Source of the DNA: Uranotaenia lowii
Taxonomy: Eukaryota > Arthropoda > Insecta > Diptera > Culicidae
Reading direction: 5' to 3'
DNA: 64,000 nucleotides
Assembly (NCBI RefSeq): GCF_029784155.1
Contig: NC_073692.1
Coordinates: 14,799,752-14,863,751, forward strand
Positions 1 through 64,000 of this stretch are shown here, piece by piece. Below the pieces are notes generated by a model. That model made no database searches. It worked only from the letters and a program-made list of their open reading frames with translations, and was not told the origin of the DNA. Each line of letters begins with the position of its first letter. Position 1 is the first letter of the stretch. The translations under genes were made by a program, and so were the position numbers.

Positions 1-3
1 TCA

Positions 4-222
4 TTGGAGTACAACAATGCTCCAAATGACCATAATCCGCACTGGAACCCCTTTCCAGACGAGTGGATCCCAGAAGGGGCCACCATTAATAGCAACCTAT
101 TAGGTTACTGGGAGCGGGAGAAGATACATCGTGATGGTGTGCAACGACTAGCAGCATGCATATTTGATAACGATGACACTATCGCCGGCAGATTATGTCA
201 CTGCCCGATGGCGCTAGAGTGA
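4..222 (+). pseudogene. Unrecognised ORF fragment, open at the window edge
   Basis: The reading frame is open from the first bases (first codon TTG, not ATG) and stops with TGA at 220-222, giving about 73 codons of ordinary amino-acid composition rich in Asn, Pro and Trp near the start. It has no retrotransposon hallmark. A second open stretch in another frame follows about 30 bases later, so the two may be frameshifted pieces of one gene. The neighbourhood is full of viral insertions, so a degraded EVE is likely, but I cannot name a family. Confidence 0.3.
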
Positions 223-251
223 GTGACGTCTACGTTGAGTGAAATACGGGC

Positions 252-422
252 ATAAAAACTGTTAACTCCAAATTCGTAGCGAAGGAAAATGCCGCTGCGT
301 TGATTTATAAGTATTACGACCCAGCAGTAGACGAACAGTCTCTAACATTGTCAGACGTCTCTTCCGGATTACAGAGCCCTTATGCATTTGAATCAACAGC
401 AAGTAACAAAGCCAACTTCTAA
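252..422 (+). pseudogene. Second coding remnant, possible C-terminus of the same gene
   Basis: A 57-codon stretch with protein-like composition (acidic and Ser-rich towards its end) terminates at TAA 420-422. It lies in a different frame from the 4-222 fragment and has no start codon of its own. The simplest reading is a frameshifted C-terminal piece of the gene seen at 4-222. It is not recognisable to family. Confidence 0.25.
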
Positions 423-485
423 GACGATTATGCGTGTATCGCAACCACGGTGTTGTTTATATTTGATCCCGTCATAGTAAGTACA

Positions 486-543
486 TGGCGATTGTGACCC
501 GGTCACGAAAAACAGTTATTAGCGAATTGCAATATCAGAAAAA
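486..543 (+). other. PBS-like site and leader of the outermost Ty3/gypsy element
   Basis: The bases before this point end in GTACA and are followed directly by TGGCGATTGTGACCC, the form of an LTR terminus plus a tRNA primer-binding site. The sequence after it would be leader. The rest of that element resumes at 27,008 after the 26-kb composite provirus, as a leader, a small ORF at 27,076 and gag at 27,428. The matching LTR start is not visible, so only the 3' edge of the LTR remains. Confidence 0.35.
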
Positions 544-547
544 TAAG

Positions 548-813
548 TGTCGGGTCCAGGACGGTTCAAGCCTTTAAAACCCCTCAGATGACCACCCAAT
601 TCCGGTTTTCGGGTCCGAAAACTAATTAAGACGGCGACTAGATTACAATTTCTTCTATTTCGCACTTTTCGCGACACCGAATTACTGCACGGTTCGTTGA
701 GTACTGTCCTAGTCGGTACAACACTTGCGAACTAGGTGTATCAGAGAAAATCCAAAGGTTCATATACTCTTAACTACACTTGATCGTTTTTTCTAGGGAT
801 GATCAATCCGACA
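548..813 (-). repeat. 3' LTR of the minus-strand Ty3/gypsy provirus
   Basis: This 266-bp LTR has 6-bp inverted termini TGTCGG/CCGACA and is nearly identical to 26,738-27,003 (one difference seen, near 707). The integrase reading frame runs about 11 bases into it before its stop. TAAG immediately outside (544-547) is one half of the target-site duplication. Confidence 0.85.
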
Positions 814-1320
814 ATCGGCCACCCTGACCATCATCCGGCCCGGATGATGTTACTCCTTGCTCATCATTTTCTTGGGAATCGTCACTAACTTCATCGTCGT
901 CGTTCATTAGGAACCGCTTCATGTACTCAGCACATGTTGAAGTTCTATTGGGGCCTTCATGAAAACCCACTCTCTCGACGTCGTATCTATCGTTTCGTTT
1001 TTTCTTTATCACGCGGTACGGACCCAGGAACTTCCTCGCAATTTTAAGATGGCTACCAAATTGTGTACGATTAATCGCAACCAAATCTCCAACGTCGTAA
1101 TCTTCGGCTTCCTTTCGATTCTTGTCGTAATGTTTCTTCATCTGTTGCTGAGCTTTAGAAATGTGTAATTTTGCCGCTTCCCTTTCTACGCTTCTTGCAT
1201 CATCAAAACATTGAACAAGTTCTTGTTCTACGATTTCTGCTAGCTTCACATCTTGACGAGAGCGCATAGTAGTTCCAAATAGCAACTGAAATGGGCTACG
1301 GTTAATGCTACGTTGGAATG
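803..1320 (-). pseudogene. pol: Ty3/gypsy integrase C-terminal part (pol, 3' exon-like piece)
   Basis: On the minus strand this encodes the end of the integrase after the DDE core: an FQLLFGT-type motif, a Lys/Arg-rich helix, then a GDLVAI...FLGPYRV segment (GPY/F module that binds DNA) and an acidic tail ending in the LTR. It is separated from the rest of pol by the 2,680-bp insertion at 1,321-4,000. Removing that insertion and one GAATG restores the pol frame exactly, which proves the two pieces belong to one gene. The region 1,286-1,320 holds the codons between the ORF start and the insertion point. Confidence 0.85.
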
Positions 1321-1323
1321 CTT

Positions 1324-1415
1324 AGATTTGACTCCAAATTAAATACAATTGTCACAAGCTCAATTTGCCATTGTGGACTACTATACCCGTTGCCATTCCT
1401 AGACAGAGGAGTCGT
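1324..1415 (+). pseudogene. Upstream viral-like coding frame, split by a LINE
   Basis: A plus-strand frame is open here and, when the nested LINE and one 15-bp TSD copy are ignored, stays open through 2,507 to about 2,711, past the ATG of the 415-codon ORF but in a different frame. It is about 100 codons long in total. Either it is the C-terminus of a gene overlapping the downstream one, or the start of the same gene separated by a frameshift. There is no family match I can recognise. Confidence 0.35.
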
Positions 1416-2491
1416 GCTCTGCGACGTAGTTCCACCTCCCCGTGGTGCAGAGTGGAAACGTGTCTGCAAGTCCGGCGTATTGCAGATGTACGGCCAAGAG
1501 AACTACACCAAACCCACTAGAGGCCGTCGACGGGTCCCGCCAAACCCGCGCGGAAGAAGTGGTGCACCCGGGTACTTTGGTACCAGTACTTGGGTGTGAG
1601 CGTGATGGTCCAACACGCTTTCGGGGGGTCATGACCCTGATATGCGGATGCGACCGGAGGGAGAGCGATCGCCAACTTGTTTTGCGCTTCGGTGGGTATA
1701 GACCCGTCTCGCAAAATGAGTAGATGCGCTAAGTGGTGGCCAATGGTGGGCCGATCACTTAGGGACGTGTTTACACGTCAGTGTCCGAGAGGCACATTCT
1801 GCCGGAGGTGTCAGGGTTCGACACGCGTTTCGGGAAATGTTGCACCCGAACCGCGAGTGTGACCTGATGAGGGCGTTCTATAGCTCGATCCGCGCTTCGG
1901 GTGGTCAAGCGCCCGACTTGAAGATCGGGCAGTTGCGCTGAGTGGTGACTTAAGTCAACACTATTTGTGAGTTCGGAGGAGTCTGAGTCCTACACGTGGC
2001 CTAGGGGGCTTACCCCCCCTACCCGCGTGTTTGAACAGAGAAAGTGCCGTCGACAACTCGCTTTGTGTTTCTGGATCTTAGACTGGATTCACAAAGTTAG
2101 TAGTTGCGCTAAGTGGGGACCTCATTCACACGATGAGATGTCGGGTCCTAACTCGTCAGAGGAGGGGTCGCGCATCGAGTTGTGTTAGAATGAGGCTATG
2201 CTATCAGAGGGTTCGGAAACGAGTATTGCCTTGGAGCGCACTAGCGCGAAATGACCTCCCACTATTGAAGCAAAGTGTGTCAAACAGTTCGAGGTGGGAA
2301 CAAAGGTCAGTGGCCCCAGGTGGACTTTATGGCGTAGGGGGTACAGTGTTCCTTAGCATTGTATCATGAGTCGTCCAATTGCACCCATGGACCCAGAGTA
2401 GCAAACTGGGGGGACGCGGTGGCTCGCCGTGCCTTGGAATGCAATCCGTAAAATGGATTTACCACCTGGGTTAACAACTAATAAAAAAAAA
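1416..2491 (+). mobile_element. 5'-truncated non-LTR retrotransposon (3' end only)
   Basis: A 15-bp direct repeat AGACAGAGGAGTCGT flanks this segment (1,401-1,415 and 2,492-2,506), and the segment ends in an A-rich tail (AATAAAAAAAAAA) just before the right copy. That is the mark of target-primed reverse transcription. The 1,076 bp hold no convincing protein domain. Motifs such as GCGCTAAGTGG recur loosely (about 1,730, 1,937 and 2,110), so this is probably a 3' UTR. The family is not assigned. Confidence 0.7.
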
Positions 2492-2661
2492 AGACAGAGG
2501 AGTCGTAAAGGTCCCAGTCCGGTCCAGATTCAGTACAGAAAGCTTTGAATTTTCATTTAGCTCATTTGACGACATCTTGTCTGGATTAAAGAGTTTTTGT
2601 GACTATCACGAAGTTGAAGTACCACCAGTGGCGCACAGCATATCTTGCTTAATCATCAATC

Positions 2662-3909
2662 ATGACCAAAGAACAACTATATACAGGTGTTGCCTCACTG
2701 AAGGCAGCCCTGAATGACATTACTGAGGCTGAGGCTGCAGAGTTTGAGGTGCACTCCAGGACGTTGCAGAATATGAGTGCAAACACGTCGAACGCTGAAG
2801 ACATTGTAATAAGATCCATGACAGTGGAGGAGGTTGTGGCTCTCATTGGTAGCCCTCAGCTTGACTACTTTAGGCTCTTAGGGGAGTTCGCAAAGTTAGT
2901 GCCAGATGTTCTGATCCACCAGAAGCCTGGCGACCAAAGCATGATGCATGACATCATGTGCCACATACTATATAAAATCGGTCCATCTTCCAGGTCTGTA
3001 AAGAAGGGGCAGGATAATGACAAGAACTGGAAGCTTAGGATAGTCACTAAAGTCACAAGACGTGACATCACTGACTTACATGCGAAACTGCAAAGACGGT
3101 ACAATGAGGGCCTGAAAGGAAAGGACCAGGTCAAATTTGAATTGGGTTCTCTGGGAAGAGTGGGAGAAGAAATATTGGACCCAACACTCCACAGGTATCA
3201 GGAGGCAATTGACTATTGGATGACCAAGTCACACCATGGGTCTGACAGTGCATCATCACAATTCCCGCCTGAAGAAGAACACTGGATTGTAACTTCCACA
3301 ATCATGGTCTGCACCTATAAGAACCATAGCCCTCCAGAAACCCACCCTATAGCCAGGAACAACACGATGTGTCTGACGATAAAGCAAGCATCACTGGCTG
3401 CACTGTCACACTTGAACTTGATCACCAGGTATGCAATCGAGACGAAGGGAGTTGTCGTACTAACTCCATTGGCAGGAGCCATCTTTTCACGTGACAGCGT
3501 GAGGGAGATGTTCCAGATTGACGATGTGACTCGTGAGTTTACAACGATGGAGCATTTCATCGCGTGCATTAATACAAGTGCACAGTCCGGGGGTCATCTA
3601 GTGCCCACTGGTAGAGGTGATATTGCAGCCGTGTGTGCGTTGGTGGCAACATCTACACTTAAGGACACAGCTGTCAGGAAATCTATAGTGACCAAGACAA
3701 TCAAGCAGTACGTGACTGCTAGGCGAGAGCACAGCAAAGTCATCTTCGGAATATTGTGCGGGTTCGCGACTGGTGGGGTGCCACTAGGTTGGGACTTCGA
3801 TACAATACTGAGTGAGATGGAGGCCAGTAAAGTCTCTGTACGGAAGATGAGAGAAGCTGCCAAGGAGACAGCTATTGTGAGTGGCCCATCATCGACGGGT
3901 TTTTATTAA
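2662..3909 (+). CDS. 415-codon virus-like protein, possible nucleoprotein EVE
   Basis: This is an intact ORF beginning ATGACCAAAG and ending TAA at 3,907-3,909. The product is soluble, mostly helical in character, with no signal peptide, membrane segment, zinc finger or retroelement motif. Size and composition fit a nucleoprotein of a negative-strand RNA virus (Mononegavirales-type), but I cannot show a diagnostic motif, so the family is a guess. The stop TAA at 2,650-2,652 in this frame sets the upstream limit and makes the ATG the only reasonable start. It sits in the GAATG-flanked insertion on the opposite strand to the host pol gene. The lack of any break over 415 codons suggests a young insertion or selection. 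Confidence 0.45.
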   Translation: MTKEQLYTGVASLKAALNDITEAEAAEFEVHSRTLQNMSANTSNAEDIVIRSMTVEEVVALIGSPQLDYFRLLGEFAKLVPDVLIHQKPGDQSMMHDIMCHILYKIGPSSRSVKKGQDNDKNWKLRIVTKVTRRDITDLHAKLQRRYNEGLKGKDQVKFELGSLGRVGEEILDPTLHRYQEAIDYWMTKSHHGSDSASSQFPPEEEHWIVTSTIMVCTYKNHSPPETHPIARNNTMCLTIKQASLAALSHLNLITRYAIETKGVVVLTPLAGAIFSRDSVREMFQIDDVTREFTTMEHFIACINTSAQSGGHLVPTGRGDIAAVCALVATSTLKDTAVRKSIVTKTIKQYVTARREHSKVIFGILCGFATGGVPLGWDFDTILSEMEASKVSVRKMREAAKETAIVSGPSSTGFY

Positions 3910-4000
3910 GTGCATCGTCAAGTGGAATCTCACATTCTTCGATTACGACCTCAGAGGAACCGAGTGAGATTACTATGCTAATCACTGACAACATCAATGA

Positions 4001-5817
4001 GAATGTGTTGTTAATAAAACGCTGAAGGGGTGCAACATGGTGAAACCACTTCTCAGGATTCTCTATTACCATTTTTGTTAAAGCAGGCACAATGATTCCG
4101 TTGATTCTCTCAACCTGCCCGTTACCGCGAGGGACACCCGTAGTGGATAAGATGTGCTCTATTCCCTCGTCTTCACAGAAACTTTGAAATTGTGACGACG
4201 TAAACGCAGTTCCACGATCGGACACAATCCTAGCGGGATTCCCGAAAGTAATTTGTTGCAGCTCCAATTTACGCAAAACTTCATCCGTCGTTGTAGATTT
4301 CACTGGATAAAGCCAGACAAATTTCGTAAAAGCATCCACGACAACAAACAAGTAGCGATAGTTCTTTTTGGATGCTGTCATCGGTCCGAGGTGATCAACA
4401 TGGTAAGTGGATAGAGGGAAATCTTCTTTGGGAATTGGATACAGCAATCCTTCCTTTTTCCCAGCTTTTCGTGTGGCCAATATACAAGGAATGCAACTCT
4501 TGACCACTTTATCAAGTCTTGAATCTAAGTTGTCGATCCAATATTCACGAGAGAGCAGATCTTTCATTTTTCTGGCACCAAAATGACCCTGCTCGTGCGC
4601 CTGCCGAAGTACACTGCTCTGCATGCTCCCAGGAATCACCAAAAGTTTCGCTCCTTCATGTTGTCTGTAGAGGACCCCATGATCCAAAAAATACTCCCCG
4701 TAAGGTTCCGTTTCTAACAACTTTATGATTGCGTTCAGCTTTTCATCCGTTTTCTGGTTGGCTTTCACTTGCTCGATTACACTTTTTTCGATGAAATACA
4801 CTGCTGGAGTTCGGCTCAAGGCGTCCACGTGCCTCATCTGCATTCCTGGTCTATGCTCCAACTTGTAGTCAAACTCTCCCAATAGCAGTGCCCAACCAGC
4901 AATTCTTGGTGAAATATCTCGTTTTTCCATAGTCATCTTAAAAGCTGCACAATCAGTGACTATTTTGAATGGAATTCCAAGTAAATACACCCGGAGCTTT
5001 TTGAGTGCAGATACAATCGCTAAGACTTCCAATTCATAGCTTGAGTAGTTTTTTTCAGCTGGTGACGTCTTCCGACTATAATAGTAGACGGGATGCAACT
5101 TATCATCTTCCACACTTCTTTGAAGCAGAATAGCGCCATACCCCTGTTTGCTAGCATCCGTGTGCAACTCTGTAACGGCTTGTGGGTGGTACAGAGCTAA
5201 TGCTGGCCGAGAACATAATGCAGTTTTAAGTTCTTGGACCGCGGCCAACTGTTCGGGCCCCATAACGAACATAGCATCCTTTTTGAGCAGATCAGTTAAG
5301 GGTTTAGCGATTATCGAGTAGCGTGCAATAAATTTCCGAAAGTAACCAGTCAATCCAAGAAAGCGCTGGATATCCTTGAAGTTTTGAAGGTTTGGGAAGC
5401 TTGTTACTGCATGGATCTTAGTTTCAGAAGGTTTAACGGATCCTTCTTCCACATCATAACCCAAGTATTGGATGTTCTTTTTCAAAAACTGGCATTTTTT
5501 CCACTTGATTTTTAGGCCGTTTTGTTCTGCCACTTTCAAAACTTTCTGCAATTTGGTAAAAGCTTCCTCCTCATTTTTGGCTGGTATTAAAAGGTCGTCT
5601 ATATATACCACTACGGTTTTGTCCTCAATCAGTTCTCGAAATATATCGTGGATATAACGTTGGAACACCGTAGGTGATGTGCTTAATCCGAATGGAGTAT
5701 ACAGAAATTTAAACTGACCAGATGGTGTGACGAAAGATGTAAATTTCCTGCTTTTTTCTTCCATCGGAACATGAAAAAATCCGTTCTCAAGATCCAGTGC
5801 TCTCTGTTAGATGAATT
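4001..5817 (-). pseudogene. pol: Ty3/gypsy pol: RT (from motif A), RNase H, integrase core
   Basis: On the minus strand the frame runs from RT motif A (DLENGFFHVPM, about 5,790) through YIDDLLIPA (catalytic Asp pair, about 5,600), RNase H (LHTDASKQGYGAIL, about 5,160), the integrase zinc-binding HHCC region (about 4,480-4,600) and the catalytic core with Asp in YHVDHLGP, Asp in VSDRGTAF and Glu in GNGQVERING. It has no internal stop. It lacks the RT N-terminus, protease and gag, because the viral array is joined at about 5,818-5,825. Its 3' continuation lies at 803-1,320. The element is not autonomous. Confidence 0.9.
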
Positions 5818-5825
5818 ATTTTACT

Positions 5826-6819
5826 CCGGATGCAGGCAATTATGGAAAATGGTCGGATTCCTCTCCAAGTCCTTATGGTGGCGGAGATGACGGGGCTCTA
5901 TCAAAACGAGAGAATGGCTCCTGCTGAAGTCGCAGATCAGATCCTTCATGCCGCGTGCGTGGCAATCCTAAGGAACCCGGATACGATCGCGTGTTGCGAC
6001 TTAACACAAGGGACACCGCTGAGACCAGATGCCCCCGGTAGTTCTGGTGCTGCAGACGACGCATTCATAGACCCAGCAAATCCCGACGCGGTGTTTAACG
6101 AGGTGATGGTAAGAATCAGAGGGGACCAGGATTCACGGCCCTATGTGACAACGGTGGCTGCGTATGCGTGCGCAGTCACATCAGTCGCCAAAAAGGGAAT
6201 AGTTACAACGCAATGCCTAGACAAGATCATGGAGGGTATCCGCACTGATCTGGGTCGACAGATTACTCTTTCTGTCGATCTAATCAGGAGGTACCATGAT
6301 AGGTTCCCGATCACTTTCACTGATGAGAACGTAGCAGAACGGTTCCGGACCATAGAGCAAATCATCCCAGAAGAGAATATGAGACTCCAAATCATCGTGA
6401 GACAGGTGGCTCTCTCCGGCTTAACCTGCATTACGATTATTAAGAGGGCTCTTGATTTGGTCCCTAACTTCCCTTGGGGGAGGGTAATGGCACTGTTTCC
6501 AGGCGAGGCACGTGTTGCCATGAATGCATTCCGTTTAGTGGATCGTAACCCTTATTATGGGTTTGTACACTCACTCGAGGGGATCGCCGCGAACAAATAT
6601 CGAAATTTAGCTTGGGTCTCTAGGGAGGCCTTGGTTAAGTACCAGGGGGAGTCAGACCTAAAGGCATACATGGGACTCCCGAGAACATGCCAGTACCCGG
6701 AAAGGGTTCAGGCTATCTTCGAAGCTTACGATCTTGACCAAGCAGCGGCGGGGGATGCTAGAGCTGACGATCAACTAGTGCAGGAGCTTATCCAAGCTTC
6801 TGCGAATTTTGCATATTAG
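5826..6819 (+). pseudogene. Monomer 1: C-terminal half of nucleoprotein-like gene
   Basis: It begins abruptly at CCGGATGCAGG next to the truncated gypsy RT and ends at the TAG common to the array (6,817-6,819). About 330 codons match the C-terminal part of the 477-codon array ORF. One extra T near 5,863 relative to the other monomers shifts the first dozen codons out of frame. The protein looks like the helical core of a negative-strand virus nucleoprotein. The closest guess is chuvirus-like, resting on overall character and the circular-permutation logic and not on a decisive motif. Confidence 0.6.
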
Positions 6820-7036
6820 ATATTGACCATTACTAAATTCCGTATATACCCTATATTATCAAATATATATGTATATAACCTAGGATTAGTTAGCTATATA
6901 AGTCATATATATCCAATATCTACTCGTAGTTGTTAAGACTTTTAGATCATCATATAACCTTAGTAGACTAAGTTAGAATAGAGAGAAAAGAACAGAAAAT
7001 CCAGAAAAAGACTAGAGTACTTAGTAATAAGTTGAG
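6820..7036 (+). repeat. 213-217-bp AT-rich spacer between viral gene copies
   Basis: The spacer between the N stop and the next N start recurs at 12,936-13,148, 14,583-14,795, 17,807-18,023 and 25,556-25,768. The copies are almost identical, and length differences are confined to a (TA)n run. It has no coding potential. In the founding insertion it would be the viral sequence that joins the 3' end of the gene to its own 5' end. Confidence 0.75.
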
Positions 7037-7075
7037 GTGGGAGATTGTATAAAAACATATGGCCAGAAGGCACAA

Positions 7076-8251
7076 ATGTTAGTAAGAGAGGATTTTGATT
7101 ATATTCGAGATAAGCCGACTGTATCGAGAGCGTTTAAATCAAAGTTTGAGTTCCAAGACGTTATATTTCACATTGGTGATACCTTGTTTGAGTTTCCTCA
7201 CGAGAGGTTAATATTGACTAAAGAGCAATTAAGTAAAGAAGGAATATTGGCGTGTAGGCTGGTATTCCCCGGTTATCTTATCCGCAGTATTAGATACTGC
7301 GCATATGCGGATTACGCTCGTATCTGCAAAGAAGCGAGCAAGATAGGTAAGAAAGGTAAGAAGAATCCGGCTGACGGGAATAGTCCCGGTCCTTCACCAG
7401 CGAAATCACTGAAAAAAGCTCCGGTAGATCGAACCGCATCAGAGGCCCAAGAACAGCAGTTAGTCTTGACTGCTCAACCGGATGCAGGCAATTATGGAAA
7501 ATGGTCGGATCCTCTCCAAGTCCTTATGGTGGCGGAGATGACGGGGCTCTATCAAAACGAGAGAATGGCTCCTGCTGAAGTCGCAGATCAGATCCTTCAT
7601 GCCGCGTGCGTGGCAATCCTAAGGAACCCGGATACGATCGCGTGTTGCGACTTAACACAAGGGACACCGCTGAGACCAGATGCCCCCGGTAGTTCTGGTG
7701 CTGCAGAGGACGCATTCATAGACCCAGCAAATCCCGACGCGGTGTTTAACGAGGTGATGGTAAGAATTAGAAGGGACCAGGATTCACGGCCCTATGTGAC
7801 AACGGTGGCTGCGTATGCGTGCGCAGTCACATCAGTCGCCAAAAAGGGAATAGTTACAACGCAATGCCTAGACAAGATCATGGAGGGTATCCGCACTGAT
7901 CTGGGTCGACAGATTACTCTTTCTGTCGATCTAATCAGGAGGTACCATGATAGGTTCCCGATCACTTTCACTGATGAGAACGTAGCAGAACGGTTCCGGA
8001 CCATAGAGCAAATCATACCAGAAGAGAATATGAGACTCCGAATCATCGTGAGACAGGTGGCTCTCTCCGGCTTAACCTGCATTACGATAATTAAGAGGGC
8101 TCTTGATTTGGTCCCTAACTTCCCTTGGGGGAGGGTAATGGCACTGTTTCCAGGCGAGGCACGTGTTGCCATGAATGCATTCCGTTTAGTGGATCGTAAC
8201 CCTTATTATGGGTTTGTACACTCACTCGAGGGGATCGCCGCGAACAAATAT
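7076..8251 (+). pseudogene. Monomer 2: nucleoprotein-like gene cut by LINE/glycoprotein insert
   Basis: The frame is open from GTG at 7,037, but the first ATG is at 7,076. The head domain (about 90 residues) has a pattern reminiscent of BTB/POZ folds (DVIFHIGD...FEFPHERLIL), followed by a Lys/Pro/Ser-rich linker and then the helical C-terminal part. The gene is interrupted after AAATAT at 8,251 by a 4,465-bp insertion and resumes at 12,717. ATAT is present on both sides of the insert. Confidence 0.6.
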
Positions 8252-8843
8252 CAAAAACAAAAAAGTTAATGGCTGCTCGTATGACATTATTTTAGCTACA
8301 GAAACAAATTGGTCTGAAGATATAAAGAGCGAAGAAGTTTTTGGAAGCCGATTCAATGTTTTTCGAAGTGACCGCGATTTCGAATCAACTGACAAAGAAT
8401 CTGGTGGTGGTGTACTTATCGCAGTTGATGGCTCTCTTTCCTCTGAACAGCTTCCTAGCAGTAAATGCGCCGAGTATGAAGACGTCTGGGTTAAAATTAC
8501 GATTCATGAAGAAATACATATTTTTGTATCTGTGTATTTCCCTCCAGATATGGCTAAAAAAGACTCATATGAAAAGTTTTTCCGGACTGCTGAAACCATA
8601 ATTGAATCATTGAAACCTGAGACTAAAATACATATTTATGATGATTTTAACCAGAATTCCATTGATTTTATTGAAGATGTTGAAAACTCATCGATATTGC
8701 AACCGGTTATAGGTGAGAACGTAACATTACATTTTATTTTTGATAAAATAAGTGAACTAGGATTTCATCAAATTAATCATGTTCGCAACCAGCAAAACCG
8801 CTTTTTAGACCTATTGTTCACCAACTGCAGATTTTTGTATTGA
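8252..8843 (+). pseudogene. LINE endonuclease domain (partial)
   Basis: The frame encodes most of an APE-type endonuclease: a CSYDIILATETNW block carrying the catalytic Glu, an SGGGVLIAV block, and YDDFN where GDFN is usual. It ends at a stop (8,841-8,843), and the RT frame begins only at about 8,990, so the two domains are separated by a frameshift and about 150 degenerate bases. The domain would nick target DNA during retrotransposition. This copy is broken. Confidence 0.8.
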
Positions 8844-8991
8844 AGAAGCTGCAGATCCATTATGGAAAAACGAAAAATTTCATACTGCCATAGAGTATTC
8901 ACTTTTTACTGATCTTTATAGAAAGCGCCCTAGTGGTGCCGATTTTGAACTCGTATACGATTTTAAAAACCTGAATTATTCTGATTTTGAT

Positions 8992-11082
8992 ATGCGTTTC
9001 AATGATATTAATTGGCAAAATCTTTTGAAAGATGAATCAGATATGAATGTAGCTGCTGGTTTATTTAGTAGTAATCTATATACAATTATTGACGAACTCG
9101 TGCCTAAGAGAAATAAAAGAATACTGACAAGCTATAAACATCCAGCATGGTACACACGTGATATAAAACAACTCAAAAATAAAAAGCAAAAAGCACATAA
9201 AGCCTATAAGAAAAATAAAAATTCGCACAATCTGAACGCATACAAAGAAATTTGCAGAGTACTTGATGTAGAAATATCACTAGCTTATAACAGTTACAAC
9301 GCAAGAGTAGAGAGCAATATTAAATCCGATCCTAAAACCTTCTTTAGCTATGCAAATGAAAAAATGAAAACATCTAATTTTCCATCACGTATGCAGTTTG
9401 AAGACTTTGATGGATCTGACAGTGAAGAGATTTGTAACCAGTTTGCTCGTTTTTTTCAAAATATTTACAAAAAATCTAATGCTTCTCCAGACTTAAATTA
9501 TTTTTCATATCTTCCTGAACGAGTAAATGACGTTAGTGTTGAAAATATTACTGTGCAAGAAATTTTAAGTTCCCTCAATAGTCTTGATGACAAAAAAGGT
9601 CCAGGTCCTGATCAAATACCTCCACTATTACTTAAAAAATTTGCTACTTCATTTGTTAATCCACTATTTTGGCTTTTCAATTTATCTCTTAAATCAGGAG
9701 TCTTCCCGATAGCCTGGAAAAAGTCATTTTTAATCCCAATATTTAAATCTGGTAAACGATCAGATATAAAAAATTATCGAGGCATTGCTATTATCTCATG
9801 TATCCCAAAGATGTTTGAAGCGATTGTGAATCAAAAGATGTTCAATCAAGTAAATAATCGCATCTCCAATAACCAACATGGCTTTTTCAAAGGTAGATCA
9901 ACATCTACCAACCTATTAGAATTTGTGAATTTCTCGCTTGGAGCCATGGACAGATGTAATTTTGTTGAAACTTTATATACAGATTTTAGTAAGGCGTTTG
10001 ATAGAGTTGACATTTCATTGCTACTTTTTAAACTAAAACGTATAGGATTATCAACTTCACTATTAAAATGGATCGAGTCATATTTGTCGGATCGAACGCA
10101 GGTAGTCCGTTTTAAAGGAAAAATCTCGACAGAAATACAGGTCACTTCTGGTGTTCCACAAGGATCTCACTTGGGCCCCTTGTTATTTATAATTTTTGTA
10201 GACGATGTCAATTTAGTATTAAATAGCGTCAAAGTACTCATTTATGCCGACGATATGAAACTGTACATGGAGATACGTAACAGAATGGATTTACAGCATT
10301 TTCAGGATGATATTGATATTTTTTACACTTGGTGTGCAAAAAGTCTGCTAGATCTCAATATTAAAAAGTGCAACATTATATCTTACTCTAGAAAACTGAA
10401 CCATCATGATTTTAATTTTACTTTAGGGCAGCAGCAGATTGAAAGATGTAACAAAATTAGGGATCTAGGTGTAATACTGGACACCAAACTAACTTTTATT
10501 GAACATTTTAACACGATTATTAATAAAGCTTTCAGTATGTTAGGGTTTATCAAAAGATTCTGTTATCACTTTAAGGACCCTTATACAATAAAAACACTTT
10601 TCATATCGTATGTAAGATCTATACTCGAATATTGTAGTGTAGTTTGGTGCCCGTATCAGCCCACTCATGTTACAAGAATAGAATCGGTTCAAAAACAATT
10701 TCTACTGTTTGCACTAAGAAAGCTGGGCTGGAGTTCCACTTTAATTCTTCCATCATATGAAGCACGATGCATGTTAATCAATATTGAAACGCTTGAAAAA
10801 CGAAGAGACGTTGCTATGATTTCCTTTGTTAACGATATTATCTCCCAACGTGTAAAATCAGAATACTTGTTAGAAAACTTGAACTTTTACACACCCTCAC
10901 GCATACTAAGAACCAGAAACTTATTTCAAGCTGAGTCTCAACGAACCATGTACGCCAGCAACAAACCTGTAAACCAAATGATGAAAACTTATAATCAATA
11001 TTGTGTACATATTGACATAACCATGTCCAGAGCTGCAATAAGAAAAGTGTTAAACAGAAGACATTTACAAAATAGTGGTTAA
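8992..11082 (+). CDS. LINE reverse transcriptase
   Basis: The 696-codon open frame holds an RT fingers/palm order typical of insect LINEs: GPGPDQIPP, NYRGIAIIS, QHGFFKGRST, TDFSKAFDRVD (motif A Asp), GVPQGSHLGP and YADDMKLY (catalytic Asp pair near residue 418), then a thumb and a C-terminal region with no visible RNase H. The NYRGI/PKMFE wording points to the Jockey-related side of the LINE tree rather than R1 or L1, which is tentative. The catalytic residues are present, but the element lacks ORF1 and an intact endonuclease. Confidence 0.85.
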   Translation: MRFNDINWQNLLKDESDMNVAAGLFSSNLYTIIDELVPKRNKRILTSYKHPAWYTRDIKQLKNKKQKAHKAYKKNKNSHNLNAYKEICRVLDVEISLAYNSYNARVESNIKSDPKTFFSYANEKMKTSNFPSRMQFEDFDGSDSEEICNQFARFFQNIYKKSNASPDLNYFSYLPERVNDVSVENITVQEILSSLNSLDDKKGPGPDQIPPLLLKKFATSFVNPLFWLFNLSLKSGVFPIAWKKSFLIPIFKSGKRSDIKNYRGIAIISCIPKMFEAIVNQKMFNQVNNRISNNQHGFFKGRSTSTNLLEFVNFSLGAMDRCNFVETLYTDFSKAFDRVDISLLLFKLKRIGLSTSLLKWIESYLSDRTQVVRFKGKISTEIQVTSGVPQGSHLGPLLFIIFVDDVNLVLNSVKVLIYADDMKLYMEIRNRMDLQHFQDDIDIFYTWCAKSLLDLNIKKCNIISYSRKLNHHDFNFTLGQQQIERCNKIRDLGVILDTKLTFIEHFNTIINKAFSMLGFIKRFCYHFKDPYTIKTLFISYVRSILEYCSVVWCPYQPTHVTRIESVQKQFLLFALRKLGWSSTLILPSYEARCMLINIETLEKRRDVAMISFVNDIISQRVKSEYLLENLNFYTPSRILRTRNLFQAESQRTMYASNKPVNQMMKTYNQYCVHIDITMSRAAIRKVLNRRHLQNSG

Positions 11083-11171
11083 GACAATTTCTGTATGAGC
11101 AAATTGTAAACGTAGTCTACAACTGATTGACGAAATAAATAAATAAGCAGCAGCACGCAGAGGACTTAATA

Positions 11172-12716
11172 ATGAAGAGCATATACGTAACAAAAGGCAA
11201 AATCCACTTTATTGGATATGATAACTGCACAATAAATGTCAATGGTGTTGAAATGTCAAACCAGAGAGGAGAATTCCCTGGTCACCACTTCGGATTAATA
11301 AATTACATGTGTGACAATGTCATAGGTGAGTTAGTTAGCGACATGGTCTGCAATAACTGCGAGATGTACTGCCCTGAGAATGCAAAAATAGATGGTTGCC
11401 CAACCGGTATCATGCCTGTACTAGTTGGTTTGCTAGTTGGTATGGTGCTAGCTGTTGTTGGTGTTTATTCAGTAAGACGAGCTCATAGTTCATATAAAGT
11501 CTTAAGGAATAAATACAAAAAAGTCAAGGATTCTGACACAATTGATGTTGTAGATGAGAGTATAGAGCCTGAGATTTGCCACACTAAGTGTCCCAAAGAT
11601 GTTGCAGCCAATACTAAGGCCTTGTACATTGCACCTAGCCGTGGTAGCTGCCCGGATCCATCAGTTTACCTATTTTTGCTTGCACTAATGTTCGGATTGG
11701 CACTCAGCTGTGACACAACAATGTACATGTCCTCCGAAGGCATGATATGTGAACAATCAAGATGCTACACTTCTAAGACTTATTCATTTTCTTTCACATC
11801 AGGGTCCACTGTTTGCTTTAAGGATAACACTGGTGAAACATTGAAAATAAGATTAAGATCAATAGAAATGACGCATAGATCACAACTGCTCTATTATACC
11901 TCAGATTACAATTTGGATGTTAAATATTTCTCAAAATGCATGGGGACAGATATATGCTGGACTGGTGGCTGTCATATTAAGTCAATGCACAAAGACCTTG
12001 AAATTAAGCCAGGGAAGACACAATTGGTAGGGTACGGATGCCAGTCTAATGACCTCAAGTGTGAATTCTCTGGGTGCTTTTACCATACAAAGTGCACATA
12101 CTATAGGTGGATTTTGAATCCCACTGGGGTTAAAGTGCCAGTGTACAAGGTGCTGAGTTCATTCTGGACCGTTGGAATGTCGTTGACTTATAAAAATATG
12201 ACTGTTGACAGGGATATGAATGTGTATAATCCTAACGTCGATATTGAAGTGGACACAATTGGTAAAGTGCCAATGTCGATATCTTCAGTTAGTACACCAA
12301 TTGACCATTTGGACAGGTATGTTGCATTGATATCCAACAACTTTTACAATGTTGATGCATCATCAATAAACATGCCTGAGTCTGACAAATTAGGAGACTT
12401 GCAAATATCTACAGATGGTAATAGCATTAGTTACAACACCCATGACGTATCGTGCTCAGTTGATTCGTGTGTCCCGAGGTGTCACCATCCACCCTCTAAG
12501 GTGAAGAGGATGCTTGAGCATATCACCAATTACATTCCTATTAATGCAAGTTCATTCAACAATGGAGACACTGTTAAACACACTACCAAAACAATTGGCA
12601 TGGTAAGAGTGACCTTCGGAAGCTTTGACATACACAACTTGAAAGTGGCACCAGCATACTGCTCACATAGGGCACTAACCACCTTTTCATGTACAGCATG
12701 TGAAGTTATACCATAT
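11172..12716 (+). pseudogene. Bunyavirus-like Gn/Gc glycoprotein fragment (EVE)
   Basis: The ATG at 11,172 opens about 515 codons. In order they hold a Cys-rich end of Gn, a hydrophobic membrane segment (about residues 78-98), a basic cytoplasmic tail, a second hydrophobic stretch acting as Gc signal (about 170-185) and a Cys-rich Gc ectodomain with ICWTGGCH and GCFYHTKC clusters, as in class II fusion proteins of the phenuivirus type. It stops at the junction with the N tail (12,717), so the end of Gc and its anchor are lost. The frame runs on into N by chance (stop 12,933-12,935). A phasivirus-like source is plausible but unproven. Confidence 0.6.
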
Positions 12717-12935
12717 CGAAATTTAGCTTGGGTCTCTAGGGAGGCCTTGGTTAAGTACCAGGGGGAGTCAGACCTAAAGGCATACATGGGACTCCCGAGA
12801 ACATGCCAGTACCCGGAAAGGGTTCAGGCTATCTTCGAAGCTTACGATCTTGACCAAGCAGCGGCGGGGGATGCTAGAGCTGACGATCAACTAGTGCAGG
12901 AGCTTATCCAAGCTTCTGCGAATTTTGCATATTAG
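12717..12935 (+). pseudogene. Monomer 2 nucleoprotein tail
   Basis: The last 73 codons of the nucleoprotein-like gene resume exactly where the insertion interrupted them (CGAAATTTAG...), in frame with the Gn/Gc fragment, ending in TAG. It is identical or nearly identical to the same part of monomers 1 and 3, which indicates little time since the array formed. Confidence 0.8.
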
Positions 12936-13187
12936 ATATTGACCATTACTAAATTCCGTATATACCCTATATTATCAAATATATATATAACCTAGGATTA
13001 GTTAGCTATATAAGTCATATATATCCAATATCTACTCGTAGTTGTTAAGACTTTTAGATCATCATATAACCTTAGTAGACTAAGTTAGAATAGAGAGAAA
13101 AGAACAGAAAATCCAGAAAAAGACTAGAGTACTTAGTAATAAGTTGAGGTGGGAGATTGTATAAAAACATATGGCCAGAAGGCACAA

Positions 13188-14582
13188 ATGTTAGTAAGAG
13201 AGGATTTTGATTATATTCGAGATAAGCCGACTGTATCGAGAGCGTTTAAATCAAAGTTTGAGTTCCAAGACGTTATATTTCACATTGGTGATACCTTGTT
13301 TGAGTTTCCTCACGAGAGGTTAATATTGACTAAAGAGCAATTAAGTAAAGAAGGAATATTGGCGTGTAGGCTGGTATTCCCCGGTTATCTTATCCGCAGT
13401 ATTAGATACTGCGCATATGCGGATTACGCTCGTATCTGCAAAGAAGCGAGCAAGATAGGTAAGAAAGGTAAGAAGAATCCGGCTGACGGGAATAGTCCCG
13501 GTCCTTCACCAGCGAAATCACTGAAGAAAGCTCCGGTAGATCGAACCGCATCAGAGGCCCAAGAACAGCAGTTAGTCTTGACTGCTCAACCGGATGCAGG
13601 CAATTATGGAAAATGGTCGGATCCTCTCCAAGTCCTTATGGTGGCGGAGATGACGGGGCTCTATCAAAACGAGAGAATGGCTCCTGCTGAAGTCGCAGAT
13701 CAGATCCTTCATGCCGCGTGCGTGGCAATCCTAAGGAACCCGGATACGATCGCGTGTTGCGACTTAACACAAGGGACACCGCTGAGACCAGATGCCCCCG
13801 GTAGTTCTGGTGCTGCAGAGGACGCATTCATAGACCCAGCAAATCCCGACGCGGTGTTTAACGAGGTGATGGTAAGAATTAGAGGGGACCAGGATTCACG
13901 GCCCTATGTGACAACGGTGGCTGCGTATGCGTGCGCAGTCACATCAGTCGCCAAAAAGGGAATAGTTACAACGCAATGCCTAGACAAGATCATGGAGGGT
14001 ATCCGCACTGATCTGGGTCGACAGATTACTCTTTCTGTCGATCTAATCAGGAGGTACCATGATAGGTTCCCGATCACTTTCACTGATGAGAACGTAGCAG
14101 AACGGTTCCGGACCATAGAGCAAATCATACCAGAAGAGAATATGAGACTCCGAATCATCGTGAGACAGGTGGCTCTCTCCGGCTTAACCTGCATTACGAT
14201 AATTAAGAGGGCTCTTGATTTGGTCCCTAACTTCCCTTGGGGGAGGGTAATGGCACTGTTTCCAGGCGAGGCACGTGTTGCCATGAATGCATTCCGTTTA
14301 GTGGATCGTAACCCTTATTATGGGTTTGTACACTCACTCAAGGGGATCGCCGCGAACAAATATCGAAATTTAGCTTGGGTCTCTAGAGAGGCCTTGGTTA
14401 AGTACCAGGGGGAGTCAGACCTAAAGGCATACATGGGACTCCCGAGAACATGCCAGTACCCGGAAAGGGTTCAGGCTATCTTCGAAGCTTACGATCTTGA
14501 CCAAGCAGCGGCGGGGGATGCTAGAGCTGACGATCAACTAGTGCAGGAGCTTATCCAAGCTTCTGCGAATTTTGCATATTAG
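13188..14582 (+). CDS. Monomer 3: intact fused nucleoprotein-like ORF
   Basis: This is the only uninterrupted array copy. The first ATG is at 13,188 (frame open from GTG 13,149), stop TAG 14,580-14,582, about 464 codons. It has a head domain (BTB-like pattern), a charged Pro/Ser linker, then a helical nucleoprotein-like body. Compared with monomer 6 it lacks about 165 codons between the linker and body, because the head is joined to the body at the CCGG duplication junction. The join happens to keep the frame. The product would thus be a deletion chimera and not the viral protein. Whether it is expressed cannot be told from sequence. Confidence 0.65.
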   Translation: MLVREDFDYIRDKPTVSRAFKSKFEFQDVIFHIGDTLFEFPHERLILTKEQLSKEGILACRLVFPGYLIRSIRYCAYADYARICKEASKIGKKGKKNPADGNSPGPSPAKSLKKAPVDRTASEAQEQQLVLTAQPDAGNYGKWSDPLQVLMVAEMTGLYQNERMAPAEVADQILHAACVAILRNPDTIACCDLTQGTPLRPDAPGSSGAAEDAFIDPANPDAVFNEVMVRIRGDQDSRPYVTTVAAYACAVTSVAKKGIVTTQCLDKIMEGIRTDLGRQITLSVDLIRRYHDRFPITFTDENVAERFRTIEQIIPEENMRLRIIVRQVALSGLTCITIIKRALDLVPNFPWGRVMALFPGEARVAMNAFRLVDRNPYYGFVHSLKGIAANKYRNLAWVSREALVKYQGESDLKAYMGLPRTCQYPERVQAIFEAYDLDQAAAGDARADDQLVQELIQASANFAY

Positions 14583-14834
14583 ATATTGACCATTACTAAA
14601 TTCCGTATATACCCTATATTATCAAATATATATATAACCTAGGATTAGTTAGCTATATAAGTCATATATATCCAATATCTACTCGTAGTTGTTAAGACTT
14701 TTAGATCATCATATAACCTTAGTAGACTAAGTTAGAATAGAGAGAAAAGAACAGAAAATCCAGAAAAAGACTAGAGTACTTAGTAATAAGTTGAGGTGGG
14801 AGATTGTATAAAAACATATGGCCAGAAGGCACAA

Positions 14835-15236
14835 ATGTTAGTAAGAGAGGATTTTGATTATATTCGAGATAAGCCGACTGTATCGAGAGCGTTTAAATCA
14901 AAGTTTGAGTTCCAAGACGTTATATTTCACATTGGTGATACCTTGTTTGAGTTTCCTCACGAGAGGTTAATATTGACTAAAGAGCAATTAAGTAAAGAAG
15001 GAATATTGGCGTGTAGGCTGGTATTCCCCGGTTATCTTATCCGCAGTATTAGATACTGCGCATATGCGGATTACGCTCGTATCTGCAAAGAAGCGAGCAA
15101 GATAGGTAAGAAAGGTAAGAAGAATCCGGCTGACGGGAATAGTCCCGGTCCTTCACCAGCGAAATCACTGAAGAAAGCTCCGGTAGATCGAACCGCATCA
15201 GAGGCCCAAGAACAGCAGTTAGTCTTGACTGCTCAA
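14835..15236 (+). pseudogene. Monomer 4: nucleoprotein head fused to LINE RT fragment
   Basis: The head domain and linker match monomer 3 up to CTGCTCAA, then the sequence jumps to the LINE at the point corresponding to about 10,367. The frame stays open across the join (to 15,953). It is best explained as a copy of monomer 2 with an internal deletion of about 2.9 kb that removed the N body, the endonuclease and most of RT. Confidence 0.75.
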
Positions 15237-16020
15237 CAGTGCAACATTATATCTTACTCTAGAAAACTGAACCATCATGATTTTAATTTTACTTTAGGGC
15301 AGCAGCAGATTGAAAGATGTAACAAAATTAGGGATCTAGGTGTAATACTGGACACCAAACTAACTTTTATTGAACATTTTAACACGATTATTAATAAAGC
15401 TTTCAGTATGTTAGGGTTTATCAAAAGATTCTGTTATCACTTTAAGGACCCTTATACAATAAAAACACTTTTCATATCGTATGTAAGATCTATACTCGAA
15501 TATTGTAGTGTAGTTTGGTGCCCGTATCAGCCCACTCATGTTACAAGAATAGAATCGGTTCAAAAACAATTTCTACTGTTTGCACTAAGAAAGCTGGGCT
15601 GGAGTTCCACTTTAATTCTTCCATCATATGAAGCACGATGCATGTTAATCAATATTGAAACGCTTGAAAAACGAAGAGACGTTGCTATGATTTCCTTTGT
15701 TAACGATATTATCTCCCAACGTGTAAAATCAGAATACTTGTTAGAAAACTTGAACTTTTACACACCCTCACGCATACTAAGAACCAGAAACTTATTTCAA
15801 GCTGAGTCTCAACGAACCATGTACGCCAGCAACAAACCTGTAAACCAAATGATGAAAACTTATAATCAATATTGTGTACATATTGACATAACCATGTCCA
15901 GAGCTGCAATAAGAAAAGTGTTAAACAGAAGACATTTACAAAATAGTGGTTAAGACAATTTCTGTATGAGCAAATTGAAAACGTAGTCTACAACTGATTG
16001 ACGAAATAAATAAATAAGCA
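15237..16020 (+). mobile_element. LINE 3' fragment, second copy
   Basis: It is nearly identical to 10,366-11,149 (RT C-terminal part, stop, 3' UTR and AAATAAATAAATAA tail); one clear difference is GTAAAC versus GAAAAC near 15,978. It is joined to the same bunyavirus-like glycoprotein gene downstream, so the LINE-virus junction was duplicated with the array and not formed twice. Confidence 0.85.
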
Positions 16021-16042
16021 GCAGCACGCAGAGGACTTAATA

Positions 16043-17587
16043 ATGAAGAGCATATACGTAACAAAAGGCAAAATCCACTTTATTGGATATGATAACTGCA
16101 CAATAAATGTCAATGGTGTTGAAATGTCAAACCAGAGAGGAGAATTCCCTGGTCACCACTTCGGATTAATAAATTACATGTGTGACAATGTCATAGGTGA
16201 GTTAGTTAGCGACATGGTCTGCAATAACTGCGAGATGTACTGCCCTGAGAATGCAAAAATAGATGGTTGCCCAACCGGTATCATGCCTGTACTAGTTGGT
16301 TTGCTAGTTGGTATGGTGCTAGCTGTTGTTGGTGTTTATTCAGTAAGACGAGCTCATAGTTCATATAAAGTCTTAAGGAATAAATACAAAAAAGTCAAGG
16401 ATTCTGACACAATTGATGTTGTAGATGAGAGTATAGAGCCTGAGATTTGCCACACTAAGTGTCCCAAAGATGTTGCAGCCAATACTAAGGCCTTGTACAT
16501 TGCACCTAGCCGTGGTAGCTGCCCGGATCCATCAGTTTACCTATTTTTGCTTGCACTAATGTTCGGATTGGCACTCAGCTGTGACACAACAATGTACATG
16601 TCCTCCGAAGGCATGATATGTGAACAATCAAGATGCTACACTTCTAAGACTTATTCATTTTCTTTCACATCAGGGTCCACTGTTTGCTTTAAGGATAACA
16701 CTGGTGAAACATTGAAAATATGATTAAGATCAATAGAAATGACGCATAGATCACAACTGCTCTATTATACCTCAGATTACAATTTGGATGTTAAATATTT
16801 CTCAAAATGCATGGGGACAGATATATGCTGGACTGGTGGCTGTCATATTAAGTCAATGCACAAAGACCTTGAAATTAAGCCAGGGAAGACACAATTGGTA
16901 GGGTACGGATGCCAGTCTAATGACCTCAAGTGTGAATTCTCTGGGTGCTTTTACCATACAAAGTGCACATACTATAGGTGGATTTTGAATCCCACTGGGG
17001 TTAAAGTGCCAGTGTACAAGGTGCTGAGTTCATTCTGGACCGTTGGAATGTCGTTGACTTATAAAAATATGACTGTTGACAGGGATATGAATGTGTATAA
17101 TCCTAACGTCGATATTGAAGTGGACACAATTGGTAAAGTGCCAATGTCGATATCTTCAGTTAGTACACCAATTGACCATTTGGACAGGTATGTTGCATTG
17201 ATATCCAACAACTTTTACAATGTTGATGCATCATCAATAAACATGCCTGAGTCTGACAAATTAGGAGACTTGCAAATATCTACAGATGGTAATAGCATTA
17301 GTTACAACACCCATGACGTATCGTGCTCAGTTGATTCGTGTGTCCCGAGGTGTCACCATCCACCCTCTAAGGTGAAGAGGATGCTTGAGCATATCACCAA
17401 TTACATTCCTATTAATGCAAGTTCATTCAACAATGGAGACACTGTTAAACACACTACCAAAACAATTGGCATGGTAAGAGTGACCTTCGGAAGCTTTGAC
17501 ATACACAACTTGAAAGTGGCACCAGCATACTGCTCACATAGGGCACTAACCACCTTTTCATGTACAGCATGTGAAGTTATACCATAT
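16043..17587 (+). pseudogene. Bunyavirus-like Gn/Gc fragment, second copy with a nonsense codon
   Basis: It matches 11,172-12,716 almost base for base. A single A-to-T change makes TGA at 16,721-16,723, about 40 codons into the Gc ectodomain, so the frame splits into 16,043-16,723 and a downstream piece. The rest of the Gc ectodomain and the junction to the N tail are unchanged. It is broken relative to copy 1. Confidence 0.65.
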
Positions 17588-17806
17588 CGAAATTTAGCTT
17601 GGGTCTCTAGGGAGGCCTTGGTTAAGTACCAGGGGGAGTCAGACCTAAAGGCATACATGGGACTCCCGAGAACATGCCAGTACCCGGAAAGGGTTCAGGC
17701 TATCTTCGAAGCTTACGATCTTGACCAAGCAGCGGCGGGGGATGCTAGAGCTGACGATCAACTAGTGCAGGAGCTTATCCAAGCTTCTGCGAATTTTGCA
17801 TATAAG
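17588..17806 (+). pseudogene. Monomer 4 nucleoprotein tail with lost stop codon
   Basis: It has the same 73-codon tail as elsewhere in the array, but the terminal TAG has become AAG (17,804-17,806), so the frame runs into the AT-rich spacer and ends at TGA about 17,921. The change is private to this monomer. Confidence 0.75.
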
Positions 17807-18062
17807 ATATTGACCATTACTAAATTCCGTATATACCCTATATTATCAAATATATATATATATAACCTAGGATTAGTTAGCTATATAAGTCATATATATC
17901 CAATATCTACTCGTAGTTGTTGAGACTTTTAGATCATCATATAACCTTAGTAGACTAAGTTAGAATAGAGAGAAAAGAACAGAAAATCCAGAAAAAGACT
18001 AGAGTACTTAGTAATAAGTTGAGGTGGGAGATTGTATAAAAACATATGGCCAGAAGGCACAA

Positions 18063-18880
18063 ATGTTAGTAAGAGAGGATTTTGATTATATTCGAGATAA
18101 GCCGACTGTATCGAGAGCGTTTAAATCAAAGTTTGAGTTCCAAGACGTTATATTTCACATTGGTGATACCTTGTTTGAGTTTCCTCACGAGAGGTTAATA
18201 TTGACTAAAGAGCAATTAAGTAAAGAAGGAATATTGGCGTGTAGGCTGGTATTCCCCGGTTATCGAATCCGCAGTATTAGATACTGCGCATATGCGGATT
18301 ACGCTCGTATCTGCAAAGAAGCGAGCAAGATAGGTAAGAAAGGTAAGAAGAATCCGGCTGACGGGAATAGTCCCGGTCCTTCACCAGCGAAATCACTGAA
18401 GAAAGCTCCGGTAGATCGAACCGCATCAGAGGCCCAAGAACAGCAGTTAGTCTTGACTGCTCAACCGGATGCAGGCAATTATGGAAAATGGTCGGATCCT
18501 CTCCAAGTCCTTATGGTGGCGGAGATGACGGGGCTCTATCAAAACGAGAGAATGGCTCCTGCTGAAGTCGCAGATCAGATCCTTCATGCCGCGTGCGTGG
18601 CAATCCTAAGGAACCCGGATACGATCGCGTGTTGCGACTTAACACAAGGGACACCGCTGAGACCAGATGCCCCCGGTAGTTCTGGTGCTGCAGAGGACGC
18701 ATTCATAGACCCAGCAAATCCCGACGCGGTGTTTAACGAGGTGATGGTAAGAATTAGAGGGGACCAGGATTCACGGCCCTATGTGACAACGGTGGCTGCG
18801 TATGCGTGCGCAGTCACATCAGTCGCCAAAAAGGGAATAGTTACAACGCAATGCCTAGACAAGATCATGGAGGGTATCCG
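18063..18880 (+). pseudogene. Monomer 5: nucleoprotein-like gene split by a young Ty3 element
   Basis: Head, linker and first part of the body are as in monomer 3, with one Leu-to-Arg change near 18,265. The gene is interrupted at TCCG (18,877-18,880) by the Ty3/gypsy element and resumes at 24,975. Confidence 0.75.
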
Positions 18881-19155
18881 TGTGGTGGACCCGCAACATT
18901 GTATTTATCAATATTACAGTTCGTTTATGCATGCAAAGCATAAACAAACTGTATATCGAACAAAGTCCAATGTGAGGGCTCAGCGCAAGACGCTGACTCC
19001 GCACTTTCGGACTGTACTATGTTCGGTCGGTCACCGCACGCAGCACTGTAAAGAAAGTAGCAAATAGATTAGTCTTAAGTGACACACGAACGACAGCACA
19101 CGTATTTTTATTCAATTAACAGATATCACAGGGCCAGAGAATGGGGAATAGTTCA
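18881..19155 (+). repeat. 5' LTR of the young Ty3 element
   Basis: It runs from TGTGGTGGACCC to AATAGTTCA and matches 24,700-24,974 base for base as far as I can read. Related LTRs start at 33,553, 44,800 and 46,985, all beginning TGTGGTGG, so these are members of one LTR family. Confidence 0.95.
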
Positions 19156-19172
19156 TGGCGATCCTGCCCGGT
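19156..19172 (+). promoter_or_regulatory. Primer-binding site
   Basis: TGGCGATCCTGCCCGG follows the LTR CA with no gap. TGG pairs with the CCA end of a tRNA. The same site (TGGCGATCTCTGCC) follows the LTR at 47,274, and a damaged form follows the LTR ending near 45,064. The tRNA is not assigned. Confidence 0.7.
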
Positions 19173-19280
19173 TTTTATTACTTGGTGACACGCGACGTTC
19201 GGAAAAGTAAAACTAGTTAAAAGTGCAAGTGTCAAAAAATATTCCCTTAAAAAGTACAAAAACTCAACTAGCACTTTACA

Positions 19281-19493
19281 ATGGGATGGTTCAGCGCGGA
19301 CGAAATCGTCGCGCCGGTGACGAACAGTGCGTGCGAGCAAAATCAAGTAGCCCAAACAGTGGCACTGTGTGCGATTGCGGCAGCCGCTATCGGATATATT
19401 TCAGTTAAGGTGATAATAAAACTGCACCGCCAACAAACGGAACGAGTAGCCACTCGTGCGATCCAAATGAACAACTTATCGGCAACACCTTAA
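19281..19493 (+). CDS. Small leader ORF 1 (sORF1): MGWFS membrane miniprotein
   Basis: The 70-residue ORF starts MGWFSADEIVAP (Gly2 could accept myristate), then has a hydrophobic segment at about residues 27-47 and a basic C-terminal tail. Homologues with the same opening occur in the leaders at 45,177, 47,366 and 48,725, and an analogous miniprotein lies in the BEL/Pao LTR at 35,099. It lies upstream of gag on the same transcript. I do not know a described function. The architecture suggests a membrane-targeted accessory or viroporin-like product, which is inference. Confidence 0.7.
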   Translation: MGWFSADEIVAPVTNSACEQNQVAQTVALCAIAAAAIGYISVKVIIKLHRQQTERVATRAIQMNNLSATP

Positions 19494-19584
19494 AAAGTAA
19501 AAAAAAAAAAAAAAAAAAAAATGTTAACGGGGAAAAGAAGTGTGCTAATCTAGTGAGTCAGAAACAAAAGACAATCAATGAACA

Positions 19585-19887
19585 ATGAGTACAACAACAA
19601 ACTACGAACAGAACGAAATTCTGATTAAAATATGCAAGCAACAACTGGAAGCGATAAGGGAACAACTAATGCTACGGCTGAAGGAAGATCCGTTCACTCA
19701 ACAGGAAGTAAATGCGTACATCAGGCTGGTGAATAACATTTTCGATATGGCCACAGGAGCATCTGTAGAGAACCACCACGCTAGGAAGCAGAGGAACGTC
19801 CTGACCAACCTGAAAGATGAACTGGAAATGATCCTCACATGGAACGTTGGGAAACCATTACCTACATCTATGAAACATATAAGCTAA
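19585..19887 (+). CDS. Small leader ORF 2 (sORF2): helical protein with WNV..P motif
   Basis: A 100-residue, helix-rich, soluble ORF begins ATGAGTACAACAACAAAC, right after a 23-A tract (19,498-19,520). A central IFDMATGA segment and a C-terminal L.WNV..P motif are shared with the 91-residue ORF in the BEL/Pao leader (35,656), and the motif with the broken copy at 45,647. It is conserved in two unrelated LTR superfamilies. The function is unknown. It is placed between sORF1 and gag. Confidence 0.65.
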   Translation: MSTTTNYEQNEILIKICKQQLEAIREQLMLRLKEDPFTQQEVNAYIRLVNNIFDMATGASVENHHARKQRNVLTNLKDELEMILTWNVGKPLPTSMKHIS

Positions 19888-20114
19888 GTATCTAAAATAA
19901 ATAGTTATACAAAACAAGTTAGTAACCTAGAGTTCAAAAATTTTTAGGAACCGCTACAAACCAGGAAAAGAAACGGAATAATGAGTAATGTGAGTAAATT
20001 TAACAATTTCTAACAAATATTTAACTTTAAAAATAGTCTCAAGAAACTGATGTGCACTATTAAGGGAAAAGAAACTTCACCGAAACTAGAGCGAACAAGT
20101 ATAAGTACTATTTC

Positions 20115-21065
20115 ATGGAACTTCGGAAAAAAAATGTTTTAAGTGGTATACCATCCAAAATGGCTAAGCTAGACTTAAACATAGCTTTAAAGGTAGTAAA
20201 ACCTTTCGATGGTTCCGCAGTTAACCTGCAGAGCTACATCGAAAGTATAGAACTTTTAAAAGACTATGCGGAAGGAGTACCTCCCGCAGAGCTGATAAAA
20301 TTTCTGAAAATTACATTGACCGGAACTGCCCGTGGGGCATTCGACAGTGTTGCAACCGTCGATGCCGCCATTGAGGCATTGAAACAAAAATTCGGAGTCA
20401 AGCTCACTCCGAAGGCGGTGGAAAGTGAGATGCTTTCCAAACGCCAAAGCAACAAGACACTAACTGATTTCGGAGACGAAATCACAAAATTATCGTCCAA
20501 ATTGGCCGCTGCTTACGTTTCGCAAGGAACGTTTGCCAGCGAGTCAGCCGCCAGCAACCTGGTAGAAACGGTTGCTGTGCGCGCATTTGTTGATGGGCTT
20601 AAAGATCCATCAGTAAAATTTTTATTAAGAGCACGAAACCCGACAACTTTAAACAAAGCGGTTTCAGATGCTCTGGAGTGTCAAGCAACACCCCATCAGG
20701 AAAACTGTGTTGACACTCTAATGGCACTCTGGTGCACAACCGGAAAACCGTCATATAGAGGCAATGGACAAAATCAATGGAGAGGCAGAGGCCACCCTAG
20801 AGGACATGGTTCCTACAGAGGGAATAATGGATACCGTGGAAGAGGTAACCATTATACCAACTACAACCGTGGTTACAACAATAACAACTATGGTAATAAC
20901 CATAGCAACCAAAACCAAAGAGGGAATAATCGAAGAGGTCGAAACGGTCCACACATGGCAAACATTGCCGAAGGACAACAACAACAAATTCAACAACAAC
21001 AACCACAACCCCAAAGACAAGAACGAGAAAGGGAAGAAGCCAATCTAATTGATCTTTTTCGCTAA
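20115..21065 (+). CDS. gag: Ty3/gypsy Gag
   Basis: Of 316 codons, the second in-frame Met (20,160, start of MAKLDLNIALK) is a likely alternative start. The capsid-like part (KLDLNIALKVVKPFDG, LKDYAEGVPPAELIKFLK) resembles gag of insect 17.6/297-type elements. The C-terminus is an Arg/Gly/Asn-rich tail with RGRG and RGNN repeats instead of CCHC knuckles, presumably for RNA binding, and then runs of Gln. It overlaps pol by 17 bases in a different frame. Confidence 0.9.
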   Translation: MELRKKNVLSGIPSKMAKLDLNIALKVVKPFDGSAVNLQSYIESIELLKDYAEGVPPAELIKFLKITLTGTARGAFDSVATVDAAIEALKQKFGVKLTPKAVESEMLSKRQSNKTLTDFGDEITKLSSKLAAAYVSQGTFASESAASNLVETVAVRAFVDGLKDPSVKFLLRARNPTTLNKAVSDALECQATPHQENCVDTLMALWCTTGKPSYRGNGQNQWRGRGHPRGHGSYRGNNGYRGRGNHYTNYNRGYNNNNYGNNHSNQNQRGNNRRGRNGPHMANIAEGQQQQIQQQQPQPQRQEREREEANLIDLFR

Positions 21066-24000
21066 TTTTAATGCGAAAAAGGCTCTCAGAATAAAATTTT
21101 TATTATTTGGTAAGGAAGTAGAACTAATAATTGACAGTGGAGCATCTTGTTGTATTTTGGACAAAAGATGTCTCCCTGAAATTTTCAATATAAATAATTC
21201 ACAAACATTGGAAATAAGTGGTGTAAACGGAGTTACCAGCACGCTGGGATACGTTGAAACTTTTGTAGGATACAATTCTGTAGAATATCCCATTAAGTTT
21301 AATATAATAGAGAGTTTACCGGATACAGTTAATGGTTTAATTGGTACAAATTTCCTTAAGGAGTTCGGAGCAAACATTGATTTCGCAAGAATGAAGATGG
21401 AACTCAAAAACCCAAATCACGAGTATTTTACAATACCGGCTAGAACGGAAATTGTTAGATACATCGAAACTAATTTTTTTGAAACGTGTGTTGTATTGAA
21501 TGAGGAAATACAACCACAAGTATTTGTTGCAAATGCTATTGTACAACCGTCAAACGGAAAAATACCCATCCGAATGGTCAATGTTAAAAACAAACCAGTT
21601 CGAATTTCAAATCTGAAACCAACAATCAAGCCAGCCAGTGAGTATTTGATACTAGCGATGGATTATAAGAATGATAAGTCAGACAGAATCCAACAGCTTT
21701 TCAAAGAATTGGATTTGAGTCTTTTGCCAAAAACAGAGAAACAGCATATGGAACAAATTTGCACAAAATATGCTGATATATTTTGTCTTGAAAACGACAA
21801 TCTGACTGTAACAGATATCTACAGTCCAGTGGTTAAAATAAATAAAGAAGCCCAGCCAATTTATAGTAAACCCTATAAATTGCCGCAAATGCAAAAGTCG
21901 GAAGTAGAAAAGCAAATTCAAAAGATGGTAAAGAACCAAATTATTGAAAAAGCCACTTCCGCATGGAATAGTCCAATATTGCTAGTGCCCAAAAAATCTT
22001 CAAATGACAAGAAAAAGTGGAGACTTGTTATAGATTACAGGAAGCTAAATACGGTAATTGAGGATGATAAATTCCCTTTGCCTAATATTGAAGACATAAT
22101 CGATACACTTTCAGGTGCTCGTTATTTTTCGCATTTAGACTTGTCACAAGGATACTATCAATGCACCCTACGTCCAGAAGATAGACCAGTGACAGCTTTT
22201 TCGACACCATCCGGACAGTATCAAATGACGAGACTGCCGATGGGTCTCAAAATAAGCCCCTCATCATTTTCCCGTCTTATGACGATAGCGATGTCAGGGT
22301 TAGATATGACAAAATGTCTTGTCTATTTAGATGACATTATTGTCTTTGGTAAGTCAATTGAGGAACACAATAGGAACCTCATCGCAGTTTTTGAAAAACT
22401 TCGAAAAGTCAATCTAAAATTGAATCCTAAGAAATGTAATTTCTTTAAAACAGAGTTAATCTACTTAGGACACTTTATATCCGCTGAAGGAATAAAGCCC
22501 GATCCTGCTAAAATAGAAGCAGTGAAAAAATGGCCTATTCCGAAAAATGCGGACGAGGTGAAGCGTTTCGTAGCGTTTGCGAATTATTATCGCAAACATG
22601 TTAGAAATTTTGCAGCAATATGCGCACCACTAAATCTTCTAACAAGAAAGAATACACAATTCAATTGGAGCATTGAATGCAATGAAGCCTTCAATACTTT
22701 AAGAGAAAAATTTATAAATCCACCTGTACTTGATTTTCCTGATTTTGGTAAAAATAATACCTTTACGTTACATACGGATGCATCTGGGTATGCAATTGGT
22801 GCAGTTCTTTCCAATGGAAATGGCAGACCGGTTGCATATGCTAGTAAATCCTTAAACCAGGCTGAGACTAGATATCCAACTATAGAGAAGGAACTGTTGG
22901 CTTTGGTGTGGGCAATTAGACATTTCCGACCGTACCTTTACGGAAGAAAGTTTATTGTTCATACTGATCACAGGCCGTTAGTTTACCTGTTTTCTTTAAC
23001 GGATCCTTCAAGTAGACTAACCAAATTCCGGTTGGCACTTGAGGAGTACGATTTTCAAATTAATTATATTCCCGGAAGAAATAATGTGATAGCGGACGCG
23101 TTATCACGCATTTCGATTTCCGATCTAAAAACTATGACAGAAACAACAATGACAATGATAACACGGTCAAAATCAAAACAAATCAAAGAAACCACTGACA
23201 CGGAAGGAACTGATCAGCCTCAAGAGTCAAATGTGGAATATATGGAAATGGAAGTATGTCCAAATATAAAAGAAATTGAAATAACCCCACAAAAAATAAG
23301 AATACCGCAAACTCAAACGTTAACTCACCTACGGGGAGTAATGAAAAAGGTAGCGGATTATATAAAAAATTTAAAAATGAACGTATGCATACTATTAAAA
23401 AGAAAAAAGAGCGCTCAACATCTTATGGAAAATATCCATGAAATAAAAATGAAGGATATACCGGATATAATTATTATAGGGGAGCACATAAAAGTGATAA
23501 AAGAAGACATACAGAAAAAGATAATAATGAACGATTATCATGTACTACCAACGGCAGGCCATGCAGGCATCAATAGAACTCTGCACACTATCCAGCAAAG
23601 ATTCTATTGGAAGAATATGAAAAAAGATATCAAAGTTTTCATTGATTCGTGCCAGTTATGCCAGAAAAACAGAATCATAAATAAACCCAAAACACCCATG
23701 ATAATCACAACAACAGCTGAAACTGCGTTTGAAATAATTTACTTAGATCTTGTTGGTCCTTTACTGCCTAGTGCAGAAGGTAACCGATATATATTAACAA
23801 CGCAATGCGACCTGACAAAGTTTATTACGGCAACAGCCATTAAAAACAAAGAGACAGAAACGGTAGCGAAAGCTTTTGTAGAAACCATTGTTTTAAACTA
23901 TGGGATTCCAAAAAGAATCGTAACAGATAAAGGCAAAGAATTCATGTCGAATCTATTTTCGGATATATGCAAATTACTCGAAATAGAAAAACTGAATTCA

Positions 24001-24543
24001 ACAGCATATCACCACGAAACAATCGGTGGACTAGAAAATTCTCATAAAAACTTGGGAAATTTCTTACGTATATATAGTGAGAAATCACCCTTGTATTGGG
24101 ACAGTTGGTTAAAATACTACCAGTTTGCGTTCAATACTACAGTCCACACAACGACAAACAAAACACCATTTGAGCTAGTTTTCGGTAAAATCTGTAATTT
24201 GCCATCAAACCTATCTGACGCCGAGACAGTTGACCCAATATATGACATTGAGGATTATTCAAAAATTTTAAAAATTAAATTGAAATCCTCGCAACAAGCA
24301 ATCAGGGACAGAATAATACAAGAAAAAATAAAACGAGTTGAAAAATTCAACAACTTGGCGAAACAAATGAATTTTAACAAAGGAGACTTAGTGTTATTAA
24401 AAAATGAAACTGGGTCCAAGATGGAAAATATATATGTAGGACCATACCAAGTAGTTGAAGATTTAAATTCAAATTTGAAAATAATAATCAAAAATAAGGA
24501 AGAAATAGTTCATAAATCTAGGATAAAGATATTTAGGGAATAA
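21049..24543 (+). CDS. pol: Ty3/gypsy Pol polyprotein (PR-RT-RH-IN), intact
   Basis: The uninterrupted 1,164-codon frame holds an aspartic protease DSGA (about residue 29), RT motif A LDLSQGYYQ and YLDDIIVFG (about residue 427), RNase H HTDASGYAIGAVL (about 575), an integrase HHCC zinc region (HAGINRTL...CQLCQ, about 835-880), a DDE core (Asp in LDLVGPL, Asp in TDKGKEF, Glu in GGLENSHK), and a C-terminal GPYQVVED module. The first codon is not ATG and the frame is +1 relative to gag across a 17-base overlap, so translation probably needs a frameshift. All catalytic residues are present. Confidence 0.95.
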   Translation: MIFFANFNAKKALRIKFLLFGKEVELIIDSGASCCILDKRCLPEIFNINNSQTLEISGVNGVTSTLGYVETFVGYNSVEYPIKFNIIESLPDTVNGLIGTNFLKEFGANIDFARMKMELKNPNHEYFTIPARTEIVRYIETNFFETCVVLNEEIQPQVFVANAIVQPSNGKIPIRMVNVKNKPVRISNLKPTIKPASEYLILAMDYKNDKSDRIQQLFKELDLSLLPKTEKQHMEQICTKYADIFCLENDNLTVTDIYSPVVKINKEAQPIYSKPYKLPQMQKSEVEKQIQKMVKNQIIEKATSAWNSPILLVPKKSSNDKKKWRLVIDYRKLNTVIEDDKFPLPNIEDIIDTLSGARYFSHLDLSQGYYQCTLRPEDRPVTAFSTPSGQYQMTRLPMGLKISPSSFSRLMTIAMSGLDMTKCLVYLDDIIVFGKSIEEHNRNLIAVFEKLRKVNLKLNPKKCNFFKTELIYLGHFISAEGIKPDPAKIEAVKKWPIPKNADEVKRFVAFANYYRKHVRNFAAICAPLNLLTRKNTQFNWSIECNEAFNTLREKFINPPVLDFPDFGKNNTFTLHTDASGYAIGAVLSNGNGRPVAYASKSLNQAETRYPTIEKELLALVWAIRHFRPYLYGRKFIVHTDHRPLVYLFSLTDPSSRLTKFRLALEEYDFQINYIPGRNNVIADALSRISISDLKTMTETTMTMITRSKSKQIKETTDTEGTDQPQESNVEYMEMEVCPNIKEIEITPQKIRIPQTQTLTHLRGVMKKVADYIKNLKMNVCILLKRKKSAQHLMENIHEIKMKDIPDIIIIGEHIKVIKEDIQKKIIMNDYHVLPTAGHAGINRTLHTIQQRFYWKNMKKDIKVFIDSCQLCQKNRIINKPKTPMIITTTAETAFEIIYLDLVGPLLPSAEGNRYILTTQCDLTKFITATAIKNKETETVAKAFVETIVLNYGIPKRIVTDKGKEFMSNLFSDICKLLEIEKLNSTAYHHETIGGLENSHKNLGNFLRIYSEKSPLYWDSWLKYYQFAFNTTVHTTTNKTPFELVFGKICNLPSNLSDAETVDPIYDIEDYSKILKIKLKSSQQAIRDRIIQEKIKRVEKFNNLAKQMNFNKGDLVLLKNETGSKMENIYVGPYQVVEDLNSNLKIIIKNKEEIVHKSRIKIFRE

Positions 24544-24699
24544 AACCAGAGCGTGTGGTGGATAGAATAAGGACTTAACGTTATAAACATCATAAACATA
24601 ACATAACAACACTATTTTACATTTTATTAAATACGAATCATACGTATAATTTAAAAATTAAATCTATAAACTAATTTTTAAATTTATTAAGGAAGGGCG

Positions 24700-24974
24700 T
24701 GTGGTGGACCCGCAACATTGTATTTATCAATATTACAGTTCGTTTATGCATGCAAAGCATAAACAAACTGTATATCGAACAAAGTCCAATGTGAGGGCTC
24801 AGCGCAAGACGCTGACTCCGCACTTTCGGACTGTACTATGTTCGGTCGGTCACCGCACGCAGCACTGTAAAGAAAGTAGCAAATAGATTAGTCTTAAGTG
24901 ACACACGAACGACAGCACACGTATTTTTATTCAATTAACAGATATCACAGGGCCAGAGAATGGGGAATAGTTCA
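24700..24974 (+). repeat. 3' LTR of the young Ty3 element
   Basis: This is the 275-bp copy of 18,881-19,155, preceded by the purine tract AAGGAAGGGCG. The 156 bp between the pol stop and this LTR are A/T-rich and non-coding. TCCG follows, completing the target duplication. Confidence 0.95.
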
Positions 24975-24978
24975 TCCG

Positions 24979-25555
24979 CACTGATCTGGGTCGACAGATT
25001 ACTCTTTCTGTCGATCTAATCAGGAGGTACCATGATAGGTTCCCGATCACTTTCACTGATGAGAACGTAGCAGAACGGTTCCGGACCATAGAGCAAATCA
25101 TCCCAGAAGAGAATATGAGACTCCGAATCATCGTGAGACAGGTGGCTCTCTCCGGCTTAACCTGCATTACGATTATTAAGAGGGCTCTTGATTTGGTCCC
25201 TAACTTCCCTTGGGGGAGGGTAATGGCACTGTTTCCAGGCGAGGCACGTGTTGCCATGAATGCATTCCGTTTAGTGGATCGTAACCCTTATTATGGGTTT
25301 GTACACTCACTCGAGGGGATCGCCGCGAACAAATATCGAAATTTAGCTTGGGTCTCTAGGGAGGCCTTGGTTAAGTACCAGGGGGAGTCAGACCTAAAGG
25401 CATACATGGGACTCCCGAGAACATGCCAGTACCCGGAAAGGGTTCAGGCTATCTTCGAAGCATACGATCTTGACCAAGCAGCGGCGGGGGATGCTAGAGC
25501 TGACGATCAACTAGTGCAGGAGCTTATCCAAGCTTCTGCGAATTTTGCATATTAG
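24979..25555 (+). pseudogene. Monomer 5 nucleoprotein body, right part
   Basis: The gene interrupted at 18,880 continues here after the TSD and runs to the common TAG (25,553-25,555), about 190 codons in frame. Nothing else is broken in this monomer. Confidence 0.8.
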
Positions 25556-25807
25556 ATATTGACCATTACTAAATTCCGTATATACCCTATATTATCAAAT
25601 ATATATATAACCTAGGATTAGTTAGCTATATAAGTCATATATATCCAATATCTACTCGTAGTTGTTAAGACTTTTAGATCATCATATAACCTTAGTAGAC
25701 TAAGTTAGAATAGAGAGAAAAGAACAGAAAATCCAGAAAAAGACTAGAGTACTTAGTAATAAGTTGAGGTGGGAGATTGTATAAAAACATATGGCCAGAA
25801 GGCACAA

Positions 25808-26713
25808 ATGTTAGTAAGAGAGGATTTTGATTATATTCGAGATAAGCCGACTGTATCGAGAGCGTTTAAATCAAAGTTTGAGTTCCAAGACGTTATATTT
25901 CACATTGGTGATACCTTGTTTGAGTTTCCTCACGAGAGGTTAATATTGACTAAAGAGCAATTAAGTAAAAAAGGAATATTGGCGTGTAGGCTGGTATTCC
26001 CCGGTTATCTTATCCGCAGTATTAGATACTGCGCATATGCGGATTACGCTCGTATCTGCAAAGAAGCGAGCAAGATAGGTAAGAAAGGTAAGAAGAATCC
26101 GGCTGACGGGAATAGTCCCGGTCCTTCAAGTTTGACACCCGCGAAATCACTGAAGAAAGCTCCGGTAGATCGAACCGCATCAGAGGCCCAAGAACAGCAG
26201 TTAGTCTTGACTGCTCAACCGGTTAGGTCGTTAACTGAGGAAACCCTGAGCGTAAGAAGCAAGGATTCAGCGCCTCCTATCCCCGCCTCTTTCCGTGAAG
26301 AGTATCTGACTGCTCCAAGTAGTCTTGCCTTAGAATCACAAACGGATACCCAAAGCGCCCATTTAGTGACCATGTCGAATCCAACATCACGGGCATCATC
26401 TAATACTCAGGCTCCTATTGAAGGAGGCCCATCATCGCAGGGCAATCAGGCACCTGCACAATTACCCAGACAACTCCCCGCATCCTTGGAATCCAACAGA
26501 GCTTTGTGTGTTCGCGAAGGGTATAACGCAGCTGCAGCTCGTGATGACCTGAGGGCAAATTCATCCGTATATTGGATGGATGACCTCCGTGAACACTTTC
26601 TATCAGGGCCCACAGTGTACAGACAATTGATCTTTAAGACGTCTACCCGAGTATCCAGGCTAAACGGAAACGATCGGAAGATGTGGTTGCCAATGCTTAT
26701 CAACGTCGTTTGT
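25808..26713 (+). pseudogene. Monomer 6: N-terminal half of nucleoprotein-like gene, longest version
   Basis: The head domain is shared with the array (first ATG 25,808; frame open from 25,769). Beyond the CCGG point at 26,219 it has about 165 codons found nowhere else: a Ser/Pro/Gln-rich linker, then a folded-looking stretch (SSVYWMDDLREHFLSG) ending near 26,713 at the gypsy PBS. Placed before the monomer 1 fragment it would give a complete gene of roughly 630-650 codons, so this is the 5' part of the undamaged viral gene. It also has a 6-base in-frame difference near 26,130. Confidence 0.65.
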
Positions 26714-26733
26714 CAATCCCGGTTGAGCCCCCA
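26714..26733 (-). promoter_or_regulatory. PBS of the minus-strand provirus (tRNA-Pro-like)
   Basis: Read on the minus strand, 4 bases after the LTR end comes TGGGGGCTCAACCGGGATTG. It has the form of a complement to a tRNA-Pro 3' end; the retroviral tRNA-Pro PBS differs at two positions. Its presence supports reading 26,738-27,003 as the 5' LTR of the same provirus. Confidence 0.6.
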
Positions 26734-26737
26734 AATT

Positions 26738-27003
26738 TGTCGGGTCCAGGACGGTTCAAGCCTTTAAAACCCCTCAGATGACCACCCAATTCCGGTTTTC
26801 GGGTCCGAAAACTAATTAAGACGGCGACTAGATTACAATTTCTTCTATTTCGCACTTTTCGCGACACCGAATTACTGCACGGTTCGTTGAGTACTGTCCT
26901 AGTCGGCACAACACTTGCGAACTAGGTGTATCAGAGAAAATCCAAAGGTTCATATACTCTTAACTACACTTGATCGTTTTTTCTAGGGATGATCAATCCG
27001 ACA
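26738..27003 (-). repeat. 5' LTR of the minus-strand Ty3/gypsy provirus
   Basis: The partner of 548-813 is also 266 bp with the same termini and one visible difference. TAAG directly outside (27,004-27,007) matches TAAG at 544-547, which is why I pair the two copies rather than calling this a solo LTR. Confidence 0.85.
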
Positions 27004-27071
27004 TAAGTGTTCGAAATATTCGTGAATTGAATACGAATAAGTGTTCGAAATATTCCTGAATTGAGTACGTG
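27004..27071 (+). repeat. Two tandem copies of a 36-bp leader repeat
   Basis: TAAGTGTTCGAAATATTC..TGAATTGA.TACG occurs twice in a row (27,004 and about 27,040) with two substitutions. It belongs to the leader of the outer Ty3 element into which the composite provirus inserted. Confidence 0.6.
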
Positions 27072-27075
27072 AGTG

Positions 27076-27346
27076 ATGGGAACGACAAAATCGAAGACAA
27101 AAACCATAAGTGGTGATGTTAATGTAGTAGGTAGATGAACTTGAGATAAACAATGATAGGCACAGGGAACACGAGCTTAAATTATGGCTCTTATTAGCAA
27201 TCAATATATTGCAAGTAACGTTTAAACTTGTCAACTGGCAACTGAAAAGAGCTCACAGAAAAGCTTTTGCAAAAGGATGCAAGTCCAAAAATGCTGAAAA
27301 TAAAGTGTTCAATCTGACAGAGGTTCAATCTGAATCTGACCACTAA
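27076..27346 (+). pseudogene. Degenerate leader small ORF with membrane segment
   Basis: It opens MGTTKSK (possible myristoylation plus basic residues), is broken by several stops, and in a shifted frame continues as a hydrophobic segment (LWLLLAINILQ) followed by a basic tail (QLKRAHRKAFAKG), ending TAA 27,344-27,346. The layout (Gly2, membrane segment, basic tail, just upstream of gag) matches the sORF1 products, although the wording differs. Confidence 0.45.
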
Positions 27347-27427
27347 AAACGATGAACAGTAAAATCACAAACTTTGTTCAAATAAGTGATAAGCGTCTGT
27401 CTAATACTGTCTTAGAATATTGTAAAA

Positions 27428-28014
27428 ATGCCAGTGGTTGACATTAAATTAGGTACCGCGTTGGTTAACACTTATGACGGATCACCAGAAAAATAAGATG
27501 CTTTTTTGGATGCGGTGTCATTGTTTTCTGACATTGTGGACTCAGAATTTGCAGCTGCAACGGCAGAACAGCAAACAGCGGCTCGGATTACCGTTGTTCG
27601 TTTCATTTAAACTAGACTGTCTGGAGTTTCGCGCCAGGCAGTAAGAGAGCAAAACAATCTTCATCCAATATTATAGACATAATAAAAACGCGATGTTCGT
27701 CGAAGAACAATTCTGACAGCAATGTGGCTAAACTGAAGGTGGTAAAGCAATACTCTTCCGTACAAAAATTCTGTAATTCAGTAGAGATTCTCGCTAGGGA
27801 ATTACAAAATATGTATGTAGCCGAAAGAATTCCGCACGATAGGGCGGAGACTATGGCCACTAAACGATGAATGGAAACACTCATCAGTGACATAAAAAAC
27901 TCTGACACCAAGCTAATTTTAAAAGCAGATAACTTCGCAAATATTAAAGAAGCAGTGCAAAACCTGATCCCAAAATGAGCCTCAAGTGAGGTTTGGAAAG
28001 AACGAATAAAATAG
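27428..28014 (+). pseudogene. gag: Ty3/gypsy gag remnant
   Basis: ATG 27,428 starts a KLGTALVNTYDGSPEK capsid-type opening, comparable to the gag openings at 20,160 and 46,270. Stops at several points and frameshifts follow. A last coherent stretch ends EVWKERIK then TAG at 28,012-28,014. The same ending is seen at 59,185-59,265, right of the gap. Confidence 0.7.
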
Positions 28015-28556
28015 TTCCAAATTATAAGTCGCGTCATTCACTTCGATGAAAAACCACTTTTCAGACCACTTTTTTGAACTTTTTGTGACCATTTCATTAA
28101 AAAAAAAATTTAAAAAATATTTCTTGGCTTCATGATGTAGACATAAACTCCAGCTTTCATATGCATAAAGCAAATATTTTTTGGTCGTGTAATAGATGAA
28201 CTACAGCACTTTTCCTGAGGCATGTTTTTTCGGATTTTTTTTTCTTTCATGCTGAATAACGAGAAAACTATAAGCTTTAGCTATATATAATGTTCTAAAT
28301 ATATTTTACTGACATTACAAGGTTTTTGTTGTTATAAGTTTTGTATGAAGTTCAAAATAATTCAAACGAATTAAATAGATTTTACTTTTGGAGTGTCAAA
28401 ATGACACTCTAAGTCGGTAAAAGGAGTTTTTTTGTCCAGGCTTCCAGGGTTCGTCCATAAATAAAGTAAACATGCAATATTAAAGAACTTTTGAATTCAT
28501 TTGGGGTCCCCAAAATAATTCAGTGGTGAGCTTAATTCTTCCTTTCCATACCAATA
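28015..28556 (+). other. Non-coding A/T-rich segment with a short hairpin
   Basis: No coding frame or element boundary is evident. A perfect 8-bp inverted repeat (GAGTGTCA-AAA-TGACACTC) lies at 28,391-28,409, and poly-T/poly-A runs are frequent. The segment is repeated at 59,266-59,807. The first 160 bp or so differ more between the copies than the rest. Confidence 0.6.
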
Positions 28557-28633
28557 TTGAATGATTTCTTAAAAGCTCACCAATTCGAGTATATCGCATT
28601 ATTTCAAGGGACAGTTCTGGACAAAGAGTTGTT

Positions 28634-29926
28634 ATGCCCATTAAACCATTTGGCTACAGTTGGATATTTTGTGCAATGGATGAACAATGCAGGGCATTAC
28701 CTGGAGACTTTCCCATTGATAAATACCAAGATAGCATAAATGCTTATTGCAAAAGGCGAGACCAATGGATGTCCGATGTTAATGGCCTTGAAGCCAAAGG
28801 GGTTACTAAGCTATTGATTATCCCAAGGTTGATGATCAATCATGTTGAAGAAACAGATAACTATGGGGAAGGTAACCGTGATCTCGATTTTTATGATTTA
28901 GTTTCTCAGCAAATCGGGCAAACTAGTTCTCCTGTTGAGATTACATTTATGAATGAGGAGGAAGACGAAAGACTTCTTTATGCAGGTCAACCTCCCCCAA
29001 AAAATCCAGATGGAAAAACTCTGGATAGTATGACAGAAGACGAGTTTCAAAACTTTGTCACAGCAGTTAAGCCATAGGTGTTTCAATTTAAGGGTCCTGG
29101 AGATGACATCAAAAACTATAAAAATCAGATAGAGAGGTTAGAGCGAAAGCTAAAGATAGCAAATAAAGAGCTCCAAGATAAGACACAGGAATTTGACAAA
29201 ATAGTCCTTGATCTCAATAAGCAAATCAACGATAAGACTAGCAGCTCTCTGCAAGGAGAAAACCTTGACACCAATGCAGTAAAGAGAGTGGAAAAAGAAA
29301 AGTCCCCCTATAAAAGAGAAGAGCTTCGATCAATCCTCAATTTGGCAAAGACAAAATCATCATCAATTTATTCATCATTTTGGGCAGCTGCACCAGATTT
29401 TGAACTCCTTATTAATCTGCTTGAGTCAAAATTCGACAAAAATGATATTATTGAAATGACAGGAGATCTGTCTAGGCTTAGCGAGGTATATGCTAAAGTT
29501 TATATTGAGCACATGATTAAGATCTCTCTAGAAACAGGAATAGGGAACTCCCGCGATATAAAGAAAATCTTTCAGATTCCAGAAGATCATTCGTTCCAAG
29601 ATATGATCTTAGGGATTTTTAATGCTGGAACTGCTGACCATACTTTGCCTGACAAGATAAGAGAAATTCATTCTCAACTCTTCTGGGATCAGCTTCCAAT
29701 TGGTTGTCAATCAAACCAAAACTCTGAAAGTTCTTTAATTTTCAAAGGACTGGGTCAGATCATCACAGACAATCAGTTGAAAATGAAATATCTTCAAGTT
29801 CATCAAGGAGAATATGACTTCCAGTTAAAATTGATGAGCAGAGACTCATCTGTTTGTGGATTCCCTTCAGACTCTACTGAGCATCCCAGGCTATTTATAA
29901 CATTATTACCAGCCGGTTCACCCTAA
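28634..29926 (+). pseudogene. Unrecognised virus-like gene of about 430 codons with one in-frame TAG
   Basis: One frame runs from ATG 28,634 to TAA 29,924-29,926, interrupted only by TAG at 29,075-29,077. The first 147 codons are globular with an acidic Pro-containing end. After the TAG comes a strong coiled-coil (about 60 residues of Lys/Glu heptads) and then a helical domain. A second frame open from 28,557 overlaps the start, so a frameshift may hide the true N-terminus. It has no signal or membrane segment and no retroelement motif. The context suggests an EVE (phosphoprotein or nucleoprotein type is possible). The duplicate at 59,885 has the same TAG. Confidence 0.4.
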
Positions 29927-29965
29927 TTCCTTTTAAATCAAAAAGTGGGAGCTCAAGATCTGAAT

Positions 29966-30069
29966 ATGGCAAATTACATCAGCTCAAAGTTTATTTTTGC
30001 AATGCGCCAGTTAGCAACCTGGTCACCCATCTGGTTAACCAAACACCAATTTCCAGACGAAAGACCTGG
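29966..30069 (+). pseudogene. Start of a second gene of the same presumed virus
   Basis: After a 39-base gap a new ATG (29,966) opens MANYISSKF..., about 35 codons, and the frame then runs without a break into helicase sequence of a different virus at 30,070. The gene order (long ORF, short A-rich junction, new ATG) looks like a viral gene junction. It is too short to identify. Confidence 0.35.
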
Positions 30070-31128
30070 TCGCCTGGTCGGTCAGGATTTTATCCTGAGC
30101 ATGACAAAGGAGGGACGCGAATCCATACTGGCCGCAATGACACGGAAGTACCCCGAGATCGATGCAGAGACACTGAAGTTGCACGTCAGAACAGTGGCAT
30201 CGGTCTTGGTCAACGGATCCTCGATAAAGTATACACGCGTACTTTTAGACGAAGCGCTAATGGCCCATGCCGGTACGATAGGTTACGTAGTTGCCTTAAC
30301 GGGTACGAGGACGGCCTTGATAATAGGGGATATCATACACCAGATTCCCTATGTTGACCGCGACCACATGTGCGAGCTTCGCTATTACTCTCCAGGCCGA
30401 TAAGGAAATGTTAACTCGGGAAGGTTGCGGCACTAGTGCGAAGTCGAAGGTCTTGACTGTGCATGAAGCGAGTGTGCCTATCGCGTTCCCTAAACTGACT
30501 TTGTCCGAATTGGGATACACCCGGGCTTCGGGGGTGTAGAGACTCTGTGCTCAGAGGGGATCTACATCTTCGACAACAGCCCCAGCGTAAAGAGCTTTCT
30601 GGGCACGAAACCGCGGCAGACATATTCGCACGCGTATTCTGTGACAGCGGACGCTTATGTACAAGGACCGATTCGTTCTCACAAGTCGGTACACAGAATT
30701 GATGCTGAATCAACAAATACTCGCGAATATAGACAATATCCCAATAATGAGTCAAAAGCGACCGGAAATAATATGGGTAAACGGCCCCCCGGGTTGCGGA
30801 AAAACGTACACGATAGTACAAACCGCAAAGATGTCAGCGAACCGTCTGGTCGGTCAGGATCTAATCCTGAGCATGACAAAGGAGGGATACGAATCCATAC
30901 TGGCCGCAATGACACGGAAGTACCCCGAGATCGATGCAGAGACACTGAAATTGCACGTCAGAACAGTGGCATCGGTCTTGGTCAACGGATCCTCGATAAA
31001 GTATACACGCGTACTTTTAGACGAAGCGCTAATGGCCCATGCCGGTACGATAGGTTACGTAGTTGCCTTAACTGGTACGAGGACGGCCTTGATAATAGGG
31101 GATATACACCAGATTCCCGCAATGACCG
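30070..31128 (+). pseudogene. Scrambled superfamily 1 helicase fragments (virga/nege-like EVE)
   Basis: Two partial copies lie in tandem. The first (30,070-30,396) covers the region from RLVGQD to GDI-HQIPYVDRD, carrying the Walker B LLDEA; one extra codon disturbs GDIHQIP. A patch of small pieces follows (30,397-30,530). The second (about 30,520-31,128) starts upstream of the helicase, lacks about 12 codons near 30,660, then carries the Walker A GPPGCGKT and runs to GDIHQIP. The motifs match helicases of alphavirus-like plus-strand RNA viruses. It is joined at 31,129 to a retroelement leader ORF. Confidence 0.8.
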
Positions 31129-31220
31129 CAATGTTAACGGAAGAGCTTCTGTGGAGCTATAGAGAGCTCCAGATGGAAATTGCATCCCACGAGGAGCGCA
31201 GACACACTCAGGAGCAGTAG
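31129..31220 (+). pseudogene. sORF2 fragment of a Ty3 leader
   Basis: The stretch around ATGTTAACGGAAGAGC is shared almost exactly with 47,876-47,915, part of the leader ORF at 47,788. The following codons (ELQMEIASHEERR) end at TAG 31,218. From 31,221 to 31,563 there is A-rich leader without coding potential. Confidence 0.6.
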
Positions 31221-31563
31221 CAGACGTGCAGGAACAGTAGCAGCCACAAGGATAGCAACCCACAATGAGGACAACGAATAGCAGAACCAAGGATGAACAA
31301 TCAGGAGAGTACCGTGCGAAAGGATTGAGGAGATCCGTTATACTAAATAGTTATAACATTTTAGGTAAATCCACGGAGAATGTAAAAAAAAACCAGGAAA
31401 GGAGTTACAACAACAAATAATGATGGGTAAAAACTGACAAGGTGAGTCAATTAAAAATTATTTTGATGGTGAGGATTAACTATTTGGATAAAAAATTAAG
31501 TTTGAAAATTTATTTTGCTTGTTTCCGTAGTTAGTAGTGTATACGTCTTTGGTGATTCCGTAC

Positions 31564-31791
31564 ATGGAACCCATTGACAACTTGAATGAAATTTTGGGTT
31601 ACCTATTGATAAACCTCAGAAACTTGAGAAAAAGCCCTAACAGGCAATATTTAGAAAATACGTTAATTAAAAAACGGAAATTTTGTGACGCTTCTTCCAG
31701 AGAGGCAGTTGAAATAGTGATACAGCTTGAAGGCAAGCGTATCCCACAAACAGTGGAATACTATAGACAGAGGTTGGAAGAGACCAGTTAG
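31564..31791 (+). CDS. Short gag-leader ORF (pre-Gag helix)
   Basis: ATG 31,564 opens 75 codons (LNEILGYLLINLRNLRKSP...), helical and basic. Comparable openings (LLEVILTNLRKNP at 45,975; LLEQLTNILSNLKKSK at 49,470; AIIKLHENLKKCSSY at 34,020) occur at the same place in other Ty3 copies, where they run into gag. Here the frame ends TAG before any capsid sequence. It is probably the detached N-terminal extension of Gag. Confidence 0.5.
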   Translation: MEPIDNLNEILGYLLINLRNLRKSPNRQYLENTLIKKRKFCDASSREAVEIVIQLEGKRIPQTVEYYRQRLEETS

Positions 31792-31829
31792 CACGCCTAC
31801 CCTATTTGGAAAATATAAAGATTAGGAAA

Positions 31830-33120
31830 CGAACGCGACTTATGCTGTGCGCATTTATTTTACTCACGCCAGCATAAAATTGCCACCCGGTCGGACGATA
31901 AACAAAACAGCGACCGAACGCGCATTTTGTTTTGTCTGTCTCAAATCTCTTAGCCCGTGGGAATCGTTATGCTTAATCATTCGCATAACATTCCGATGCT
32001 AAGCAATAAAAGGGCAGTCAGGAGAAAATACGCCGTTCAGTCCGTGGTATAATTCTCGTTCAGTCCGTGGTATAATTCTCGTTCAGTCCGTCGTATAATC
32101 GTTCTCGTTTAGTTCGTTCGTTTAGTCGGTAATAGTGTAAACCCCGTCGAAGAATAGAAGTGAAGAACATTCTAACTAAAGTTTAGTGATTGAATGAAAT
32201 TCAATGAATTGTAAATCCTCTTGAAGAATAAAGGTGAAGAACATTCTAACTAAAGTTTAGTGATTGAATGAAATTCAATGAATTGTAAATCCTCTTGAAG
32301 AATAAAGGTGAAGAACATTCTAACGCAAGTTTAGTGATCGAATGTGAAGAACATTCTAACGTAAGTTTAGTGATTGAATGAATAGAAAAGTGAAGGACAT
32401 TCTAACGCAAGTTTAGCAATCGAATGAAGGAATCACTTCATAAAACAAAAACAGTTGTAAACCCTCTTGAAGAATAGAACAAAACTCGATAGTGTAAAAC
32501 CCCTCGTAAAATAAAAGTGATAAATAAAACTCCATAATCGAGTTATTTTCACGATAAAACATCCGAAAGCCAAAGTTGATGTCCATAGTAGACATCAGCA
32601 TTTAAGAACATTCCTAACTGACCTATCAAGAAATTTGTAAATATTGTATTAATATTGGCTGTACATTTTTCTGCTTCGACCAACGCTTTGGTAAAAGTGG
32701 AACAATGCAAGTCTTGTTGAATTTCCTTAAGATAAACATGCTGAGTACCGATCGTACACCATGCATACCATGCTGTACGTACCGATCGTTTTATGACCCA
32801 CTTGAGGGCGATCGCTCGAATGCGCGATCGCATGATTGGTTACAAAGACACTTTTTAGTGTTTACAAATAATTGGATCGCTCGAATGCGCGACCATAAGA
32901 TTGGTTACAAAGTTTACAAATAATTGGTCTTCGACCGAACCGATCAATGTGGTGCTCCAGACTTCTATCTTGATAAACAAATTCCTTATACTAACACGTA
33001 CTTATAAGTTTATAAAAACCTCTTGAACTGAAATAAAGAAGTCAATCCGCGACTTAGTTAAAACGAGTACACATCATGTTTTCATCGCGATTGCGTAGCC
33101 TTCTCCGAAAACCCCCCACA
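31830..33120 (+). repeat. Long LTR with internal minisatellites (left end uncertain)
   Basis: The right end is sharp: ...CCCCCCACA at 33,120 followed at once by the PBS TGGCGACCGTGACAGG. The left end is not defined. Internal repeats are a 24-bp unit (CGTTCAGTCCGTGGTATAAT) three times at about 32,034-32,106, a 74-bp unit twice plus degenerate copies at about 32,149-32,420, and a 65/53-bp pair at 32,810-32,928. No protein frame is credible. Repeat arrays in an LTR often affect transcription, but nothing here proves it. Confidence 0.6.
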
Positions 33121-33187
33121 TGGCGACCGTGACAGGACACGAACCTGCAATCTTCGGATCGCAGGATTCAAAGTCCTGAGTGCTAAC
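33121..33187 (-). other. PBS extended into a chimeric tRNA copy (tRNA-Arg/tRNA-Gln)
   Basis: The PBS does not stop after 18 bases. Read on the minus strand the 67 bases end in a tRNA-Arg(TCG)-type 3' end (TTGCAGGTTCGTGTCCTGTC, then ACGGTCG and CCA), preceded without a gap by a tRNA-Gln(TTG)-type anticodon arm (CAGGACTTTGAATCCTG) and D-arm edge. The switch lies in the shared GATCCGA. It has no acceptor 5' half, so it is not a functional tRNA gene. Confidence 0.6.
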
Positions 33188-33552
33188 TATCGTAATCTTC
33201 TTATGCGGGAAAATGTACGCGAAGTACATAAAAAGCCCACCTTGATGAAATCATACTGTACATAGCTGGTATGACTAGTCGGGGGTTGGGGGCTACAAGG
33301 CTTCGCAAAAACCAAAAAAAAACTTAATACGCCTAGCCCTCACAAGAAATACTAGATCCACCGAAGCAACGCGAATGCAAGCGCGGTAAATCTTGCGAAA
33401 ACATGGACTCTTGGGAGATCTGGAAACAGGAAATGGTTTCCTTGCTACGTACAACCTGGTGTGGGATTTTTTTGAAACATCCTTTCTTCATCCTTACCCT
33501 CCATTCCCCTTCCCTTTATACCATCCTTTGATCCTCTCCTTCCGTAAGTAGT
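33188..33552 (+). other. Retroelement leader, no gene seen
   Basis: These 365 bases follow the extended PBS and precede a different LTR. They contain a pyrimidine-rich stretch (about 33,475-33,540) and A-runs but no credible frame. They are probably leader of the element whose LTR ends at 33,120. Confidence 0.5.
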
Positions 33553-33780
33553 TGTGGTGGATGCCCCCACTAGCTACGTCCATGCGCACATTCTATCGCG
33601 ACGATCGAAGGTTCAGCCCTTTATGCTAACGCAAGCAAAAGGGAACTGTACTTCGATCGTCCGATGTTTGTTTATGCTGACTACGCGTAAGCTACGTGTA
33701 GGTCGCCACACAAATGTAGGCTTAAGAAATGGAAAATAAAGGCAATCTTAGTTAGACTCTCGACTTGATCAGTTCGTTCA
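33553..33780 (+). repeat. TGTGGTGG-family LTR, shortened
   Basis: It starts TGTGGTGGATGCC like the LTR at 46,985 and ends CGTTCA at 33,780, about 228 bp. No PBS follows, and gag begins only 215 bp later, so the leader with its small ORFs was deleted. The interval 33,781-33,994 is A-rich. Confidence 0.6.
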
Positions 33781-33994
33781 CTCTAAATATCACTTCCCGG
33801 TTTCCCTTAATGTACACAGTACATCTTAAGCTAAGCTAAGTATCTGAAATTAAAAAAAAAAAAATAAATAAATAAAAAAAAAATGTTTTTAGGTAAAAGG
33901 ACGAAAAAAAAAATATAATAATAATAATACATACCCACAGTTTAAAGAAAACCCAAGTACTAGCGAGTAAGTATACAATAATTTTAATTATGTT

Positions 33995-34654
33995 ATGGAA
34001 AAATTTTTTAACATTCAGGATGCAATTATAAAATTGCACGAAAACCTGAAAAAATGTAGCAGCTATTCAAGTTCGACAAGAAACTCAAAACTTGATGAGC
34101 TAGCTAAATTAAAAGCAGAATTAAAAGAAATTTTATTAACCAACAAATTTGGAAGTGATGTTAAAGTAGATCTATTGAAAAGATACAAATATATAAAAAG
34201 ATTAGTAAACGAAAGTATCATTAAGCTGAATGGAAACGAGTTAGAAAAGTCAGTTATTGAAAGTCTTTTCTCAGAGGGTGAAATAATCCAAGAAGGAAGC
34301 GATAAGACTAGTGAACATTCAGATATTGAAGAAGTTGAAAATATGCCACCAAAATTGGACATAGGAACAGCTCTAAAGCTGGTGGATAAATTTAATGGCG
34401 AAGCCGACAAATTGGCAGGGTTTTTCGAGACCCTAGATTTATTGAAGGATTGTAATGAAGGAGTGCCAGATGCCGAACTTCTTAAATTCATAAAAATCCG
34501 TTTGACTGGTCCAGCACATGGTGCAATAAACAGTGCTACGACCGTAGTGGAAGCAAAAGCATTGTTAAAAAAATAAATTTTCCGTGAAATTCAGCCCACA
34601 AGCCATAGAAGCTGAGATGGCTAATGTGAAGCAGAACAAAACAACTTAGCTTTT
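33995..34654 (+). pseudogene. gag: Ty3/gypsy Gag N-terminal part
   Basis: ATG 33,995 opens a helical basic extension (about 110 codons) running in frame into the capsid opening MPPKLDIGTALKLVDKFNG (about 34,343). The frame breaks after AKALLKK (34,576), but a shifted frame continues the capsid region (FSPQAIEAEM) to about 34,650. The missing middle and C-terminal part reappear at 42,307 beyond the BEL/Pao element. The 168 bases up to 34,822 are non-coding. Confidence 0.75.
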
Positions 34655-34822
34655 TAAATAATAGTATCTAAGCACTCGTTTATAAACACACACACGCTAC
34701 AATCTTAATACTCCACAAAGTGACCGACTACAGTTTTTTTTAACTTATACGGTTTATATTCGCTGAATAAAGTAAAAAAAAAATAGTGAAGCCGCAAGGC
34801 GAGAAGTGCAGTTAACCGACGC

Positions 34823-35453
34823 TGGAGCGGTTAAGGTAACCCTGCATAGCTGCAGAAGTTACCACAACATCCGAAGTGGTACGTCAGCACTTAATGTGCT
34901 ACTTGCCGCGAAGGAAAATAGGAAACAGTAAGACCAAACTGTGGTCGAAATAACAAACATCAAATTTGTCAGCACAAAATGTGCTATCAACGATGGCGCG
35001 GACTCAACGACCGAGCTCGCGCACCCAGCCAACCCAGCAGCAACAATGTTGCATTCATTTTCGTGAATAGCAGCCAGAAACCTGAGACGCAATTCGAGAT
35101 GTGGCCGTTTACAATGGAATCGCCACCCGAAGTCGCCGTGGAGAATAACATCTCCACTCACAACATTGTGGGCTACTCTGTGGACGCCCTGTTCATCATC
35201 GCGGCGATCATCATCGTCATCGTCTGGCGTTGGCGCAGGAATGCGCGACGCCTGAAACAACTGGAGGGCGCAGCGACGAAGCTGCGTCAGCAAACTTTAA
35301 ACAACTCTGTATGATACAGTAAAATAAATTGCAGTCTTTTTAAGTCTCTCTAACCGTTGTGTCGCGTTTCTGTTCCGATGACATTTCTGTGTTAAACCCT
35401 TGCGGGAGCGGGGTTTTACCTTAATTTCTAATCAGGCTCTTCTGCCTGGAACA
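34823..35453 (+). repeat. 5' LTR of the BEL/Pao element
   Basis: It runs from TGGAGCGGTTAAGG to GCCTGGAACA (631 bp). It contains a coding frame for a membrane miniprotein (35,099-35,314) and an AATAAA signal near 35,320. It differs from the 3' LTR at about 35,119 (GAA versus GAT codon). Confidence 0.95.
35099..35314 (+). CDS. LTR-encoded membrane miniprotein (sORF1-like)
   Basis: ATG 35,099 gives 71 residues: MWPFTMESPPEVA, a strong membrane segment (ALFIIAAIIIVIVW, about residues 30-43) and a basic tail (RWRRNARRLK). The frame is open further upstream from 34,979, but the MWPF start matches the MGWF openings of the Ty3 leader ORFs. The copy in the 3' LTR (41,853-42,068) differs by one residue. 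Location wholly inside an LTR means each provirus carries two copies. The function is unknown. Confidence 0.6.
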   Translation: MWPFTMESPPEVAVENNISTHNIVGYSVDALFIIAAIIIVIVWRWRRNARRLKQLEGAATKLRQQTLNNSV

Positions 35454-35454
35454 T

Positions 35455-35475
35455 TGGTGACCCCGACGTGATCGC
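35455..35475 (+). promoter_or_regulatory. BEL/Pao primer-binding site
   Basis: TGGTGACCCCGACGTGATC begins one base after the LTR CA, the spacing usual for BEL/Pao elements. The primer tRNA is not assigned. Confidence 0.7.
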
Positions 35476-35655
35476 ACGTGCGATCACTTCAGGTTTAGGC
35501 AACGACGCCTATCAATTGTAAATTCTCCCGTCGGGGGGAGAACGGACTGAAAAAACATTCAAAGTGTTTCGGTGTGCCAAAATGGCAACGATAAATAAGG
35601 TGTAACCTAAGTGTAGGCAATCATAAGTGAAAACAAAAGTGCAAGTCTCCCACTG

Positions 35656-35931
35656 GTGGAAATGAATCAAAATTTGTGCAACGACGTGTTGTACTCTAAG
35701 TACTACGCTCAGTTAGTGGAAATCGAAGAGTCTGTAAGGGCTAGGCCGTGTCGATCGCGAGAAGAAGGCGCAGCCATTACAATCATCGTTTCACACCTGT
35801 TCAACTTAGCCGCCGGAGCTGCGGCTGTAAGAGGTTACGAAAAAAGATTTACTGACGAACTGGTGAGGTTAGCCGAATCAATCAGCGAGAGGCTAGAGTG
35901 GAACGTTTTGAATCCGCCGTCTATGTTTTAA
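35656..35931 (+). CDS. sORF2 homologue in the BEL/Pao leader
   Basis: Open from GTG 35,656, ATG 35,662, stop TAA 35,929-35,931, about 89 residues. It aligns over most of its length with the Ty3 sORF2 at 19,585: N[DE][VI]L near the start, a central [LI]F[ND][LM]A[AT]GA block and a C-terminal L.WNV..P motif. Such similarity between leaders of BEL/Pao and Ty3 elements is unexpected. The 278 bases up to gag hold three copies of CCCGTCGGGGGGAG, also seen near 35,530. Confidence 0.65.
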   Translation: MEMNQNLCNDVLYSKYYAQLVEIEESVRARPCRSREEGAAITIIVSHLFNLAAGAAAVRGYEKRFTDELVRLAESISERLEWNVLNPPSMF

Positions 35932-36209
35932 TTGAGCTCACACGCACCTGTGTGGCTAACCGTGTGATTAGTGCAAAGAAGAAAGTTGAAAATTCGCTCG
36001 CTGCGCGCGTAGTGTTTCCCGTCGGGGGGAGAATCCAATCAACGAAAGTGAAATCAGTGTGTGATTATGTGCCTTGGTGCCACTGCACCATCGTGAAAAT
36101 AAATAAAACAAACGCGGCGAGACTTGTGTAGCTTCTCCCGTCGGGGGGAGAGCTAAACGAAAGAAAAAGCAGTAAATTGAAAAGTGACTCACATTCCTAG
36201 TGTAGAACA

Positions 36210-37490
36210 ATGGCCGAGGAAGAACTAAGTAAAGTGTGGATGCGGCAGTTGACTGCCCTAGAAGGGTCCGTCAACGAGATCGCGGTGCTGGTTGACCAGC
36301 GCAGCGACGCTAACCCTCCGGAAGTGGAGGAAATTGCAGTGCAAAGGGACACCCTGCGTGTTCTTTTCGACCAAGCAACAGCTGTGTTGCTGAAAATTGA
36401 AGGGGCCTCAGGTCCCTCGGCAAGGAGAGGGCCGTTACTAACTAAGGTAATGGCCGTTCAAGTGAAACTCGGCCGCTGGGAAAGACAGCATGCGGAAGCT
36501 GCCAGAAATCACCAGCGCCCGAGTGAAAACTTGCTCGACCAGACACTGGCACCAAGCACGAGTCGGGCGGATCATTTACCCCGAATCGAGCTACCCCACT
36601 TCAACGGTTCGCCGACGGAGTGGTTGACATTCAAAGGGCGCTTTGAAAAGCGCATGGTAAAGATTGGAGAAGATGCCGACAAATTCGCATTTCTCTCCAA
36701 GTGCCTTGAGCATTGCGCGGCAGCAAGAAATTCAATCGAAGCGCTCGAAAGCTCTGGCACTAGCTTCGCCGATGCGTGGGCGAAATTAGAGACGCGCTTT
36801 TACAAAAAGCGAATTGCGTACGAAGGATACTTCGTAAAACTGATCAAATTTAAAAAAATAAATGTGCCATGCGCTAAGTCCATCATGAGCCTCATCGATG
36901 CCGTGGACACTACAGTTCACGCTGCAAAGCAGATACAAAAGGATAAAACAGCGACACTGGACTGTGTTGCGAATGGAATGCTAGTAAGTCTAGCAAAATC
37001 CCGTCTGGATTCGGAAACCGCATCCAGGCTGGAGGAGAGATTAGACATACATCGTGTCTACACTTGGACAGAATTCAAGGAAGAGTTGGAGAAGCGAGCC
37101 AACCAATTAGCGTGCCGAACCAATATCGACGAATCGAAATCGCGCAACACCAAGACGGTAGCAGCAGCTGCCATCACCCAACCCCAGCGTAGGGAAATCA
37201 AAACGCAACCGCAATCCTGTTTCGCGTGCAGTGAGAAAGGGCACGCGATCTGGCACTGCACCGAATTCAAAGCGCTGCCTGTACCGCAAAGATGGGATAG
37301 GACCAAAAGAGCCGGTCGGTGTTTCAATTGTTTGTCTTGGGGACACTCCGTCCAAAAGTGTTCATCCAAAAAGCGGTGTTCAGAATGCGGAGAAGCACAC
37401 CACACATTGCTACATCCAGTGGATGCGGTTCCAGAGAAGAAGCCGGCGGCTGACCCAGCCGTTGTGGCCTCAACCAGCAGTAACAACTGA
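36210..37490 (+). CDS. gag: BEL/Pao Gag
   Basis: The 426-codon ORF starts at ATG 36,210. The N-terminal half is helical; the capsid part contains LPRIELPHFNGSPTEWLTF, a BEL/Pao hallmark. The C-terminal part has zinc knuckles CFACSEKGHAIWHC and CFNCLSWGHSVQKC (both CX2CX4HX4C) and a third cluster CSECGEAHHTLLH. It ends at TGA 37,488-37,490 in frame with pol, followed by CTA, a known leaky context. Confidence 0.95.
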   Translation: MAEEELSKVWMRQLTALEGSVNEIAVLVDQRSDANPPEVEEIAVQRDTLRVLFDQATAVLLKIEGASGPSARRGPLLTKVMAVQVKLGRWERQHAEAARNHQRPSENLLDQTLAPSTSRADHLPRIELPHFNGSPTEWLTFKGRFEKRMVKIGEDADKFAFLSKCLEHCAAARNSIEALESSGTSFADAWAKLETRFYKKRIAYEGYFVKLIKFKKINVPCAKSIMSLIDAVDTTVHAAKQIQKDKTATLDCVANGMLVSLAKSRLDSETASRLEERLDIHRVYTWTEFKEELEKRANQLACRTNIDESKSRNTKTVAAAAITQPQRREIKTQPQSCFACSEKGHAIWHCTEFKALPVPQRWDRTKRAGRCFNCLSWGHSVQKCSSKKRCSECGEAHHTLLHPVDAVPEKKPAADPAVVASTSSNN

Positions 37491-37493
37491 CTA
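37488..37493 (+). promoter_or_regulatory. Candidate readthrough stop UGA CUA between gag and pol
   Basis: Gag and pol share one frame and are separated by this single TGA. UGA followed by CUA is the context used for programmed readthrough in alphaviruses. No other stop occurs in frame from 36,210 to 41,588. Pol has no ATG near its beginning, so readthrough is the simplest way to make it. Confidence 0.6.
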
Positions 37494-40400
37494 CATGGCA
37501 GTTACGTATTCTTGGCAACAGCCGAGATCAACATTAAAGGTGCGTCCGACTGGTATCGAGTTAGGTGCCTATTAGACTCCGGTAGTCAGGTGGAGTCTAT
37601 CACGGAAGCAGCCGCGCAGACTCTAGGACTACCGTACGCACGGAGCGACGTGCAACTTGTTGGCATTGGCGGAAGGGTCAATGCTTCCAAAAAGATTACA
37701 ACCGTAATCTCCTCCAGATGCGGAAGCTTCGCTATGGAGGTAAGTTTAGTTTTGGTTCCGCACCTTTTAGACGACCAGCCCAGCATTCGGCTGGAAGCGA
37801 AGGATGTGAGTGTTCCGTCAAACATTGAGTTAGCGGACCCCACATTCTACAAGAGAAGAGGCATCGAGATTATACTCGGTGCCCGAGTACTATTCCAGAT
37901 TCTGAGCCCCAGACAAATCCAATGTACAAATGGCCCGAATCTTCAGGAGTCAGCCTTAGGCTGGCTTGTTGGCGGACTAGTTTCGCTACGGTCAACCCGG
38001 AAAGCAGTAATGACTGTTGCCACCGTTAGTACAAATGAGATCCAAGAAGAAGAGGACCCCGATGGGAAATTGGATACTCTCTTCAAGAGGTTTTGGGCCT
38101 TGGAGGAGGTAACTTCTGCGGAAGCGAAGTCCACCTCTGACCAGGTAAACCTATGCGAGGAGCACTTCCTCCAGCACACCAAGATAGGGGCAGATGGCAA
38201 ATATATTGTGCGCCTCCCTTTCAACGACAAGCCCATTCAACTGGGTGATTCCTACGAGCAAGCAAGAAGACGCTTGTTCTCGCTAGAAAGGAAACTCACG
38301 CGAACTCCAGAAGTATACGAGCAATACAGAGAGTTCCTGAAAGAGTATCTGACATTAAATCATATGGAAGTTGTAGAACCAAAGGATTATCAAAAAATCC
38401 GCTACTTCATACCCCACTCATGTGTCATCAAGCCAGATTCTTCATCGACCAAGCTTCGCGTGGTATTTGATGCAAGCGCTAAGGCATCAAATGGACATTC
38501 CTTGAATGACATGCTGCGTAGTGGACCAGCGATCCAAACGGAGCAATTCGATTTGCTCCTGGACTTTCGCTGCCATGACAAGGTGTTAATGGCCGACATC
38601 GCGAAGATGTATCGGCAAGTCCATGTCCACGAAACGGACTCGTGGTACCAGTGCATCGCCTGGAGGGATAATCCTTCGGAAGCGATTCAGGCTTATCGCC
38701 TCAAAACAGTGACTTATGGCGAGGCGGCATCCTCATTCCTAGCATGTCGCGCTCTACACCAAGTCGGAGAAGAAATCCGATCGCATCAGCCGAGCATTGC
38801 TGATATTATTCAGAAATGTTTCTACGTCGACAATTTGATGATGGGGGGAAATTCAGCAGAAGGTCTTCTGAGTCAACGAAAAGCCGTGGAGGCCGCTCTT
38901 CTGCAGCGAGGCTTTCCCTTACGGAAATGGGCATCCAACGATGCCAGCATCATAGAAGATGTACCTGCCGACGATCTCGAAAAGGAGATCAACATCGGAA
39001 ATCACGATGTGATTAAAACCCTAGGCGTGGCCTGGTCTCCACGCGGAGATACCTTTCGATTCCTAGTGGAGGACCGCAATGCAAGCAAGCAAACTATTAC
39101 CAAGAGGCAGCTGGCCTCGGAGGTGCTCAGATTATATGATCCGTTGGGCATAATGCAACCGGTCATCATTACAGCAAAAATATTGCTGCAGAGCTTGTGG
39201 AAAACCAAGCTCGGTTGGGAGGACCAGATCCCACCAGAAACTTTGCACGAATGGCAGCAACTGAAGAAAACGCTGCCGAAGTTGGCGGAACTAGAGTTCC
39301 CGCGTCAAGCTATCCCGAGTAACGTAGCACACTTGGAGCTGCACGGTTTCTCGGACGCTTCTATTCGCGCTTATGGAGGCGCAATTTATGCCTTTGCCAT
39401 AGACACGCAAGGTAACAAGTCCATGAACCTGCTTTGTGCAAAGTCGCGTGTAGTCCCGATGAAGGACCTCACTCTTCCTCGAAAGGAATTAATTGGAGCC
39501 AAATTGTTGGCAGAGTTGATGAGCCGCGTGATCGGCATCATACCACAACACATTAACAAGGTTCACTACTGGTGCGACTCGCAAGTAGTGTTGTCTTGGA
39601 TACACGCAAACGATCAACACGCCGAGGTGTATGTTCGAAATCGTGTGAAAATCATTCAACAATTAACAAACAAGATGAGCTGGAGGTACATCCCCACCGA
39701 CCAGAACCCAGCGGATGTGATCTCCAGAGGAATCTCAGTGAGGAAACTGTTGACCACCAAGAAGCAGCTGTGGCTGCATGCCACCCCGTATGCACTAGAG
39801 GTACATCCAGAAATTCAAGTATGCGCAATTCAGCAAGCGCCGACCATCGACCACACTCTGCATGATCCTGACCCAGAAGATTATATCCAGAGTTACAAGT
39901 ACTGCAATTCTTTCCGAAGGACCAGAAGGCATTTCGCCTTAATACAGCGCGCCATAAGCAATTTTAAGGCAAAAGCTACAAGTTCTATTAATTCTGAACA
40001 ACTCCTACAAACCATGACCGGCCCTCTAACTGTTGAAGAGCTGGAAGCAGGACTACATCTAGTCATCAAAAATATGCAATCCGTCTGCCTAGGACAAGAG
40101 CTGAAGAGCATCGGTTTACACGGCATTCCTACAAAGCAGGGCCCCCTGCAGCACCTCAATCCTATGCTGGCAGGTGGCCTCATTCGAGTAACAGGCAGGT
40201 TAAACTTAGCAGACTTGCCTGAAGAACAGCGACATCCAATATTCATTCCGAGGGAGCATCCGTTTGCACGAATCATCCTTGTGCATCTACATCGCTCCAA
40301 TAACCACGCCGGTCTGGAAATAGTCTTGGCCGAATTTCAACGAAGCTATTGGATGAAGGGATTGCGGAAAACAACCCAATCCGTCCTTCAAAAATGCGTA

Positions 40401-41588
40401 CTCTGCGTACGGGCAAGGCCTCGCAGATTCGAGCAAATGATGGGCCAGCTTCCACGGCCCAGAGTGAATCCCTCTACAGCGTTCACTCATACTGGCGTAG
40501 ACTTGTGCGGGCCGTTCCAAGTGCTGCCAAGTCAGCGGGCGAAAATGAGGCTTACCGTTTACGCCTGCCTGTTTGTGTGCTTTTCGACCAAAGCAGTGCA
40601 TATCGAGGTGGTGGAGGATCAATCCACCGGGGCCTTCTTAGCCGCCTTGATACGGTTTGTATCAGTGCGTGGTACACCGGAGGTGATATACTCCGACAAC
40701 GGCCGCAACTTCGTCGGAGCCAGCCGCGAACTTGCAGAACTGAGCAAAGTATATAACTCGGAGTTGTTCCAAAACGAACTCATAGGGATAGCAGCTGAGG
40801 AAGGAATACGCTTTTCCTTCATCCCTCCGAGAAGCCCTAATTTCGGAGGTCTGTGGGAGGCCAACATAAAAGTGGCCAAAAGACTCTTCACCGCAGCCGC
40901 TCGTGGATCCAGCTTTAATATATTGGAGATTCAGACGGTGTTCTACCAAGTATCAGCGATAATGAATTCACGTCCGCTGACCTCAATTTTCTCCGACGCC
41001 GGAGCTCCGGAACCTTTAACACCAGGGCACTTCCTAATAGGAAGAGCCATAACTACTATACCCATCCCGGCAAGCCACTTAGAACAGCAAAACTTAGTTA
41101 TGCGCTGGAAGCGCATTCAACGCCAAACCGCACAATTCTGGCGTAGATGGCAAAATGAATATTTGCAGCATTTGCGCTGTATCTTCAAGTGGACAAAAAG
41201 GCAACCTAACCTGCAGCCAGGTCAAATAGTATTGATTGGAGACGATAACAACCCCGTGGCAAAGTGGCCCATGGGAATCGTAACTCACACCAAACCCGGA
41301 AAGGATGGAGTTGTGCGGGTAGCAACGGTACGCACAGCTTCAGGTACCTACACACGAAATGTTCGGGCTTTGGCACCACTGCCCATCGACATTACCGAAA
41401 GTCAAGTAGGCGAATCAGTCGAAACATCTCAATTTGATTCTTCAGAAATAGTGAATAAACCACACCATGAAGTACGCGAGCAAGGGCCAGTACCTGAAAA
41501 CGAAGAAGACCCACCACCCCTGGCTATGAGTAGCAATGTTTGGAGCGACAGACTTCGCTCCAAAGGGGGGAGAAAATGGAGCGGTTAA
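37491..41588 (+). CDS. pol: BEL/Pao Pol polyprotein (PR-RT-RH-IN)
   Basis: About 1,365 codons are open. Protease LLDSGSQVES is near residue 28. RT contains VVFDASAKASNGHSLND and FYVDNLMMGG (about residue 445), where the second catalytic Asp of the usual YVDD is Asn. RNase H shows HGFSDASIRAYGGA and WCDSQVVLSW. Integrase shows CVLCVRAR, Asp in THTGVDLCGPF, Asp in YSDNGRNF and an NFGGLWEANIK block. The stop lies 12 bases inside the 3' LTR. The frame is intact, but the YVDN change could disable RT. Confidence 0.93.
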   Translation, partial: LHGSYVFLATAEINIKGASDWYRVRCLLDSGSQVESITEAAAQTLGLPYARSDVQLVGIGGRVNASKKITTVISSRCGSFAMEVSLVLVPHLLDDQPSIRLEAKDVSVPSNIELADPTFYKRRGIEIILGARVLFQILSPRQIQCTNGPNLQESALGWLVGGLVSLRSTRKAVMTVATVSTNEIQEEEDPDGKLDTLFKRFWALEEVTSAEAKSTSDQVNLCEEHFLQHTKIGADGKYIVRLPFNDKPIQLGDSYEQARRRLFSLERKLTRTPEVYEQYREFLKEYLTLNHMEVVEPKDYQKIRYFIPHSCVIKPDSSSTKLRVVFDASAKASNGHSLNDMLRSGPAIQTEQFDLLLDFRCHDKVLMADIAKMYRQVHVHETDSWYQCIAWRDNPSEAIQAYRLKTVTYGEAASSFLACRALHQVGEEIRSHQPSIADIIQKCFYVDNLMMGGNSAEGLLSQRKAVEAALLQRGFPLRKWASNDASIIEDVPADDLEKEINIGNHDVIKTLGVAWSPRGDTFRFLVEDRNASKQTITKRQLASEVLRLYDPLGIMQPVIITAKILLQSLWKTKLGWEDQIPPETLHEWQQLKKTLPKLAELEFPRQAIPSNVAHLELHGFSDASIRAYGGAIYAFAIDTQGNKSMNLLCAKSRVVPMKDLTLPRKELIGAKLLAELMSRVIGIIPQHINKVHYWCDSQVVLSWIHANDQHAEVYVRNRVKIIQQLTNKMSWRYIPTDQNPADVISRGISVRKLLTTKKQLWLHATPYALEVHPEIQVCAIQQAPTIDHTLHDPDPEDYIQSYKYCNSFRRTRRHFALIQRAISNFKAKATSSINSEQLLQTMTGPLTVEELEAGLHLVIKNMQSVCLGQELKSIGLHGIPTKQGPLQHLNPMLAGGLIRVTGRLNLADLPEEQRHPIFIPREHPFARIILVHLHRSNNHAGLEIVLAEFQRSYWMKGLRKTTQSVLQKCVLCVRARPRRFEQMMGQLPRPRVNPSTAFTHTGVDLCGPFQVLPSQRAKMRLTVYACLFVCFSTKAVHIEVVEDQSTGAFLAALIRFVSVRGTPEVIYSDNGRNFVGASRELAELSKVYNSELFQNELIGIAAEEGIRFSFIPPRSPNFGGLWEANIKVAKRLFTAAARGSSFNILEIQTVFYQVSAIMNSRPLTSIFSDAGAPEPLTPGHFLIGRAITTIPIPASHLEQQNLVMRWKRIQRQTAQFWRRWQNEYLQHLRCIFKWTKRQPNLQPGQIVLIGDDNNPVAKWPMGIVTHTKPGKDGVVRVATVRTASGTYTRNVRALAPLPIDITESQVGESVETSQFDSSEIVNKPHHEVREQGPVPENEEDPPPLAMSSNVWSDRLRSKGGRKWSG

Positions 41589-42207
41589 GGTAACCCTGCA
41601 TAGCTGCAGAAGTTACCACAACATCCGAAGTGGTACGTCAGCACTTAATGTGCTACTTGCCGCGAAGGAAAATAGGAAACAGTAAGACCAAACTGTGGTC
41701 GAAATAACAAACATCAAATTTGTCAGCACAAAATGTGCTATCAACGATGGCGCGGACTCAACGACCGAGCTCGCGCACCCAGCCAACCCAGCAGCAACAA
41801 TGTTGCATTCATTTTCGTGAATAGCAGCCAGAAACCTGAGACGCAATTCGAGATGTGGCCGTTTACAATGGATTCGCCACCCGAAGTCGCCGTGGAGAAT
41901 AACATCTCCACTCACAACATTGTGGGCTACTCTGTGGACGCCCTGTTCATCATCGCGGCGATCATCATCGTCATCGTCTGGCGTTGGCGCAGGAATGCGC
42001 GACGCCTGAAACAACTGGAGGGCGCAGCGACGAAGCTGCGTCAGCAAACTTTAAACAACTCTGTATGATACAGTAAAATAAATTGCAGTCTTTTTAAGTC
42101 TCTCTAACCGTTGTGTCGCGTTTCTGTTCCGATGACATTTCTGTGTTAAACCCTTGCGGGAGCGGGGTTTTACCTTAATTTCTAATCAGGCTCTTCTGCC
42201 TGGAACA
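41577..42207 (+). repeat. 3' LTR of the BEL/Pao element
   Basis: This is the 631-bp partner of 34,823-35,453, following the purine tract. It contains the second copy of the membrane miniprotein ORF (41,853-42,068). GACGC follows at 42,208-42,212. A diverged direct repeat of about 53 bp occurs twice just beyond (about 42,220-42,325). Confidence 0.95.
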
Positions 42208-42306
42208 GACGCAAACTAAACTGTATCAGCCGTAAAGTGAAATTGAAAACCCATTGCACCAAGTGTGGCACAACAGTATCAGTCGTAAGGTGGAATTGAA
42301 AACCCA

Positions 42307-42915
42307 ATGCGCCAAATGTGGAAAAATGACGTAGCGAAAGATTTAGCAGTAAAACACATGGCTTCTGGCTTGAAAAATAGTCAAACGGCACTTATCCTTC
42401 GAGTGGGTTCATTCAAACAGCTGACGGATGCCGTTAACAAAGTGTTGGAAGTTGACCCAGTAAGTGAATCAAGCGTGTTGCTTATGCGAACGCAACAAAA
42501 TAATCATACGAGGTCTCCACAGCAAAACGGACAGTGGAATAACAGAAACGGGAAAAATCGGTTCGACAATCGTAACCAAAATAATCGGTACAATAACCGA
42601 CCTTTCTCAACATACCAAAAGAATTTCGATGACCGGAATAACTCAAATTACAACAGTAACCGCTATCATGGCGAAAATTCTAACCAGCGTCAGCGAAACG
42701 GTTACAACAACCAACAAAACTGGCGTAATAATAATGGTAATCAAAACTCCAATGCCAATCGTGGACCAAGAAATGTTTTCGCAGCGGAAAACGGGAGAGA
42801 GCCAGTGGCTGCCCCCCATGCCTGCTGTGCCGATCAAACAAACAACAACAGAGGGGAATCCCAACAACAGAATCAGGGTCAATCGCGACAAGTGCAACAC
42901 CCAAACAATCAATAA
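42307..42915 (+). pseudogene. gag: Ty3/gypsy Gag C-terminal part
   Basis: The frame encodes a capsid C-terminal segment (AVKHMASGLKNSQTALILRVG) followed by a long Asn/Arg/Gln-rich tail without zinc knuckles, ending TAA 42,913. It is the continuation of the gag begun at 33,995, split by the BEL/Pao insertion and other damage. Tail composition resembles the Gag at 20,115. Confidence 0.7.
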
Positions 42916-42989
42916 ATGTATATAACTGTAACATAAATTACTCTTATTTTGTAATTTTAAAGTTAGAAATGTGCGAAAAACCTGTAACA

Positions 42990-44165
42990 TAATTTGTTGA
43001 TACAGGAGCTGACATTTCAATTATTAAGGAAAATATTCTAAAACCATTAGTAAATATTTACTTAGATGAAAATTGTATAATAAATGGAGTTACCGATGGC
43101 AAATTAAAAACCATTGGTTGTACATATACAAATGTATTAATAAATGATTTTGAAATACCACACAAATTTCAAGCAGTTACAAAGGAATTTCCTATCTTTG
43201 CAGATGGAATCCTTGGCCGTGACTTTCTTGTAAACTATGAATGTAACATATGCCTTAGAACATGGTTATTAACTTTCGAATTAAACCATGAGAAATTCGA
43301 AATTCCTATTCAAGACAAATGCAAAGAAAATTTTATCATACTTCCACGTTGCCAAAAAGTTAAGCCAATTAAATTGGTAAATATAACAGAAGATAGTGTT
43401 ATTCTATCCAACGAAATAAAACTTGGAGTGTTTTATTCAAATGCTTTGATTGATAAAAATTATCAATTTTTAAATATAATGAACATTAATGATAGACATG
43501 AAACAGTGTCGTTGAACGATTTTTTATCTAAATTCGATAAAGTACAAATCACTAAACAAGAGCAAAAGCAAAAACGCAACAAGGAAACAATAATCAAATT
43601 AAAACGCGAGGTAAATACAAACAACGTGCCTACAGAAGCAAAGGCCAAATTAATCGAATTATGCGAAAATTATAATGACATTTTTGCTTTAGAAAATGAT
43701 ACTTTGAGTGCAAGTAATTTTTACAAGCAAACAATTAACATGGAAAATAACAGTGTACATAAAAAATTATCGTACACATAAAACCGAAATTGACAACAAA
43801 TTAAGAAGATGCTGGATGCAGAATTCATTCAACATTCAGTTTCTCCTTACAACTCACCAGTACTTCTAGTACCCAAAAAATCGAATTCCGATGAAAAAAA
43901 GTGGCGTTTAAAAAGATCATTGCGGATAAATTTCCTCTACCCCGCATTGATGAACTATTGGATAATTTAGGTAGGGCCAAATACTTTTCAACATTAGATC
44001 TGATGTCAGGTTTCCACCAAATTGAACTTGACGAAGATTCTAAGAAATTTACAGGATTTTCAAGTTCATCAGGTCATTATGAATTTAATCGTTTACCTTT
44101 TGGACTAAATATTTCACCTAATAGTTTTCAACGTATGATGACTATCGCTCTAAGTGGATTGCCAC
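42990..44165 (+). pseudogene. pol: Ty3/gypsy protease-RT remnant
   Basis: A protease motif FVDTGADIS lies at about 43,000 in a frame that stays open to 43,779 (KLSYT then TAA). RT fragments follow in shifted frames: SPVLLVPKK (about 43,855), FPLPRIDELLDNLG and FSTLDLMSGFHQIEL (motif A, about 43,990), FSSSSGHYEFNRLPFGLNISP. The sequence breaks off at about 44,165 before the YxDD motif, where LINE sequence begins. A short RT deletion sits near 43,905. Confidence 0.85.
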
Positions 44166-44168
44166 CAG

Positions 44169-44799
44169 AGTGTGCGTTCGAATCGCGGAAAGAGCGGCTC
44201 GCTGGCGGGTCGTTAAGTTACGCCAGTCTCTAACGGTAGCCTGTGGGGCACCGGGACACACCCAACAGTCTCCCAGTCCTTGCTGCGCTAAGCAGGTCAC
44301 TGGAAAAGTGGACCGTATACTTACCTTGCTACTCGTGGGATTTACAATGAATAACAACATCAGACAAAACAATAGAACGCGGATGGAAGGGAGTGATGCG
44401 GAGAGGGACACCTGTCCTAATCCGTTTGGCAGGAGCGGGCTAAGGCGCTCGCCGGTTAGGCAACTCGCTGAGCCGGTGTGGACGCCTGTCGATAGTGGGG
44501 AGAGCGGAGACCCCTTCGCTCAGGTTCAGCAGGCAGTCGAGGAACTCCTAAGCTCCCCGGAGCTTCAGGACCCTGAGACCCCTGCTGAACTAGCCGTCGC
44601 GATGGCTGGGATGCAAGACCTTGTGGATTGTGTGAGAAAGAAGTCGAACATCCACAAGGAGGTGCGAGAGAAACTTGCAAACGTGATGGCTTTGTTTGTG
44701 AAGGCAAACAGGACAGTGGTGAGCTTGCTCACTGCTCCGGAGTGCCGGACGAGGGCACGTGAAGCGCCAACCGGGTGGCAGACGGTTGAGCGCAAAAGG
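44169..44799 (+). pseudogene. LINE 5' UTR and ORF1 N-terminal part
   Basis: After a junction within the Ty3 RT, about 180 G/C-rich bases precede ATG 44,347. The frame then gives about 150 codons: Arg/Pro-rich at first, then a helical stretch (AMAGMQDLVDCVRKKSNIHKEVREKLANVMALF) typical of ORF1 proteins of mosquito Jockey/R1-group LINEs. It is cut at 44,799 by an LTR. The zinc-knuckle part and ORF2 are not present here. Confidence 0.55.
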
Positions 44800-45064
44800 T
44801 GTGGTGGACCCGCAACATTGTATTTATCAATATTACAGTTCGTTTATGCACGCAAAGCATAAACAAACTGTATATCGAACAAAGTCCAATGTGAGGGCTC
44901 AGCGCAAGACGCTGACTCCTCAATTTCGGACTGTACCATGTTCCGTCGGTCAACACACGCAGAACTGTAAAGAAAGTATGAAATAAAGTAGTCTTAAGCG
45001 AACCTCTAACCAGTGTAGTCAATTCTGATCACAGCTCCCGGGTAAAAAGTCTAATACCCTAACT
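44800..45064 (+). repeat. TGTGGTGG-family LTR, diverged copy
   Basis: It aligns along its first 190 bases with the LTR at 18,881 with scattered substitutions, then diverges. A damaged PBS (CGCGATCCTGCC) follows near 45,066. No matching 3' LTR is seen before the next module, so only the 5' end of this element survives. Confidence 0.75.
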
Positions 45065-45176
45065 TCGCGATCCTGCCAGTTTGTGAATAATTAGTGAACC
45101 GAAAACAGTTTACACATCGATCGAACCAAGTAAATAACAGTTAAAGAGTTCGCGCGTGAATAAAAGTTTAGAAATT

Positions 45177-45389
45177 ATGGGTTGGTTTTCGGCGGACGAA
45201 ATCGTGGCCCCAACCGTAAGCAACCAATGTGAAGGCCACCAAACGGCCCAAGCGGTAGCAATTTGCGCGCTAGCGTTAGTCGCTTTAAGCTATTTAGCAA
45301 TCCAAGGGATTGTAAAATTGAATAGGCACCATATCGAGCGAGTAACAGCTCGAACGGTGCGAATGAACAATTTAAGTGCCGATGTGTAA
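45177..45389 (+). CDS. sORF1, MGWFS membrane miniprotein
   Basis: The 70-residue ORF begins MGWFSADEIVAPTVS, with a hydrophobic segment (AQAVAICALALVALSYLAI) and a basic tail ending MNNLSADV. It is intact and close to the copy at 19,281 (same opening, MNNLSA ending). The upstream codons from 45,156 are open, but ATG 45,177 matches the family start. Confidence 0.65.
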   Translation: MGWFSADEIVAPTVSNQCEGHQTAQAVAICALALVALSYLAIQGIVKLNRHHIERVTARTVRMNNLSADV

Positions 45390-45646
45390 GAAAAAATCGA
45401 AAAACATAAAACTTTATCAGTGGACTAATTAAACCAGCAAGAAATTGCTGTGTGAAGTTATTTGCATTCCGGAAGAAATTCGTGAGAGAAAAAAAAACAA
45501 AAATAAAATGACATTATCATTGCATTTACAGTACGCGCCGGCCACCAGTAGTCATCAGCATTCGATTGTAAATAATACCGCGGAGCAGCAACAACAAAGG
45601 GACCGAGTGTTTTTGATTAATCAAGCGAAGTAAATAAGAACTCAAC

Positions 45647-45920
45647 ATGATTGAAGCGGAGGCAAGGCAATTGTTGTACACGATGTGCTTCGGGCAACTG
45701 AGGAGAATGGAAAAAAAACACGGCGAGAATCGGCGAGATTTTTCACTGCGGAAGAAATCTATGCACAAACAAAAATTGCGAGGGCGTTGCAGTTCAAAAT
45801 CATCTGAGGTATGGTGATATGGAAGCGCTAGTACAACAGTTACGGGACATTGAGGACATCCTAGAATGGAACTCAAAACCAGGTACAAAGAAGTTCCATA
45901 AAGGAGAAACGACACATGGA
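45647..45920 (+). pseudogene. sORF2 remnant
   Basis: ATG 45,647 opens MIEAEARQLL..., a frame is lost in the middle, and the C-terminal hallmark reappears in another frame (LRDIEDILEWNSKPG, about 45,848-45,890). The order sORF1-sORF2-gag is the same as in the intact element at 18,881. An unrelated frame at 45,508-45,633 (Gln/Ser-rich) has no counterpart. Confidence 0.5.
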
Positions 45921-45941
45921 AAATAAAGGTAAAATAATTTA

Positions 45942-46724
45942 ATGAATAACAAAAGCCAATTAAAGCAATGTGGAAAATTGTTAGAAGTCATTTTAACGAA
46001 TCTAAGGAAGAACCCTATGAGATTAGATTCCCTAAAAACACTAGTACGGAAACTTAGATTTTCCGAAGAACAGGTGAAAATCACACAAACAATAGTAAAA
46101 TTCGAAACGGCAGATCTAACTTTATATGCACAGCGTGTGCAACGGTTATTCAATAAAATAAAATCTATCATTAAAATTAAAATTCAGCTACATAAGAAGA
46201 AATGTAAAAAATTTAAATCGCTCGTAATCGGATTAATTTTTTTAAAAACAGTGGTAGGAAAACCCATAAGAATGCCTCCTAAACTAGATCTAGGATTGGC
46301 AATTAAGGTGATGAAACCATTTGATGTCACAGCCACCAATTTACAAAACTGGAAGGATAGCGTTGAACTATTACAGGACTACGCTGAAGGGGTCGCGGAA
46401 GCAACCATCCTTAAGTTCCTAAAAACGACGCTCGTGGGCGCAGCGATTGATAATGTAGCAACCATAGCTGAGGCTTTTAATACTCTCAGAGATAAATTTA
46501 CAATCAGGGTTACCCCTAGAGCGGTAGAGAAAGAAATGATGTCTAGGAAGCAAAGCGCAACGTCTATCTCAGATTTCGGAACAGAAATAGAGAAGCTTTC
46601 AGCTAAGCTAGCTGCAGCGCATCCATGGGAACGTTCGCAAATGAAGCAGCAGCAGCAAACATTGTACAGCCGATTGCTGTGCAAGCCTTTACTGATGGGC
46701 TTAATTAAGACGCAGTCCACATAG
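45942..46724 (+). pseudogene. gag: Ty3/gypsy Gag, 5' part
   Basis: The frame opens with the basic pre-Gag helix (LLEVILTNLRKNP) and runs into the capsid opening MPPKLDLGLAIKVMKPFDV (about 46,273) and on to EIEKLSAKLAAAHP, the same order as Gag at 20,160. A frameshift near 46,625 scrambles the end. Some gag-like codons continue to about 46,805, then another element's sequence follows. Confidence 0.75.
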
Positions 46725-46860
46725 AGGCACGATCCTTTGTCGTGTTGCAGAGGAAAGAACCTAAATCACCGATGGCAAACGACCTGGCAGTAATGGCATT
46801 AAAGGCGTAAGTAGTAAGTAGTACTGAGTAAATATACAATGCAATTGTTTTAATTATGTT

Positions 46861-46984
46861 ATGGAAAAAAAATTTACCATTCAGGATGCAATTATCAAAT
46901 TGCACGGAAACCTCAAAAAATTAAGCAGTTTTTCAAGTTCGGCAAAAATTTCAAAAATTGATGAGTTAACTAAATTAAAAGAAA
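46861..46984 (+). pseudogene. Pre-Gag fragment, copy of 33,995
   Basis: ATG 46,861 and about 40 codons match the start of the gag ORF at 33,995 (FTIQDAIIKLHGNLKK versus FNIQDAIIKLHENLKK), including about 40 bases before the ATG. It is cut at 46,984 by the next LTR. Confidence 0.7.
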
Positions 46985-47274
46985 TGTGGTGGATGCCGGA
47001 CTAGCCACCGCATGTCGCAACATTGTTGCAAAGAATTGCCACACGGTGCGATGTGAATGTTTATGCGAGCTAAGCATTCTTGATAAACATCCTACATCGA
47101 CCCATGGGCAATGGACTGCATATGCTGACGCGGCGGGTCATGTTCAGTCTGTCGCCGCGCGATAGCTTTAAGTTAACGAATAAAGAAGATTACTGTACCA
47201 ACCACCAACGAGTTAAGTTCTACGTTCTATCATGTCCCGCAAAAGTTCTGTTCATGGCTGACGAAACTAGTTCA
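46985..47274 (+). repeat. TGTGGTGG-family LTR
   Basis: It begins TGTGGTGGATGCC, ends ACTAGTTCA, 290 bp, followed immediately by PBS TGGCGATCTCTGCC (47,275-47,288). The termini match the young element's LTR, while the middle differs. No 3' partner is visible in the window. Confidence 0.75.
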
Positions 47275-47365
47275 TGGCGATCTCTGCCAACGAAAAACCT
47301 GTGTTTTCGCGTGTGAGCTAAAACAGCTAAAAATCACAGCAACAGTAAATCATCTAAATCAATTA

Positions 47366-47581
47366 GTGAAGATTGGCTGGTTCTCCGCGGACGAAATCGT
47401 CGCGCCCACGGTGTCGAGAAGCACGAGTGAAACCACCCATATCGTACAAGCTGTAGCGATTTGCACCATAGCAGCGGTGTTAGTTGGTTATTTTATTGTG
47501 CGCATTGTCGACAAGGTTCAACGCCAGCACACGGAAAGAATAGCAGAGCGAGCTGCCCGGCGTGTCGTGGCACAAGTGTAG
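47366..47581 (+). pseudogene. sORF1 with its start codon lost
   Basis: The frame contains GWFSADEIVAPTVS, a membrane segment and a basic tail, but the family ATG before GGC TGG is ATT here. The frame is open only from a GTG. Otherwise it is intact to TAG 47,579-47,581. Confidence 0.6.
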
Positions 47582-47787
47582 AAAAAAGTGACACAGATAA
47601 GCGAATGGAGAAAAGACAGTGATGGACAAAAATGAACAGTTACATCAAAAGTGATAAAAGACGCTAAGAAAATCGCACAAATAAAGGCTAGTGACAGAAG
47701 CCTTGAAAAACAATCATTAACGAGTGCATTGGAGCCCTAAAGCGTGAGCCAAAATATTGGTCTCGACTGGGCATTAAAAGAACAATC

Positions 47788-48000
47788 TTGAACGAGAATG
47801 TGGTTAAGGCTAAAAAATTAATAGCAGAAGAAATATTCAAGCTAGCAGCAGCGGCAGCAACGACAAATCAGCAGCAGATGTTAACGGAAGAGCTTCTGTG
47901 GAGCTATAGAGACGCAATCGACACTATGATTCACAGTGCGAGGGAAATTTCTGGCGAAGACACTGATTCAAACAAATGCATAGTCAACGGTGTCATATGA
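47788..48000 (+). pseudogene. sORF2-like leader ORF, no ATG
   Basis: Open from TTG 47,788 to TGA 47,998-48,000, about 70 codons, with an IFKLAAAAA block in the position of the sORF2 LFNLAAGA block and a following helix (MLTEELLWSYRDAID). The latter part reappears fused to helicase sequence at 31,129 and 62,380. The C-terminal WNV motif is absent. Confidence 0.45.
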
Positions 48001-48724
48001 TTGAGAACCCCTGATAATAAACAGAACCATAAAATAACGCAAAGGCCGTTCGCCTCAAAAATGCTTCATAACCAAAAAGCAAAACAAAGAATTCAATTGC
48101 AAACATATGTAACAGTGCAACGGCACGAGAGCTATCGCCGACTCCTTCTACTCGTCACCTACCGCATAGGCTCCGTTCTCGGGTGCATTCAAACTGAAGG
48201 GTTTCAAATTACACCATCGAGCCGGGGTAATACCATTCAAATTTCTCTCTTTTTCTCTTACTATTAATATAGATAAGCAAACATTGTACAAATCTATATA
48301 AGTAAGAATCTTTTAATAAATAAATCTCATTTCAAACTTACTTCTTGGCAAGCATCTTACTGCGAGTCAATAGGTCCGTTTTGGTAGATACCTCTCTGGT
48401 CCATCATAGTCCGGATACCTATTCGCCTCCGAAAAAGACCTTCTCCAAGTGAAGCAGTCGATAGCCTGCGGCATGGCTAACCGTAGACAGTTCATGGCTT
48501 GAAAAGTTAAAACCGCGATATTTAAAATCGAATAAACGCGTAAACAGTTAATGGCGCGATAAGTTAAAACCGCGATATTTTAAATCGAATAAATCATCAT
48601 ACAAAAAGTGTTAAGTGCTCTGAAAAACAGTTACTTTAATGACCAAAATATTGGAAAACCCTACCGAAAAGTGACCAATATAGTGAAATAGTGTCTTAAA
48701 AATTTCACTAAATCTTCAACAAAC
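48001..48724 (+). other. Leader and probable LTR end with a tandem repeat, no gene
   Basis: There is no credible coding frame. A unit of about 58 bp containing AAGTTAAAACCGCGAT occurs twice at about 48,494-48,590. The stretch before it ends GACAGTTCA then TGGC, resembling the LTR/PBS boundaries at 19,155 and 47,274, so an LTR of the same family may end at 48,494. Its start is not defined. Confidence 0.4.
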
Positions 48725-49336
48725 ATGGGGTGGTTTTCTAATGAAGAGATAATAAACACCAACAATCAAATGCCGGCCGAAAATCGTCTTCAAACGCAAG
48801 CAGTTGCGCCATGTGTGTTGACCGCATTGGCGGTATCGTACGTTCTAGTAAAAGTGTTTATCAGACTACAAAAGGGGCACGTCATAGTCCACAACGTTAA
48901 CGTACCAGTGTATGTGGACATTACAATAAAGAGCATTCCTAATTTATTAAAAATGCTAGATACTGAAAAGTGCGTGGAGATAACAAAGAAACATAAAACA
49001 CACCACCTAGTGGAAGTAACGAACGAAGTAACAAAAATAGAAGTATTGCCACACTTCGTCCACACAAAAACTAAAAAACTAGAAAAATATGCTAGTCAAC
49101 TTTTGAGTGAACAAAAAGGACATCTAATAGTATCCACAAGCCAGGGTTTAATGACGCATGGAAAAGCGTTGAAAATGAAAACAGGTGGCCAAGTGATAGC
49201 GTACATCTGCAGAAAACAGCGATTACCGATCGGTACGTCCATCATTAGCAGCAGAATCTACGTAGTATCCCCGGAATGGTGTAAAGGAGTGCGCCCACAC
49301 CAAATTGAGAATCGAATTATGATGTTATGGCTGTGA
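48725..49336 (+). CDS. Extended sORF1: MGWFS miniprotein fused to about 140 extra residues
   Basis: It starts MGWFSNEEIINTN, with a membrane segment (AVAPCVLTALAVSYVLVKVFI) and basic residues as in sORF1, but instead of ending it continues to residue 203. The extension is rich in beta-type residues, His and Lys (EVTKIEVLPHFVHTKTKK) and ends MMLWL. Nothing in it is recognised. It could be the ancestral long form, or a fusion with another gene. The frame is intact, and it has the same position relative to the pre-Gag ORF as the short forms. Confidence 0.55.
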   Translation: MGWFSNEEIINTNNQMPAENRLQTQAVAPCVLTALAVSYVLVKVFIRLQKGHVIVHNVNVPVYVDITIKSIPNLLKMLDTEKCVEITKKHKTHHLVEVTNEVTKIEVLPHFVHTKTKKLEKYASQLLSEQKGHLIVSTSQGLMTHGKALKMKTGGQVIAYICRKQRLPIGTSIISSRIYVVSPEWCKGVRPHQIENRIMMLWL

Positions 49337-49448
49337 CCCAGCATCCAAACAGAAAAGCAGGAAGAAGTGAACGAGAACTTTTCCACCTAAACGTAAGTTT
49401 TTACGCTGAGATATTAAACTATTAAAAATAACGATGACTAGTCACTAA

Positions 49449-49615
49449 ATGTCGGATGAAAGTTCAAGTCTTCTCGAACAATTGACGAATATCCTGTCAA
49501 ATTTGAAAAAATCTAAATTTAACAAAATAAGAACAGAAACTTTATTTGAGAAATCGGATCTAGCATATAGTTTAACGAGGCAAATTGAAGAAAAATTAAT
49601 TTTGCTGGAAGATTA
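49449..49615 (+). CDS. Pre-Gag helix ORF, truncated
   Basis: ATG 49,449 opens MSDESSSLLEQLTNILSNLK..., 55 residues, TAG 49,613-49,615. It is homologous in position and character to 31,564 and to the first part of the gag frame at 45,942. No capsid sequence follows. Confidence 0.5.
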
Positions 49616-50809
49616 GATTCCAGATTGTTACCAATTCGGTAACATTGTTTTGTTTTTATTTTAAATAATATTTATTGATGGGTGGAGTTAGGATTAATTT
49701 TTATAAGCAGCTAGCTCAAGGCAACGCAACGGCGAATTCAAATTCAAACCCGTGGTGGTCATCAGCGCAGAACATGGCGAAACCAAAAACGCACATGGTA
49801 TGAAGCGTTGCGTATAAGTCGAACGCAACAAATACACCATCACGCGTTCTGGAAGAACGCAAGCAGAAGCGAACTTCGAGATACGAGGTTTCTTGGCGAG
49901 TCAAAGCGCATCACCAAGTCTCTTGGTTTCCGGCGGCGAGCTAGTGCAGACGTATTCAGACAGTGCTCCGCAAAGTGTTGGGACAATAACGAATTCCCAC
50001 GGTCCGAACAAAGATCAGCGTTCAAGTTAGCCAGCTCGAGTTTTGTACCGATCATCGCCACAGCCAGAGACCAGCTTGGACCGAATCCCATCTCCCGTGT
50101 GTGCGTGACCGTCATACGCGTGGCTCGATCATTTTCCGTCCGCATCTCATCCAAGCCCGAGGTGTGGCAAACAAGCGCGCCAAGCCAGCAGCGCGAACCA
50201 GATCAACGACGACCAGCCTGGTGTGCGTGACCAGGCATTACGCTTGCGTTGGTCGGTCTGGTTTGCCCGTCCCAAACGAGTCGACAGAGAGACAGAACCG
50301 CATCATCCAGCCGGTAGTGCGTGGTACCGCATTATTGCCTCCCGTTGCCTCACACGTCGTGTCCGAGCGTGTAGACGATCCAGCCGAAGACCGAGGTACG
50401 CGCCTAGTCCAATGCGCGTGGTTGGCAAGCCATAGGAGAGAGACCGAACCGATCAACCGTTAGTGTGGTGCGTGGTACCGCGCCGCTCCTCCCGTTCCAT
50501 CCAGGCGTCGCCCAGTGCGTGGCGACCAAGACGACCCGACCGAGTAAGACGATTGTCCCGTTACCATCCCGTGTGCTTTTCATCGAGAATTCGCCGAATA
50601 CATCTAATTTGAAACCAAGGTATTTATCTTTTAGGAATCCACCCATCCGAAAACTCCCCCAGCCTAACAAACGCCCTGAGACCCAGGAACAAAAGAGGCC
50701 TTGAGCGTCCAAACCCGTTAGTCCCCGTGGCTTTAGACCAGGGACTGGGTGTTGCTGGGCAGCCCCTTCTGGGCTGAACCCGTTCCTGGGGAAAAAGTAA
50801 AGTTTCACC
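49616..50809 (+). repeat. Probable LTR and flank of a Lys-primed Ty3 element
   Basis: The right end, GTAAAGTTTCA (then CC and the PBS TGGCGCCCAACG), is clear; the left end is not. Related strings GTGCGTGACC and GTGCGTGGTACCGC recur at about 50,100, 50,220, 50,310 and 50,465, so the LTR holds internal repeats. Frames in this G/C-rich stretch look accidental. Confidence 0.45.
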
Positions 50810-50954
50810 TGGCGCCCAACGTGGGGCCCGAACCCACGACCCTGAGATTAAGAGTCTCATGCTCTACCGACTGAGCTAGCCGGGCGAGCATGAGACTCTT
50901 AATCTCAGGGTCGTGGGTTCGGGCCCCACGTTGGGCGCCAGGTGAAACTTTACT
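50796..50954. repeat. 69-bp perfect inverted repeat around a copied tRNA-Lys
   Basis: Bases 50,796-50,864 are the exact reverse complement of 50,886-50,954, with a 21-base spacer. Each arm holds the last 14 bases of an LTR-PBS junction plus the 3' three quarters of tRNA-Lys. The spacer is the tRNA 5' part. Because the LTR bases are included, this is not two ordinary tRNA genes facing each other. Confidence 0.9.
50813..50885 (-). tRNA. tRNA-Lys(CTT) copy with CCA encoded
   Basis: Read on the minus strand this is a complete 73-base tRNA: acceptor GCCCGGC, D-arm, anticodon loop with CTT (GACTCTTAATC), T-arm GGTTCGGGCC and discriminator G, followed by CCA (complement 50,810-50,812) and then LTR sequence. 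Genomic eukaryotic tRNA genes do not encode CCA, so this is a reverse-transcribed primer. Pol III box elements are present, so accidental expression is possible. Confidence 0.85.
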
Positions 50955-51975
50955 CTGTACGATTATGAAACAACTGTGAAGAAGGACGACGGATTGGTAT
51001 CTTTGAGGGGAGGTTACACATGCCCGTATAATAAAGATGGCTGTATGGATTCAGAAGGAGGGAATACGTACTGGGAATATACTCCTCAGGATGATTGCCT
51101 CCAGAATCAGTACAACGTACTTTACTCTGGAGAGGCTACGGAGACTATAGCCCTAGTCAACGGTCAAACTCAACGAATGTATTCAGTGAAGACGGGCGAA
51201 GTTATATTCAGCCTTATGACCACCGTTACGGCCCCTCTATGTTATCTGAGAGGATTCTCCACAGAACATCCTAGTCTCTTTATCTATGTATCTAAGGATG
51301 GCGAGAAGCCCTTTTCCAGGAAGATAAAGTCCGCTAAGAACATGGACATGTTCACATACGTGAACAGTAAGTTCGTGCATGTGGAACGTCACCTTCGGTC
51401 TAGCATCGAGAGCCTATACAGAGATGTAGTAAGACACAGATGTGACTTGGAACGAACTGTCTTGGAGACACGATTGGGGCTAGCTAGCTCAAATCCGATT
51501 GAATTTGCATACTTAGTAATGGGAGGACCCGGATACACTGCCCTCCAGATGGGAGAGGTAGTGTATATCATACAATGCCAGCCAGTTGACGTACAGCTAC
51601 GCGAAACCCCTTCTTGTTATCAGGAAATCCCGACCTATTACCAGAATAGGTCGGTGTTTGTGACTCCCCGCTCTAGATTGATTCAACAGTACGGCACTCA
51701 GGTTGACTGCAATTCTCTGATGTACCCTACATACTTCTTAAACGAAGACTGGTACAAGGTGCATTCAGGGCCACATCTAGTAAAAGCTCCAGGAGCTCTG
51801 AATCCTAGAGTGAGAGATACATGGAAATATACCGACCCTGGGTCTCTCATACAAGCAGGACTTTACACAAAAGACGCCCTAGATAAGCTTAGGCACGAAG
51901 TTATGTTCCCCTCAGAGAGGTCCGCTGTCACAAACATATTGACCCGTATTACGACCCGCATGATGCGACATGATG
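50955..51975 (+). pseudogene. Chuvirus-like glycoprotein EVE, 5' and 3' truncated
   Basis: The frame is open before 50,976 and begins at the palindrome edge, so there is no native start. About 330 codons of ectodomain have many paired Cys and a conserved middle block (HLRSSIESLYRDVVRHRC, then MGGPGYTALQMGEVVYIIQC), a pattern I associate with the gB-like class III glycoproteins of chuviruses. No membrane anchor is present. The true viral part ends near 51,975, and the frame runs on in low-complexity Val/Ser codons to 52,061. It is joined directly to retroelement LTR/tRNA sequence on the left. Confidence 0.6.
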
Positions 51976-52804
51976 GAGTTGTTGTTGTTGGTGCCTTCGT
52001 GTTCGTTTCGTCTTCTTCTAAGACGGATTCGAAAGGAAGTGGTGCCCAACTGTTATTTTAGTTTTCAATTATCATACCAGGGTGATTGATATAAATCATC
52101 AAAGCTAATACAAGCAAATTAGTTTTGATTATAACTTTGTCATCTTACAAGTTATTTATGAACACAAAGTTGTTAAATAAAACTGATCCAAACTATGTTG
52201 AAAAATCATCTATGATGTTTTAAAACAGTGCTGCGTTAAAATTCTTTGAAGTTTCGTCCCGAAAACTTCTTTGAAGTTACGTCCCGAAAATTCAATCGAT
52301 TTTCCGAAGGCAGGATCACTTGATTAGTAGGATCACAGATTAAATTGTGTAAATTTCAAATTTAGAATTCAGTTTCATTTGCTTAGACATGTATAAGAAT
52401 CACGTCATCTTTACCAAGTAATCTTGGGAGTCATGTCTTCTTCTGTGGTCTGCAACACTCATTTGGTTTTTTACAGAAAGTTTGTACAGCTCAGTTCAAA
52501 ACTCAATAGAAATTCAGTGCTTGTTCGTCGTCATTCCAACCTTGAACTCAAAAACTCCACACTCTGTTTGATTCAAATCTTCTATCAATGTTTTATAACC
52601 ACCCTTCACGAAAACATGTACCGTGAGTCAGCATGAAGCGCGATCACGCCACCCAGGCGATGGAAGCTATTTATGCTGAGAAGGATAAAATAAATAAAAC
52701 AGCATAAGGCACGGCCGACTCGGTAACAAAGTCCGATCGAGCGCGACTTATGCTGATCTAAGCAAAAAGGGTCACGTACACACCGCCCGGTCGCTGGCAT
52801 CGGT
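51976..52804 (+). other. Intervening sequence without genes
   Basis: A/T-rich, with a short tandem repeat (CTTTGAAGTT.CGTCCCGAAAA, twice at about 52,239-52,290) and, at 52,620-52,770, G/C-rich sequence with GCGCGACTTATGCTG, also found near 31,836, which suggests LTR debris. No frame is credible. Confidence 0.5.
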
Positions 52805-53262
52805 CAGTGGCATCGGTCTTGGTCAACGGATCCTCGATAAAGTATACACGCGTACTTTTAGACGAAGCGCTAATGGCCCATGCCGCAATTTGATCCAAAA
52901 AACGGCCCGGGCTTCGGGGGTGTGGGGACTCTGTGCTCAGAGGGGATCTACATCTTCGACAACAGCCCCAGTGTAAAGAGCTTTCTGGGCACGAAACCGC
53001 GGCAGACATATTCGCACGCGTATTCTGTGACAGCGGACGCTTATGTACCATGGAACGCAAAAAGTCTGTGCTTCGAAACCATGGACAGATTCGTTCTCAC
53101 AAGTCGGTACACGGAATTGATGCTGAATCAACAAATACTCGCGAATGTAGACAATATCCCAATAATGAGTCAAAAGCGACCGGAAATAATATGGGTAAAC
53201 GGCCCCCCGGGTTGCGGAAAAACGTATACGATAGTACAAACCGCAAAGATGTCGGCGAACCG
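52805..53262 (+). pseudogene. Virga/nege-like replicase fragments, units 1 (end) and 2 (start)
   Basis: Unit 1 contributes 80 bases ending at LLDEALMAHA (52,884). Unit 2 begins there and encodes, in one frame, the stretch before the helicase and the Walker A motif GPPGCGKT up to SANR (53,262), where another viral cDNA is inserted. The head-to-tail order of units 1, 2 and 3 shares the same junction bases (CATGCC then GCAATTTGATCC), so the units arose by tandem duplication. Confidence 0.8.
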
Positions 53263-54537
53263 CAACACAAATCCAATGAATACGAAAGAGTCAGCAAAAG
53301 GAGTTATTTATCAGACAGAACCAATTTTTGAGCAAAGAAACCCAATTAAGTGGTCAGGCACCTAAAAAACCAGCTACAGGGAAGATCCATCCTGATAACC
53401 CGCTGCCGGCAAAACGACAGGCACTAAAGGTTCCCACTCTTAGACTAAATATGGTTGCCGATACGTTGTTGACAGGATGTGAGGACTATGGAACCAACCC
53501 TCTCGATACAACTTCCAGGAAGCTGACTAAACCATTAGTCATGTACAAAGAAGATGCAGATTGGACCCCTAGTAGATCCTCAAGTGCAGTGTCTGAGGGT
53601 TAGGACGTCAGTGCTTCATCCAGTGGAGCAGCACCTTCTGTGGCAGTCAGCACTAGTTCTAGGGTACAAGAGTATGTGGCTGATTACATAGACGGAGAAT
53701 ATCACGATGCGTCATCAGAAGTAAATGACTTATCCTCTGAGTTCCAGCTGTTGAAGATCAAGGATGATGAGATTTCACAAAGCACCGAGCGGCATAGCCA
53801 AGAATTACCGGATTCGACTATTGAGACATTAGCTGCTACATTAAACTCTATCTTGGATGAATACTTTACTAAAGGAATAAATAAGATGGTTAGATCTGTC
53901 CATATTGTTGATAAGAAATTAATTGTCCATTTTGCGACCCATCCTCTTGATTTGAACAATAATTCTTCTACTACTACATTAGTTAATCAACCCATAGAAA
54001 TACGGGAGATCGCCACAGGGACAGAATCCTTTAGTTCCTCATCTGAAAGTTTGAACACGGATGAAGAGGAAGCTGTGCTTGACAGATATGCACCCGTTTT
54101 CGCTACAGGAGAATTCGCAACTCCAACTGAGAAAGTTGAGAAACCAGTCAGTAAGCCAGTTGCCCCAAAAGTTAAAAAGTCCGAAATTGCAGCTCCTGTT
54201 GCACGTCCTCATACCCCAGCGAGAGTCTCAGACACTAATCCATGCAAGCCTGGTCCCTCAAAACCGACCTCATCAGCTCCCGTAGTCCCTAAAGCAGGAA
54301 AGGAAGTCACTTATATGCATCTCCCAGGTAAGAAAGGAAAACCTGCTAGAATGAAGATTGACATGAAAAGATTCCCCTTTGCAAAAAATGAAACAATTCC
54401 AATATATAAGAGAGTTATCGTAATACTTGCCGGAATGAAGTTATACAATGCTTACGTTGAACAATATGCTCTAGATAAAGCTACAATTCAAATTCATTTT
54501 ATCTAAAAAAAACCTTAACACAAATACGAGAAAAAAA
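53263..54537 (+). other. Polyadenylated viral cDNA inserted in helicase EVE
   Basis: The host helicase sequence is split between GCGAACCG and CCTGGTC. The insert begins CAACACAAATCC just before an ATG and ends in nine A residues, with AACCG present on both sides (53,258-53,262 and 54,538-54,542). This fits an mRNA copied and inserted by target-primed reverse transcription. The 9-mer AACACAAAT at the start recurs at 54,517-54,525. Confidence 0.7.
53276..54506 (+). pseudogene. Phosphoprotein-like viral gene, frameshift and one stop
   Basis: ATG 53,276 opens a frame that shifts around 53,330-53,360. The new frame is interrupted by TAG at 53,601-53,603 and then stays open to TAA 54,504-54,506 (about 300 codons). 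The product is hydrophilic, acidic and Ser/Thr-rich in the middle, with a Pro/Lys-rich linker (PVSKPVAPKVKK) and a compact basic C-terminal domain, the layout of mononegavirus phosphoproteins. It has no diagnostic motif, so the assignment is tentative. Flanking AACACAAAT and the A-run after the stop look like transcription signals of such a virus. Confidence 0.45.
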
Positions 54538-54542
54538 AACCG

Positions 54543-54703
54543 CCTGGTCGGTCAGGATCTAATCCTGAGCATGACAAAGGAGGGACGCGAATCCATACTG
54601 GCCGCAATGACACGGAAGTACCCCGAAATCGATGCAGAGACACTGAAGTTGCACGTCAGAACAGTGGCTTCGGTCTTGGTCAACGGATCCTCGATAAAGT
54701 ATA
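54543..54703 (+). pseudogene. Virga/nege-like helicase, unit 2 middle part
   Basis: This continues unit 2 after the P-like insertion (RLVGQDLILSMTKEG...), matches 57,279-57,439 closely, and is interrupted after AAAGTATA by the DNA transposon. The Walker B part follows only at 56,833. Confidence 0.8.
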
Positions 54704-56832
54704 GGGTAAGTGAGCCTTAACTTGGCATGCTCCTTATCTTGGCATGCCAAAATGCATTTTGGTGATTTTCATGTCAAACATACGCCTAAAAATGAAAAAC
54801 AAAATCAAACATAAAAGAAAATCGTATATGGCAACATTCTGCATAGTATTTGTCCACAATTTTATCCAAATGACTGCGTAATATTTTTTTTTCGCATGAC
54901 AAACTGCAAATAAAATTATGATCTTCGGAAAAAATCTAAAATGAACCTACCTTGCTAGTGCATCTGCCATCTTCGGATTGGTTTTCAAAACACACTTCAT
55001 GATGGAAAAATCACTAAAAATTACCGTTGGCTACAGCAAAACATGGCAAAAATTATAAAATTATAACTTACTTCAAACAACGTACATTTTCTATCTAGAA
55101 TTGAAGAAAATATAAACATTTTTTTCGCCTTATCTTGGCATGCAAATCCACAAATAGAAGTATGCATGTATGCGTGAAAACGACATCAACAGGCAGTCGG
55201 CAGCTGGCGGTCGTTCGTCGGCCGTTAGTGCACAGTGGTTTAGAAATTGAAAAGCCGGTCAAAAGTAAATTGAATGATTGAAATAACTTAAAAATATCAT
55301 GAATGTATTTTGGACTATGATCGATTTATTTATCTCTCAAGCAGACTCAAGCGTATTTGTCATCTTAGTTGGAATTATAATGCTACAATTTAAGCTGCTC
55401 TCATATGGTAAAAAGTTCTCAATTCTTCTCAATAAAATTTACCTCTCAATAAATTAATTTACCGGTTCCGGATCCGCACTGATATCTTGGATCTCAATGT
55501 TGTTACAATATCCATACCCAAAAATTCAACATTTGGAAATAAGGTTTAACGTATTTTGATTTCATTTGATTTTTACTGTAGATGAACATTTGCTGCATAT
55601 GTGTCGCTTTGAAAGGAATTGTTAAAAAGTTCAAATTATAACTTTCTAAATATTATGTTTATTTAAAAAAATAATAGCACTGCAATGTTGAAATACTATG
55701 TTGTAACGAGCTTGAATTTTTATTGTTTTCAATTTCATGTGAAATCAAAAATATTATTTGGCCAAGTTTGTTTTTTATCATACATCACTGTGCATCAGCA
55801 GGAGGTGATGACGTTTGTTCTCTGTAGGAATGGAATATGCGAAGGAAGCGCTGCCTAGTTCGGGTAATGATTTTGCATGAGTGCGAGTGGGATGCAGCAC
55901 TTATTTTACCCAGCTTTTGAATTTGCTGTTCGTTTCCATTGCCTATAGCTCAAAAACGAACGAGTGAGATGCAATCTTTTTCTATCAGGCTGGCTGGAGC
56001 AAAAGTTTGTCTTGTTCTGCTATCCGAGTTTACGCATACGATTGCTAGAAAATTCCTAAGGGCGACATAAAACATTTATGATTCAAAGCTTTAAGCTTTA
56101 GTTTAAGCATTAGTTTGCCTCTTGCCTCGGTCATAATGGTTTTTAAAATGTCGGTCCTCCTTTTAAGGGAGTGGAATGAAAAAGAAATATGAACTTTTAC
56201 TATCTTATGTTAACCTGTTAACTTCAATGGAAACAGATCTATCGTGATTGCATGTTAAGAATTGAGCGAACGATTTGTTTGCTTCATTAATTAACATATT
56301 CATATTAACCAGTGCAATAATTTGGAATCTATTTGTTTTAAATTATATTTCTTATAATAGAAATTTTAAACACACAAAAACTGAAATAAACTAGTCAAAC
56401 TTTTTTACGTAAGATTATCATTCTACATGTAAATATCAATTCTAAAAGTTAATTGACATTTCGTACTTCCGACTTTTTGAAAACAATACAGAACATTGTT
56501 GTGTTTCCTTCCGGGATATTTTCGATGAGTCCGTGGGGGCTGTTCTTGTATTAGTGAGGCATGTTTCTTCTAGAGACGGCCAATTAAAGGAACTCATAAA
56601 GGGCCAAAATTCGGCGCGGGGGCTAAAATAAGGAGCATTTCAATCAATAGTTTGATCAGGTTTATCTCAAATTATCAACCGCTTTCAAGCAAGGACATAT
56701 TTTTACTGCCTTTCAGGCTAGTAAGCAATCATATTTCTCGAAGAACTTTTGAAGGTGCACATTACAGGAAGACTACAATCACGGGAAATCTAGTCAACCA
56801 TGCCTTAGGGGCCAAGATCGGGTACATTTACC
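54704..56832 (+). mobile_element. 2.1-kb non-autonomous DNA transposon
   Basis: The segment splits helicase unit 2 between AAAGTATA and CACGCGTAC. Its ends are imperfect inverted repeats: GGGTAAGTGAGCC...TCTTGGC on the left, and GGGTAAATGTACCC...TCTTGGC when the right end is read on the minus strand. ATGCTCCTTAT near the left end is also found inverted near 56,630. It holds no transposase frame. A target duplication is not evident. TTGGCATGC recurs three times near the left part. Confidence 0.6.
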
Positions 56833-57852
56833 CACGCGTACTTTTAGACGAAGCCCTAATGGCCCATGCCGCAATTTGATCCAAAAAACGGCCCGGGCTT
56901 CGGGGGTGTGGAGACTCTGTGCTCAGAGGGGATCTACATCTTCGACAACAGCCCCAGCGTAAAGAGCTTTCTGGGCACGAAACCGCGGCAGACATATTCG
57001 CACGCGTATTCTGTGACAGCGGACGCTTATGTACCATGGAACGCAAAAAGTCTGTGCTTCGAAACCATGGACAGATTCGTTCTCACAAGTCGGGTCACAG
57101 AATTGATGCTGAATCAACAAATACTCGCGAATGTAGACAATATCCCAATAATGAGTCAAAAGCGACCGGAAATAATATGGGTAAACGGCCCCCCGGGTTG
57201 CGGAAAAACGTACACGATAGTACAAACCGCAAAGATGTCGGCGAACCGCCTGGTCTTTTTATGATCCTGCCGCCTGGTCGGTCAGGATCTAATTCTGAGC
57301 ATGACAAAGGAGGGACGCGAATCCATACTGGCCACCGCAATGACACGGAAGTACCCCGAGATCGATGCAGAGACACTGAAGTTGCACGTCAGAACAGTGG
57401 CATCGGTCTTGGTCAGCGGATCCTCGATAAAGTATACACGCGTACTTTTAGACGAAGCGCTAATGGCTCATGCCGGTACGATAGGTTACGTAGTTGCCTT
57501 AACTGGTACGAGGACGGCCTTGATAATAGGGGATATACACCAGATTCCCTATGTTGACCGCGACCACATGTGCGAGCTTCGCTATTACTCTCCCGCGTGC
57601 TTCTCTGACATTACGTCAGAGTTAGAAATTACTTATCGTTGTCCAATGGATGTGACCCACTCCCTGCATGCGTTGTATAAGGGTGTGTATAAGTCGAAGG
57701 TCTTGACTGTTTATGAAGCTCAAGGTTTAGCTTTCGATACTGTCGTTTGTGTGCGTACTAACTCTAAGGCTTTAATGCTTTACGACAAGCTCGAATATGC
57801 CGTTGTCGCCATATCTAGGCATACTCGTTCGTTTACGTACTACAGTGACTAA
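56833..57852 (+). pseudogene. Virga/nege-like helicase, unit 2 end and unit 3
   Basis: Unit 2 ends at 56,870. Unit 3 gives the most complete helicase: Walker A GPPGCGKT (about 57,187), Walker B LLDEA (about 57,448), GDIHQIP, TYRCP, an SKVLTVYEAQG block and YAVVAISRHTRSF, all superfamily 1 motifs in order. One TGA lies in a 24-base in-frame insertion at about 57,254-57,277. The frame ends TAA 57,850-57,852. In the virus it would unwind RNA during replication. Confidence 0.85.
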
Positions 57853-58684
57853 AGCGACGCGATCACTATGCTTAGTGATCGTTGTTGCATATCAGATTCG
57901 GAGCTCTGCGAATGGAACGCCGCGCGATTGGCTGTGGCAAAAATACCAACCCTTACCGCCGGCAGTTATTTGTACGAGTCTGAGACGGTGCTTGAACGCC
58001 GTGAGTATCACACTGACTTGGACTTAGCCGCTGGACTCCCACAGGACAATCACGCCGTGCTGAGACCCATGAACCACACCGCATCATGAACTGTCTTAAA
58101 ACACCGCCCTCGTGGAAAGGTACCGCAGAATTGGACATTGCATATTTGCAAGCCTTCTACGATGCCGCGATGCCCACTGTTAATGGAGAGTGAAGACACG
58201 TATATACGTCTCACGGACCTTTCCGTTATACCCGGCCGCGGAGTGTATAAAAGTCCAGTTTACGGTACGTTGCCAGTTTACCACGCTTGCGCACTATCAT
58301 GCAGAAAAGAAAGGTGCGCTCGCAAAAGGAGTCCATACTCGGTGCGGTGAAGCGGAACCTCAACGCGCCTGAACTAGCGAACCCGGCATTATCGCCACGA
58401 AACTAGGTCATGCGCTGTATGAAAACTTCATCTGCTCAGGATTAGACCCGTCGAAGATGCACATCTTTGACGCGTACGGCAAAGACACTGTTGGTGCGCC
58501 GACACCGTTGATCGCACAACGGTTGGTTGACGAAACAGCCGCGCGGTCGACAACAACAGATAGTCAGCGAATTGCCGTTGCACTTACGCCCGTACAACAG
58601 TTTCACGTATATGGTGAAAACGGATGTCAAACCGCAGCTCACTCCAACGGCGAAGAACACGTACCCCAGTGTGCAGACAATCAT
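57853..58684 (+). pseudogene. Virga/nege-like replicase: helicase-polymerase linker and start of RdRp
   Basis: Coding pieces continue in changing frames: 57,868-58,089, then fragments around 58,100-58,200, and from about 58,590 the stretch VKTDVKPQL...YPSVQTI, typical of the N-terminal part of alphavirus-like RNA polymerases. The sequence enters the assembly gap before the catalytic motifs. Several stops and frameshifts show decay. Confidence 0.7.
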
Positions 58685-59184
58685 NNNNNNNNNNNNNNNN
58701 NNNNNNNNNNNNNNNNNNNNNNNNNNNNNNNNNNNNNNNNNNNNNNNNNNNNNNNNNNNNNNNNNNNNNNNNNNNNNNNNNNNNNNNNNNNNNNNNNNNN
58801 NNNNNNNNNNNNNNNNNNNNNNNNNNNNNNNNNNNNNNNNNNNNNNNNNNNNNNNNNNNNNNNNNNNNNNNNNNNNNNNNNNNNNNNNNNNNNNNNNNNN
58901 NNNNNNNNNNNNNNNNNNNNNNNNNNNNNNNNNNNNNNNNNNNNNNNNNNNNNNNNNNNNNNNNNNNNNNNNNNNNNNNNNNNNNNNNNNNNNNNNNNNN
59001 NNNNNNNNNNNNNNNNNNNNNNNNNNNNNNNNNNNNNNNNNNNNNNNNNNNNNNNNNNNNNNNNNNNNNNNNNNNNNNNNNNNNNNNNNNNNNNNNNNNN
59101 NNNNNNNNNNNNNNNNNNNNNNNNNNNNNNNNNNNNNNNNNNNNNNNNNNNNNNNNNNNNNNNNNNNNNNNNNNNNNNNNNNNN
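58685..59184. other. Assembly gap, exactly 500 N
   Basis: The round length marks a gap of unknown size. Frames reported across it are meaningless. The polymerase domain of the virga-like EVE is lost in it, if present. Confidence 0.99.
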
Positions 59185-59884
59185 CTTCGCAAATATTAAA
59201 GAAGCAGTGCGAAACCTGATCCCCAAACGAGCCTCAAGTGAGGTTTGGAAAGAACGAATAAAATAGTTCCAAACTGTAAGTCGCGTCATTCACTTCGATG
59301 ACAAACCACTTTTCAGACCACTTTTTTGAACTTTTTGTGACCATTTCATTAAAAAAAAATTTTAAAAATATTTATTGGCTTCATGATGTAGACACAAACT
59401 TCAGCTTTCATATGCATAAAGCAAATATTTTTTGGTCGTGTAATAGATGAACTACAGCACTTTTCCTGAGGCATGTTTTTTCGGATTTTTTTTTCTTTCA
59501 TGCTGAATAACGAGAAAACTATAAGCTTTAGCTATATATAATGTTCTAAATATATTTTACTGACATTACAAGGTTTTTGTTGTTATAAGTTTTGTATGAA
59601 GTTCAAAATAATTCAAACGAATTAAATAGATTTTACTTTTGGAGTGTCAAAATGACACTCTAAGTCGGTAAAAGGAGTTTTTTTGTCCAGGCTTCCAGGG
59701 TTCGTCCATAAATAAAGTAAACATGCAATATTAAAGAACTTTTGAATTCATTTGGGGTCCCCAAAATAATTCAGTGGTGAGCTTAATTCTTCCTTTCCAT
59801 ACCAATATTGAATGATTTCTTAAAAGCTCACCAATTCGAGTATATCGCATTATTTCAAGGGACAGTTCTGGACAAAGAGTTGTT

Positions 59885-61177
59885 ATGCCCATTAAACCAT
59901 TTGGCTACAGTTGGATATTTTGTGCAATGGATGAACAATGCAGGGCATTACCTGGAGACTTTCCCATTGATAAATACCAAGATAGCATAAATGCTTATTG
60001 CAAAAGGCGAGACCAATGGATGTCCGATGTTAATGGCCTTGAAGCCAAAGGGGTTACTAAGCTATTGATTATCCCAAGGTTGATGATCAATCATGTTGAA
60101 GAAACAGATAACTATGGGGAAGGTAACCGTGATCTCGATTTTTATGATTTAGTTTCTCAGCAAATCGGGCAAACTAGTTCTCCTGTTGAGATTACATTTA
60201 TGAATGAGGAGGAAGACGAAAGACTTCTTTATGCAGGTCAACCTCCCCCAAAAAATCCAGATGGAAAAACTCTGGATAGTATGACAGAAGACGAGTTTCA
60301 AAACTTTGTCACAGCAGTTAAGCCATAGGTGTTTCAATTTAAGGGTCCTGGAGATGACATCAAAAACTATAAAAATCAGATAGAGAGGTTAGAGCGAAAG
60401 CTAAAGATAGCAAATAAAGAGCTCCAAGATAAGACACAGGAATTTGACAAAATAGTCCTTGATCTCAATAAGCAAATCAACGATAAGACTAGCAGCTCTC
60501 TGCAAGGAGAAAACCTTGACACCAATGCAGTAAAGAGAGTGGAAAAAGAAAAGTCCCCCTATAAAAGAGAAGAGCTTCGATCAATCCTCATTTTGGCAAA
60601 GACAAAATCATCATCAATTTATTCATCATTTTGGGCAGCTGCACCAGATTTTGAACTCCTTATTAATCTGCTTGAGTCAAAATTCGACAAAAATGATATT
60701 ATTGAAATGACAGGAGATCTGTCTAGGCTTAGCGAGGTATATGCTAAAGTTTATATTGAGCACATGATTAAGATCTCTCTAGAAACAGGAATAGGGAACT
60801 CCCGCGATATAAAGAAAATCTTTCAGATTCCAGAAGATCATTCGTTCCAAGATATGATCTTAGGGATTTTTAATGCTGGAACTGCTGACCATACTTTGCC
60901 TGACAAGATAAGAGAAATTCATTCTCAACTCTTCTGGGATCAGCTTCCAATTGGTTGTCAATCAAACCAAAACTCTGAAAGTTCTTTAATTTTCAAAGGA
61001 CTGGGTCAGATCATCACAGACAATCAGTTGAAAATGAAATATCTTCAAGTTCATCAAGGAGAATATGACTTCCAGTTAAAATTGATGAGCAGAGACTCAT
61101 CTGTTTGTGGATTCCCTTCAGACTCTACTGAGCATCCCAGGCTATTTATAACATTATTACCAGCCGGTTCACCCTAA
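59885..61177 (+). pseudogene. Second copy of the unrecognised 430-codon virus-like gene
   Basis: It is equivalent to 28,634-29,926, with the same in-frame TAG (60,326-60,328), so the nonsense codon predates the duplication. One coding change (Asn to Ile) is near 60,593. A gene fragment equivalent to 29,966 follows at 61,217. Confidence 0.45.
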
Positions 61178-61320
61178 TTCCTTTTAAATCAAAAAGTGGG
61201 AGCTCAAGATCTGAATATGGCAAATTACATCAGCTCAAAGTTTATTTTTGCAATGCGCCAGTTAGCAACCTGGTCACCCATCTGGTTAACCAAACACCAA
61301 TTTCCAGACGAAAGACCTGG

Positions 61321-62379
61321 TCGCCTGGTCGGTCAGGATCTTATCCTGAGCATGACAAAGGAGGGACGCGAATCCATACTGGCCGCAATGACACGGAAGT
61401 ACCCCGAGATCGATGCAGAGACACTGAAGTTGCACGTCAGAACAGTGGCATCGGTCTTGGTCAACGGATCCTCGATAAAGTATACACGCGTACTTTTAGA
61501 CGAAGCGCTAATGGCCCATGCCGGTACGATAGGTTACGTAGTTGCCTTAACGGGTACGAGGACGGCCTTGATAATAGGGGATATCATACACCAGATTCCC
61601 TATGTTGACCGCGACCACATGTGCGAGCTTCGCTATTACTCTCCAGGCCGATAAGGAAATGTTAACTCGGGAAGGTTGCGGCACTAGTGCGAAGTCGAAG
61701 GTCTTGACTGTGCATGAAGCGAGTGTGCCTATCGCGTTCCCTAAACTGACTTTGTCCGAATTGGGATACACCCGGGCTTCGGGGGTGTAGAGACTCTGTG
61801 CTCAGAGGGGATCTACATCTTCGACAACAGCCCCAGCGTAAAGAGCTTTCTGGGCACGAAACCGCGGCAGACATATTCGCACGCGTATTCTGTGACAGCG
61901 GACGCTTATGTACAAGGACCGATTCGTTCTCACAAGTCGGTACACAGAATTGATGCTGAATCAACAAATACTCGCGAATATAGACAATATCCCAATAATG
62001 AGTCAAAAGCGACCGGAAATAATATGGGTAAACGGCCCCCCGGGTTGCGGAAAAACGTACACGATAGTACAAACCGCAAAGATGTCAGCGAACCGTCTGG
62101 TCGGTCAGGATCTAATCCTGAGCATGACAAAGGAGGGATACGAATCCATACTGGCCGCAATGACACGGAAGTACCCCGAGATCGATGCAGAGACACTGAA
62201 ATTGCACGTCAGAACAGTGGCATCGGTCTTGGTCAACGGATCCTCGATAAAGTATACACGCGTACTTTTAGACGAAGCGCTAATGGCCCATGCCGGTACG
62301 ATAGGTTACGTAGTTGCCTTAACTGGTACGAGGACGGCCTTGATAATAGGGGATATACACCAGATTCCCGCAATGACCG
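61321..62379 (+). pseudogene. Second copy of the scrambled helicase fragments
   Basis: It is equivalent to 30,070-31,128, including the GDI-HQIP extra codon, the small-piece patch and the 12-codon deletion. It runs into the sORF2 fragment (62,380-62,471) exactly as in copy 1. Confidence 0.8.
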
Positions 62380-62815
62380 CAATGTTAACGGAAGAGCTTC
62401 TGTGGAGCTATAGAGAGCTCCAGATGGAAATTGCATCCCACGAGGAGCGCAGACACACTCAGGAGCAGTAGCAGACGTGCAGGAACAGTAGCAGCCACAA
62501 GGATAGCAACCCACAATGAGGACAACGAATAGCAGAACCAAGGATGAACAATCAGGAGAGTACCGTGCGAAAGGATTGAGGAGATCCGTTATACTAAATA
62601 GTTATAACATTTTAGGTAAATCCACGGAGAATGTAAAAAAAAAACCAGGAAAGGAGTTACAACAACAAATAATGATGGGTAAAAACTGACAAGGTGAGTC
62701 AATTAAAAATTATTTTGATGGTGAGGATTAACTATTTGGATAAAAAATTAAGTTTGAAAATTTATTTTGCTTGTTTCCGTAGTTAGTAGTGTATACGTCT
62801 TTGGTGATTCCGTAC

Positions 62816-63043
62816 ATGGAACCCATTGACAACTTGAATGAAATTTTGGGTTACCTATTGATAAACCTCAGAAACTTGAGAAAAAGCCCTAACAGGCAAT
62901 ATTTAGAAAATACGTTAATTAAAAAACGGAAATTTTGTGACGCTTCTTCCAGAGAGGCAGTTGAAATAGTGATACAGCTTGAAGGCAAGCGTATCCCACA
63001 AACAGTGGAATACTATAGACAGAGGTTGGAAGAGACCAGTTAG
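62816..63043 (+). CDS. Second copy of the pre-Gag ORF
   Basis: The 75-codon frame is identical to 31,564-31,791. It is preceded by the same A-rich leader. Confidence 0.5.
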   Translation: MEPIDNLNEILGYLLINLRNLRKSPNRQYLENTLIKKRKFCDASSREAVEIVIQLEGKRIPQTVEYYRQRLEETS

Positions 63044-63081
63044 CACGCCTACCCTATTTGGAAAATATAAAGATTAGGAAA

Positions 63082-64000
63082 CGAACGCGACTTATGCTGT
63101 GCGCATTTATTTTACTCACGCCAGCATAAAATTGCCACCCGGTCGGACGATAAACAAAACAGCGACCGAACGCGCATTTTGTTTTGTCTGTCTCAAATCT
63201 CTTAGCCCGTGGGAATCGTTATGCTTAATCATTCGCATAACATTCCGATGCTAAGCAATAAAAGGGCAGTCAGGAGAAAATACGCCGTTCAGTCCGTGGT
63301 ATAATTCTCGTTCAGTCCGTGGTATAATTCTCGTTCAGTCCGTCGTATAATCGTTCTCGTTTAGTTCGTTCGTTTAGTCGGTAATAGTGTAAACCCCGTC
63401 GAAGAATAGAAGTGAAGAACATTCTAACTAAAGTTTAGTGATTGAATGAAATTCAATGAATTGTAAATCCTCTTGAAGAATAAAGGTGAAGAACATTCTA
63501 ACTAAAGTTTAGTGATTGAATGAAATTCAATGAATTGTAAATCCTCTTGAAGAATAAAGGTGAAGAACATTCTAACGCAAGTTTAGTGATCGAATGTGAA
63601 GAACATTCTAACGTAAGTTTAGTGATTGAATGAATAGAAAAGTGAAGGACATTCTAACGCAAGTTTAGCAATCGAATGAAGGAATCACTTCATAAAACAA
63701 AAACAGTTGTAAACCCTCTTGAAGAATAGAACAAAACTCGATAGTGTAAAACCCCTCGTAAAATAAAAGTGATAAATAAAACTCCATAATCGAGTTATTT
63801 TCACGATAAAACATCCGAAAGCCAAAGTTGATGTCCATAGTAGACATCAGCATTTAAGAACATTCCTAACTGACCTATCAAGAAATTTGTAAATATTGTA
63901 TTAATATTGGCTGTACATTTTTCTGCTTCGACCAACGCTTTGGTAAAAGTGGAACAATGCAAGTCTTGTTGAATTTCCTTAAGATAAACATGCTGAGTAC
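63082..64000 (+). repeat. Second copy of the minisatellite LTR, cut by the window end
   Basis: It matches 31,830-32,748, with the 24-bp and 74-bp repeat arrays unchanged in copy number. Confidence 0.6.

Follow-up and report, generated by a model that had tools for sequence, protein, structure and literature searches.

A palindromic copy of a primer tRNA-Lys between an LTR and viral glycoprotein sequence in the mosquito Uranotaenia lowii

How does a palindrome built from an LTR end and a complete tRNA come to lie in a mosquito chromosome, with viral glycoprotein sequence starting at its edge? We analysed a stretch of 64,000 nucleotides of the Uranotaenia lowii genome (assembly GCF_029784155.1, contig NC_073692.1, positions 14,799,752 to 14,863,751), hereafter the window. 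An earlier note on this DNA had proposed that plus-strand synthesis of a retrotransposon ran through the whole tRNA-Lys primer, past the modified base that normally stops it, and then snapped back on itself and became joined to viral cDNA. Our analysis supports this interpretation as largely right. The palindrome is probably the relic of a single round of LTR-retrotransposon reverse transcription that went astray, with read-through, snap-back, a move to viral cDNA and two-LTR integration. The copying of the whole primer, the change at tRNA nucleotide (nt) 58, the viral joint and the target duplication can be read from the DNA itself.

The palindrome and the copied primer

An inverted-repeat comparison across the 64-kb window yields two perfect arms of 69 bp (69/69; 50796-50864 against 50886-50954) around a spacer of 21 bases, TACCGACTGAGCTAGCCGGGC (50865-50885), as the earlier note had described. 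An inverted-repeat search extends the arms to 77 nt at 96% once inner bases are counted. The odds of 69-bp arms arising by chance are 4^-69, or about 3e-42, and a chance origin is excluded. The primer binding site (PBS) does continue through a full tRNA-Lys(CTT) including CCA, since 50810-50885 complements 73 tRNA nucleotides plus CCA. The features of this part of the window are as follows.

49626-50807, plus strand: 5' LTR, TGTTACC...TTTCA, 1,182 bp, with start and end common to the family copies
50808-50809, plus strand: CC, two bases separating the LTR from the PBS
50810-50827, plus strand: PBS, 18 nt, complementary to tRNA nt 76-59
50810-50885, minus strand: DNA copy of a complete tRNA-Lys(CTT), 73 nt plus CCA (ARAGORN, Rfam and sequence comparison)
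50828, plus strand: C opposite tRNA nt 58, where A58 would give T; a presumed misincorporation at m1A58, with its mirror base at 50922
50796-50864, plus strand: left arm of the palindrome (inverted-repeat comparison)
50865-50885, plus strand: spacer, the copied tRNA nt 21-1
50886-50954, minus strand: right arm, tRNA nt 22-76 (50886-50940; nt 22-73 plus CCA), then 14 nt of the LTR end (50941-50954)

The LTR-PBS joint has the form of strong-stop DNA, with an LTR ending in CA and the order TTTCA-CC-TGGCGCCCAACGTGGGGC. A plus-strand stop before m1A58 would leave 18 nt of tRNA; here 76 nt were copied, and in 12 other loci of the LTR family the copied length ranges from 17 to 76 nt. Among 19 other family loci, a selection from 40 scored of 269 candidates from which no rate is derivable, 9 have an 11-nt PBS followed by a shared leader, a tenth reaches this leader after GTG, and 7 carry an extension of at least 18 nt along the tRNA. 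A candidate LTR start at 49368 was rejected, as the family alignment sets the start at 49626.

ARAGORN calls tRNA-Lys(CTT) on both strands of the palindrome, and Rfam RF00005 (cut-off 29) reaches 60 bits on the minus strand but stays below its cut-off on the plus strand, at 25.1. Matches to miRNA models, all below their cut-offs, reflect the hairpin. That both programs recognise tRNA-Lys would suit a genuine inverted pair of tRNA-Lys genes or a tRNA-derived SINE, but the DNA encodes CCA, has a base other than A at nt 58 and carries bases of the LTR end beside both arms, whereas a tRNA gene would show A58 and unrelated flanks without an encoded CCA. The palindrome also adjoins a full LTR of a family that has the same LTR-PBS joint in other copies. 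Comparison of the tRNA flanks, which the earlier note had suggested as a check, thus excludes a genuine tRNA gene pair, and we give an origin as gene or SINE practically no credence.

The identical palindrome with an identical glycoprotein edge lies at two further sites on the same contig, 58 and 60 kb away. These copies bear on two other explanations. Palindromes are a known error of long reads, and the window holds a gap of 500 N and a near-identical duplication of 4.8 kb, which would favour an assembly artefact or a sequencing palindrome. Against this, the arms are 69 bp rather than of read length, the three placed copies share palindrome and edge but have slightly different LTRs (4/1182 differences between the window and locus L047), and fold-backs elsewhere in the genome have target-site duplications; an artefact is extremely improbable. 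It is likewise very unlikely that the palindrome is an inverted duplication formed after integration, by break repair at the LTR/tRNA junction. The cluster is rich in later duplications, as this would predict, but the right arm breaks off within the tRNA at one end and 14 nt into U5 at the other, where it exactly abuts the viral sequence, and the palindrome is present in all three copies found.

The base at tRNA position 58

Both arms carry G at nucleotide 58, whereas the Rfam column has a consensus of A. This base is the sole difference between the palindrome tRNA and our reference, a tRNA-Lys(CTT) with A58 printed in a study of human proteins (PMC8216282); our expectation of a genomic A58 rests on that printed sequence and on the Rfam column. 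According to PMC13191261, the modification m1A58 occurs in primer tRNAs of retroviruses and of some LTR elements and stops the plus strand; the primer list given there has tRNA-Lys3 without tRNA-Lys(CTT).

Further extensions of an LTR along the tRNA, which the earlier note had suggested looking for, are found in the genome. The exact word TTTCACCTGGCGCCCAACGTGGGG occurs at 18 sites, six of them in the three palindrome copies and 12 at other loci (a control pattern gave 0). Eight of these 12 pass nt 58 with at least two further matching bases (L050, L052, L054, L055, L056, L057, L058 and L060), and four of the eight reach the tRNA 5' end (L054, L055, L056 and, with a gap, L050). We took L053, L059 and L061 as stops at 17-18 nt: the first two show G at nt 58 followed by at most one matching base, and L061 goes no further than 17 nt. 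L051, where C at nt 58 is followed by a single further match, is ambiguous and was left out of the counts given below. A second word, covering tRNA nt 25-57, occurs 24 times, at six sites in the cluster, at L054 and L056 and at 16 others. These 16 look like copies of mature tRNA, not genes, because CCA follows the acceptor end in 15 of them (in one case shifted by a 1-base deletion); the remaining one has CCT. The sequence adjoining the 16 copies differs, which points to several LTR families. By eye, the tRNA copy ends in a short direct, not inverted, repeat of the LTR end at L083 and L091.

The palindrome in the window, 8 same-family loci and the 16 others make 25 read-through loci, and both search words exclude nt 58. 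Read in the tRNA sense, 15 of them carry G at this position, 10 carry T and none carries A; these are loci and not proven independent events, as L080, L083 and L089 have one LTR end in common but different flanks. Across the 20 full or near-full tRNA copies, nt 58 is mismatched in 20/20, against 27/1440 at all other positions, a figure inflated by a 1-base shift in L092. With the five partial read-throughs added, the count at nt 58 becomes 25/25. A search aimed at A58, kept outside the 25, found A in two further tRNA copies: L096 has CCA and a single other change, at nt 25, and L095 covers tRNA nt 41-73 with an altered CCA. Faithful bypass, unmodified primers or later change may account for these two.

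Ordinary polymorphism at nt 58 was rejected, since two different non-A bases occur among otherwise near-identical copies. G and T agree with the known error pattern of m1A, in which m1A before G gives a low C signal overall among reverse transcriptase (RT) mismatches, leaving T and G (PMC4787781, in the part numbered section 27). No G58 form of tRNA-Lys(CTT) appeared in the literature searched by sequence. Two exact words found no CCA-free tRNA-Lys(CTT) gene in the 1.08 Gb (2009 contigs) of the genome; these genes may be missing from the assembly or different in sequence. The presence of CCA, an LTR end on both sides and a change confined to the m1A58 site, seen repeatedly, together give strong support to copying of a mature, modified tRNA primer. 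The claim of the earlier note that synthesis went past the modified base is thereby supported.

Fold-back, template jumping and the viral joint

Two insertions elsewhere in the genome bear on the origin of the right arm. L057 consists of an LTR, 22 nt of tRNA and an inverted LTR running back to its first base (arms of 769 bp, 100%), with outer flanks ATGT/ATGT, a 4-bp target duplication. L052 has the same plan (arms of 691 bp, 99.3%; flanks GTGT/GTGT, a 4-bp duplication). Their structure marks both as strong-stop DNAs that doubled back on themselves; each has a U3 end on either outer side, as expected for self-primed plus-strand strong-stop DNA, and the 4-bp duplications point to entry by integrase. 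The palindrome in the window lacks an inverted copy reaching the U3 end and a U3 end on both outer sides; its inverted copy reaches only 14 nt into U5, where viral sequence follows. At L050 and L054 the tRNA is followed by an inverted 5' part of the LTR, and the left part of the LTR is absent.

Fold-back is not the rule among tRNA copies beside other LTR ends. An inverted pair of at least 20 nt occurs in 3 of these 16 copies (351 bases each); in L084 and L085 a palindrome around the tRNA takes up almost all of the 351 bases (88.9% and 92.3%), and L079 has shorter inverted pairs of 23 and 21 nt. In the remaining 13 copies there is no exact inverted pair above 11 nt within the 351 bases. Some further details were noted in these loci. 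By eye, one extra A separates CCA from the LTR end in the inverted arm of L079 and L084. L059 has inverted LTR arms of 911 bp (99.5%; 3879-4788 and 6192-7102) around a gag-like stretch. In L052 the left LTR arm matches the tRNA-derived primer near the fold point, perhaps as a hairpin repaired to the primer; among the loci compared, this left-arm word is confined to one locus (L016, L031, L052).

The palindrome appears to belong to a larger insertion, with these features in the window.

49449-49625, plus strand: left part of the insertion target, a gag-like frame of another LTR element (joined-flank translation)
49622-49625, plus strand: target-site duplication AGAT, left copy; the right copy is at L048 9774-9777, behind a sister 3' LTR
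50955-51957, plus strand: truncated chuvirus-type glycoprotein in mRNA sense (Pfam Monjiviricetes_fusion, profile 178-509 of 653)

The window LTR is preceded by GATTCCAGAT, and the sister 3' LTR (L048 8592-9773) has a purine tract before it and AGATAAGG after it. A short target duplication of the integrase type is thus found at both ends: AGAT stands left of the 5' LTR in the window and in L047 and right of the 3' LTR in L048, this right end lying outside the window. Because the flanks joined across a single AGAT give one Gag-like frame (with one in-frame stop), these LTRs appear to bracket one chimeric insertion; the 5' LTR and the sister 3' LTR differ at 5/1182 sites. The internal order of the chimera was read from the two neighbouring stretches L047 and L048, since duplicated pieces sit between the bracketing LTRs, which are about 17.7 kb apart. 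A candidate solo LTR at the same site, L013, was rejected: internal sequence with a purine tract lies on its left, which makes it the 3' LTR.

Homology to the chuvirus-derived glycoprotein (PF24664, E 1.5e-117) begins with the first base past the palindrome, at profile position 178 of 653, so that the viral sequence does start at the palindrome edge as had been reported. The window and L047 agree up to 51957, and the window sequence to the right of this point is rearranged. In L048 the glycoprotein runs to profile position 566 and then into a pol-like tail that matches a Tf2-1-like SH3 domain below threshold (E 0.011); the assignment of this tail to integrase was made by eye, the Pfam match being below cut-off. 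Protein searches returned two relatives of the glycoprotein and one of an open reading frame (ORF) at 48725. The glycoprotein had no match and the tRNA patterns 0 matches among viral contigs, and there was no match in the phage and plasmid collections.

Elsewhere in the window, the ORF at 48725-49336, upstream of the LTR, has a Pfam match to Ribosomal_S8 (E 3.2e-9), a domain shared by a relative, and 11172-12935 holds Phlebovirus-type G2 glycoprotein sequence with an end tail common to neighbouring ORFs. The region from 5.8 to 26 kb contains near-identical repeats. The gap at 58685-59184 is exactly 500 N, and 27933-32748 recurs at 59185-64000 (99.7%), as in a scaffold join.

The sequence shows that plus-strand DNA comprising LTR and PBS passed nt 58, with C placed opposite it as an error expected from m1A, and ran through the entire mature tRNA-Lys(CTT). 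We propose that an earlier switch of RT from the pol RNA of the element to mRNA-sense viral RNA had left a minus strand without a complement of the PBS. The 3' end of the plus strand would then have folded back and copied its own tRNA and PBS and 14 nt of U5, forming the right arm, before the folded-back DNA moved to minus-strand cDNA whose 3' end lay inside chuvirus-type glycoprotein sequence. The product, to judge from L047 and L048, would be a two-LTR chimera in the order LTR - tRNA palindrome - glycoprotein fragment - pol-like tail - PPT - LTR. This chimera would have integrated into the gag of another element with duplication of AGAT, and later have been rearranged and duplicated within the locus.

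For the palindrome in the window, snap-back is the probable origin of the right arm and no firmer than that, because the pairing is weak: by eye, 50884-50885 are unpaired against 50866 and 50865 and 5 of the next six bases pair, giving 5/8 inner bases with both terminal ones unpaired. Since the would-be primer is unpaired at its final two bases, an end-to-end template jump also fits the window, and we regard it as a possible but distinctly less likely origin. Minus-strand cDNA ended in the glycoprotein would have been extended on minus-strand strong-stop DNA and its tRNA to nt 22, and read-through plus-strand strong-stop DNA would have jumped to that 3' end and copied outwards. Such a jump accounts for the break at tRNA nt 22, which we take to be near D20; L090, another copy, matches down to nt 20. 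It also explains, with no pairing required, second-strand transfer by a cDNA without a PBS complement. L051 would be another joining of PBS-ended strong-stop DNA with a truncated coding region: it has two LTRs and the duplication CAGA, its strong-stop DNA is joined right after the PBS to a point far into the coding region, and most of the gag frame is absent from it in comparison with L053. On the other hand, the jump requires two tRNA copies with the same error at nt 58. This is less demanding given that C is the usual base opposite nt 58 beside this LTR (8/9 loci, the window and 8 family loci); L095, probably of the same LTR family, has T. Against the jump, fold-back is directly seen in L052 and L057. 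The snap-back proposed in the earlier note therefore stands as regards fold-back strong-stop DNA at those two loci, and is shared with the template jump as regards the palindrome in the window itself.

More broadly, we see about even chances that reverse transcription in this genome has a standing side route in which a modified tRNA primer is read through and the new DNA then folds back or jumps to another template. Such a route would rescue cDNAs that lack a PBS complement, make integrase-competent U3-U3 foldbacks and admit RNA-virus sequence to two-LTR proviruses, and its copies would record the base placed opposite m1A58 in living cells.

Relation to known systems

Parts of this route have precedents. 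Recombination between IAP and LCMV involves RT switching between retroelement and viral RNA, and an origin of tRNA SINEs from strong-stop DNA would place such tRNA-primed products in genomes. Neither foldback strong-stop insertions in genomes nor genomic misincorporation at m1A58 came up in the open-access literature searched, as judged by titles and the openings of abstracts, and a term search of PMC10986323 gave no snap-back.

Already known are read-through past unmodified or under-modified A58, circle junctions that hold PBS or tRNA primer sequence, and mosquito LTR elements with chuvirus glycoproteins. In TRMT6 mutant cells, the plus-strand strong-stop of HIV-1 copies past A58, up to the tRNA 5' end if tRNA-Lys3 is unmodified, as the sections considered here describe (PMC13191261). 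The U. lowii plus strand likewise extends beyond A58, but its product is genomic and integrated, and nt 58 is misread as if modified. Junctions of HIV-1 2-LTR circles can hold an LTR end followed by PBS/tRNA primer sequence (PMC5618025); unlike the U. lowii insertion these circles are unintegrated, and the excerpt of that paper mentions neither fold-back arms nor an m1A error. The RT signature of m1A, as set out in the cited part of PMC4787781, combines arrest with misincorporation that depends on the next base and comes from sequencing libraries, whereas the U. lowii signal comes from genomic insertions. Anakin elements of mosquitoes are BEL/Pao elements with a chuvirus glycoprotein within their LTR boundaries, and in the text considered their glycoproteins lie in Pao elements and are in some cases complete (PMC7642597); in U. 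lowii a fragment lies beside the 5' LTR and the PBS is that of tRNA-Lys.

The target duplications at the U. lowii insertions show that aberrant strong-stop products can enter chromosomes, so that genomes could be mined for in vivo bypass of m1A58 and a concrete route to endogenous viral elements becomes testable. The U. lowii loci join four things that are usually separate, namely read-through of the primer tRNA, the error signature left by a modified tRNA base, strong-stop DNA that primed itself and the capture of RNA-virus sequence by a retrotransposon.
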